A DNA stretch of 34,427 nt from assembly GCA_027623205.1 (NCBI GenBank), contig JAQBYC010000044.1:1-34427 (forward strand), in the 5' to 3' direction. Numbering within the stretch: position 1 is the first letter of the stretch; each line of letters opens with the position of its first letter. Under the pieces are notes generated by a model that saw nothing but the letters and a program-made list of their open reading frames with translations, did not search any database and was not told the DNA's origin. This document shows positions 1 through 34,427 of the stretch, piece by piece. The position numbers were made by a program, and so were the translations under genes. This DNA comes from Pseudomonadota bacterium (GTDB lineage: Bacteria; Pseudomonadota; Alphaproteobacteria; GCA-2731375).

Positions 1-19
1 CTCTACTCCGGAGAATGGA

Positions 20-45
20 CCCACCCTACATTTAGTAGGTGTGGG
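20..45. other. stem-loop upstream of maf, possible terminator
   Basis: CCCACCCTAC (20-29) pairs with GTAGGTGTGGG (35-45) apart from one bulged base, around a 5-nt loop. There is no T-tract after it, so it could be a weak terminator of a gene left of the window or an RNA structure. The first 70 bases are open in one frame ending TGA at 68-70, which may be the tail of an upstream gene, but I do not recognise it. Confidence 0.35.
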
Positions 46-193
46 TAACAACCGGATAGGCAAGGAATGATGTTGGTATAGCGCATCGTCGTAGAAAACC
101 CGGAAGAGACATGTTTTTAATAACTTGGCGCTTAGTTATCATATTGGAAATGAATATTATCAAGAAATCGAAGAGAGCAACAGGAACTATTTA

Positions 194-820
194 GTGATAA
201 CAGGACTTGAAGGGCGCCCACTGGTTCTTGCCTCCAACAGCAGAGCGCGCGAGATCATGTTACGCCAGGCAGGCCTGAAAATCACCGTACAGCCCGCGGA
301 TCTGGACGAGGGTGCGATCAAGGCGGCGCTGCAGACCGCTAGTTCTGCCGCGGGCGCCATTGCCGCTGCGCTTGCCCAAGCGAAAGCACAGGCAGTTGCA
401 AGGTATCATCCGGATGCCTGGGTCATCGGTGCGGATCAAATCCTATCCTGCGACGGTGAATTGTTCGACAAGGCGCCGGACGTCGCGGCTGCGGGCACAA
501 TATTGCGCCGACTGCAAGGCCGCCGGCATGAATTGCATGCGGCTGTCTGTGTGGTGCGGTACGATGGCACGGAAGATCTGATTTTGTGGCACCACACCTG
601 TACGGCGCAACTATGGATGCGGTCGCTATCAGATGATTTGATTGCTGGATACTTGGACCAGGCCGGTCGGTCGGTGTTATGTTCGGTGGGATGCTATCGG
701 ATTGAAGGTTTGGGGGTGCAATTGTTCGACCGTATTGAAGGGGATCATTTCACGATCCTGGGACTGCCCTTGATGCCCCTGCTGCATTTTTTGCGTACGG
801 CGGGGTTGTCGCGCCGATGA
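194..820 (+). CDS. maf: Maf family nucleoside triphosphate pyrophosphatase
   Basis: Maf enzymes hydrolyse (often modified) nucleotides to monophosphate and PPi, acting as house-cleaning enzymes in the cytoplasm. The N-terminal LASNSRAR (residues 12-19) is the family's LAS-S-R-R phosphate-binding motif. GADQ at 79-82 gives the catalytic Asp81, and DK at 92-93 supplies the conserved Lys. The C-terminal GDHFTILGLPL is also typical. Gln after the catalytic Asp resembles the YceF (m7GTP) branch more than YhdE. The frame is open back to a TTG at 125, but GTG 194 is chosen because AGGA lies 8 bases upstream and this gives the usual family length (208 aa) and N-terminus. The stop overlaps the aroE start as ATGA, so translation is probably coupled. 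Confidence 0.9.
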   Translation: MITGLEGRPLVLASNSRAREIMLRQAGLKITVQPADLDEGAIKAALQTASSAAGAIAAALAQAKAQAVARYHPDAWVIGADQILSCDGELFDKAPDVAAAGTILRRLQGRRHELHAAVCVVRYDGTEDLILWHHTCTAQLWMRSLSDDLIAGYLDQAGRSVLCSVGCYRIEGLGVQLFDRIEGDHFTILGLPLMPLLHFLRTAGLSRR

Positions 821-1656
821 TCAGCGGCAACGCGCGATTGGCCGGTGTGGCGGGGTGGCCCATATCCCATTCCCGCTCGCCGCGGCTGCATAATTTCTGG
901 TTGCGGAAGTATGGCATCGATGGCGCCTATCTGCCTCTTGCCATTAAGCCGGAGGATTTTGTTATCGCTGTCCGGACCCTTCCCAAGCTGGGTTTTGTCG
1001 GCTGCAATGTCACCATGCCTCATAAGGAGGCGGCAATGGCTGCCGTGGATCGGGTCGATCCAGTGGCGCAGCGGATCGGTGCGGTAAATACGATCGTGGT
1101 GGCGGAGGATGGCAGCCTGAACGGGACCAATACCGACGCCTATGGTTTTTTGCAGGCTTTGCGGGAAGGCGCGCCCGGGTTGAATATTGCACAGGGACGG
1201 GCTGTTTTGATTGGCGCTGGCGGTGCGGCAAAAGCCATCGCGGTGGCTTTGCTGGATGCTGGCGTGCCTGAATTGGTTGTGTTCAACCGGACCGAGGCGC
1301 GGGCTCATGCCCTGGCGGAAGCGCTGGTCCCAGGGGTCACCGTCGGCGTCTGGAAAGAGCGTGCCGCTTCCCTGGCCGAGGCCAATTTGCTGGTGAATAG
1401 TACGACCCAAGGCATGCACGGGCAGCCCGCCTTGGATCTGCTTCTTGATGATCTGGCGGCGGATACGGTGGTTATGGATGCGGTTTACACGCCGCTGGTG
1501 ACCCCGTTACTGGCGGCGGCAAGAACGAGGGGTAACATAATCGTCGATGGCTTGGGCATGTTATTGCATCAAGCCCGCCCTGGTTTTACGGCGTGGTTTG
1601 GCCGCGAACCAGCGGTTAGCCAGGTCCTGCGCGATTATATTTTGGCGGACCTGTAG
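817..1656 (+). CDS. aroE: Shikimate dehydrogenase (NADP+)
   Basis: Reduces 3-dehydroshikimate to shikimate in the chorismate/aromatic amino acid pathway, in the cytoplasm. The 279-aa length is typical. Visible motifs are PISHSRSP (15-22) for shikimate binding, NVTMPHK with catalytic Lys70, GAVNT (88-92), NGTNTDAYG with catalytic Asp107, a GAGGAA dinucleotide loop (133-138), NRT for NADP phosphate selectivity and NSTTQGM. Nothing is missing. The start overlaps the maf stop by 4 bases and coaE follows 11 bases later, forming the common alphaproteobacterial maf-aroE-coaE-dnaQ string. Confidence 0.96.
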   Translation: MISGNARLAGVAGWPISHSRSPRLHNFWLRKYGIDGAYLPLAIKPEDFVIAVRTLPKLGFVGCNVTMPHKEAAMAAVDRVDPVAQRIGAVNTIVVAEDGSLNGTNTDAYGFLQALREGAPGLNIAQGRAVLIGAGGAAKAIAVALLDAGVPELVVFNRTEARAHALAEALVPGVTVGVWKERAASLAEANLLVNSTTQGMHGQPALDLLLDDLAADTVVMDAVYTPLVTPLLAAARTRGNIIVDGLGMLLHQARPGFTAWFGREPAVSQVLRDYILADL

Positions 1657-1667
1657 GGAGCGACGGG

Positions 1668-2354
1668 GTGTTTGTTCTTGGTTTGACGGGTTCCATAGGT
1701 ATGGGCAAATCGGAAACATCCAAGATGTTTCGCCGTCTTGGCGTACCGGTGTTCGATGCGGATGCTGCCGTGCATGACTTGTTATCCAAGGGCGGCCGTG
1801 CCGTGCGCCGGGTTGAACAAGCTTTTCCCGGTGTTACAAAGGATGGTGCTGTTGATCGCCCCGCCTTGGGCCTGCGGGTCTTTGGCAAGCGTCAGGAGTT
1901 GCGGCGTCTGGAAGCGATCCTGCACCCCATGGTCGGTCAGGCTCAGCGCGCCTTTCTCGCCGATGCCCAGCGACGGCGCCTCTCTTTGGTGGTGCTGGAC
2001 ATACCTCTGCTGTTCGAAGGTCGGGGTGAGGACCGCTGTGATGCTACGGCGGTGGCCAGCGCACCTTATTTCATACAGCGGCAACGGGTTCTTGCTCGCC
2101 CCAACATGACGTCTGAGAAGTTTGAAAATATTCGTCGCCAACAGGTACCCGACAGGGTGAAACGGCAGCGTGCCGATTTTCTGCTGTCCACTGGATTAGG
2201 CCGCCGGCATACCCTGCGGTATGTGGCTCGGCTGATCGGCGCTGTCCATAAGCGGATCGGCCGGGCCTGGCCGCCAAAAGGCCGCCCCCAACGCCGTCCC
2301 AATTCCCATCCCAGCCGGAGGCCCGTACATGCGCGAAGTCGTATTCGACACTGA
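1668..2354 (+). CDS. coaE: Dephospho-CoA kinase
   Basis: Phosphorylates the ribose 3'-OH of dephospho-CoA, the last step of coenzyme A synthesis. GSIGMGKS (8-15) is the P-loop; FDADAAVHDL, HPMV, DIPLLFE and QRQRVLARPNMT are family landmarks, and the C-terminal ADFLLSTG segment is present. The start is GTG, with a purine-rich GGGAGCGACGGG just upstream. After about residue 197 the sequence becomes a basic, Pro/Arg-rich tail not typical of CoaE, and its last 26 bases overlap dnaQ. The tail may be a real extension or reflect loss of an earlier stop; the catalytic core looks complete. Confidence 0.93.
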   Translation: MFVLGLTGSIGMGKSETSKMFRRLGVPVFDADAAVHDLLSKGGRAVRRVEQAFPGVTKDGAVDRPALGLRVFGKRQELRRLEAILHPMVGQAQRAFLADAQRRRLSLVVLDIPLLFEGRGEDRCDATAVASAPYFIQRQRVLARPNMTSEKFENIRRQQVPDRVKRQRADFLLSTGLGRRHTLRYVARLIGAVHKRIGRAWPPKGRPQRRPNSHPSRRPVHARSRIRH

Positions 2355-3000
2355 AACCACGGGACTGGATCCCGCCGCCGGGCACCGGGTGGTCGAAATC
2401 GGCTGCGTGGAACTGCTCAACCACATGCCCACGGGCGAGACCCGGCAATGGTACCTCAATCCCCAGCGCGACATGCCGGAAGAGGCCTTTCGCGTGCATG
2501 GCCTATCCGAAGAATTCCTGGCTGATAAGCCAATATTCGCGGTGGTTGCTGACGACTTTCTTGAGTTTGTCGGCGGTGCTGTATTGATTGCCCATAACGC
2601 CAGTTTCGATATGCGTTTTATCAACGCCGAACTGGCGGCGCTCGACCGCCCGAATCTGCCCCAAGATAGGATGCTGGACACCATCGCCATAGCGCGCCGG
2701 AAAATACCCGGGGCACAGTACAGTTTGGATGCTCTGTGCCGCCGCTTTGATATTGATCTTTCGGCAAGAGAAAAACACGGCGCGTTGTTGGATGCGGAGC
2801 TGCTTGCCGAAGTTTATCTGGAACTGCTTGGCGGCCGCCAACCGGGTCTGGTTCTGGCCAGTGAAGCCAAGGGTTCAACATCCCCGCAGCCTGCCGACCG
2901 TCACGCCCGTACCCCACGTGCCCACGCCGCCAGCGCCGAGGAGGAGGCGATCCACCAAGTCTTCGTGGCAAAAATGAAGGATCCGATCTGGGATAAATAG
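2329..3000 (+). CDS. dnaQ: DNA polymerase III epsilon subunit, 3'-5' proofreading exonuclease
   Basis: Proofreading exonuclease of the replicative polymerase. The DEDDh catalytic set is visible: Asp7 and Glu9 in FDTETTG, Asp94 in HNASFD, His150 and Asp155 in KHGALLDAE. The 223 aa comprise an exonuclease domain (1-165), then a Pro/Ala-rich linker and a short acidic tail (EEEAIHQVF) where epsilon usually contacts the polymerase alpha subunit. The ATG is preceded by GGAG at a suitable distance inside the coaE reading frame. It ends 18 bases from the convergent secB stop. Confidence 0.95.
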   Translation: MREVVFDTETTGLDPAAGHRVVEIGCVELLNHMPTGETRQWYLNPQRDMPEEAFRVHGLSEEFLADKPIFAVVADDFLEFVGGAVLIAHNASFDMRFINAELAALDRPNLPQDRMLDTIAIARRKIPGAQYSLDALCRRFDIDLSAREKHGALLDAELLAEVYLELLGGRQPGLVLASEAKGSTSPQPADRHARTPRAHAASAEEEAIHQVFVAKMKDPIWDK

Positions 3001-3018
3001 CGCCCCTGATTTTCGGCG

Positions 3019-3585
3019 TTATGCTCCAGCTTTGCCGTTACCGCCACCGCCGTCGCGGCTCTCGCCGGCATTGTCGCTGGAAACCGCGGCTTGTTCCTCG
3101 GCTTTCTCCATCGATTGCCGATAGAGCTGTACGAAATCAATGGGCTCCAGCAGTAAGGGTGGAAATCCACCATCGCGGGTCGCGTCGGCGACAATCCGAC
3201 GAGCGAAGGGAAATAACAGGCGCGGGCATTCAATCAGGCACACCTGTTTCAGCTGGTTCTGGTCCACATTATGCAGGGCGAACACCCCGGCATATACGAC
3301 CTCGACCACGAAGGCCCTTTGCGCTTCGAAATCAGCGTTGGCGGTAATTCGCAATTCGACTTCAAACTGATTGGGGGAAAGACCGCGGGCACCGACATCG
3401 ACCGAAACCTCGATTTTTGGTGCCGCGCTCTGATTGGCTAGATTTTGTGGCGCACCTGGATTTTCAAAGGATAGATCCTTGACGTACTGGGCATGTACCT
3501 GGACACGCGGCGCATTTTGTGCGGCTTCTGTGCGGGCGGCGTCGAGCGCCGCCGTAGCATCGGGGATTTTGGTTTCGTCGGTCAT
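3019..3585 (-). CDS. secB: Protein-export chaperone SecB
   Basis: Tetrameric cytoplasmic chaperone that keeps preproteins unfolded and delivers them to SecA. Recognised by QYVKDLSFENPGAP near residue 33, KIEVSVDVGAR, the central VVYAGVFAL and LIECPRLLFPFAR segments and GGFPPLLLEPIDF near the C-terminus. At 188 aa it is longer than E. coli SecB (155 aa) because of an N-terminal Ala/Thr-rich extension and a Gly-rich tail, both common in Alphaproteobacteria. It faces dnaQ convergently and lies downstream of fxsA on the same strand. Confidence 0.95.
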   Translation of the reverse strand: MTDETKIPDATAALDAARTEAAQNAPRVQVHAQYVKDLSFENPGAPQNLANQSAAPKIEVSVDVGARGLSPNQFEVELRITANADFEAQRAFVVEVVYAGVFALHNVDQNQLKQVCLIECPRLLFPFARRIVADATRDGGFPPLLLEPIDFVQLYRQSMEKAEEQAAVSSDNAGESRDGGGGNGKAGA

Positions 3586-3650
3586 GTTGGATATATCTCG
3601 CCCTGCGATTAGCTGACGGCGTGGCTATCACGTCTTTTGACCGCCAGCAA

Positions 3651-3684
3651 GAAACCTCTCCGTTGGACTAACGGGGTTTTCTCT
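3651..3684. terminator. possible bidirectional stem-loop terminator at the fxsA 3' end
   Basis: CTCCGTT and AACGGGG form a 7-bp stem (one G-T pair) around GGACT, followed by TTTTCT on the plus strand. Read on the minus strand, outer bases AAACC and GGTTT extend the stem and a short T-run follows, so it could end fxsA transcription. It overlaps the fxsA stop codon. Judged by eye only. Confidence 0.35.
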
Positions 3685-4204
3685 GATCGTTGTGTTGATT
3701 ATCAATAGAAGCCGGGTCCTCGGGGGCAACTTCCTCGAATTCCACATCGATGATATCGTCATGATTGAGGTCATCGCGGTCTGCCCCACCGCGCGGCGGT
3801 TGTTGGCCGTGGGGTCCGGCGCCAAGGGGCTGGCCATCAAACTGGCTATTGGCGACTATATGCCGCGCCACCAGACGGCCGAGAATTAATCGAACGGGGG
3901 CTATAAATAACAAGGCCCCGGCTAAATCAGTGACGAAACCCGGCGTCAGCAACAACGCCCCAGCGACCAAGAGGCACAAGCCGTCGAAGACCTCGCGCAG
4001 GGGCATTCGTCCTTCCGCCATCTGAAGCTGGGCGCGACGCAAGGTCGATAGGCCTTGGCGGCGCAACATCGCCGTGCCGGCCAGTGCGGTACCAACCACG
4101 ATGGCCAAGGTCCACCATAAACCAAGGAAACCGCCAACTTCGATGAAGACGGCAATCTCGATCAGCGGTATGGCGATGAACGCCAAAAGAATAATGAATC
4201 CCAT
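3668..4204 (-). CDS. fxsA: FxsA family membrane protein
   Basis: Small inner-membrane protein; E. coli FxsA overproduction relieves F-plasmid exclusion of phage T7, but its cellular role is unknown. The N-terminus MGFIILLAFIAIPLIEIAVF is the first membrane helix, followed by VGGFLGLWWTLAIVVGTALAG. The conserved stretch LLLTPGFVTDLAGALLFIAP near residue 83 is diagnostic. The C-terminal part after about residue 115 is hydrophilic, Gly/Asp/Glu-rich and of low complexity. Length is 178 aa. It precedes secB on the same strand and is divergent from the Tim44-like gene, as in many Alphaproteobacteria. Confidence 0.92.
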   Translation of the reverse strand: MGFIILLAFIAIPLIEIAVFIEVGGFLGLWWTLAIVVGTALAGTAMLRRQGLSTLRRAQLQMAEGRMPLREVFDGLCLLVAGALLLTPGFVTDLAGALLFIAPVRLILGRLVARHIVANSQFDGQPLGAGPHGQQPPRGGADRDDLNHDDIIDVEFEEVAPEDPASIDNQHNDQRKPR

Positions 4205-4281
4205 GCTTGCTCCTGGCTGCGGCGACGGCTATTTTATACTGTATGGAGAGCGGCGCCATAGCGGTTTGGTACTTTGCGCGT

Positions 4282-4301
4282 GTTAAGGCAAGTTAAGGCA
4301 A
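4282..4301. repeat. 10-bp tandem repeat in the fxsA/Tim44-like divergent intergenic region
   Basis: GTTAAGGCAA occurs twice in direct tandem, and a third partial copy (GTT) follows. It lies between divergent fxsA and the Tim44-like gene, where both promoters should be. The rest of this 286-base gap shows no recognisable gene or RNA. The repeat could be a regulator site or chance slippage. Confidence 0.5.
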
Positions 4302-4490
4302 GTTCGCTGGACAGCGCATGGTGCGGGCCCTAAAGTACAACTCTCTGCTGACAGGCGGGCTGTTTGGTTGCTGGTAGCGGGCGGCTAACCCGACAGGCTA
4401 AGGCTATCTTTGGCTTTCATTGAGCAAAAGGTGGTCTGGTTGGGTAGTAAATCCAACAGAATAATCGACCCGACAGGACAGACAGACTTT

Positions 4491-5204
4491 ATGGGCGAGG
4501 GTTACTTTCTCGATATCATATTCCTGGCCATGGTGGCGGGATTTATATTCTTTCGCCTGCGTAATGTACTCGGACGGCGCACCGGCGAAGAACGGCCGCC
4601 GCCGGAACCGCGGTCGTCGGAGCAATCGGGCGATCGGGACGCGGATAACCAAGCCGCTGGCGATGATAATGTCGTTGCCTTGCCTGATCGTAGCCGTCTT
4701 GGTCCCGACGCCAAGCCGGTGGAAGAGGCCGCTCTGTGGGCGGATGATTCCCCGATTGGCGCGGGCCTCACTGAGATAAAGCTGGCGGATCACCGATTTG
4801 AGCCCGGCGTATTTACCGACGGCGCCCGCGCCGCATACCAGATGATTGTCGATGCTTTCGCTGCTGGGGACCGCGCGGGCTTGCGGCCGTTGCTGAACGA
4901 TCAGGTTTTTGAAAATTTTGTCGGTGCCATTGATGACCGCGAAAACAAGGGACATACCCTTGAAACCGAGATCGTCGCCATCAAAGGCACAGAAATCATT
5001 GATGCGGAATTGAAGGACAAGGTGGCCGAGGTCACTGTCAAATTCGTCACGGAAATGGTTTCGGTGACCCGCGATGAAGCGGGCGAATTGCTGTCCGATC
5101 AACCAGGGGGTACCCGCGAGGTCACGGATATTTGGACCTTTGCGCGGGATACCCGCAATCGCGATCCAAATTGGCAGCTTATCGAAACCCACGGCGAGAA
5201 TTAA
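4491..5204 (+). CDS. Tim44-like domain protein, membrane-anchored
   Basis: The protein has an N-terminal membrane helix (YFLDIIFLAMVAGFIFFRL, residues about 5-23), then RNVLGRRTGEE and a charged, disordered linker to about residue 75. A C-terminal Tim44/NTF2-like domain of about 150 residues contains FTDGARAAYQMIVDAFAAGD, LLNDQVFENF and a beta-sheet end WTFARDTRNRDPNWQLIET. Bacterial homologues (TimA) are proposed relatives of the mitochondrial import motor component, but their bacterial role is not settled. The frame is open upstream to TTG 4410; ATG 4491 is chosen because the family begins just before the helix. It is followed 14 bases later by mltA. Confidence 0.88.
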   Translation: MGEGYFLDIIFLAMVAGFIFFRLRNVLGRRTGEERPPPEPRSSEQSGDRDADNQAAGDDNVVALPDRSRLGPDAKPVEEAALWADDSPIGAGLTEIKLADHRFEPGVFTDGARAAYQMIVDAFAAGDRAGLRPLLNDQVFENFVGAIDDRENKGHTLETEIVAIKGTEIIDAELKDKVAEVTVKFVTEMVSVTRDEAGELLSDQPGGTREVTDIWTFARDTRNRDPNWQLIETHGEN

Positions 5205-5218
5205 TACCCCGACGGGCT

Positions 5219-6436
5219 ATGCAGGGTCGCTTTGCCGTCATATGGGCCGGTTCCCTGCTGGTGGGCCTGGGTTTCTTGTTGTGGTGGTTGACCCGGCCCG
5301 GCCCGCCGCCGGAACCTGCCATTCCCGGCGATCAGATGGTTTATCGCCTGGTGCCGTTCACGGCGCTGGAAGGCTGGCAGCAGGATGATCATGGGGTCGC
5401 GTTGGCGGCTTTTGTACGCAGTTGCGACCGTATCGGCACGTGGCCGGCCGACCGCCGCTTGAGCGGGCGCGACGGCATTGCGGGCAATGCAGGCGACTGG
5501 TCCGGGGTCTGCCGTGCCGCCCGTGCCGTGGAGCCGGAGAAACCTGATCAGGCCCGGCATTTTTTCGAGCAGCAATTCCGTGCCATTGCCGTCCGTTCCG
5601 GCGGTCAGCTGGCGGGCCTGTTCACGGGCTATTATGAACCTTTGTTGCGCGGCAGCCGGTCCCGGGGCGGGCGCTATAAGGTGCCGCTATATGGCCTGCC
5701 GAAGGATCTGATTAAGGTCAATCTGGGTGACTTCAGCGACAGCCTGCAGGGACAGCACATCGTTGGCCGGGTTCAAGGTCGAGATCTGCGCCCCTATCAC
5801 GAACGCCGGCAGATCACCGCCGGCGCCTTGGCCGAGAAGGGCTTGGAAATTGTCTATGTGGATGACCCGGTGGATGCTTTCTTTCTACAAATTCAGGGCT
5901 CCGGGCGGGTGCAATTTGCCAACGGGGAACAAATTGGCCTGGGTTATTCCGGCGGCAATGGCCGGAGCTATTTCGCGATCGGCCGGGAATTGATCAAGCG
6001 CGGCATTCTGACAACGGAAAACGTTTCAATGCAAAGCATCCGTGCCTGGCTGACTGCGCATCCGCTGCTGGCCCGGGAGGTGATGGATATGAATCCATCC
6101 TATGTCTTCTTTCGCGAGTTGCCTGGACCGGGACCAATCGGCGCCCTGGGCATCGCCCTCAGCCCGGGCCGGTCCATTGCGGTGGATCCCCGGCTGATCC
6201 CCCTGGGTATTCCGATCTGGTTGGAAGCCAGCCATCCCGCCGCCAATCCGGATAAAGCAGACGAGCCCTTGCGCCGGCTGGTGCTGGCGCAGGACACCGG
6301 TGGCGCCATCAAAGGTGGGGTGCGGGGTGATCTGTTCTGGGGCCATGGCGCCCGCGCCGCCGCTATCGCTGGGCGGATGAAAAATACCGGGCAGTGGTTT
6401 CTGTTGTTGCCTCGTACCCTGGCCGAACGCTTGTAA
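5219..6436 (+). CDS. mltA: Membrane-bound lytic murein transglycosylase A
   Basis: Cleaves the MurNAc-GlcNAc bond of peptidoglycan, leaving 1,6-anhydroMurNAc. The N-terminal segment FAVIWAGSLLVGLGFLLWWL is a membrane anchor or uncleaved signal; no lipobox Cys is evident, unlike E. coli MltA. The MltA domain is shown by FTGYYEP, DAFFLQIQGSGRV, and SYVFFRE. The C-terminal 3D domain shows SPGRSIAVDPRLIPLG and AQDTGGAIKG, which carries the catalytic Asp. ATG 5219 is chosen over upstream in-frame starts because those would run into the preceding gene. The 405-aa length fits the family. In related genomes smr normally follows directly; here lutABC intervenes. Confidence 0.94.
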   Translation: MQGRFAVIWAGSLLVGLGFLLWWLTRPGPPPEPAIPGDQMVYRLVPFTALEGWQQDDHGVALAAFVRSCDRIGTWPADRRLSGRDGIAGNAGDWSGVCRAARAVEPEKPDQARHFFEQQFRAIAVRSGGQLAGLFTGYYEPLLRGSRSRGGRYKVPLYGLPKDLIKVNLGDFSDSLQGQHIVGRVQGRDLRPYHERRQITAGALAEKGLEIVYVDDPVDAFFLQIQGSGRVQFANGEQIGLGYSGGNGRSYFAIGRELIKRGILTTENVSMQSIRAWLTAHPLLAREVMDMNPSYVFFRELPGPGPIGALGIALSPGRSIAVDPRLIPLGIPIWLEASHPAANPDKADEPLRRLVLAQDTGGAIKGGVRGDLFWGHGARAAAIAGRMKNTGQWFLLLPRTLAERL

Positions 6437-6454
6437 TCATGATCCAAAGATGGG

Positions 6455-6559
6455 TTGGCGCAGTTTTCGAGTGATGTGAGTCGCGATCGCGGCCTAAGTA
6501 ATTGGTTTGATTTCTCTATTCTTAGAATTTTGAGCAGATTTGGGTCAAATGCGCTTTAG
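6455..6559 (+). repeat. MITE-like intergenic repeat, copy A
   Basis: A 105-base element between mltA and lutA, alignable over its whole length with copies at 13130-13234 and 16606-16711 (minus). Shared blocks are GTTTTCG, GAGTCGC..CGC, CTAAGTAATTGGTTTGAT, CTCTATTCTTA and TTTGGGTCAAATG. It holds a 5' palindrome CGCGATCGCG and a 3' hairpin ATTTGggtCAAAT. It carries no coding capacity. Confidence 0.8.
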
Positions 6560-6570
6560 GGTGTTATAAA
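6540..6570 (+). promoter_or_regulatory. candidate promoter of lutABC
   Basis: TTGGGT (6540-6545) and TATAAA (6565-6570) are separated by 19 bases, a little long for a sigma-70 promoter, or 18 if TTATAA is taken. The -35 lies within the end of repeat copy A. lutA starts 45 bases downstream. Visual call only. Confidence 0.35.
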
Positions 6571-6614
6571 CCCAGAGCACGGATGACTCCGCGCTACAGG
6601 TAAAAGGGTCAAGC

Positions 6615-7397
6615 ATGGCAAACGAGAATTCGACGGCACCGGTCAACGTTGGTTTATTCGCTACTTGTCTGGTGGACCTGTTCCGGCCCGCGGTCGGCTT
6701 CGCGGCGGCGCAATTGATCGCGGCGACGGGTTGTACGGTGCATGTACCCGAACAGACTTGCTGCGGCCAGCCAGCCTATAATTCGGGTGATCGTCGGCAC
6801 AGCCGGCAAATTGCCCGCCAAGTTATCGAAACGTTTGCAGCTTACGACTATGTGGTCGTACCCTCGGGCTCCTGCGGCGGCATGATCGCCGTGCATTATC
6901 CGGACCTGTTCGCCGATGATCCGGAATGGAGCCGGCGGGCTCGCGCCCTGGCTGCTAAAACCTTCGAGTTGACGGTCTTTCTGGCCGATGTCATGAAATT
7001 CGATCCAGTTGCCGTGCAATATGATGGTACGGCGACCTATCACGATGCCTGCGCGGGTTTGCGGGAATTGGGCATACGGGAACAACCGCGTGAATTGTTG
7101 GCTGGCGTCGATGGTCTAAATCTCGAGGAAATGGCTGAAACTGAAGCTTGCTGCGGTTTTGGTGGGACGTTTTGTGTTAAGTATGGGGAAATTTCGACCG
7201 ATATCGTCAGCCGTAAGACCGCAAACGTGGCGAAAACCGGCGCAGATTTACTGCTGGCCGGTGACCTGGGTTGCCTGTTGAATATCGCAGGGCGCCTGAA
7301 GCGAGAAGGGTCATCCGTACAAGTACGTCATGTGGCGGAGGTTCTGGCCGGGATGACGGATCAGGCGCCGCCCATTGGCGAGAATGGCGAGGGCTAG
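6615..7397 (+). CDS. lutA: L-lactate utilization protein A, cysteine-rich (CCG domain) iron-sulfur subunit
   Basis: Part of the LutABC (YkgEFG) complex that oxidises L-lactate to pyruvate in the cytoplasm. Two CCG-type cysteine-rich domains are visible: TCCGQP (Cys49-Cys50) with GSCGGM (Cys87), and HDACAGL (Cys146) with EACCGFGGTFC (Cys179, Cys180, Cys187). These bind iron-sulfur clusters, as in heterodisulfide reductase HdrB and glycolate oxidase GlcF. Length is 260 aa. lutB starts 3 bases after the stop, so the genes form an operon. A GGG-containing ribosome site precedes the ATG. Confidence 0.94.
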   Translation: MANENSTAPVNVGLFATCLVDLFRPAVGFAAAQLIAATGCTVHVPEQTCCGQPAYNSGDRRHSRQIARQVIETFAAYDYVVVPSGSCGGMIAVHYPDLFADDPEWSRRARALAAKTFELTVFLADVMKFDPVAVQYDGTATYHDACAGLRELGIREQPRELLAGVDGLNLEEMAETEACCGFGGTFCVKYGEISTDIVSRKTANVAKTGADLLLAGDLGCLLNIAGRLKREGSSVQVRHVAEVLAGMTDQAPPIGENGEG

Positions 7398-7400
7398 ACG

Positions 7401-8846
7401 ATGGAATTCATGAACCCCGGCATTTTTAAGGAAAACGCCCGGGCTGCCCTGGCCGATCAGGATTTGCGCAGCGCCATGGCAATGCTCAACGCCGGCATGG
7501 TTCCCAATCGCCAGGCCGCCGTTGACCGCCTGCCCGAGTTTGCGCAGCTCTCGCGGCGGGGCCGGGAATTAAAGGACCATGTTCTTGGCAATTTGGATTT
7601 CTATCTGGAATGCTTCGAGCGCAATTGCAAAGCCGCCGGCGGGCACGTGCATTGGTGTACAACCCCGGAAGATGCCCAAGAAGCGGTGCTGAAGATCTGC
7701 CGTTCGGTTAATGCCAAGACTGTGACCAAGGGTAAATCCATGATCGCTGAGGAAATTCATCTGAATGAGTTCTTGGAAAAACATAATATTGAGCCAGTGG
7801 AAACCGACCTGGGCGAATATATCATCCAACTGGCAAAAGAGCCGCCCTCGCACATCATCGGTCCGGCCATCCACAAGACCAAGGATCAGGTCTCCGATCT
7901 GTTTTTGGAACATCACGCCAAACTGGGCCGAACGGAGCGTCAGACCGACCCGCAGAAAATGGTCAACGAGGCCCGCGAGATCCTGCGGCAAAAATATTTT
8001 GACGCGGATGTGGGGATCACCGGCGCCAACTATCTGATTGCGGAAACCGGCAGTTCCATTATCGTCACCAACGAGGGTAATGGCGATCTCACCCAAACCT
8101 TGCCGAAGATCCATATTGTCGTCACCTCGCTGGAAAAAGTAGTACCGACCCTGGAGGACGCGACCACATTTCTGCGTCTCCTGGCGCGTTCGGCCACGGG
8201 TCAGGAGTTTTCCGCATATACCACTATCTCCACTGGGCCGCGGCGCCCGGACGATGTGGATGGACCAGGGGAATACCACGTCATCTTGCTGGACAATGGC
8301 CGTTCCACCATGCTGGGCAGCGAGGTACAGGACATGTTGCGCTGTATTCGCTGTGGCGCCTGTATGAACCACTGCCCGGTTTATCAATCCGTGGGCGGGC
8401 ATACCTACGGTACCGTCTATGTCGGACCTATGGGCGCGGTGCTGTCGCCGGCGCTGCTGGGGGTATCGGATACCCGGCATCTACCCTGCGCCTCCACCTT
8501 GTGCGGCCGTTGCGAGGAAGTGTGCCCGGTCGCCATCCCCCTACCGCGCCTGTTGCGGCAATGGCGGGAGAGGTCATTCGAGGCGGGCGACGTGCCCGCC
8601 TTGGAGCGCTGGGGTCTGTCCTTTTGGGCTTTTTTTGCGCGACGGCCTTGGCTATATGATTTGGGCGCCCGATTGGCCGTGCGCGGCCTGCGCTATTTGG
8701 GCCGGCGGCAAGGCCGGTTGCGCAAGCTGTGGTTCGCGGGTGGTTGGACCGATGGCCGCGATCTACCGGCGCCCGAGGGCCAAACCTTCCAGGAACGCTG
8801 GCGCCGCCAGCAACGTGTTCTGCGACGCGGGGGGGGGATGCGATGA
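7401..8846 (+). CDS. lutB: L-lactate utilization protein B, 2x[4Fe-4S] ferredoxin-type subunit
   Basis: The iron-sulfur electron-transfer subunit of the LutABC lactate oxidase. Residues about 60-300 form the LutB N-terminal (LUD) domain, with TKGKSM and GITGANYLIAETGS. The ferredoxin part has CIRCGACMNHCP (Cys315, 318, 321, 325) and CGRCEEVCP (Cys368, 371, 375), followed by PVAIPLPRLL. Length 481 aa matches the family. A run of nine G residues near the 3' end encodes the Gly-rich tail and sits immediately before the lutC start, which overlaps the stop as ATGA. Confidence 0.95.
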   Translation: MEFMNPGIFKENARAALADQDLRSAMAMLNAGMVPNRQAAVDRLPEFAQLSRRGRELKDHVLGNLDFYLECFERNCKAAGGHVHWCTTPEDAQEAVLKICRSVNAKTVTKGKSMIAEEIHLNEFLEKHNIEPVETDLGEYIIQLAKEPPSHIIGPAIHKTKDQVSDLFLEHHAKLGRTERQTDPQKMVNEAREILRQKYFDADVGITGANYLIAETGSSIIVTNEGNGDLTQTLPKIHIVVTSLEKVVPTLEDATTFLRLLARSATGQEFSAYTTISTGPRRPDDVDGPGEYHVILLDNGRSTMLGSEVQDMLRCIRCGACMNHCPVYQSVGGHTYGTVYVGPMGAVLSPALLGVSDTRHLPCASTLCGRCEEVCPVAIPLPRLLRQWRERSFEAGDVPALERWGLSFWAFFARRPWLYDLGARLAVRGLRYLGRRQGRLRKLWFAGGWTDGRDLPAPEGQTFQERWRRQQRVLRRGGGMR

Positions 8847-9571
8847 AGGACGCCAAGACCGGACCCGTGAAAAAATCTGGGCGAGAGACTATTCTCGGCG
8901 CCATCCGGCAATCTTTGGGTCGTCCCGCATTGAGCGCCGATGCCCGCCACGAACTAGATGATCATATTGCCAAACACAGGGCAAATCTGGTTCCGGCCCG
9001 CGGCAAGGGCGAGCATGCGGCTCAGGTGGAGCGGTTTCAGGAGATGGCGCGGGCCGCCGCCTGCACTGTTGAACTGGTCGCCAGCGAAGCCGCGGTACCT
9101 GGCGCAGTGGCGGACTATTTGCGCGCCAACAATTTACCGACCCGGGTGACCCTGGCCCCGGACGACTGGCTGGGAGGTCTGGATTGGAATAGCCAGAGCC
9201 TATTGGAAACCCGGCAGGGGGCCGCCGGTATCAATGATCTGGTTTCGGTCACGCCGGCCTTCGCGGCGGTTGCCGAAACCGGCACACTGGTTGCCTTTTC
9301 CGGGAAGACCCATCCAACGACGTTGAATTTTGTCCCGGATTACCACGTGGTCGCGCTGCGGACCAGCCAGGTGGTGGGTGCCTATGAAGAGGTTTGGGCG
9401 CGTCTGCGCAAGGTCAACAAACAAGGGCGAGGATTCACTATGCCGCGTACTGTCAATATGATCACAGGTCCTTCGCGCACCGCTGACATTGCTTTGACCT
9501 TAGAACTTGGCGCGCATGGACCGCGCAGCCTGCATATTGTGCTGATCGATGACCAAGCCGGGCAAGACTAA
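8843..9571 (+). CDS. lutC: L-lactate utilization protein C (LUD domain)
   Basis: Third component of the lactate oxidation complex; a LUD-domain protein related to the N-terminal half of LutB. It starts with RETILGAIRQSLGR and continues with the conserved ITPAFAAVAETGTL-like segment (here VTPAFAAVAETGTLV), HPTTLNFVPDYHVV and GPSRTADI. Length is 242 aa. ATG 8843 is preferred to in-frame starts further upstream because the homologous region begins here, a G-rich ribosome site lies upstream, and it overlaps the lutB stop as ATGA. Its own 3' end overlaps smr by 23 bases. Confidence 0.93.
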   Translation: MKDAKTGPVKKSGRETILGAIRQSLGRPALSADARHELDDHIAKHRANLVPARGKGEHAAQVERFQEMARAAACTVELVASEAAVPGAVADYLRANNLPTRVTLAPDDWLGGLDWNSQSLLETRQGAAGINDLVSVTPAFAAVAETGTLVAFSGKTHPTTLNFVPDYHVVALRTSQVVGAYEEVWARLRKVNKQGRGFTMPRTVNMITGPSRTADIALTLELGAHGPRSLHIVLIDDQAGQD

Positions 9572-10151
9572 AGACCCGATTAACGGTGATGCGCTGTTCG
9601 AGGCGGCCATGCGCGACGCGCGGCCACTGAAGCGGCGGCCAGCCTGTCCGCCGCGGGGTATCGTAGAAACAGCCAGCGCGGCCGCCAAGACCGGCACGGC
9701 GGCGCGGCCAGTGTCGAAGGGCCGCGCCAGGCCGGCGCCTGCTCCGGTCCAACGGCAACCGGCTTCAGCGGTTACTGCGGTTGCAAAAACAAACGGCGGC
9801 CTGGATAAGCGCAGCGCGGAACGGCTGCGCCGGGGACAAATCGCGATTGAGGGGCGCCTGGATTTACACGGCCATACCCAGGCCGATGCCCATCGCGCGG
9901 TACACGCTTTTATCGCCGGCAGTTATCGCGCAGGCCGGCGTTGCGTCCTGATCATCACGGGCAAGGGCGGCCCGCGCGATAATGTGGACAGTGGTTTCAT
10001 GCCGGATAGGGACAGCGGTGTGTTGCGCCGTAATCTGCCGCGCTGGCTGGGGGAAGGGACCGTGCGGCAAATGGTCTTGCGTATCGAGACAGCCCGCCCG
10101 CAACATGGTGGCGAAGGTGCCTGCTATGTCCTGCTGCGGCGTAAACGCTAG
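9549..10151 (+). CDS. Smr domain protein
   Basis: The Smr (small MutS-related) domain binds or nicks nucleic acid. Residues 1-95 are basic, Ala/Pro-rich and probably disordered. The Smr domain starts around residue 100 with GRLDLHGHTQADA (Asp105, His107) and continues to LIITGKGG (about 135-141) and RHG-less VLRRNLPRWL, ending in CYVLLRRKR. This is the gene that usually follows mltA in Alphaproteobacteria. Here it starts inside lutC, so it is probably transcribed with lutABC. Confidence 0.9.
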   Translation: MTKPGKTKDPINGDALFEAAMRDARPLKRRPACPPRGIVETASAAAKTGTAARPVSKGRARPAPAPVQRQPASAVTAVAKTNGGLDKRSAERLRRGQIAIEGRLDLHGHTQADAHRAVHAFIAGSYRAGRRCVLIITGKGGPRDNVDSGFMPDRDSGVLRRNLPRWLGEGTVRQMVLRIETARPQHGGEGACYVLLRRKR

Positions 10152-10182
10152 ACCATTTTCGAGGTTGACGTACCCATCCGTC

Positions 10183-10243
10183 CCCCCTCCCGACCACCCC
10201 AGTAGCTCTTGGGGTCATAATCCTGTGGGTGGTCGGGAGGGGG
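10183..10243. terminator. 17-bp perfect inverted repeat after smr
   Basis: The arm at 10183-10199 (CCCCCTCCCGACCACCC) is perfectly complementary to 10227-10243, with a 27-base loop that itself contains CCCCAG..CTTGGGG. It lies 31 bases past the smr stop, where a terminator is expected for the mltA/lut/smr run. The loop is long and no T-tract follows, so a factor-dependent terminator or a mobile-element remnant is also possible. Confidence 0.5.
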
Positions 10244-10318
10244 AGCGGGTGGCTCGGTGACTCGATGAATATTGAAAATTGCTCTAGAAACAGACAACGG
10301 GCAGGAAAAGGGATCGAA

Positions 10319-10703
10319 ATGTTATTGCAGGGATCGTGTCATTGCGGCGCCGTCTGCTTCGAGGTGAACAATCATAGCCTGCAACCCGACCAGCGCCGTT
10401 ATTGCTCGATCTGCCGCAAGGCCGGCGGCGCGGGCAGCCTCGCCGTCAACCCCTTGGCTGACAACAAAACCATGAAGCTTGCCGGCCAGGAGTATGTGGC
10501 TGAATACCGTGTGCTAACCGATGGCCGGCGATCAAATCATCGACACATCTTTACCCAGACCGGACCATTTCGTGGATATTATGCTGGATAGCGCGGCGCC
10601 CTGGGTGGAGTCGCATGCAGGCGATCACATCGAACGCTTTCCTGATTATCCGGCGGAATCCATCGAGGCCCGGCATCGACGCCAGGGCCTCTGGTTGGAC
10701 TAG
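10319..10703 (+). pseudogene. GFA family (glutathione-dependent formaldehyde-activating-like) gene, broken
   Basis: The first frame from ATG 10319 encodes a GFA-like zinc domain: GSCHCGAVCFEV followed by YCSICRKAGG and NPLADNKTMKLAGQEYVAEY. Around 10530 the match leaves this frame, which soon stops at 10591. The matching C-terminus (IDTSLPRPDHF, IMLDSAAPWVE, YPAESIEARHRRQGLW) is in the next frame and ends at 10703. The segment with the second zinc-binding pair (CxxCGT) and its surroundings is absent, so this is an internal deletion with a frameshift rather than a single-base error. The product is very unlikely to be functional. Confidence 0.8.
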
Positions 10704-10712
10704 TGTGGCACG

Positions 10713-11081
10713 ATGGCAGCCGGTTTGACCCCATTTGGCGCGAGAATTCGTGAATTGCGCCGGCAACAGGCCGTTAGCCAAAAACGGATGGCCACGGATT
10801 TGCAGATTTCGGCGGCCTATCTGTCGGCTCTGGAAAGGGGGCGGCGCGGCCGGCCCTCGCCGATTCTGGTGGATCAGATCTGTGGTTACTTCAATATCAT
10901 CTGGGACGAGGCGGATGTCTTGCGTCGTCTGGCTAAACTCAGCCATCCGCGGGTGGTGATTGACACCACGCAAACGGGACCGGAGGCCACCGAACTGGCC
11001 AACCGGCTGGCCGAAGGGATCAACGAACTGCCCGTGGCCAAAGTCAGGCAGATGCTGAGCGTCATGACGAGGGATAAATAG
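10713..11081 (+). CDS. XRE-family helix-turn-helix regulator
   Basis: Residues about 6-65 form a Cro/CI-type DNA-binding domain (RIRELRRQQAVSQKRMATDL, then ISAAYLSALERGRRGRPS). It is followed by a conserved C-terminal part, QICGYFNIIWDEADVLRRLA and HPRVVIDTTQTGPEATELAN. This small regulator is commonly found just after mltA-smr in Alphaproteobacteria; its regulon is unknown to me. The ATG lacks a clear ribosome site, so the true start could be the TTG at 10725 (giving LTPFGAR). The gene is followed within about 10 bases by the hydrolase. Confidence 0.85.
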   Translation: MAAGLTPFGARIRELRRQQAVSQKRMATDLQISAAYLSALERGRRGRPSPILVDQICGYFNIIWDEADVLRRLAKLSHPRVVIDTTQTGPEATELANRLAEGINELPVAKVRQMLSVMTRDK

Positions 11082-11091
11082 GGAGATGGTA

Positions 11092-11976
11092 GTGAGTGAC
11101 AAGGTCTTTGGCGACTATGACCAGACCGGGCTGGACGCGGAGTATGACAACCGCGCCAAGGTGTCGGGTTCTTCGGATAGCATACAGAAATTTGCCGATG
11201 ATAGCCGGGAGTTGCGCCAACGCTTGACTGGCCAACTGAATATTCCGTTTGGCCCCGGCGCGGATGAAGTGCTGGATCTGTTTCCCAGCCCGAACAGCGC
11301 GGCGGGTCCGGCTCCGATCCAGGTATTTATTCACGGCGGTTACTGGAAATTGCTGAGCAAGGATGACTTCTCTTATGTCGTCCGTGCGTTTGCGCCAAAG
11401 GGCTGCGCCACGGCGGTGATCAATTATGGTCTGATCCCGGACATTGATATGGATGAACTGGTGCGCCAATGCCGGGCTGCGCTGGCCTGGATTTACCGCA
11501 ACGCCGCTGGTATCGGCGCCGATCCGGAGCGTATTTTTATTTCCGGTCATTCCGCCGGGGGCCATCTGGTGGCCATGATGATGGCGACGGACTGGCCTGC
11601 CTTTGACGACCATCTGCCAAAGCTGCCCCTGGATCTGGTCAAGGGCGGCTGTGGAATTTCCGGACTTTATGATCTGGAACCGATCCGCCTGTGTTTTCTG
11701 AATGATGATCTGAAACTCGGTACGGCAGAAACCGACCGCAACAGTCCCGTGCGTCTCGCCCCTGCCGGGCTAAGTCCCCTGCTGTTGACGGTGGGTGGCG
11801 ATGAAGGGCCCGAATATCTGCGTCAAAGCGAGACCCTGGCCGCAGCGTGGCGCCAGTATGGCGTCGAAGTCGCCGTCGCCGTATTGCCCGGACAAAACCA
11901 TTTTACCATTGTCGATCAGCTGAATGATCCGGAGGCTGATCTCAGCCGTCTTATTCTGCACCAAATGGGGCTGTAG
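11092..11976 (+). CDS. Alpha/beta hydrolase, kynurenine formamidase/esterase-like
   Basis: The fold's oxyanion motif HGGYW (about 81-85), nucleophile elbow GHSAGGH (Ser154), an acid residue in GGDEGPEYLRQS and a C-terminal catalytic His in GQNHFTIVDQL are all present. HGGYW together with the N-terminal YDNRAKV places it with the BNA7/kynurenine formamidase-like carboxylesterase group; the substrate cannot be read from sequence. GTG 11092 is chosen over ATG 11086 because GGGAG at 11081-11085 is too close to the ATG but well spaced for the GTG. No kynurenine-pathway genes lie nearby. Confidence 0.82.
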   Translation: MSDKVFGDYDQTGLDAEYDNRAKVSGSSDSIQKFADDSRELRQRLTGQLNIPFGPGADEVLDLFPSPNSAAGPAPIQVFIHGGYWKLLSKDDFSYVVRAFAPKGCATAVINYGLIPDIDMDELVRQCRAALAWIYRNAAGIGADPERIFISGHSAGGHLVAMMMATDWPAFDDHLPKLPLDLVKGGCGISGLYDLEPIRLCFLNDDLKLGTAETDRNSPVRLAPAGLSPLLLTVGGDEGPEYLRQSETLAAAWRQYGVEVAVAVLPGQNHFTIVDQLNDPEADLSRLILHQMGL

Positions 11977-12008
11977 CCACGGCCCCTCGGCACTCTTGAT
12001 ATAACTGT

Positions 12009-12037
12009 TTGCAAACCCAACGTATTAGACGTAATAT
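12009..12037 (+). promoter_or_regulatory. candidate sigma-70 promoter for the MBL-fold gene
   Basis: TTGCAA (12009-12014) and TAATAT (12032-12037) are 17 bases apart in an AT-rich gap. The inverted repeats TATTAgacgTAATA (overlapping the -10) and TATATCgaattGATATA downstream could be regulator binding sites. Confidence 0.45.
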
Positions 12038-12146
12038 TCATAAGCTGACATATATCGAATTGATATAAGATGAATCGAACCTTAGAAATTTGAGGCGTGA
12101 GGGTGGAATTGTCAACTTGGTTGAGGGAGATGAAAGTGCAGGGCCC

Positions 12147-12983
12147 ATGTCCAAGACCTGTGATTTCCTAGTCCGTTTCTGGGGCGTTCGGGGGAGCATT
12201 TCCATCTCCGATCCCAAGTCGATTCGCTACGGCGGCAACACCTCCTGCCTGGAGATTCGTTGCGGCGAACGCCTGTTGATCTTCGATGCGGGTTCCGGTT
12301 TTCGTTACCTCGGGAATAAACTGCTCGAATCCAACGAGAGCATCGACGCGGATATCTTCTTCACCCATACCCACTACGACCACATTTGTGGCATCCCGTT
12401 CTTTAAGCCATTCTTCAATCCACACAATCAGTTTCGCCTTTCCGCGGGCCATTTGTTGCCGGCGACCACTTTACGCAATGTGTTGTGCGACTTGATGATG
12501 ACGCCATTGTTTCCGGTGCCGCTGGAAATATTCCAATCAAAAATTGAATTCCAGGATTTCGAGGTTGGCGAGGTTTTGACCGTCGGCCCCGACGTGGTCA
12601 TTCGAACCGCGCCTCTCAACCATCCCAACGGCGCCACGGGGTATCGTGTTGAATTTGCGGGTAAATCAATCTGTTATCTGACCGATACGGAACATCGGCC
12701 CGGTGTACTGGATCAGAACATACTGGGCCTGATCGACGGCGCCGATATGGTGATATATGACTCCATGTACACAGAGGATGAGTATCAGAACTGTGTCGGC
12801 TGGGGTCATTCCACATGGGAGGCTGGCGCCGATTTATGCGATGCGGCGACGGTACCCCAGTTCGTGATCTTCCATCATGACCCAGATCACGATGACGACT
12901 TCATGGATCGAATCGCGGCGGCCGCTGAGAAGCGCCGGCCCGGTACGATCGTAGCCCAGGAAGGCATGGTACTGCGGCCCTAG
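12147..12983 (+). CDS. MBL-fold metal-dependent hydrolase
   Basis: A metallo-beta-lactamase fold hydrolase with the dizinc motif HTHYDHI (His74, His76, Asp78, His79), a further His in LNHPNGATGY, and Asp in CYLTDTEH. FWGVRGSI near the N-terminus and the final IFHHDPDHDDDFMD are typical of an alphaproteobacterial family related to RNase Z/PhnP phosphodiesterases. The substrate is unknown; phosphodiesterase activity on a nucleotide would be a family-based guess. ATG 12147 is chosen because the conserved region starts directly after it, although the frame stays open to TTG 12090. Length is 278 aa. Confidence 0.85.
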   Translation: MSKTCDFLVRFWGVRGSISISDPKSIRYGGNTSCLEIRCGERLLIFDAGSGFRYLGNKLLESNESIDADIFFTHTHYDHICGIPFFKPFFNPHNQFRLSAGHLLPATTLRNVLCDLMMTPLFPVPLEIFQSKIEFQDFEVGEVLTVGPDVVIRTAPLNHPNGATGYRVEFAGKSICYLTDTEHRPGVLDQNILGLIDGADMVIYDSMYTEDEYQNCVGWGHSTWEAGADLCDAATVPQFVIFHHDPDHDDDFMDRIAAAAEKRRPGTIVAQEGMVLRP

Positions 12984-13069
12984 TTGTTTTGCCGACATTG
13001 GAGGATTGAGACGCCGGTGTCCTATCGCCCGTACATTTTTGGCGGTCATTGAAACAATCCCGGCCCGTG

Positions 13070-13145
13070 CCGAAAACGGTTAAAATTGCGCTAGCGCGGC
13101 AAATCCAAAGTCTGCCGCGTTGAATCCGCCTGGCACGGTTTTCGG
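13070..13145. other. nested inverted repeats before repeat copy B
   Basis: CCGAAAAC (13070-13077) pairs with GTTTTCGG (13138-13145), and inside it CGCGGCA (13095-13101) pairs perfectly with TGCCGCG (13113-13119). The outer right arm lies within repeat copy B. Together they could fold as a two-tier hairpin between the MBL gene and the methyltransferase gene. Confidence 0.5.
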
Positions 13146-13234
13146 TCAAATGGAGTCGCGGCCGCGACTTAGGTGGTTGGTTCAATGGCTCTATTTTGAA
13201 GATTCTGAACACATTTGGATCAAATGTGCTCCAG
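13130..13234 (+). repeat. MITE-like intergenic repeat, copy B
   Basis: 105 bases, same length as copy A and alignable from end to end. It has a perfect 16-base palindrome AGTCGCGGCCGCGACT near the left end and the hairpin CACATTTGgatCAAATGTG near the right end. It ends just before the chosen methyltransferase start, so the frame open from 13196 begins in repeat sequence. Confidence 0.8.
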
Positions 13235-13261
13235 GCGTTTCCACGGCATGGGTTGGACGTT

Positions 13262-14098
13262 ATGCATAGGCGAAGCATGCGGTTGGGGCTTTTGACGGTG
13301 CTGGGTTTGGCCCGGCGCGGCTTTTTTATCCCCTATCGTTACGCCGACACTCTGCCCTATCCGGGCTGCAACCCGGGCTATCCGCCGCTGGCGGCGCTGA
13401 TGACGGCGGCGGAACCCGCCTTTGCGACGGTGCTGCAGGACATCGGCCGCTATGAAGCGGCCCTGCTGGCGATGGGCGAAGAACCGCCCCCCGCCCCCCG
13501 TTGGATCCAGGATTGGTTTCCAACCCTGGATGCCGCCGCCGCGTATGCCATGGTGCGGACACGGGCGCCCAAGCGGATCATCGAGGTCGGCTCGGGCCAT
13601 TCAACGCGCTTTATGAAGCGGGCCGTGGATGATGGCGGACTGCAAACCCGGATCACCGCCATCGACCCGCAACCCAGCCGTTTCGTGGACCGCCTGGATA
13701 TTGAGTTCATGAAGGCAACACTGGGTAGCGCAGGTTTGCACATCTTTGCCAATCTGGAAGCAGGCGATATTTTGTTCATTGATTCATCCCATATCCTGAT
13801 GCCAGGCAGCGACGTGGACGATCTATTGAATCGGGTATTGCCAACCCTGCCCAGCGGCACGCTGGTGCATATCCACGATATTTTCCTGCCCGACGATTAT
13901 CCGGAAATCTGGGGGTGGCGCGGCTATAATGAACAATTGGGGGTGGCGCCGCTTTTGGCTGGCGGCGCCTATGATCTGCTGTTCGCTTCGCATTACGTGG
14001 CCACCCGCATGGCGGCGCAGGTCGCGGCCTCCACCGTGGCCCGGCTGCCGGGTAAGCCGGACAGCCTGCCCGCCAGCCTGTGGTTACGCAAATGCTAG
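13262..14098 (+). CDS. Class I SAM-dependent methyltransferase (FkbM/family unknown)
   Basis: IIEVGSGHST (about 106-115) is methyltransferase motif I, with an acidic residue after the next strand in TAIDPQPS. GDILFIDSSHIL, followed by GTLVHIHDIFLPDDYP, resembles the class I O-methyltransferase/glycan methyltransferase group. The N-terminal 50 residues are hydrophobic-basic (LGLLTVLGLARRGFFIPYRY). I cannot assign a substrate. The frame is open to 13196, but that part lies in the repeat; ATG 13262 or ATG 13277 (with AGGCGA upstream) is the likely start. Length is 278 aa. Confidence 0.75.
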   Translation: MHRRSMRLGLLTVLGLARRGFFIPYRYADTLPYPGCNPGYPPLAALMTAAEPAFATVLQDIGRYEAALLAMGEEPPPAPRWIQDWFPTLDAAAAYAMVRTRAPKRIIEVGSGHSTRFMKRAVDDGGLQTRITAIDPQPSRFVDRLDIEFMKATLGSAGLHIFANLEAGDILFIDSSHILMPGSDVDDLLNRVLPTLPSGTLVHIHDIFLPDDYPEIWGWRGYNEQLGVAPLLAGGAYDLLFASHYVATRMAAQVAASTVARLPGKPDSLPASLWLRKC

Positions 14099-14159
14099 AG
14101 GTTGTTCGGTGTTGTCTTAGCGAGCCGATGAAGATCGGCCAGACTCCGGGGCGGCTGCC

Positions 14160-15512
14160 ATGTGGTTGGACTTAACGAAGGCCGGCTGGGGCCGGCATAA
14201 CGACAGGGACCTACCGCCACGAGTGTTGGCGGCGATCCACGGGCATCAATTGCGGAGCGAAATACTGATCGCCTGGGCTCAGTTGTTGGTTGGTGCCACC
14301 TGGGCCAGCCTGTATGCCTTGACGCCAAAATCGGCAGGGGCCACGTCTATGATTGAGCCCGTGCCCTTCGCTCTTGGCCTGTATCTGGCATTCTCCATTC
14401 TGCGCCTGATCCTGGCCTACCGCGGCTTCGCCGCCGCCTGGTTTCTGGCCTTGTCTGTGCTGGTGGACATGGCCATCCTGATGGCCCTGATCTGGAGCTT
14501 CCATATCCAGTACGAGCAACCGGCGGCTTTTTACTTGAAGGCGCCGACCTTGCTTTATGTGTTCATTTTTATTGCCTTGCGGGCCCTCCGCTTTTCCGCC
14601 GGTTTTGTTCTTTTGTCCGGGGCGGCGGCGGCCATGGGCTGGCTGTTGATGTTGTACTATGCGCTGGCAACCTCAACAGCGCCGAACATGGGCGTGACCC
14701 GCGATTATGTCGCCTATATGACCTCGAACCACATTTTGATCGGGGCGGAATTTGACAAGGTAATCACTATTCTGCTGTCCACGGCCATTCTGGCCACCGC
14801 CCTGTGGCGGGCCCGCCGGCTGCTGGTGCAGTCCGTGGTCGAAGGCCAGGCGCATCGGGATTTGGAGCGGTTTTTCGCGCCGGAGATTGCGCATCAGATC
14901 GTCAGCGCCGAACAAAGAATCCAGGCGGGGCAGGGTGAGATTCGCCAGGCCGCCGTGTTGGTCTGCGATATTCGCGGTTTCACACCCCTGGCCATGGGTA
15001 TGGACCCGGCCGACCTGATGACGTTGTTGGCCGATTATCAAAGCCGCATGGTCAGCGTCATACAGGCCCACGGCGGCAGTATCGACAAGTTCATGGGGGA
15101 TGGCATCATGGCCACCTTTGGCGCCGCCCTGCCGACCGAAACCTATGCCGCCGACGCCCTGCGTTGCATCGAGGCTTTGGGCACGGCGGCAAAGGACTGG
15201 CATGACCAGCGCCAACGGGACGGCCAGCGGCCCTTGACCGTTGGCTTCGCAGTCAGCGCCGGCCCGCTGATATTTGGCGCCGTTGGCGATGGCGCGCGTC
15301 TGGAATTCACGGTGATTGGCGAGCCGGTCAACTTGGCGGCCAAGCTGGAAAACGCCAACAAGGCGGAAGCCGTGACCGCTCTGACCACGGCGCAGACCCT
15401 GGCTTTGGCCCAGGCCCAGGGCTATGCGCCACCAAGGCCCTTGCACGAACGGCCCGCCCGCCCGGTGGCGGGAATCGGGTCGCCCGTAGATCTGGTGGTG
15501 CTTTTGCCGTAA
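14160..15512 (+). CDS. Membrane class III adenylate/guanylate cyclase
   Basis: Makes cAMP (or cGMP) from the nucleoside triphosphate. Residues 30-220 hold about six hydrophobic segments (e.g. ILIAWAQLLVGATWASLYAL, ALGLYLAFSILRLILAY, WFLALSVLVDMAILMALIW). The catalytic domain starts around residue 262. Metal-binding Asp270 lies in CDIRGFT and Asp314 in KFMGDG; Lys310 and the Thr in EFTVIGEPVN fit adenine recognition, so adenylate cyclase is favoured. GEPVNLAAKLE is the usual family block. Length is 450 aa. It ends 30 bases from the convergent SDR gene. A stand-alone cyclic-nucleotide-binding protein occurs at 33033. Confidence 0.9.
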   Translation: MWLDLTKAGWGRHNDRDLPPRVLAAIHGHQLRSEILIAWAQLLVGATWASLYALTPKSAGATSMIEPVPFALGLYLAFSILRLILAYRGFAAAWFLALSVLVDMAILMALIWSFHIQYEQPAAFYLKAPTLLYVFIFIALRALRFSAGFVLLSGAAAAMGWLLMLYYALATSTAPNMGVTRDYVAYMTSNHILIGAEFDKVITILLSTAILATALWRARRLLVQSVVEGQAHRDLERFFAPEIAHQIVSAEQRIQAGQGEIRQAAVLVCDIRGFTPLAMGMDPADLMTLLADYQSRMVSVIQAHGGSIDKFMGDGIMATFGAALPTETYAADALRCIEALGTAAKDWHDQRQRDGQRPLTVGFAVSAGPLIFGAVGDGARLEFTVIGEPVNLAAKLENANKAEAVTALTTAQTLALAQAQGYAPPRPLHERPARPVAGIGSPVDLVVLLP

Positions 15513-15542
15513 ACCGATTTGGCGCACCTGCTTGATCAAAAA

Positions 15543-16442
15543 TCAATCGAGCTCCAGTCCGTCCATGCCGACGTTCCTGCGGACCTTGCCGCACATTTCA
15601 CGCAAGTGCGGCCCCAGTTCCACGGGGTCCGCGATTTGCGCCATCTCGGCGCCACGGCGCCAGCCTTCACAGACCGCCACCATGCCGCCGCCGGCCTGAA
15701 TGACCCGGCCGGAAATGTCATGGGCCGCCTCGCTGGCCAGGTAGACCACAGCCGGGGCGACCCAGCTTGGCAACCGCCATGCGATCTCTTCCTCGGTATA
15801 CTCGCGCAAGTTGTCGGTCATGCGGGTATAGGCGGAGGGGGAGATGGCGTTGACCGTAACCCCGATCCGCCGCAGCTCCCGCGCCGCAATTATCGTGAAG
15901 GCGGCGATCCCAGCCTTGGCCGCGCCATAGTTGGTCTGGCCGATATTGCCGTAGATGCCAGAGGTCGAGGTGGTATTGATGATGCGCCCATCCACTGGGC
16001 CATCCGTCTCCTTGGACCGGCCGCGCCAATAGGCGGCCGCGTGCCGGGACGGTGCAAAGGTGCCCTTCAGGTGCACCTGAATAACCGAATCCCATTCCTC
16101 TTCGGACATATTGACCAGCATGCGGTCGCGCAGGATGCCGGCATTGTTGATCAGAACGTCCAGCTTGCCAAAGGTCTCGACCGCTTGATCGATCATGTTC
16201 TTGGCGCCATTCCAGCTGCTGACGTCATCGCCATTGACCACCGCTTCGCCGCCCGCGGCAATGATTTCATCGGCCACCAACTGGGCTTGCGACCTGTCGG
16301 CGCCGCTGCCGTCGACGGCGCCGCCCAGATCATTCACCACCACCTTGGCGCCATGTTTAGCCAGTAACAGCGCGTGTTCGCGGCCAACCCCGCGGGCCGC
16401 GCCGGTGACGATGGCAACTCGATTTTCGCATAACCGTGTCAT
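15543..16442 (-). CDS. SDR family NAD(P)-dependent oxidoreductase, MFE-2 3-hydroxyacyl-CoA dehydrogenase-like
   Basis: Short-chain dehydrogenase with TGAARGVG cofactor loop (13-20), VVNDLGG after the second strand (Asp selecting NAD), NNAG (99-102), and catalytic Ser/Tyr172/Lys176 in TSTSGIYGN...NYGAAK. The GREHALLLAKHGAKVVVNDL pattern resembles the dehydrogenase part of peroxisomal multifunctional enzyme 2, so a (3R)-hydroxyacyl-CoA or steroid substrate is plausible. ATG 16442 is chosen because GGGAGAG lies just upstream; the longer open frame to 16520 lacks this. Length is 299 aa. Confidence 0.88.
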   Translation of the reverse strand: MTRLCENRVAIVTGAARGVGREHALLLAKHGAKVVVNDLGGAVDGSGADRSQAQLVADEIIAAGGEAVVNGDDVSSWNGAKNMIDQAVETFGKLDVLINNAGILRDRMLVNMSEEEWDSVIQVHLKGTFAPSRHAAAYWRGRSKETDGPVDGRIINTTSTSGIYGNIGQTNYGAAKAGIAAFTIIAARELRRIGVTVNAISPSAYTRMTDNLREYTEEEIAWRLPSWVAPAVVYLASEAAHDISGRVIQAGGGMVAVCEGWRRGAEMAQIADPVELGPHLREMCGKVRRNVGMDGLELD

Positions 16443-16605
16443 GACAACTCTCCCTTGAATATTTGGTTTGCCGATGGCCGCGCCCGAGGCGACGCCGCGC
16501 CATTGCATCTTCTGGATCAATCATAGGAACTTTTGCTGCGCCGCAACAGATGGAATCGAGTTCCATTTTTTCGCAGCGGCAGACGCGTAGCCATGCGTCA
16601 TGGCG

Positions 16606-16711
16606 CTAGAGCATGGTTCCTTAAAACATCCTCAGACTCTTTAAGAATAGAGCAATTGAACCAATTACTTAAGTTGCGATAGCGACTCCGACCAACTAAA
16701 AATTGTTCTAG
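16606..16711 (-). repeat. MITE-like intergenic repeat, copy C
   Basis: 106 bases, in reverse orientation to copies A and B. Its ends read CTAGAGCATG (16606) and, on the other strand, CTAGAACAATT, so short terminal inverted repeats CTAGA(G/A)CA are visible. On the minus strand the core GAGTCGCTATCGCAACTTAA and ATTGGTTCAATTGCTCTATT match the other copies closely; the right-hand hairpin has decayed. Confidence 0.8.
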
Positions 16712-16933
16712 GAACGAACCTTGATAGTTTCCAAACTCGATCTAAAAGGCTCAAAACAGATGGCTGTTGGCCTAGGGCAGGTCGACGAAGAACAGTTTTT
16801 GATCCCCAGGAACTGTGCGTACAAATAGATCCAACTCTGAACTCTATTCCAGTCGGTCACTTCGGCAATGAGGTCTGAGGAATTGTTATAGCATTTATAG
16901 TAATAGTTTATTTCTCCATACAACAATCGTATT
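16712..16933. other. AT-rich non-coding gap downstream of the peptide ABC operon
   Basis: Together with repeat copy C this fills the 491-base gap between the SDR start and the end of the permease gene. It is distinctly AT-richer than its neighbours (e.g. around 16885-16940). A 95-codon open frame on the minus strand runs through it, but it reads into the permease gene in another frame and has no recognisable domain. No terminator with a good stem was found. Confidence 0.5.
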
Positions 16934-18121
16934 TTACTTATAGGGATCGGCCGCGTCACGCAGGCCGTCGCCGAAGAAGTTGAAGGCCAGCACAATCAGG
17001 ACCACCGGCAGCATGGGAAAGATCAGCCAGGGATAGGTGGCGACGGCGTTGATGTTTTGCGCCTCGTTCAACAATACCCCCCAGGAAGTGATCGGCGGGC
17101 GCAGGCCCAGACCCAGAAACGACAGCGCGGTCTCGGCCAAAATCATTGAGGGAATAGACAAGGTCAGCGAGGCGATCAGATGGCTCATGAAATTGGGCAG
17201 CAGATGCCGCGCGATGACCCGGGCTGGGCTGGCTCCCATCAATGTGGCGGCGGTCGCGAAATCTTCTTCCCGCAGGGCCAATAGTTTCGAACGCACCGCG
17301 CGGGCCAGGCCGGGCCAATCGAGCAGGGCGAGGATGATGGTGATGCCGAAGAACACCCCGATCGGGCTCCAGGTCACGGGCAGGGCGGCGGACAATGCCA
17401 TCCACAGGGGCAGTTCCGGGAACGACCGCAGCATCTCGATCAAACGCTGCACCACATTGTCCACCCAACCGCCGTAATAGCCGGCCAGGCCGCCCAAGGT
17501 CAGGCCGATCACGAAGCTGATGCTGATGCCGATCAAGCCCACGGTCAGGGAAATCCGCGCGCCATAGACAATGCGGGAAAACATATCCCTGCCCAGCCGG
17601 TCGGTGCCGAACAGGAATAGCGTGCCGTGCACGGTCTTATTGCCGACTTTTTGTTTAGCCGGGCAGAAGAAATGAAACTTCATGCGCCACTGGCCCCAGA
17701 ACTTGTACGGCGCGCCCTCGCAAAAAAACCGGATCGGCTGCACCTGGCTTTTATCCACGGTATAAATCCGCTTCATCTTCTTGATATCCCGGGTCACCTT
17801 GTAGCCATAGACGAAGGGGCCAACGAAATTACCCTGGTCAAACAGGTGCACCATTTGCGGCGGGGCATAGATGAATTTGGCGTTGCGCTTGGCCAAGGGA
17901 TAGGGCGCTACCCATTCCACCATTAAAATGGCCATATAGGTGGCGAGCAGGAAAAACATCGACGCGACGGCCAGGGGATGGCGGCGCAATTTCCACCACA
18001 TCAGGGTCCATTGCGACGCCATGAAGAAGTGTTCCTGCTCCTTCGTCAACCGCTCGATGGTGTGTGGGTGGAATGGCGCGTCCGAGACCCAATGCCGTTC
18101 CTGATCTTCGTGCACGGTCAT
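16934..18121 (-). CDS. Peptide-type ABC transporter permease (DppC/OppC family)
   Basis: Inner-membrane permease of a family-5 (peptide/opine type) ABC importer. The first helix is at about 50-75 (HPLAVASMFFLLATYMAILMVEWV). Residues about 78-165 are a soluble insertion rich in aromatic and basic residues (GYKVTRDIKKMKRIYTVD, FWGQWRMKFHFFCPA) not found in standard DppC, making 395 aa instead of about 290. Then come FGTDRLGRDMFSRIVYGARI and the ATPase-contact EAA loop AATLMGASPARVIARHLLPN. Such insertions occur in a distinct alphaproteobacterial subfamily. The start overlaps the previous permease stop by 4 bases. It is the last gene of the string. Confidence 0.9.
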   Translation of the reverse strand: MTVHEDQERHWVSDAPFHPHTIERLTKEQEHFFMASQWTLMWWKLRRHPLAVASMFFLLATYMAILMVEWVAPYPLAKRNAKFIYAPPQMVHLFDQGNFVGPFVYGYKVTRDIKKMKRIYTVDKSQVQPIRFFCEGAPYKFWGQWRMKFHFFCPAKQKVGNKTVHGTLFLFGTDRLGRDMFSRIVYGARISLTVGLIGISISFVIGLTLGGLAGYYGGWVDNVVQRLIEMLRSFPELPLWMALSAALPVTWSPIGVFFGITIILALLDWPGLARAVRSKLLALREEDFATAATLMGASPARVIARHLLPNFMSHLIASLTLSIPSMILAETALSFLGLGLRPPITSWGVLLNEAQNINAVATYPWLIFPMLPVVLIVLAFNFFGDGLRDAADPYK

Positions 18122-19143
18122 TTCGATGCCTCCGAACCAAGACGGATACGCGGATCAAGGGCCGCCAGGGCGAGGTCGGATATGAACATGCCAACCACCG
18201 TCAAGGCGGCCAGGAACAAAAGGAAGGAGCCGGCCAGATACTGATCCTGGCTTTGCAGCGCGCTGACCAGCATGGGTCCCGAGGTTGGCAGGCTCATCAC
18301 CACGGCGACTATGGCTGAGCCGGAAATCATCTGCGGCAATAGGTTGCCGATATCCGCCACGAAGGGGTTCAGTGCCATGCGCAGGGGGTATTTGAGCAAC
18401 AACGTGCGGTTTTTCAGGCCCTTGGCCCGGGCGGTCGTGACATATTGCTTTTGCAGTTCATCCAGTAGATTGGCGCGCAGACGGCGGATCATGCCGGCCG
18501 TGCCAGAGGTGCCAATGACGATCACCGGCACCACCATATGTTCGCAGATGGACAGGAATTTGCCCCAAGACATGTCCGCGCCGATGAATTGCTCGTCCAT
18601 CAGACCGCCGATGGATACGCCGAAATGTCTCTTTGCCAGGAACAGCAGGATCAGCGCCAAAAGAAAATTTGGTGTCGCCAGCCCGATATAACCGATGAAG
18701 GTCATGACATGATCGCCGACGCTGTATTGCCGTACCGCCGTGTAAACTCCGATGGGAAAGGACACCGCATAGACAAACAGCATGGTAGTGAAGTTCAGCA
18801 CCAGCGAGAGGAACAGCCGGTCGCCGACGATTTCGCTCACGGGCAGATTATATTCAAACGACCAGCCCAGATTTCCTTGCAGGATGCCGGAGAAGCCATT
18901 GTTACTGGGCCAGATCCCAAGCCAGACCGCGTATTGCTCCAACATCGGTTTGTCCAGTCCGAATTCCTGACGGAGAAAAGCCAGCTTTTCCATTGCAGCG
19001 CGGTCGCCGCTGGCGATCATTTCCGCCATCTGGTTTGAGAGATAATCGCCGGGAGGCAATTGGATGATGATGAAGGTGACGACGGATATCACCAGCAGGG
19101 TGGGGATCATCACGAGAACCCGGTGTGCGAAATAGGTGAACAT
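18118..19143 (-). CDS. Peptide-type ABC transporter permease (DppB/OppB family)
   Basis: Partner permease of the same importer, 341 aa. Begins with the typical YFAHRVLVMIPTLLVISVVTF helix and PPGDYL; central FSFEYNLPVSEIVGDRLFLSL precedes the transmembrane core. GTAGMIRRLRANLLDELQKQYVTTARAKGL is the family's EAA region, contacting the ATPase, and PLRMALNPFVADIGNLLPQMISGSAIV follows. It starts 15 bases after the binding-protein stop and overlaps the second permease by ATGA. Confidence 0.93.
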   Translation of the reverse strand: MFTYFAHRVLVMIPTLLVISVVTFIIIQLPPGDYLSNQMAEMIASGDRAAMEKLAFLRQEFGLDKPMLEQYAVWLGIWPSNNGFSGILQGNLGWSFEYNLPVSEIVGDRLFLSLVLNFTTMLFVYAVSFPIGVYTAVRQYSVGDHVMTFIGYIGLATPNFLLALILLFLAKRHFGVSIGGLMDEQFIGADMSWGKFLSICEHMVVPVIVIGTSGTAGMIRRLRANLLDELQKQYVTTARAKGLKNRTLLLKYPLRMALNPFVADIGNLLPQMISGSAIVAVVMSLPTSGPMLVSALQSQDQYLAGSFLLFLAALTVVGMFISDLALAALDPRIRLGSEASK

Positions 19144-19158
19144 GCCTGTGCGCTTCCG

Positions 19159-21066
19159 TTACCTATCGAACCAAAACGTGTCGGGCCGGTAGATACCGAA
19201 ATGGGCCCCCGGATCCCAACTGTAAATGCCCTGTCTGGGGACATTTCTCAAGCCGTGCTTGACCACGACCGGTTGCAGTACCCCGGCGACGATGCCGATG
19301 GAATAGATCTGTTCAGCATGGATGGATAGCATGCGGTGCCAGATGGCCGCGCGCCGGACCGGCTCCGTCACCGCTGTCCATTCCGCTGCCAGCGCCGCCA
19401 GTTCCTGGGCCTCGGGTGTATCTGGGGCCTCGCCCGACAGGCCCGAGGTTTCGAAATACTGGCCCCATTTCGGCCACATCAACTGCTGCTGCGAAGTCGG
19501 GGCCAGTTCCTCGGGGTTGGTTGCCGCCGTGGCGACGCCGTTTTCCAGGCCGCCCCAGATCGACATCTGGGCCTGGCCCGAAAAGACCCGATTGCGGAAG
19601 ATCTCGCGCTGGGATGGTTTGATGAATAACTTGACGCCGACCTCGGCCCAGCTTTCCGCAATCAACTCAAGGACATCGGTCTGTTCCGTGTCCTCGCCGG
19701 CGGTCTCGATTATGATCTGCAGCGGACGTCCATCGGGCAACAGGCGTATATCGTCGTTGTTGTATTTGTTCAGGCCGATCTGGTCCAACAATTCACTGGC
19801 CAGATCAGGATTATAATCGGCCCATTGTTTTTGATACTCTTCCCGAAACAACGGGCTATCCGGCAGCAAGGTGTTATTGCCCGGCAAGGCTAAACCGAAA
19901 AACAACGATTCGTTGATGGCATCGCGATCGACCGCCAGACTCAAGGCGCGCCGAAATTGCACATTGCGCATCAGTTTTGACCAAACCGGATCAGCCACAT
20001 TCAAGTTGGGGAACAGTGCGACCTGCGCACCCTTGGCAATGCGCCACAAGAATGTTTCGAATTCACCGACCGTCTCATTCTCGCGCAAAAAGGTCAGATT
20101 GTTAAAGGTCAGACTGCGGGCCTGTAAATCAACCTCGCCCAACCCGGCCTTGGCGGGGATCAGCTTGCCGTCAGAGACGATCAGGGCGAAGCTATCGAGA
20201 TAGGGCAGTTGCCGGCCCTTTTCGTCAACCCGATGGTAGTAGGGGTTGCGGACGCCGATAAAGCGGGTCGCGGGCGGGCGGGTCCGGTTGATCCAGGGCT
20301 GCAGGGTCGGCAGGTTCGGATTGTCGAACTCATACATGCTGTCGTAACGGTTATGCAACGAGGCCCAACTGCGGGTACGCTGCGTCTTCATTAGTTCGTT
20401 CAATGTTTCCTGGTCGGAATATCTTCCGTGGAACTGTCGTAGATAATGGGCCGGGCGGTAGATGAACAAGGGCGAGGCGGCGGCCAGACTCGGCAGGAAA
20501 AATGGATTGGACGTGGGCCAGGTGAAGCGTACGGTGGTTTCATCCAGGACTTCGAATTTTGGCAGCTGGCCATCGGACAACATCAGCCGCGGCGGTCCGG
20601 CCGGCGAAATTTTCAAATTATTGGCGACATCCTCCCACCAGTAACGAAAATCCTCGGCCGAGAAGAGCTGGCCGTCGGACCATTTATGGCCGCGCCGTAG
20701 TTTAAGGGTGAACTGGCGGCCATCCTTTACATCGACCGATTTCAGAATATCGGGCACGATTTCCAATTTCTCGTTGTAGCCAACCAGCCGGGCATAGCCA
20801 TAGACGACCAGCAGGCGCACATCCTTGGCCCGCCCGATCAAGGAGCGAAGTTCGCCGCCAGGACGGCCGATCTTCCGCGTTCCGGTGAAATGCACGACGG
20901 CAGGCTCGTCGGGTAGTCGCGCCGTGATCCCCGCCAGTTCGCCTGCCTTGACCCTGTTCACGAAAATCGGCGTCTCGACATAGTTCAACGCCATGGCGGT
21001 CGTCGCTGGCGCGGCCATTGCCCATCCCACCAACGCGGCAACAATGCAATTGGTCGTCGGCTTCAT
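19159..21066 (-). CDS. ABC transporter periplasmic substrate-binding protein, family 5
   Basis: Captures the substrate in the periplasm. A signal peptide is visible (basic MKPTTN, hydrophobic core, cleavage near ATTAMA at about residue 26). FTLKLRRGHKWSDGQLFSAEDF is the SBP_bac_5 signature. LRSLIGRAKDVRLLVVYGYARLVGYNEKLEIVPDIL, split by position about 73-108, marks the subfamily that goes with the extended permease. At 635 aa it is about 100 residues longer than DppA/OppA. The substrate (peptide, opine or glycan-derived) cannot be deduced. It starts inside the ATPase stop (TGATG). Confidence 0.9.
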   Translation of the reverse strand: MKPTTNCIVAALVGWAMAAPATTAMALNYVETPIFVNRVKAGELAGITARLPDEPAVVHFTGTRKIGRPGGELRSLIGRAKDVRLLVVYGYARLVGYNEKLEIVPDILKSVDVKDGRQFTLKLRRGHKWSDGQLFSAEDFRYWWEDVANNLKISPAGPPRLMLSDGQLPKFEVLDETTVRFTWPTSNPFFLPSLAAASPLFIYRPAHYLRQFHGRYSDQETLNELMKTQRTRSWASLHNRYDSMYEFDNPNLPTLQPWINRTRPPATRFIGVRNPYYHRVDEKGRQLPYLDSFALIVSDGKLIPAKAGLGEVDLQARSLTFNNLTFLRENETVGEFETFLWRIAKGAQVALFPNLNVADPVWSKLMRNVQFRRALSLAVDRDAINESLFFGLALPGNNTLLPDSPLFREEYQKQWADYNPDLASELLDQIGLNKYNNDDIRLLPDGRPLQIIIETAGEDTEQTDVLELIAESWAEVGVKLFIKPSQREIFRNRVFSGQAQMSIWGGLENGVATAATNPEELAPTSQQQLMWPKWGQYFETSGLSGEAPDTPEAQELAALAAEWTAVTEPVRRAAIWHRMLSIHAEQIYSIGIVAGVLQPVVVKHGLRNVPRQGIYSWDPGAHFGIYRPDTFWFDR

Positions 21067-22952
21067 CAGGACACCCTCGGCAATTGGGCGCCAACGGCGG
21101 CGCGCACAAAATGGCCGCCGCCCGCGTCGATCATATCAGCCATGATGCCTTCATCCAGCGTAAAGGGCGCAGGCCAGGCGCTGGGTACCGATGCCTTGCC
21201 TTCCATCAACGCGGTTAGATCCAGTCTGGCACCGGGATCGGCCTTGGGCACGGCCGCCAGCAGGGCTTGGGTATAGGGATGCATGGGATTGCGGAACAAG
21301 GTTTCCCTTGGCGCCGTCTCGACAATCCGACCAGCGCACATGACGGCGATCCGGTCGGCGACATAGTCAACCACCGCCAGATTATGCGAGATGAACAAAT
21401 AGGTGAGGCCCAGCTCTTCCTGCAGATCCTTCAACAGATTCAATACCTGGGCCTGAACCGAGACGTCCAAGGCCGAAACCGGTTCGTCACAAATCAACAG
21501 ATCCGGTTGCAGCGCCAGTGCCCGTGCAATACCGATCCGTTGCCGCTGGCCACCGGAAAAGCTGTGCGGGTAACGGCGCAAAAAGCGCACATCAAGGCCG
21601 ACCAGGGTCATCAGCTCCCGCACGCGGGCGGCGCGTTCTTCCTGATCACCAATGCTATGAATAATCAATGGTTCGGAAATGATGTCGAACACCGTCATGC
21701 GCGGGTTCAACGAGGAAAACGGATCCTGAAAAATAAATTGCACTTTGCGCCGGAAAGCGAACAGAGCGTCATCGCGCAGGGCCAGAACATCGACGATTCT
21801 ACCATGATCATTGAACGAAAGACTGCCCGCATCAGGGGCTATAGCCCGCATGATCATTTTTGACGTCGTGGTTTTGCCGCAACCGCTTTCACCGACCAGG
21901 CCCAGGCATTCGCCCGGATTGACGTGGAACGATACATCGTCCACCGCCAGCACGCCGCCGCCTGGTTTGCCGCCGAAAATCCTGCGCTTGCGGGTCTCGA
22001 AGGATTTACTCAAATGGCTGACATCCAGCAACGGTCCGGCGGCCCGCGCCGACTCGGGCCATGGCTCTCTCTGCCGCAGCAGATCACCGGCCGTGGCGGT
22101 GATTTCACGCAGGGGCACCAGACGCTCCCCCGGCTTCATGCCGAAGCGGGGCACGGCCCGCATCAGGGCTTTCAGATAGGGATGTTCCGGCTGGTTGTAG
22201 ATATCCGCCACCGGGCCCCGTTCCATGATCTTGCCGTGGTACATCACGACCACTTCATCCGCGACATTGGCGACCACGCCCAAGTCATGGGTGATCATCA
22301 ACACGGCCATGTTCAGTTCCGACTGCAAGTCCGCAATCAACTTCAGGATCTGTGCCTGGATGGTGACGTCCAGGGCCGTGGTTGGTTCATCGGCGATTAG
22401 CAGGGCCGGCCGGCAGACCAGAGCCATCGCGATCATCACCCGTTGCCGCAGACCGCCCGACAGCTCAAACGGGTATTTGAAAATCGCCTGTTCCGGTTCC
22501 GGGAAACCGACCATGCGCAACATCTCCACGGTCATTTCCATGGCCAGCTTATTTGAAACATCGCGGTGCAGCGACAAGGCTTCTGAAATTTGGTTACCGG
22601 TGGTGTGCAACGGCGACAGCGAGGTCATGGGCTCCTGAAAAATGATCGAGATACGGCCGCCCCGCACGGCCCGCATCTCTTTCGAATCCGATCGCAGACG
22701 GGTCAGATCCACGAACGTGCCGGGTTTGTCAGGATCCAGGAACAACACTTCGCCGGCGGCGATTTTTGCGGTGTCGGGCAGGATCCGCATAATGGTCTGG
22801 CTGACGACGCTTTTTCCGGATCCGGATTCACCCACCAAAGCCACTGTCTTGCCCTCGGGCACCGTAAAAGAGATGCCATCGACGGCCCGTATCAAACCTT
22901 CCGCGGCCTGAAATTCGACGACCAGGTCACGCACGCGCAGAACATTTGTCAT
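21066..22952 (-). CDS. Double ATP-binding protein of peptide-type ABC importer (DppD-DppF fusion)
   Basis: Both nucleotide-binding domains of the importer are fused in one 628-aa chain. Domain 1 has Walker A GESGSGKS (41-48), signature LSGGLRQR (164-171) and Walker B LLIADEP with TTALD. Domain 2 has GESGCGKT (354-361), FSGGQRQR (465-472) and LLICDEP (Asp489, Glu490). Each ends with the oligopeptide-type C-terminal extension, e.g. HPYLKALMRAVP and HPYTQALLAAVP. Both sites look catalytically complete. ATG overlaps the stop of the small membrane protein gene (ATGA). Confidence 0.95.
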   Translation of the reverse strand: MTNVLRVRDLVVEFQAAEGLIRAVDGISFTVPEGKTVALVGESGSGKSVVSQTIMRILPDTAKIAAGEVLFLDPDKPGTFVDLTRLRSDSKEMRAVRGGRISIIFQEPMTSLSPLHTTGNQISEALSLHRDVSNKLAMEMTVEMLRMVGFPEPEQAIFKYPFELSGGLRQRVMIAMALVCRPALLIADEPTTALDVTIQAQILKLIADLQSELNMAVLMITHDLGVVANVADEVVVMYHGKIMERGPVADIYNQPEHPYLKALMRAVPRFGMKPGERLVPLREITATAGDLLRQREPWPESARAAGPLLDVSHLSKSFETRKRRIFGGKPGGGVLAVDDVSFHVNPGECLGLVGESGCGKTTTSKMIMRAIAPDAGSLSFNDHGRIVDVLALRDDALFAFRRKVQFIFQDPFSSLNPRMTVFDIISEPLIIHSIGDQEERAARVRELMTLVGLDVRFLRRYPHSFSGGQRQRIGIARALALQPDLLICDEPVSALDVSVQAQVLNLLKDLQEELGLTYLFISHNLAVVDYVADRIAVMCAGRIVETAPRETLFRNPMHPYTQALLAAVPKADPGARLDLTALMEGKASVPSAWPAPFTLDEGIMADMIDAGGGHFVRAAVGAQLPRVS

Positions 22953-23533
22953 GATGGTGACTTCGCATCCGTGATTGCCGCGCTTGGGTCGTTGCTGCCC
23001 AGACCAAGGGACGACAGGTTCGCCGCCGTTGTGGGATCAATGGCCAGGCCACGATCCCGCGCAGCCAGGTAGGCGCGGCGAACAATCTCGTCAAAGCCAG
23101 GTAAATGGGAATCCATGCGGATGGCGCCGCGGTTTGCCGAATTCCAACGCCCCCCGCTGTCATGATCTCCCGGATCACGATTGTCCCCGCGGCGCAGTGT
23201 CAGCTGCATCCAACCCCCTTTCCGGTCGCGCTCGGTAGAATAATAACGAAGGCGAAAATCCCGCATTTCCGACCAGCGTAATTTGCGGTCCAACAATCCC
23301 CCCAAAGGGCCCTCCTGGCGAACACCGATCTCATCAACGATCAAAACCGTACCATGGCGCCACGCCGTGCGCAGACCATATACCGCGAACAACAAGGCCA
23401 AGGCGGTCATGCTATAGAATACAACCGGTATCAGCTTCGTAAAGATCATCAACGCCAACGGCAAAAATACACCAATCGCGGCGCGTACATAATCAGCCGC
23501 CAAGGCTTTTATTGGATAGCGATACCTGTTCAT
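22949..23533 (-). CDS. Small membrane protein of unknown function
   Basis: I do not recognise a named family. Residues about 14-53 contain two hydrophobic helices (AAIGVFLPLALMIFTKLIPV and FYSMTALALLFAVYGL) with a short turn. They are followed by a soluble part with beta-strand character (TVLIVDEIGVRQEGPLGG, LRWSEMRDFRLRYYSTERD, GWMQLTL), which resembles bacterial PH-like domains that sit after a pair of membrane helices. The tail is Asp/Ala/Ser-rich. It overlaps the preceding gene by 1 base (TAATG) and the next by 4, so it is made with the deacetylase-like protein and the ABC importer. Length is 194 aa. Confidence 0.75.
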   Translation of the reverse strand: MNRYRYPIKALAADYVRAAIGVFLPLALMIFTKLIPVVFYSMTALALLFAVYGLRTAWRHGTVLIVDEIGVRQEGPLGGLLDRKLRWSEMRDFRLRYYSTERDRKGGWMQLTLRRGDNRDPGDHDSGGRWNSANRGAIRMDSHLPGFDEIVRRAYLAARDRGLAIDPTTAANLSSLGLGSNDPSAAITDAKSPS

Positions 23534-24297
23534 TACGCCAGCCTAAAGGCTTCATCTGTCGTTAACCAGTGAACGTTGTCACATTCTTTGGTGCGCGCGA
23601 ACAATTCTGCTAGAAAATCCCATCCGGCCTGGTCCATGACGTCGTGATGGCTCAAAATGCCGCTGCTTTCTTCCGGATCAACGGTGCCGTTGCGCCGTTC
23701 CCGCAAGTGGGCGATCAGTCTATCGAGAGCCCTGGTTTCGCCGATGAAGCGGCGTCCACCGTGCCAATCGATCAAATCCAGATGACAATTGCACTCCAAC
23801 AGACCAGGCGCGGGGTGCGCCGCTGCCCGCGGTCCGAAGCGGGACAGACCGCGAAATTGCGCCTGGGGTAGCCGGTGCACCAGATCCGCATCAATCCGGT
23901 TCCACGGTGGTACGAAAACAGGCAAAGCCTGCAGCGGAAAGCGGTCGGCCAGATTTTTCCAGGCAATGGCGGCGTCGTCCAACATCTGGCGGACCGGCCG
24001 ATCGGCGCCAAATTCCGCCTTTTTCCGATCCGCTGGCGCGTGGTTCTGATGGGTTAGCCCATGGACCAGGATTTTCACCCCGGTCAGATCCGCCAGGACC
24101 TCTTGCAAGGCGTCTTCCGCCCGTCCCGGAATAACGGCCAGGGCCAGGGCGATGCCGGCCTTACGCGACAATTCGGTCAGTTGGCGCAGCCGCGGCCCAG
24201 GGGCCACGGCATCGTCATCGCGCCACCACAGGTCCGGCCGCCGCCCTGCCGCCGCCCAGCGCTTCAACTCTTCGATCAGATCGCTCCAGCTTGCCAT
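23533..24297 (-). CDS. Polysaccharide deacetylase-like protein
   Basis: 254 aa with the NodB-homology layout: WWRDDDA (Asp27-29, catalytic base and metal ligand), HGLTHQNH (His79, His83 as zinc ligands), FVPPWNRI (motif 3) and SGILSHHDVMD near the C-terminus (motif 5 His). The fold suggests removal of an acetyl group from a glycan, fitting the glycosyltransferase neighbours. There is no signal peptide, so if active it works on a cytoplasmic, probably lipid-linked intermediate, which is unusual for this family. It starts 32 bases after the glycosyltransferase gene. Confidence 0.8.
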   Translation of the reverse strand: MASWSDLIEELKRWAAAGRRPDLWWRDDDAVAPGPRLRQLTELSRKAGIALALAVIPGRAEDALQEVLADLTGVKILVHGLTHQNHAPADRKKAEFGADRPVRQMLDDAAIAWKNLADRFPLQALPVFVPPWNRIDADLVHRLPQAQFRGLSRFGPRAAAHPAPGLLECNCHLDLIDWHGGRRFIGETRALDRLIAHLRERRNGTVDPEESSGILSHHDVMDQAGWDFLAELFARTKECDNVHWLTTDEAFRLA

Positions 24298-24306
24298 CCT
24301 GCGGCC

Positions 24307-24334
24307 AGTCCCCCGTTACCAGTCCCCCGTTACC
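24307..24334. repeat. 14-bp tandem duplication over a stop codon
   Basis: AGTCCCCCGTTACC is present twice in tandem (24307-24320 and 24321-24334). The right copy contains the stop codon (TAA on the minus strand) of the MurG-like glycosyltransferase. The duplication lengthens the spacer to the deacetylase-like gene and places a G-rich stretch before its start. Confidence 0.8.
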
Positions 24335-25526
24335 AGGCCAGTGCCCCGGCCCAGGCGGCGATCTGGCGCGCGCCCTCCGCCGCGCCATCGGTGCGCACAC
24401 CCGCGGTCCCGCCCATGGCGCCGGCCGCCACCGGCGCCCCCTTCAGGGCCCGGTCGATAGCGGTGGAGATCGCGGCCGGTGATAAATCCGTCTCGTCGAT
24501 CACCGTCAGGACGCCGCGTTGCGCCAGCAATTCCGCCCGCAGTGTCTGTTCCGTCTCCAGCCCACCGGCGTAAGGCACGACAATGCCCCGGCAGCCGGCG
24601 TGCATGCATTCCATCAAGGTGTTGTAGCCACCCTGGCTGATGGACAGCACACAGTTCATCAGCAAGGAAGGGAAATCGCCCCGGGCGCGCTCGACCACGA
24701 TACCGCCCTCGCCACCGAATTCCGCCGCCAAGTCGATCAGCGCCTGAAAATCGTCCTCGGGGACCTTGACCCCGACCAGTATCCGCCAGCGCCGGTCGGC
24801 CAGGGCGCTTCCGGCCCGGGCGCGGATGGCCGCCCGCAACAGGGTATCGCCCACGGCCCCGCCGCCCGCCGAGACCAGCACCTCATCCCAGCCGGGGCTG
24901 CCGGGGCCGCCCCGCCGGCCCGTCCGGTCCACGACATATCCCGTGTAATGCAATTTGCCGGCAATCTCCGCCGCATGGGGGAAGGTGGTATCGAATGGGA
25001 TCAAATCCGGGTCGCCGTGGACCAGCACATGATCGAAATAATGCCGCACCCGATCCAGCATTTCCATCAGGCGCTCGGGCTTCGGCGGCGCCACCAGAAT
25101 ATCCCGGACCGAGGAGACGATGACCGGACGCCGTGGGCTGGCCAGGGCCGCGTCCAACAAGGGCAGCAATTCGAACTGCATCTGGCGCCGCCCAAAAGGA
25201 TACAATTCCAACATGATGACATGGGGCTGGTGCCTATGCCAGGCATCTAGCAGGGCGTTGCGCCGCCGGTCCCGCCAGGCGTCATCAATGGGCTGGTCAT
25301 GGTCATCCACCAGCTTCTTGAAATACAGATCGACAGCCCGCACCGGGGGCAACTGCACCAGTTCGGCGCCGCCCAGATCCAGATTTGGAATGCCATGCCC
25401 GCCCGAGACATAGGTGACCGACAGGCCCGCCTCCTGCATGGCCCGGGTCAGCGTGGCGCCCCGGCGTTGATGGCCGATGCCCAGCAGATGCTGGACATAG
25501 AACAGGACGCGCTTGCCATCATTCAT
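24330..25526 (-). CDS. MurG-like (GT28 C-terminal type) glycosyltransferase
   Basis: GT-B fold transferase. The N-terminal VLFYVQHLLGIGHQRRGATL with GIGH is the acceptor-side glycine loop, and the C-terminal SQGGYNTLMECMHAGCRGIVVPYAGG resembles the MurG/UDP-glycosyltransferase donor-binding region. A GLETEQTLRAELLAQRGVL segment follows, where the family reads E-x-x-Q-x-x-(N/R). Donor and acceptor are unknown. ATG 25526 is chosen over the longer frame because it overlaps the phosphatase stop (ATGA) and starts right at the conserved region. Length is 398 aa. It resembles in layout the first gene of this cluster (28695-29963), suggesting paralogues. Confidence 0.82.
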   Translation of the reverse strand: MNDGKRVLFYVQHLLGIGHQRRGATLTRAMQEAGLSVTYVSGGHGIPNLDLGGAELVQLPPVRAVDLYFKKLVDDHDQPIDDAWRDRRRNALLDAWHRHQPHVIMLELYPFGRRQMQFELLPLLDAALASPRRPVIVSSVRDILVAPPKPERLMEMLDRVRHYFDHVLVHGDPDLIPFDTTFPHAAEIAGKLHYTGYVVDRTGRRGGPGSPGWDEVLVSAGGGAVGDTLLRAAIRARAGSALADRRWRILVGVKVPEDDFQALIDLAAEFGGEGGIVVERARGDFPSLLMNCVLSISQGGYNTLMECMHAGCRGIVVPYAGGLETEQTLRAELLAQRGVLTVIDETDLSPAAISTAIDRALKGAPVAAGAMGGTAGVRTDGAAEGARQIAAWAGALAW

Positions 25527-26191
25527 GGGGCGGCCGCCTGATCCACCGGCGCATGACGTGACCGCAAGGGAACATTCATGCGCCATGGCCGTACGGCGCC
25601 CGCGCCATCCACGTTGAACAAATGGGCGCGGTCCCACAGCAGCTTTACCGGCGGCCGGCCCAGCATGTTCCAGTCATAGGCGGCAGCGAAAATCGCCCGA
25701 ATGACCGATTTGTGCGCCACCGCGATATGCCGGCCGCCGGCCTGGCCCAGTTCCGCCAGGAAGGGCCGCAGCCGTTCCTGCACCATGCGCGGACTTTCCC
25801 CGCCCGGGGGCAGAAAATCCAGACCGCGGTGTTCATTCTCCACCATGCCGGCAGCGGGGTCGGCGCGCAGTTCTTCCAGGCTGCGGCCTTCGTAGGCGCC
25901 AAAATCCATTTCGATCAGGCGTGCTTCGATGTGTAACGCGTTGGCGCCTAGTTCACCAGCATCGTCCATGCCTCCGGCCATGTCGCCGGACCCACTTAAT
26001 ATGGCCGCTGTCTGCCGTGCCCGGATTAAGGGGCTGACATGCCAGGTGGCGCCGTCCAGTTCCTCTGGTGGATGCAAACCGGCCAGGGCCAGCCGGCCTG
26101 CTTCGGTCAGGGCGATATCGGCACGCCCGGTCATCCGGCCGTCGCTGTTCCAGGCAGTGCGGCCATGGCGGATCAGGCCCAGCAAGCTCAT
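25523..26191 (-). CDS. Histidine phosphatase family protein
   Basis: Phosphoglycerate mutase-like phosphatase: LIRHGRTAWN near residue 6 has the phospho-accepting His, with an Arg in SPLIRARQTA, catalytic Glu region EMDFGAYEGRSLEEL and second His in IAVAHKSVIRAI. Length 222 aa matches CobC/GpmB-like enzymes. In this setting it may remove phosphate from a sugar phosphate or glycolipid intermediate, but this is inferred from neighbours only. Both ends overlap adjacent glycosyltransferase genes by 4 bases. Confidence 0.88.
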   Translation of the reverse strand: MSLLGLIRHGRTAWNSDGRMTGRADIALTEAGRLALAGLHPPEELDGATWHVSPLIRARQTAAILSGSGDMAGGMDDAGELGANALHIEARLIEMDFGAYEGRSLEELRADPAAGMVENEHRGLDFLPPGGESPRMVQERLRPFLAELGQAGGRHIAVAHKSVIRAIFAAAYDWNMLGRPPVKLLWDRAHLFNVDGAGAVRPWRMNVPLRSRHAPVDQAAAP

Positions 26192-27345
26192 GGCATTATC
26201 TCTCCCAGGACATTGGCGATACTCTGCGCCGCTGCCGCTACCGTGCGTTCCCCGCGTACGAATGCGAGGGCGCCATCGGATAGCGTCTGCCGCAGGACGG
26301 GGTCATCCAGCAATCGCCGCGTGGCGGCGGCAAAAGCGGCGTCGTCTCCCGGCGCGGTCAACAGGCCGGTCTCTTCATGGCGCACCACATCCGGCACCCC
26401 CCGTTCATTGCCGGCGACGACCGGCAGGCCCATCGCCTGCGCCTCCAAATAGGCCATGCCGTAGGCCTCGCCCACGCCGGGCCACAGGTAAAGATCACAG
26501 GCCGCGTACAGTTCAGGTAATTGTACCTGGGGCAAGGCGCCGGTCAGGACCAAAGCGCCATGGCGATTGCGAGCCACGGGCGCCAGGGCGGCGGTGACCT
26601 GATGCCGGGCCGGGCCGTCGCCGACCACCAATAATTGCCAATCACCGCCACCCAGATGCGCCAGGGCAGCGCCCAGCCGTTGATAGGATAGCAGCTTGTC
26701 GCCCGGCCGCATCATGGCCACCGCCAACAACCAGCGCCGTTCCGGGTCCAGCCCGAAACGCCGCGCCAATTCGGTCCGGCCGGTCTGCGCCGTCCGGGCC
26801 CGGACAAACGGTTGCGGGTCGAGAAAGGGCGGCAGAAAGAACAATCGATGTCCGGCGGGCACCAGGGGGCGGACACAGGCCATATCCAACCGGGTCATAC
26901 AGAATACGCAATCCGCCGCCGCGATGGCACGGGCCGCGGCGCAATGGCCTATATCCCACGGCCCGCCGGCTCGTTTCGGCGCGAACGAGGCCTCGGCTAC
27001 CAGATAGGGAATTTCCAGGGCCGCCGCCACCTTTGGGCCAATCCAGTCCGGCGCCTTGTGGTACAGGTGATAGGTGAACCAGGCGGTTGGCCGGGCGGCG
27101 TCCGTCAGGGCGCGGTATTGGCCAATCAATCTATCCGCCACGGCATCGCCTTCGCTCTGCAGCGCCTTTTGCCGTACCTCATCCCCCTGTCCGTCATAGG
27201 ATCGAAAATCCGACGCCAGTTCCACCTTGGCGCCGGTCGTTTCGAGGGCCTGGATCAACAAACGCGCCATCTGCCGATCTCCTGACGGCGTCGGGTGGGT
27301 CGGCGCCTTCAATGGTGCATAAAAGGCGACGCGCCGGGTCGCCAT
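26188..27345 (-). CDS. GT4-family glycosyltransferase
   Basis: 385-aa retaining GT-B transferase. The N-terminus AFYAPLKAPTHPTPSGDRQM is the acceptor-domain start. The donor-domain features are RWLLAVAMMRPGDKLLSYQR, WQLLVVGDGPAR and the EX7E-type segment GEAYGMAYLEAQAMGLPVV. Sugar and acceptor cannot be assigned. ATG 27345 is chosen because it shares one base with the upstream stop (TGATG) and places the conserved region at the start; a longer frame to 27435 lies within the upstream gene. Confidence 0.87.
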   Translation of the reverse strand: MATRRVAFYAPLKAPTHPTPSGDRQMARLLIQALETTGAKVELASDFRSYDGQGDEVRQKALQSEGDAVADRLIGQYRALTDAARPTAWFTYHLYHKAPDWIGPKVAAALEIPYLVAEASFAPKRAGGPWDIGHCAAARAIAAADCVFCMTRLDMACVRPLVPAGHRLFFLPPFLDPQPFVRARTAQTGRTELARRFGLDPERRWLLAVAMMRPGDKLLSYQRLGAALAHLGGGDWQLLVVGDGPARHQVTAALAPVARNRHGALVLTGALPQVQLPELYAACDLYLWPGVGEAYGMAYLEAQAMGLPVVAGNERGVPDVVRHEETGLLTAPGDDAAFAAATRRLLDDPVLRQTLSDGALAFVRGERTVAAAAQSIANVLGEIMP

Positions 27346-28658
27346 CAGGCTTTCCCGACGTTGCCGTCGGGACCGGTATCGGCGTCGGCAGCCATCTCGG
27401 GCAGGGCAAATTTGCGGGCCAGCCGTCTGATCCAAAAATTGTGGGAAAACTGGCTCCTGACCCGTTCCTGACCAGCCTGGCCCAATTGCCGGCGCCGGGC
27501 CGGTTCCGCGATCAGACCGGCCAGGGCCCGGCTCAGTTCCGCCCGATCGCGGCTTTCGACCAGGATTCCTGTCTCCCCATGGGTGATCAGCTCTGGGATC
27601 GCCGATACCCTGGTCGCGATACAGGTCAGACCCTGGCTTTGCGCTTCCATCAAGACATTGGGCAGGCCGTCCCGGTCGCCATCGCCCGCGATCCGGCTGG
27701 CAAGGACAAAAATGTCGGCGTCCCGATAGGCCGCCAGGACCGCCTCCAGCGGCTGCGCGCCGCGCCAGGTAATCCGGTCCGCGATACCCGCCTGTTTGGC
27801 CTGCTGTTGCAGTTTGTCCGACAGATTGCCGCCGCCGATATGAACCAGACGCCAGTGCAGCGATGGCGGCAGGGCCGCCAGGGCGGCGATCAGATCGTCA
27901 TAGCCTTTCTTGCCGACAGCCCGGCCGACCGAGAGGATCCGCACCGGGTCGGTTTCATTCCGGCCGTCACGATCGGCGCAGGCTTTGGCCGGCGGCGCGA
28001 ATTGGGCCAGATCGATACCATGATAAATAAGCTCCACCGTGCCCTGGGCATTGTTTTGTCCATTATTCTTGGGCGCCAATGCCGCCAGATGATCATGGGC
28101 GGCCTGACTGCAGGTTACCAGCCAGTCCAGATCAGCCAGTTTTTCCCGCTTCTCCCAGTCGGGGATGGTCCAGATATCCTTGGCATGGGCTGAGCTACTC
28201 CACCGGCGGGCCGTCAGGTGGGCCGTGTAGCGGGCAACAGAGGCGGGGGTGTGCAGGAAATGGGCATGCAGATGACGGACCTCGTCACTCAATTCCGCCG
28301 CCAATACCAAGGCCTGGCCAAATCGGCGGATGCGATTAGGGCTGCGGTCGCGCCGCAGATCCCGCAGCCACAGGCGCCGCGCGGCGCGATAGCCAGGCCA
28401 TTGCCGCACCAGCTTCCAGGCACGCCAAAGCCGCAGCGGTTCCTGGTACAGGTATTCCGGCAGGTAATTGACCGATGCGTTGATGCGCCGGTGCACCGGA
28501 TGCACGGCCCGCTCAGTCGGGTGCCGCAGCGAGATGATGCGAATGTCCAGGCCTCGCTGTTCCAACGCTTCAATCTCTTGCGCGATGAAGGTTTCCGTTA
28601 AGCGGGGATAGCCCTTCAAAATAAAGGCAACCGGTTTCACTGCTGTATAGGGCCCCAT
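27345..28658 (-). CDS. GT4-family glycosyltransferase, exopolysaccharide (WcaL/AmsK-like) type
   Basis: Begins with VAFILKGYPRLTETFIAQEI, a hallmark of colanic-acid/amylovoran type GT4 enzymes that extend polysaccharide repeat units. HLHAHFLHTPASVA and SSSAHAKDIW (acceptor domain) and SVGRAVGKKGYDDL and GDGDRDGLPNVLMEAQSQGL (donor domain, EX7E-like) are visible. Length is 437 aa. ATG 28658 is chosen; the frame also has a TTG at 28679. Neither has a strong ribosome site. The gene starts 36 bases after the preceding one. Confidence 0.87.
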   Translation of the reverse strand: MGPYTAVKPVAFILKGYPRLTETFIAQEIEALEQRGLDIRIISLRHPTERAVHPVHRRINASVNYLPEYLYQEPLRLWRAWKLVRQWPGYRAARRLWLRDLRRDRSPNRIRRFGQALVLAAELSDEVRHLHAHFLHTPASVARYTAHLTARRWSSSAHAKDIWTIPDWEKREKLADLDWLVTCSQAAHDHLAALAPKNNGQNNAQGTVELIYHGIDLAQFAPPAKACADRDGRNETDPVRILSVGRAVGKKGYDDLIAALAALPPSLHWRLVHIGGGNLSDKLQQQAKQAGIADRITWRGAQPLEAVLAAYRDADIFVLASRIAGDGDRDGLPNVLMEAQSQGLTCIATRVSAIPELITHGETGILVESRDRAELSRALAGLIAEPARRRQLGQAGQERVRSQFSHNFWIRRLARKFALPEMAADADTGPDGNVGKA

Positions 28659-28694
28659 GGTCAAGGTCACGCCGTCCAATTCTGATAGAGGGCG

Positions 28695-29963
28695 TCAATC
28701 TCCCAATGATACCTTGGCCCGTTTGTCCACCGCGACCTGTTTCGCCGCCGCATCCGGCGCCATGTCCGGCTCGGACAGCCACGGCGCCACCAGGCGGTTG
28801 ACGTTGTCCAGGCCTTCCAGCAAGCCAGGCACGATGATATCCCGGGGCTTGTTTTGATAGGGCAACTCTTGCAGCGCCTTGCCCATGACCGCCGCGTCCC
28901 GTTCGCCATCGTCTTCCAGCATGCGAACCAGCCCCAGTTCCTGCGCCCGGCTGGCGCGGATAAATTGCTCCATCCGGGGCCGGGTGCGCGGGATGATCAG
29001 GGCCGGCTTGTTGAAGCTGAGGATTTCGCAGAATGTGTTGTAGCCACCCATGGCCACGACACCGACGGCATTGTCTTCCAATTCCTCCAACTTCGCGTCG
29101 AAGGTGATGGCCTGCACCCGGTCCAATCGGTTCGCCCGGTCGATGAATTCCGCCTGGGCTTCGGGTTGCATGAACGGACCCAGGACAATCAGCGCCGGAT
29201 ACAGCGTGCGGCTGTCGGTTTCGTAGGCGCGCAGCACCCAATCGACCAGTTCCTCGCCATCGCCACCGCCCCCGGTGGTCACCAGTAAATAGGGTTCGGA
29301 GACGATTTCCGGCAGCGGCCGGGTCGAAGGCTCGGTCGGCGCGCGCCGCTGCAGATAGCCGGTATAAACCATCCGCTCGCGCACCCGACACGGCACCGGC
29401 AGACCCTCCAGGGGATCGCAAATCTGCGGCAGACCGTAAACCCAGATTTCATCATACAGATCGCGCAGCGCGGGCATGGCGTTTTTGCGCCGCCATTCGG
29501 GCGCCAGCATCAGCGGGTCATCCATGATATCGCGCAGGCCCAACACCAGCCGGGTGCCCCGCGCTTTCAACATGCGCAGGGTCTCTTCGATCTCGCCGCG
29601 CAGGCCCAGGGGCTCCTTGTCCACGATCACCAAGTCGGGGGCGAAGATATCCGCCGTATGTTTGATGATCGCCGCCCGCATATGAATGGTTTGCTCGAAA
29701 TCGATGCCCAGGTTCAACGATGTGTATTCGCCGTTGCGCAGTTTGATCACGCCGGGAATACGCACGAAATCAACGCGGGAGCGAAAATCGAAACTGCCGA
29801 TGATCGGCGAGCCGGACAGAATGAGCACCGACAGATCGGGGTATTGGCGCACCAGGGAATGGGCGATGGTGCTGCACCGCCGCAAATGACCCAAACCCAT
29901 GGTATCGTGGCTATAGATTAGAACACGAAAGCCCCGCATACCTTCCAGCGTGCCTTGAGGCAT
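28695..29963 (-). CDS. MurG-like glycosyltransferase, first gene of the glycan/importer string
   Basis: 422 aa, GT-B fold. FRVLIYSHDTMGLGHLRRCS (residues 12-31) has the glycine-His loop at the acceptor side. YLLVTTGGGGDGEELVDWVL and VVAMGGYNTFCEILSFNKPALIIP are donor-side motifs resembling MurG and the 24330 gene. The acceptor is unknown. GGGAGAG lies about nine bases before ATG 29963. It is divergent from the 902-aa ABC protein gene, so a shared regulatory region of 253 bases separates the two transcription units. Confidence 0.83.
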   Translation of the reverse strand: MPQGTLEGMRGFRVLIYSHDTMGLGHLRRCSTIAHSLVRQYPDLSVLILSGSPIIGSFDFRSRVDFVRIPGVIKLRNGEYTSLNLGIDFEQTIHMRAAIIKHTADIFAPDLVIVDKEPLGLRGEIEETLRMLKARGTRLVLGLRDIMDDPLMLAPEWRRKNAMPALRDLYDEIWVYGLPQICDPLEGLPVPCRVRERMVYTGYLQRRAPTEPSTRPLPEIVSEPYLLVTTGGGGDGEELVDWVLRAYETDSRTLYPALIVLGPFMQPEAQAEFIDRANRLDRVQAITFDAKLEELEDNAVGVVAMGGYNTFCEILSFNKPALIIPRTRPRMEQFIRASRAQELGLVRMLEDDGERDAAVMGKALQELPYQNKPRDIIVPGLLEGLDNVNRLVAPWLSEPDMAPDAAAKQVAVDKRAKVSLGD

Positions 29964-30216
29964 GCCACATCTCTCCCTTGAAGCGTCGCCGCGTCACGAA
30001 TTTTCGCGACTATCGCATGCTCTGACGGCGACAAAAAGCAGCTTATTGATTTATTGGGGATTTTGCCACAAGTCAGAATCCCACCGGTTTCGGGAACTGG
30101 CAATCATTTACCCCTGGGACACGGTGCGTTAATCTACCTTCGCCGATGATTCGAGAACAGCGTGATCTACCGCGTTATTTATCGTTTAGTCGTTTTGTGG
30201 GGAGCGGGCGCGGCGG
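29964..30216. promoter_or_regulatory. divergent intergenic region, glycan cluster / ABC protein
   Basis: This 253-base gap must hold the promoters for the minus-strand eleven-gene string and for the plus-strand ABC trio. It is AT-richer than the flanks (GCTTATTGATTTATTGG near 30050, TTATTTATCGTTTAG near 30175). GGGGAG precedes the ABC start. I see no convincing -35/-10 pair or CRP-type palindrome by eye. Confidence 0.4.
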
Positions 30217-32925
30217 ATGGAAAAGACTATTTTCGGTTATGTCTGGCGGTTTTCACGTCGCCAGCAAATCATCTTGACGCTGATGTCGGCGGCCTCCCTG
30301 CCGTTTCTATATCTGTTCTATGAAGTTCCGAAAACCATCATCAACCAGGCCATTCAGGGCCGTCACGTCGAATACCCGCTAAATCTTGCCGACAAACTGA
30401 CGGTTTCCGTACTTGGCGTTGACATCCCCCTGCTTGGACCCTTTGACCTGATCATCGGCCAGATTTCCTATCTGTATATTCTGTGTGGCGTGTTCCTGTT
30501 GCTGGTGGGCGTCAATCAAGGCTTCAAATACCTCATCAACGTCTATAAAGGTCTGACGGGCGAACGCATGTTGCGGCGCCTGCGCTTTGAACTTTATGCC
30601 CGGGTCCTGCGCTTTCCCTTGCCGACCTTCCGCAAAATGAGCCAGGGCGAAATAATTCCCATGATCACGGCCGAGGTGGAACCGCTGGGCGGCTTCATTG
30701 GTGATGCCTATTCCCTGCCGGCCTTTCAGGGCGGCTATCTGGTGACCATTCTGACTTTTTTGTTCTTGCAGGATTGGCGCATGGCGGCGGCGGCGGTGTC
30801 GCTCTATCCCCTGCAACTGTGGTTGATCCCCAAATTGCAGCGCAAGGTGAACCAGCTGGGCAAGGAGCGCGTCAGGCGGGTGCGCCGGTTGTCGGATAAA
30901 ATAGGCGAGACCGTGCAGGGCGTGCAGGAGGTGCATGCGCACGATACCGCCGGCTTCGTATTGACGGATTTTTCCAACCAGTTGTTCTGGATCTATGGGG
31001 TGCGCGAGCGGATCTATCGCCAGAAATTCGTTATCAAGTTTCTCAACAACTCCATTCAACAGCTGGGCCCATTCTGTTTCTACTCGATCGGCGGCTATTT
31101 TGTCATCAACGGCGCGCTGGAAATCGGCACCCTGGTGGCCGCGATTGCCGCCCACAAGGATCTGGCCGCGCCCTGGAAGGATCTGTTGGCGTACTATCAG
31201 ATGCAGGCGGACGCCACGATCAAGTATGACACGGTGGTTAGCCAGTTCGGCCCCGCCGGCATGCGCGGGCCGGACTATCAATTGACCGAGCCTGCCGATC
31301 TGGGCCCCCTGACGGGTGAATTGACGGCCAGCAACCTGACCTTGATCAATGATCAGGAGGTGCCGGTGGTTGATGGCGTTTCCTTGCGCCTGCCGCTTGA
31401 CAGGCGCTACGCCATCGTCGGCGCGGGGGGCAGCGGCAAGGATGAAATGACCCTGCTGCTGGCCCGTTTGCTGGATCCCAGCAATGGCAACATCAATCTG
31501 GGCGGCGGCGATGCCGCATTGCTGCCGGAGGCAGTGACGGGCCGGCGTATCGCGCATGTGGGCGCGGCCGCATTTGTCTTTGCCGGCACCATCGCCGACA
31601 ACTTGTTTCTCGGGTTGAAGCATCGGCCCCTGCGATCGGCCGAATATGACGGCGCCGCGGCCAAACATCGCGCCGTCTATGTCGACGAGGCCCGGCGCTC
31701 CGGCAATATTGATCACGATCCCGATGCCGACTGGATTGATTACGCCGCCGCCGGGGTGGAGGACCCTATCGCGCTGCGACAGGCGGGCCTGGCGGCGCTG
31801 ACGCGGATCGGCATGGGCGAAGAAATCTATCAGTTCGGTCTGCGCGGCATCATTGATCCCCACGCGCGGCCCGATCTGGCGGCCGCAATTCTGCGCGCCC
31901 GTGCGGGTTTGCGGCGGCATATGGCCGCCGACCCGGCCCTGCTGGTGCTGGTCGAAGGTTTCGACGTGGCCGCCTACAACCTGAATGCATCCGTGGGCGA
32001 GAACCTGATGTTTGGCAATCCGGTTGGCGATGCCTTCGATGTCGAGCATCTGGCCGAGCATCCGTATGTCCTGGATGTGCTGACACAGGTTGGCCTGACG
32101 GAGCAATTCCTCTCGGTCGGTTATCAGGTGGCCTCGACGATGGTTGAATTGTTTGCCGATCTGCCGCCCGATCACGAGCTGTTCCAGCAATTCAGCTTCA
32201 TCTCGGCCGATGAACTGCCGGATATCCAGGCCCTGCTGCAACGCAGTGACCGGGCCAACCTGGCGGCCCTGCCTGACGAGTATCGGGCGCAGCTGATGTC
32301 GTTGCCGTTCAAGATAATCCCGGCCCGTCACCGCCTGGGGCTGGTGGATGTTCAACTGCAAAGCAAGATACTGGAAGGGCGCCGCTATTTCGCCGCCAAT
32401 CTGCCGGACGAGCTGCGCGACGCGGTGGAGTTCTTCGATATGGAAAAATACAATGCCTCGGCGAATATCCAGGACAATATCCTGTTCGGCAAGGTGGCTT
32501 ATGGCCAGGCCCATGCGGTTGATCGGACCGGCGCCTTGATTTCCGAAGTCATCAGGGAACTGGACCTGAACGAAGTCGTCTCCGAGGTTGGCTTGAACTT
32601 TGCGGTGGGCATTGCCGGGTCCCGCCTATCGGCCGCCCAGCGGCAAAAGCTGGCCTTGGGACGGGCGCTCGTGAAGCGCCCGGATGTTTTGATCTTGTCG
32701 GAAGCCACCACCTCCCTGGACTCGGCGACCCAGGCCCGGATAATGGCGTCCTTGTTGGCTGAATTCGAGGGCCGCTGTCTGATCTGGTCCGTACAGCGGG
32801 CCAGCATGGCGGTGGGTTTCGATGAAGTGCTGGTCATGCGCCAGGGCCGTTTGATGGATCGCGGCGCCTATGCGGAATTGAGCCAGAATAATGAGCATGT
32901 CAAAGAATTGTTGGCGTCCGAGTGA
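30217..32925 (+). CDS. ABC exporter-like protein with enlarged, degenerate nucleotide-binding domain
   Basis: 902 aa. Residues 1-330 form a type IV exporter membrane domain (PFLYLFYEVPKTIINQAIQG, YLYILCGVFLLLVGVNQG, GYLVTILTFLFLQDW, FCFYSIGGYFVINGALEIG). The nucleotide-binding domain starts about residue 370, with Walker A GAGGSGKD (402-409). Roughly 400 residues then separate it from the signature SRLSAAQRQKLALGRALV (about 800); about 100 is normal. Walker B reads DVLILSEATTSLD: Ser828 replaces the usual Asp while Glu829 remains. Gln860 (SVQRAS) replaces the H-loop His, and the first Q-loop position reads HVGAAAF without Gln. Three Q-loop-like copies occur: GTIADNLFLG (457), NASVGENLMFG (590) and NASANIQDNILFG (746). 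It may be regulatory or slow-cycling, perhaps exporting the glycan made next door. Confidence 0.85.
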   Translation: MEKTIFGYVWRFSRRQQIILTLMSAASLPFLYLFYEVPKTIINQAIQGRHVEYPLNLADKLTVSVLGVDIPLLGPFDLIIGQISYLYILCGVFLLLVGVNQGFKYLINVYKGLTGERMLRRLRFELYARVLRFPLPTFRKMSQGEIIPMITAEVEPLGGFIGDAYSLPAFQGGYLVTILTFLFLQDWRMAAAAVSLYPLQLWLIPKLQRKVNQLGKERVRRVRRLSDKIGETVQGVQEVHAHDTAGFVLTDFSNQLFWIYGVRERIYRQKFVIKFLNNSIQQLGPFCFYSIGGYFVINGALEIGTLVAAIAAHKDLAAPWKDLLAYYQMQADATIKYDTVVSQFGPAGMRGPDYQLTEPADLGPLTGELTASNLTLINDQEVPVVDGVSLRLPLDRRYAIVGAGGSGKDEMTLLLARLLDPSNGNINLGGGDAALLPEAVTGRRIAHVGAAAFVFAGTIADNLFLGLKHRPLRSAEYDGAAAKHRAVYVDEARRSGNIDHDPDADWIDYAAAGVEDPIALRQAGLAALTRIGMGEEIYQFGLRGIIDPHARPDLAAAILRARAGLRRHMAADPALLVLVEGFDVAAYNLNASVGENLMFGNPVGDAFDVEHLAEHPYVLDVLTQVGLTEQFLSVGYQVASTMVELFADLPPDHELFQQFSFISADELPDIQALLQRSDRANLAALPDEYRAQLMSLPFKIIPARHRLGLVDVQLQSKILEGRRYFAANLPDELRDAVEFFDMEKYNASANIQDNILFGKVAYGQAHAVDRTGALISEVIRELDLNEVVSEVGLNFAVGIAGSRLSAAQRQKLALGRALVKRPDVLILSEATTSLDSATQARIMASLLAEFEGRCLIWSVQRASMAVGFDEVLVMRQGRLMDRGAYAELSQNNEHVKELLASE

Positions 32926-32939
32926 GGCGCCTGGCCAAG

Positions 32940-32960
32940 AGAGCAATCTTCAATTGCTCT
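32940..32960. terminator. 8-bp stem-loop after the ABC gene
   Basis: AGAGCAAT and ATTGCTCT pair perfectly around CTTCA, 15 bases past the ABC stop. The right arm belongs to half repeat copy D. No clear T-tract follows, so it may only attenuate transcription into the downstream gene. Confidence 0.35.
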
Positions 32961-33004
32961 TCCCTATAAAGAATCGGCGCACGTTTTGATTAAATGTGCT
33001 CCAA
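32949..33004 (+). repeat. MITE-like intergenic repeat, half copy D
   Basis: Matches only the right half of copies A-C: TTCAATTGCTCT, then AAAGAATC and GCACGTTTTGATTAAATGTGCTCC. The left half with the GAGTCGC palindrome is absent. It lies between the ABC gene and the cNMP-binding gene. Confidence 0.65.
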
Positions 33005-33032
33005 TGTTTTGATTACTGGGCGGAGACCGGTC

Positions 33033-33509
33033 ATGAGCCTGAACGAAGAAGTTGAACTGCTGCGCAGTATCCCGTTGTTCGCCAATATCGAACCTTCCAA
33101 GCTGAAGCTGTTGGCCTTCACGTCGGAACGTCTGGCCTTCCAGGAGGGGCAAAGTCTTTTTCATCAGGGCGACATGGGTGATGCCGCCTATCTGGTGGTG
33201 GACGGCACCGCCGACGTGGTGATCGAGGGGCCCGACGGCGGCAAGCTGACGGTGGCCCAGATTGGCCGCAATGCCTTTGTGGGTGAAATCGCCATTCTGT
33301 GCGATGTGCCCCGGACCGCCACGATCACCGCCACGACAAACCTCGATACGCTGCGGATCAGCAAGGAGCTGTTTTTTCGTCTGGTGAATGAATTTCCCAC
33401 CATGGCGGTGGAAATCATGCGCGAGCTGGCGCGGCGGCAGGAACAATCCAATCTGCAACTGACCGAAGCCAACCGCCGGCTGCGGGAATTGGAGAGTGCC
33501 GGCGCTTGA
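33033..33509 (+). CDS. Stand-alone cyclic-nucleotide-binding domain protein
   Basis: 158 aa consisting of a single cNMP-binding beta-roll: LRSIPLFANIEPSKLKLLAF, EGQSLFHQGDMGDAAYLVVDG, and a phosphate-binding cassette GEIAILCDVPRTATI containing the Glu and Arg that hold the cyclic phosphate and ribose. A C-terminal helix (AVEIMRELARRQEQSNLQL) follows, but no DNA-binding HTH, so it is not a Crp-type regulator by itself. It probably binds a partner. ATG 33033 is preferred for its GGAG ribosome site over the open frame from 32994. Its place between the ABC protein and the methyltransferase is consistent with nucleotide control of that trio. Confidence 0.87.
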   Translation: MSLNEEVELLRSIPLFANIEPSKLKLLAFTSERLAFQEGQSLFHQGDMGDAAYLVVDGTADVVIEGPDGGKLTVAQIGRNAFVGEIAILCDVPRTATITATTNLDTLRISKELFFRLVNEFPTMAVEIMRELARRQEQSNLQLTEANRRLRELESAGA

Positions 33510-34000
33510 GCCGTCTGGACAGCGCCATTCGCCGCCTGCAGGCGCAGCGGGCCTGCCTGGACTGGGCCATGGCCGAGATTGCCGGGCAATCGGGTCCGGT
33601 GCTGGAATTGGGCCTGGGCAATGGCCGCAGCTATGATCATCTGCGCCATAATTTGCCGGGGCGCGAGATCTTTGTCTGCGAGCGCAAGGTTGCCGCGCAC
33701 CCCGATTGCATACCCGACGACCGGCATCTGTTGCTGGGCGACTTCACGGATACGCTGCCCGGCGCCCTGTCGCGCCTGGGGGCGCGGGCGGTTCTTGCCC
33801 ATTGCGATATTGGCAGCGGCGATAGCGCCCTGACCGCGGCGCTTGCCACCTTTGTCGGCCCCGCGCTGGCGCCTCTGCTGGCAACCGGCGCCGTGGTGGC
33901 GGCCGATCAGGCCCTGGATATTCCCGGCTGCCGGGCGGTCGCCCTGCCCCCTGGCGTGGCGGCGGGCCGCTACCACCTGTATCGCAACAGCCCGAAATGA
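33506..34000 (+). CDS. Small class I SAM-dependent methyltransferase-like protein
   Basis: 164 aa. PVLELGLGNGRSYDHLR (about 31-47) is methyltransferase motif I, and EIFVCERKVAAHPDCIPDD follows with the acidic residue after strand 2. HLLLGDFTDTLP and AVLAHCDIGSG resemble motifs II-III. The start is TTG overlapping the preceding stop as TTGA, with GGAGAG 9 bases upstream; an ATG does not occur at a sensible place. The substrate is unknown. Its tight coupling to the cNMP-binding gene suggests a shared function. Confidence 0.8.
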   Translation: MSRLDSAIRRLQAQRACLDWAMAEIAGQSGPVLELGLGNGRSYDHLRHNLPGREIFVCERKVAAHPDCIPDDRHLLLGDFTDTLPGALSRLGARAVLAHCDIGSGDSALTAALATFVGPALAPLLATGAVVAADQALDIPGCRAVALPPGVAAGRYHLYRNSPK

Positions 34001-34022
34001 ATGACCCGGCATAGCGCCGGAA

Positions 34023-34175
34023 ATGCAGTGTAATATTCTCGCCGCCATTGGCCCCGGACGCCTGCTCTGCCAGGCCGGCATGCGCCGCCGGGGCCGGTCC
34101 ACCGCCTTTGTCGAGGCCCGCCTGTGCAACGGCGCCGGCGCCTTGGCGGCCACGGCTTCCGCCGTCGCGGCCATA
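34023..34175 (+). pseudogene. possible C-terminal remnant of a PaaI/hotdog thioesterase
   Basis: The frame from ATG 34023 reads GRLLCQAGMRRRGRSTAFVE, then ARLCNGAGALAATASAVAAI, which resembles the last strands of PaaI-type thioesterases (GRLLAEA-x-x-RRGR-x-x, A-x-A-x-x-x-I). No N-terminal half with the catalytic helix is found upstream: the frame is closed by TGA at 34002-34004. Downstream the frame has no stop to the window end and runs through the tRNA gene, so it is not a normal gene. The rest of 34001-34358 shows nothing else I can support. Confidence 0.4.
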
Positions 34176-34358
34176 CAACCACCCGCCATGGACGCCGGCG
34201 CCGGGCCGCCCGATGCCGCACAGACCGAAGCGCCCGCAATACGCCGACCGCCATTTTGCCGTCATGGGGCGTCCCGCCTCTGGACAGCTAATTCAATTTC
34301 CACTATGAACCGCAACGTCTCCGGGCGCACACCGCCCGCCGGGTCCTTTGCCCCGGAT

Positions 34359-34427
<69 letters not shown>

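Follow-up and report, generated by a model that had tools for sequence, protein, structure and literature searches.

A variant PPP-type gene module in an alphaproteobacterial genome, with a degenerate ABC half-transporter and a stand-alone cyclic-nucleotide-binding protein

The window analyzed here, the 34,427-nucleotide contig JAQBYC010000044.1 of a Pseudomonadota bacterium (Alphaproteobacteria), carries a module of approximately 22 kb (Table 1) that consists of a coupled operon, GTA-GT4a-GT4b-HisP-GTB-PDA-M194-OppDF-OppA-OppB-OppC (29963 to 16934), the divergent trio ABC-CNB-MT17, and the genes MBL, MTx, and CYC beyond OppC. The starts of GT4b (ATG at 27345), HisP (26191), and GTB (25526) overlap the preceding stops (-1 with respect to the GT4a stop, -4 and -4, respectively); the start of GT4a is ambiguous, with a gap of 15-36 bp to the preceding gene, and the gap in front of PDA is 32 bp. 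The translational coupling of glycosyltransferases, phosphatase, and deacetylase proposed in the initial annotation therefore holds. The boundaries proposed there (24330-29963) are too narrow: they split the coupled operon, which continues from PDA, just beyond this span, to OppC, and the Opp importer, the MBL-fold hydrolase, the second methyltransferase MTx, and the cyclase CYC were missed. A Pfam scan covering 12090-34000 (18 proteins) detected no flippase, polymerase, or priming transferase, as had been stated for the narrower cluster. Between GTA and ABC, a search for a sigma-70-like promoter was negative, and the best Clr-box score (10/12) was reached by 289 of 500 shuffles, that is, at chance level.

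Table 1. Genes of the module and their positions in the window.
Gene	Coordinates	Strand	Description
MBL	12090..12983	+	MBL-fold hydrolase
MTx	13196..14098	+	methyltransferase, PF13578
CYC	14160..15512	+	class III nucleotide cyclase, PF00211
OppC	16934..18121	-	permease; final gene of the coupled operon
OppB	18118..19143	-	permease
OppA	19159..21066	-	family-5 solute-binding protein
OppDF	21066..22952	-	fused two-NBD ATPase, Opp/Dpp/Gsi-type importer
M194	22949..23533	-	small protein, hydrophobic N-terminal part (read from sequence)
PDA	23533..24297	-	predicted cytosolic CE4 (NodB-type) deacetylase, from fold and invariant residues
GTB	24330..25526	-	second GT-B glycosyltransferase (Glyco_tran_28_C)
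HisP	25523..26191	-	histidine phosphatase, branch 1 (PF00300)
GT4b	26188..27345	-	GT4 glycosyltransferase
GT4a	27345..28679	-	GT4 glycosyltransferase, RedB-like
GTA	28695..29963	-	GT-B glycosyltransferase (Glyco_tran_28_C), RedA-like
ABC	30217..32925	+	MsbA-type half-transporter, expanded degenerate NBD
CNB	32994..33509	+	stand-alone cyclic-nucleotide-binding protein without HTH
MT17	33506..34000	+	SAM methyltransferase, PF12692

The two GT28-C-type proteins match PF04101 with 22.8 and 39.2 bits (cut-off 22). Their original designation as MurG-like holds at the superfamily level but not beyond it: against the murG equivalog model, GTB scores 20.3 bits (cut-off 250.25), and GTA has no murG match among those listed. 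GT4a and GT4b match PF00534/PF13692 and are indeed GT4 transferases; the match of GT4a to the EpsE model (150 bits) is under the cut-off of 400. In the GTA alignment (84 sequences), 149 columns are conserved at the level of at least 95%. The PF00300 match likewise bears out the histidine phosphatase, in which R8, H9, R57, and H160 are at least 95% conserved (63 sequences); HisP has no match in the rhizobial regions compared.

PDA matches no Pfam or NCBIfam model, and sequence comparison with the PDB yields chance-level matches only. Its AF2 model (pLDDT 97.4) adopts a predicted CE4/NodB deacetylase fold from about residue 4, in agreement with the Foldseek matches, and R26, D27-D29, H79, H83, N133, R134, D174, H217, and H218 are invariant (47 sequences); these residues are presumably those of the CE4 metal and catalytic site. 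Judging from the model and these residues, PDA would combine the NodB fold with a D-H-H metal site and a His base. Because the fold begins so close to the N-terminus, no signal peptide is seen, so that the initial description of a signal-less deacetylase appears apt, except that PDA lies outside the span assigned to the cluster. The neighboring M194, which has no Pfam or NCBIfam match, is found in 43 of the 116 relatives and in 46 of the 56 loci with enough sequence; it has no match in the rhizobial regions compared.

ABC is a fused ABC_membrane and ABC_tran protein (Pfam). Its top NCBIfam match is the MsbA model (177.5 bits, under the cut-off of 602), and ABCB4/MsbA chains rank among its best PDB matches. 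It keeps its place as the only exporter candidate next to the cluster; what had been overlooked is the state of its nucleotide-binding domain (NBD), which is degenerate across the family. Among 52 homologues, Ser follows the Walker A Lys position in 3 and the Walker B Asp is present in 2, and the Walker A Lys is missing from the copies read in rhizobial and beta loci, whereas in OppDF, the control for the Walker A reading, the canonical motif occurs twice in 56 of 56 homologues. The family thus does not display the signature of a functional exporter (Walker A K-S/T, Walker B D-E, LSGGQ), and a standard export step by ABC is less plausible because the NBD lacks the residues expected for ATP hydrolysis. 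In CNB, the phosphate-binding cassette is conserved (R107 in 60 and E98 in 58 of 62 sequences); the homologues are mostly 151-188 aa long, and PF00027 is the sole domain found. MT17 is present in 39 of the 80 named loci.

OppDF is kept in 54 of the 56 loci with room for it, and OppC adjoins the module in 20/20 flanking stretches. The nearest solved relatives of OppA are 5ipw (3e-85), SPH1118 (4e-62), and the alpha-galactoside-binding protein 6epy (6e-28). Among the SPH1118 ligand residues compared, N53, R57, R438, R466, and W594 (PMC9314435), OppA retains R466 and W594 in an alignment read by eye; with 2/5 kept, no ligand can be assigned, and the pectin-oligosaccharide specificity of SPH1118 was rejected for OppA. 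MBL (58-60% identity in loci L122-L125) is found in 9/20 flanks and adjoins ABC in the beta loci; MTx (55% identity in L124 and L125) is found in 8/20. CYC adjoins OppC in 7/20 flanks, with 48-88% identity, and its similarity to rhizobial cyclases is at the domain level only (26-31%).

Orthologues of GTA and ABC occur together in 41 of 116 genomes, GTA alone in 3, ABC alone in 2 (43 genomes with ABC in total), and neither in 70 (Fisher p=2.7e-25; 1.9e-20 with one genome per family), and in a sample of 185 Gammaproteobacteria both are found in the same 2 genomes. The co-occurrence with the ABC/cNMP trio suggested as a check in the initial annotation is accordingly strong, and the members do not scatter among related genomes. 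In beta-labelled genomes, Azospirillum, and rhizobia, the gene order differs, yet the module stays together. ABC is present in all six beta-labelled genomes, and in four of them ABC and CNB follow OppC on a single stretch; a reading of the beta loci as lacking ABC was wrong, given that it is located downstream of OppC there. Two genomes (G058, G084) encode ABC without a strong GTA match, and in some (e.g., G055, G106, G036) the blocks lie in separate places. A chance cluster is excluded by the conservation across many families.

The closest known counterpart is a Sinorhizobium meliloti pSymB locus named in 2023 phazolicin-protecting polysaccharide, or PPP (Travin et al., PMC10128002). According to that report, protection of S. 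meliloti against phazolicin is conferred by nine genes of the interval smb21252-smb21271; the MIC falls eight-fold in the glycosyltransferase mutants smb21252 and smb21265 (0.18 vs. 1.47 ug/mL in the wild type), and the product is viewed as a polysaccharide barrier, without chemistry. Seven of the nine PPP genes are up-regulated during Myxococcus attack (PMC10315480). Counting from the tag anchors smb21247-21249, given in PMC5498481, and from the gene order of strain R28, smb21252 corresponds to the GT4b homologue and smb21265 to the GTB homologue; the anchors speak against GTA as the counterpart of smb21265. Identities to the pSymB proteins are 51% for GTA, 51% for GT4a, 42% for GT4b (S. meliloti 1021 locus L118, 7584-8663), 39% for GTB, 40% for PDA, 43% for MBL, 38% for ABC, 54% for CNB, 61% for OppDF, 50% for OppA, 56% for OppB, and 62% for OppC. 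Altogether, the S. meliloti region holds a clear homologue for 12 of the 17 genes in Table 1, and the window module thus contains the PPP-type set of glycosyltransferases, deacetylase, ABC, cNMP-binding protein, and Opp importer.

The rhizobial loci additionally encode UDP-glucose dehydrogenase (UGDH) and, in 2 of the 3 regions read, a polysaccharide lyase. Neither is among the 18 proteins of 12090-34000, so that the product of the window module may differ from the rhizobial one; a search without a positive control found no relative of the S. meliloti lyase in the window's own genome. No literature was found that shows either gene to be required for PPP. Judged by homology, the cluster is a known but chemically uncharacterized locus, PPP, in a variant form. 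The initial view of it as an unassigned glycan-synthesis cluster is borne out, given that the PPP name carries no chemistry, but the cluster had already been named in S. meliloti and so is in part a known pathway under another name (PMC10128002). What is new is the breadth and composition of the module, the degenerate ATPase of ABC, and CNB, with its conserved pocket and no DNA-binding domain.

The module probably makes a lipid-linked, partly de-N-acetylated surface glycan that is exported by the MsbA-like ABC under cNMP control. For the lipid carrier, the identities of the sugars, and the order of the steps, we infer that the four glycosyltransferases would assemble a glycan in the cytoplasm, with a lipid as its most likely carrier, that the cytosolic PDA would deacylate amino sugars of the growing product (acetyl or similar groups), like NodB or ArnD, and that HisP would dephosphorylate an intermediate. 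With regard to the direction of ABC transport, the control of ABC by cNMP, the role of Opp, and the structure of the glycan, we infer that ABC would be the dedicated membrane step taking the product out, that CNB would set its activity according to a cyclic nucleotide from the nearby CYC, that the Opp importer would return fragments or provide a precursor, and that the end product would be an envelope polysaccharide that forms a barrier to permeation, the role suggested for the product of the S. meliloti locus. The window's own genome contains no PF02397 priming transferase (controls positive 9/14) and three PF00953 proteins, one of which is presumably MraY; a WecA-type start via a PF00953 protein is possible. 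One PF04932 protein and one OPX protein are encoded on other contigs. No glycan from this locus has been reported for any organism in the literature found.

A possible but clearly less probable alternative is lipid decoration, in which the module would place a short fixed glycan on the lipid A core, a hopanoid, a sphingolipid, or a Nod-factor-like lipo-oligosaccharide, with ABC flipping the glycolipid. Polymerase and primer would then be absent because no polymer is made, which fits the lack of a Wzx, Wzy, or priming gene among the 18 proteins and of PF02397 in the genome; the affinity of ABC to lipid flippases and the predicted cytosolic location of PDA, as in NodB and ArnD, point the same way, whereas the UGDH and lyase of the rhizobial loci fit a uronate polymer, and the authors of the PPP study regard the product as a polysaccharide barrier, albeit without chemistry. 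A more tentative proposal is that ABC, as an ATPase-dead protein, is a cNMP-gated translocator or an assembly switch for the surface glycan. The membrane step would be opened by CNB, not by ATP hydrolysis, and glycan output would therefore track cAMP/cGMP directly, without transcription; if so, ABC would be a cNMP counterpart of c-di-GMP-gated polysaccharide secretion. It is doubtful that a peptide or oligosaccharide imported by Opp is turned, by glycosylation and deacetylation in the cytosol, into a small product that ABC secretes: the position of the Opp genes in the same coupled operon, their co-conservation with the module, and the kinship of OppA to oligosaccharide- and peptide-binding proteins are compatible with such a route, but the S. 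meliloti homologue has a barrier phenotype, and the OppA ligand residues give no assignment. That the glycosyltransferase cluster, the Opp importer, and the ABC/cNMP trio are separate systems adjacent by chance, as the genomes with separated blocks or with ABC lacking a strong GTA match might suggest, is very improbable given the Fisher test, the two shared gammaproteobacterial genomes, and the reordered yet intact loci.

Under the favored reading, that of a PPP-type surface glycan, the orphan S. meliloti phenotype becomes attached to a module of wide distribution and defined composition, which occurs across many alphaproteobacterial families and sporadically in beta-labelled genomes, so that glycan discovery can shift to simple free-living hosts. 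The naming of the likely transport and control parts, the degenerate ABC and the stand-alone cNMP receptor, makes an unusual control of glycan export testable.

The module differs from Wzx/Wzy-dependent capsule and EPS loci, given that priming transferase, Wzx, and Wzy are absent from it, and from KpsMT/Wzm-Wzt capsule export, in which a separate ABC-2 permease and NBD take the place of one fused protein; CNB, with no HTH domain, does not have the cNMP domain plus HTH architecture of CRP/FNR transcription factors. PDA shares with the CE4 deacetylases NodB, ArnD, and PgdA the predicted fold and the expected metal and catalytic residues but escapes the Pfam and NCBIfam models. ABC has the TMD and NBD fold of MsbA/ABCB half-transporters (Foldseek TM-score 0.63 on MsbA 7ph3) but differs from them in that its NBD is expanded by an insert of about 270 residues, which contains three conserved (D/E)N..(F/Y)G segments, and in that most of the family has lost the Walker A Ser/Thr and the Walker B Asp. 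Plasmid pA of Rhizobium etli CIAT 652 encodes OppDF-A-B-C, redA (GTA, 53%), and redB (GT4a, 51%), together with matches to GTB (39%), ABC (39%), CNB (55%), and MT17 (41%), and none to PDA, GT4b, or HisP in that stretch; no function of the red genes was found in the literature. The S. meliloti PPP locus is homologous to the window module and collinear with it in blocks. It contains, in addition, UDP-glucose dehydrogenase, polysaccharide lyase, and FkbM methyltransferase genes and follows a region of genes for sugar transferases, polysaccharide export, and sulfotransferase that the window form lacks, whereas HisP, M194, MT17, and MTx are present only in the window form.

The minus-strand genes of the glycan module, from the GT-B glycosyltransferase GTA to the importer gene OppC, overlap by 1-4 bases at most junctions and are separated by 15-36 bases at the rest. 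The Pfam matches in this run are two GT28-C glycosyltransferases (GTA and GTB), two GT4 glycosyltransferases (GT4a and GT4b), a His_Phos_1 histidine phosphatase (HisP), and an Opp/Dpp-type importer (OppDF, OppB, OppC) with a family-5 solute-binding protein (OppA); scans of Pfam and NCBIfam gave no matches for the deacetylase PDA and the small protein M194. The short-chain dehydrogenase gene occupies the same position in close relatives (L126, L144), though not in more distant ones.

Features of the module and its surroundings in the window
Feature	Coordinates	Strand	Remarks
GTA-GT4a-GT4b-HisP-GTB-PDA-M194-OppDF-OppA-OppB-OppC	29963 down to 16934	-	in that order
ABC half-transporter	30217-32925		902 aa; divergent from GTA, 253 bp apart
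CNB, cNMP-binding protein			171 aa; divergent from GTA
MT17, PF12692 methyltransferase			divergent from GTA
Short-chain dehydrogenase	15543-16520		between cyclase and OppC
Class III cyclase	14160-15512		beyond OppC
MTx, methyltransferase	13196-14098		beyond OppC
MBL-fold hydrolase (MBL)	12090-12983		beyond OppC
tRNA gene (Rfam)	34359-34427		cut short at the window's right edge

Across 116 related genomes, GTA was matched in 47 at E<=0.001 and in 44 at the threshold adopted for orthology (E<=1e-50), the match in G083 (35% identity) being doubtful; ABC was matched in 43 (E<=1e-60), PDA in 42 and M194 in 43. GTA and ABC occur together in 41 genomes and are both missing from 70, with GTA alone in three (G003 and G039, each an assembly of at least 230 contigs, and G083) and ABC alone in two (G058 and G084; Fisher p=2.7e-25). 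With one genome per family (n=102) the respective counts are 28 with both, 2 with GTA only, 2 with ABC only and 70 with neither (p=1.9e-20), both p-values being uncorrected for ancestry shared between families. In the class to which the beta-labelled loci belong, only G120 and G214 carry GTA (E<=1e-60), and the same two carry ABC (E<=1e-100), among 185 genomes sampled around G120, which was picked as the centre for having the cluster.

Gene order was counted in the best 80 of 589 loci found by a contig scan. Among the 56 of these whose sequence continues for 9.5 kb or more beyond GTA, GT4a is found in 56, GT4b in 53, HisP in 49, GTB in 53, PDA in 48, M194 in 46, OppDF in 54 and OppA in 43; before GTA, the 64 loci with at least 4.5 kb contain ABC in 45, MT17 in 37 and CNB in 53, part of the CNB matches being weak (~30% identity) and possibly other proteins. 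The hosts of the best 80 include Azospirillum, Inquilinus, Dongia, Ferrovibrio, Oceanibacterium and Kordiimonadales, as well as genomes and MAGs labelled Betaproteobacteria, Burkholderiales, Nitrosomonadales and Comamonadaceae. All six beta-labelled genomes searched encode ABC (43-45% identity), and four have ABC, OppC and CNB on one stretch, adjoined by MBL (58-60%) in three (L122-L124) and not in L121; in L125, from the fifth of the five genomes whose flanks were read, MBL, MTx, ABC and CNB share a contig without Opp genes. Each of 20 further flanks read in related genomes holds OppDF, OppB and OppC; MBL occurs in 9 of them, MTx in 8, and 7 have a strong match to the cyclase. In four loci (L082, L083, L092 and L093; Azospirillum and one labelled Roseomonas), the block is rearranged so that the GTB-PDA-M194-Opp half lies on the opposite side of ABC/CNB, inverted in the first three, with all parts still within ~20 kb. 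A solitary GTA-like gene (66% identical; L112:14977-16221), apart from the remaining module, lies near the end of a plasmid record of Azospirillum sp. TSA2s.

The genome itself (96.9% complete) encodes no PF02397 protein; three PF00953 proteins, one PF04932 protein and one OPX protein are all encoded off the window contig.

A profile search with ABC hits ABCB4, MsbA and similar exporters, and an AF2 model of the protein (pLDDT 85.8) aligns to MsbA 7ph3 with a TM-score of 0.63 on the target. Across 52 homologues, the Walker A Lys position is occupied by K in 29 sequences and by R in 16; three retain the Ser/Thr after it and two the Walker B Asp (N in 31, S in 16), and N462, E595, N596 and N754 are retained in all 52. 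In the copies read from rhizobia (three) and beta loci (five), the Walker A Lys is wholly missing; the beta copies have the Walker B Asp, with Gln or His in place of the Glu. As a control, OppDF at the same loci shows paired canonical Walker A motifs (56/56), two DEP motifs (55/56) and two LSGG motifs (56/56). In the nucleotide-binding domain (NBD) of ABC, an insertion of ~270 residues separates Walker A from the signature region. Its three conserved (D/E)N..(F/Y)G segments lie near residues 461-466, 595-600 and 753-758, and it looks like a repeated helical-subdomain element. Proteins on Roseobacter-group plasmids (Phaeobacter, Sulfitobacter, Roseobacter) match just the first ~350-360 residues, the transmembrane domain (TMD), of ABC, so an NBD-less relative may exist; the matching protein in Phaeobacter inhibens P70 (L117:17773-19077) has 434 aa and is encoded among copper genes. 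Transport by the degenerate ABC might involve pairing with a canonical half-transporter, a scaffolding role or a mechanism independent of hydrolysis; cNMP-coupled export of a surface glycan involving an ATPase-dead ABC is a possible, though unlikely, reading. CNB lacks an HTH, retains E98 (58/62) and R107 (60/62), and resembles the domains of cGMP- and cAMP-dependent kinases, a likeness that does not discriminate the nucleotide bound.

PDA has invariant R26, D27-D29, H79, H83, N133, R134, D174, H217 and H218 in 47 sequences, and HisP conserves R8, H9, R57 and H160 at >=95% in 63; we take these to be the catalytic residues of the respective families. Foldseek matches of the PDA model (pLDDT 97.4) include CE4 deacetylases, PgdA and ArnD among them; given a viral turret protein as the first-ranked match and query TM-scores of 0.5-0.7, the fold is secure and the subfamily insecure.

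Among plasmids, tblastn detected GTA in 275 records, chiefly of Rhizobium and Sinorhizobium; in R. etli CIAT 652 the matching gene bears the name redA. The homologous region of S. meliloti is that of the phazolicin-protecting polysaccharide (PPP; Travin et al., 2023, PMC10128002). According to that paper, phazolicin tolerance requires nine genes in the interval from smb21252 to smb21271, and mutation of smb21252 or smb21265, each annotated as a glycosyltransferase, gives an MIC of 0.18 vs 1.47 ug/mL in the wild type. It also cites other studies for orthologues recovered in a pyocyanin screen of A. tumefaciens and in Medicago Tn-seq, and for a link to cAMP. PMC5498481 assigns SMb21247, SMb21248 and SMb21249 as deacetylase, aminotransferase and sulfotransferase, and PMC10315480 reports that Myxococcus attack induces seven of the nine PPP genes. 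With the tags of PMC5498481 as anchors, gene counting in strain R28 (a count, not a lookup) maps smb21252 to the homologue of GT4b and smb21265 to that of GTB, in keeping with PMC10128002, which requires both to be glycosyltransferases. Literature searches by PPP name, smb tags and gene-name combinations found neither a structure of PPP nor a description of the window's form of the locus. The S. meliloti region, on pSymB, contains homologues of GT4b, PDA, MBL, OppDF-A-B-C, GTA, GT4a, GTB, ABC and CNB. The glycan module is real, tightly co-inherited and homologous to this named locus, with a distinct gene content.

Follow-up and report, generated by a model that had tools for sequence, protein, structure and literature searches.

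The ABC exporter-type gene and its neighborhood

The window analyzed here, a 34,427-nucleotide (nt) stretch of alphaproteobacterial DNA, carries an open reading frame on its forward strand (positions 30217-32925) whose 902-amino-acid product is an ABC-exporter-type protein. Pfam matches the translation to PF00664 and, in two separate stretches, to PF00005, in agreement with the initial annotation of a 902-residue ABC protein. The exporter-type transmembrane domain (residues 1-345; 30217-31251) belongs to the type IV ABC exporter domain family PF00664, with a match over residues 83-310 (E value, 1e-18; 68.4 bits against a cut-off of 28). It is the best conserved part of the protein family, with 74 of 345 alignment columns more than 90% identical. 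The nucleotide-binding domain (NBD) follows in two halves on the same strand, an N-terminal half (residues 362-466; 31300-31614) and a C-terminal half (residues 737-902; 32425-32922), separated by an insert (residues 467-736; 31615-32424).

Immediately downstream and on the same strand lies a stand-alone cyclic-nucleotide-binding protein (32994-33509), for which PF00027 is the sole Pfam match (E value, 8.1e-20); no DNA-binding domain was detected in it by Pfam. This partner has a conserved phosphate-binding cassette, GEIAILCDVPRTAT, that fits the pattern GE..L.....R.A[TS], and the consensus across the partner alignment is vGEiaiLcdvpRtAt. We drew 40 neighborhoods from 40 genomes. A cyclic nucleotide (cNMP) domain accompanies the ABC gene in all 40, as a separate downstream gene on the same strand in 35 and as a C-terminal fusion in the remaining 5. 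Plasmids of Azospirillum ramasamyi and Ruegeria sp. B32 carry further fused forms. The recurrent fusion of a gene that is otherwise a neighbor is strong evidence for a common function, and we consider it probable that the ABC protein is regulated by cNMP. Genomic linkage of the cNMP gene does fall short of proving physical coupling. A regulatory role had been proposed from the ABC sequence itself; it is plausible on the strength of this invariable partner, evidence that the proposal had not used.

The window also encodes a class III nucleotide cyclase (14160-15512, forward strand; PF00211, E value, 3.9e-11), a homologue of which lies close to the ABC gene in 6 of 40 neighborhoods. This cyclase is a possible source of the cNMP signal. 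Its N-terminus is predicted to be membrane bound, and the motifs VCDIRGFT and DKFMGDG appear intact by eye.

Several other genes recur around the pair. An S-adenosylmethionine (SAM) methyltransferase gene (33506-34000, forward strand; PF12692) follows the cNMP gene and has a homologue nearby in 15 of 40 neighborhoods. Upstream and divergent, on the reverse strand, lies a glycan gene set (23533-29963) encoding two GT4 glycosyltransferases, two GT28-like proteins, a histidine-phosphatase-family protein, and a protein of unknown family; each gene is linked in 24 to 27 of the 40 neighborhoods, and 28 have one or more of the glycosyltransferases linked. An oligopeptide-type ABC importer, also on the reverse strand (16934-22952), comprises two permeases, an SBP_bac_5 binding protein, and a double ATPase, and at least one of its components is likewise linked in 28 of 40. 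Importer and glycosyltransferases are both absent nearby in the other 12. The order importer, glycosyltransferases, ABC gene, cNMP gene also occurs in Rhizobium etli plasmid p42e, Sinorhizobium medicae, and Shinella. Two conserved cluster genes (22949-23533 and 23533-24297) have no Pfam match; the product of the latter is 38% identical to a Phyllobacterium protein annotated as a polysaccharide deacetylase, whose own Pfam match is below the cut-off.

The split NBD and its insert

We compared a profile of the 73-member family alignment with one built from canonical exporters that the same genome encodes. Residues 362-466 match canonical NBD residues 9-110 (E value, 1.3e-27), and residues 735-902 match canonical residues 88-246 (E value, 4.2e-31). 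Both halves of the type IV exporter NBD fold are thus recognizable by sequence, with the insert splitting them. In the same profile-profile comparison, canonical residues 88-110 appear on either edge of the insert. These two half-matches indicate that the NBD has been cut at its Q-loop region, with a Q-loop-type motif flanking the cut on both sides. The insert itself, about 270 residues long, has no counterpart in the canonical NBD profile except for a third copy of the motif; the copy that lies within the insert matches that profile weakly (E value, 0.005 to 0.006). An insert of 242 to 341 residues was found in all 73 members. Measured alike, the family has a median of 394 residues between the end of Walker A and the signature, versus 90 to 101 in 11 canonical ABC proteins, a difference that accounts for the roughly 300 extra residues reported in the initial annotation.

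The three similar motifs noted at the outset are found at residues 458-466 (copy 1, TIADNLFLG; 31588-31614), 592-600 (copy 2, SVGENLMFG; 31990-32016), and 749-758 (copy 3, ANIQDNILFG; 32461-32490), all on the forward strand. Such a pattern is rare by chance: among 20,000 shuffles of the protein it was present in 32 and never more than once per shuffle. Across the family the key motif residues are nearly fixed, with N462 kept in 71 of 73 members and N596, N754, and G758 in every one. The last two copies are preceded by the F-D-x-x-x-Y-N element that had been described for them, as FDVAAYN (582-588) and FDMEKYN (740-746).

We searched for duplication by comparing 70-residue windows of the family profile all against all, for a total of 595 pairs. 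The best pairs all join residues 551-638 with residues 711-795, at an offset of 157 to 160 residues and a top E value of about 1e-18. We refer to these regions as repeat unit A (31867-32130, forward strand) and repeat unit B (32347-32601, forward strand); their profile-profile match has an E value of about 1e-18 over residues 551-606 and 6.5e-17 over residues 573-638. When residues 551-600 are aligned directly to residues 712-758, they share a helix with an invariant Arg, then VE-FD---YN, and then the motif. Weaker window pairs join copy 1 with copy 3 (E value, 2e-6) and copy 1 with copy 2 (E value, 6e-6). Taken together, the window comparisons and the direct alignment indicate a short motif present three times and a longer unit present twice. 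The proposed internal duplication within the NBD is therefore supported, in part, at the profile level, and its description as a triplication holds for the short Q-loop motif but not for the longer repeat unit, which was detected twice. We also considered whether the units repeat a whole helical subdomain including the post-signature helix, with R562 and R722 equivalent to R816; this arrangement was unsupported (E value, 0.1).

Structure prediction gave little resolution of the insert. AlphaFold2 models, built on an alignment of 8 mostly close sequences, were poor on account of that small alignment: mean pLDDT was 45 for the whole protein and 61 for NBD plus insert, the strands of the NBD core alone being confident and the insert being of low confidence. 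Foldseek matches of this low-confidence prediction to ABC proteins had query TM-scores below 0.2 and were given no weight.

Catalytic residues and maintenance of the family

We next examined the residues needed for ATP hydrolysis. The initial annotation had listed replacement of the Walker B Asp by Ser, replacement of the H-loop His by Gln, and an LSAAQ signature, all of which are present in the C-terminal NBD half (Ser828, in the Walker B stretch LILSE at 825-829; Gln860; residues 804-808). It had missed two others, namely, Asp409 in place of the Ser/Thr that follows the Walker A Lys and Ala450 at the position of the Q-loop Gln. Walker A accordingly reads GAGGSGKD (residues 402-409; 31420-31443, forward strand), which departs from GxxGxGK[ST].

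The same elements are eroded throughout the family, though unevenly. The Walker A Lys is kept in 32 of 73 members and the following Ser/Thr in 6; Gln occurs within the Q-loop stretch in 14; Walker B retains Asp in 12 and Glu in 40; the H-loop His persists in 18; and no member has SGG in the LSGGQ signature. All seven catalytic elements are found together in none of the 73, the maximum is four, and 19 members keep none. These counts mean that the substitutions first noticed are not conserved one by one, whereas the absence of a complete catalytic site extends across the whole alignment. What all members share is the lack of a complete ATP site and the possession of the insert. The Walker A Lys and Ser co-occur with the Walker B Asp-Glu in 3 of 73 members, so ATP binding may persist in some of the family. 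The departure from classical ATP-driven transport that had been suggested is thus supported, and goes further than suggested, since the full catalytic set is missing in every member. A slow ATPase, which had been offered as one outcome, fits poorly with catalytic residues that vary freely between members and with the 19 that have none of the seven elements. Judged from the motifs, the ATPase is very likely dead.

Despite these losses, the family shows no sign of decay. Among nine congeners, the membrane domain has a dN/dS of 0.074, the two NBD halves have values of 0.146 and 0.115, and the two parts of the insert have values of 0.132 and 0.070, ratios that are approximate because dS is near 1. 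Every region of the full-length family is therefore under purifying selection (dN/dS about 0.1; range, 0.07 to 0.15), which indicates that the pseudo-ATPase is maintained. Family members (E value of 1e-60 or lower) were found in 131 of 385 sampled genomes of Alphaproteobacteria, and the 27 genomes that matched in a phylum-wide sample were without exception from this class. Matches on plasmids had the same distribution, every organism name listed being alphaproteobacterial (including Rhizobium, Sinorhizobium, Azospirillum, Phaeobacter, and Ruegeria). The genome samples and the plasmid records gave no relatives outside Alphaproteobacteria, and none turned up when viral contigs were scanned. Named genome records that lie close to the window are metagenome assemblies of marine alphaproteobacteria. 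Public records label the members "ABC transporter ATP-binding protein," and a limited search of open-access literature text returned no description of the family.

Some relatives consist of the membrane domain only. Roseobacter plasmids encode proteins of about 410 to 490 residues that match residues 2-355 alone and lie within copper-resistance gene clusters, and four chromosomal relatives of this kind, also alphaproteobacterial, were found. Neither an NBD nor a cNMP domain was detected within 17 to 25 kb of these genes, by a search that recovered both from two control loci. The membrane domain is thus kept in nature without an ATPase encoded adjacent to it. These relatives (L098:11797-13266, L099:11758-12996, L101:11779-13038, and L142-L145) have an additional N-terminal hydrophobic stretch.

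Possible roles and rival explanations

The family resembles several known systems in part. Like the type IV exporters MsbA, Sav1866, and P-glycoprotein, it combines the PF00664 membrane family with both NBD halves; unlike them, it bears an NBD insert of about 270 residues and in no member has the complete ATPase motif set. Against the MsbA equivalog model TIGR02203, the 902-amino-acid protein scored 177.5 bits, where the cut-off is 602. SbmA, in which an ABC-type membrane domain acts as a secondary transporter and draws on the proton gradient (PMC13316013), serves as an accepted precedent. The likeness to SbmA/BacA (SLiPT) is one of idea, namely, a membrane domain independent of an NBD. Pfam gave only PF00664 and PF00005 for our protein at E values up to 1, and not PF05992 (SbmA_BacA); the protein also retains an NBD remnant, an insert, and a cNMP partner, whereas SbmA has no NBD remnant. 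The pairing of an ABC exporter-type protein with a cNMP-binding-domain protein recalls NHLM-type bacteriocin export with TIGR03896, although both proteins match the respective models weakly, with scores that fall far short of the curated cut-offs of TIGR03796, TIGR03797, and TIGR03896 (151.6 against 853.3, 106.9 against 709.4, and 38.1 against 161.05). CFTR and the sulfonylurea receptors are a channel or regulator derived from ABC exporters, with degenerate ATP sites and a link to second messengers. The present family would share these traits with them, but they are eukaryotic ABCC proteins with two NBDs per chain and without a cNMP-binding module.

As far as can be read from sequence, then, the family has lost its ATPase residues, has a conserved insert with duplicated Q-loop-type units, and is inseparable from a cNMP module. 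With its ATPase residues lost and a cNMP sensor invariably alongside or fused to it, the protein probably acts as a transporter or membrane regulator under second-messenger control and not as one powered by ATP. We think it reasonably likely that an ABC exporter gave rise to a pseudo-ATPase, maintained by selection, in which the former NBD is a connector and the cNMP partner gates the membrane domain. In such a mechanism the protein would dimerize via its membrane domains, as exporters do, and the insert-bearing former NBD would act as a connector without hydrolyzing ATP. The partner domain would bind cAMP or cGMP, and the connector would relay this binding to the interface of Q-loop and coupling helix and so alter the membrane domain's state. 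That domain would then transport, or govern the transport of, a molecule associated with the neighboring glycosyltransferase genes, powered by a gradient or by that of the substrate itself in place of ATP. Dimer formation, lack of hydrolysis, cNMP gating, substrate, and energy source are all steps that we infer. Our best reading is that the protein would serve a surface-glycan cluster, as a cNMP-gated ABC-derived transporter or regulator; that it transports a glycan-related substrate is a more tentative suggestion. Equally tentative is the broader proposal of a new alphaproteobacterial class of ABC-derived proteins in which an ATPase has turned into a signaling connector, duplicated Q-loop units pass on the cNMP signal, and no ATP is hydrolyzed.

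The protein might not transport at all but instead, through its membrane domain, sense a glycan or peptide, in a role like that of the sulfonylurea receptors, controlling the linked importer or the glycosyltransferases together with the cNMP protein. The invariable partner (40 of 40) and the linkage of importer and glycosyltransferases (28 of 40 each) fit this, yet the conservation of the membrane domain, the highest of any region, suits transport at least equally well, and 12 of 40 neighborhoods have neither of the presumed targets nearby; we regard a pure sensor as unlikely. Asymmetric exporters with a single degenerate site are well known, and the loss of ATPase motifs could likewise mark one half of a heterodimer whose canonical subunit, encoded elsewhere, gives one working ATP site. 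Several canonical exporters are indeed present in the same genome. No canonical exporter, however, was found near the family gene in any of 48 neighborhoods, and the sole ATPase linked to it belongs to the importer. Known degenerate exporter halves also retain more motifs, while here not even the Walker A Ser/Thr or the glycines of the signature survive, and the membrane-domain-only relatives are similarly without a nearby partner. We consider such a heterodimer rather improbable.

Less probable still, and to our minds very doubtful, is a working exporter with an unusual ATP site to which the insert supplies the replacement residues, a version of the slow ATPase raised in the initial annotation. 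Retention of the Walker A Lys in 32 and the Walker B Glu in 40 of 73 members, and the ease with which the NBD halves are recognized (E values, 1e-27 and 4e-31), speak for it. Yet the catalytic residues vary freely while the Asn residues of the Q-loop-type motifs are constant, and 19 of 73 members retain none of the seven elements. Gene decay or an assembly artifact would explain the altered motifs, the only thing found in its favor, but has a negligible chance of being correct given frames that are open at full length across dozens of families and a dN/dS of about 0.1.

If the pseudo-ATPase reading is true, a widespread bacterial exporter has shifted from being ATP driven to being controlled by a second messenger, and natural intermediates are at hand in members whose ATP site is partly intact, cNMP-fused members, and membrane-domain-only relatives. 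The public label "ABC transporter ATP-binding protein" probably misstates how the members work. Genetic work is practical, since Sinorhizobium meliloti, Rhizobium etli, and Ruegeria pomeroyi all have members. The copy in S. meliloti 1021 (NC_003078.1, 841723-844435) is one base longer than the copy in strain 2011 found with the same query, and the extra base could reflect a frameshift, or else an error of sequencing in the 1021 record. The genome search also recovered a second family copy within one genome (L037; G056:C15) that is interrupted by an in-frame TGA.
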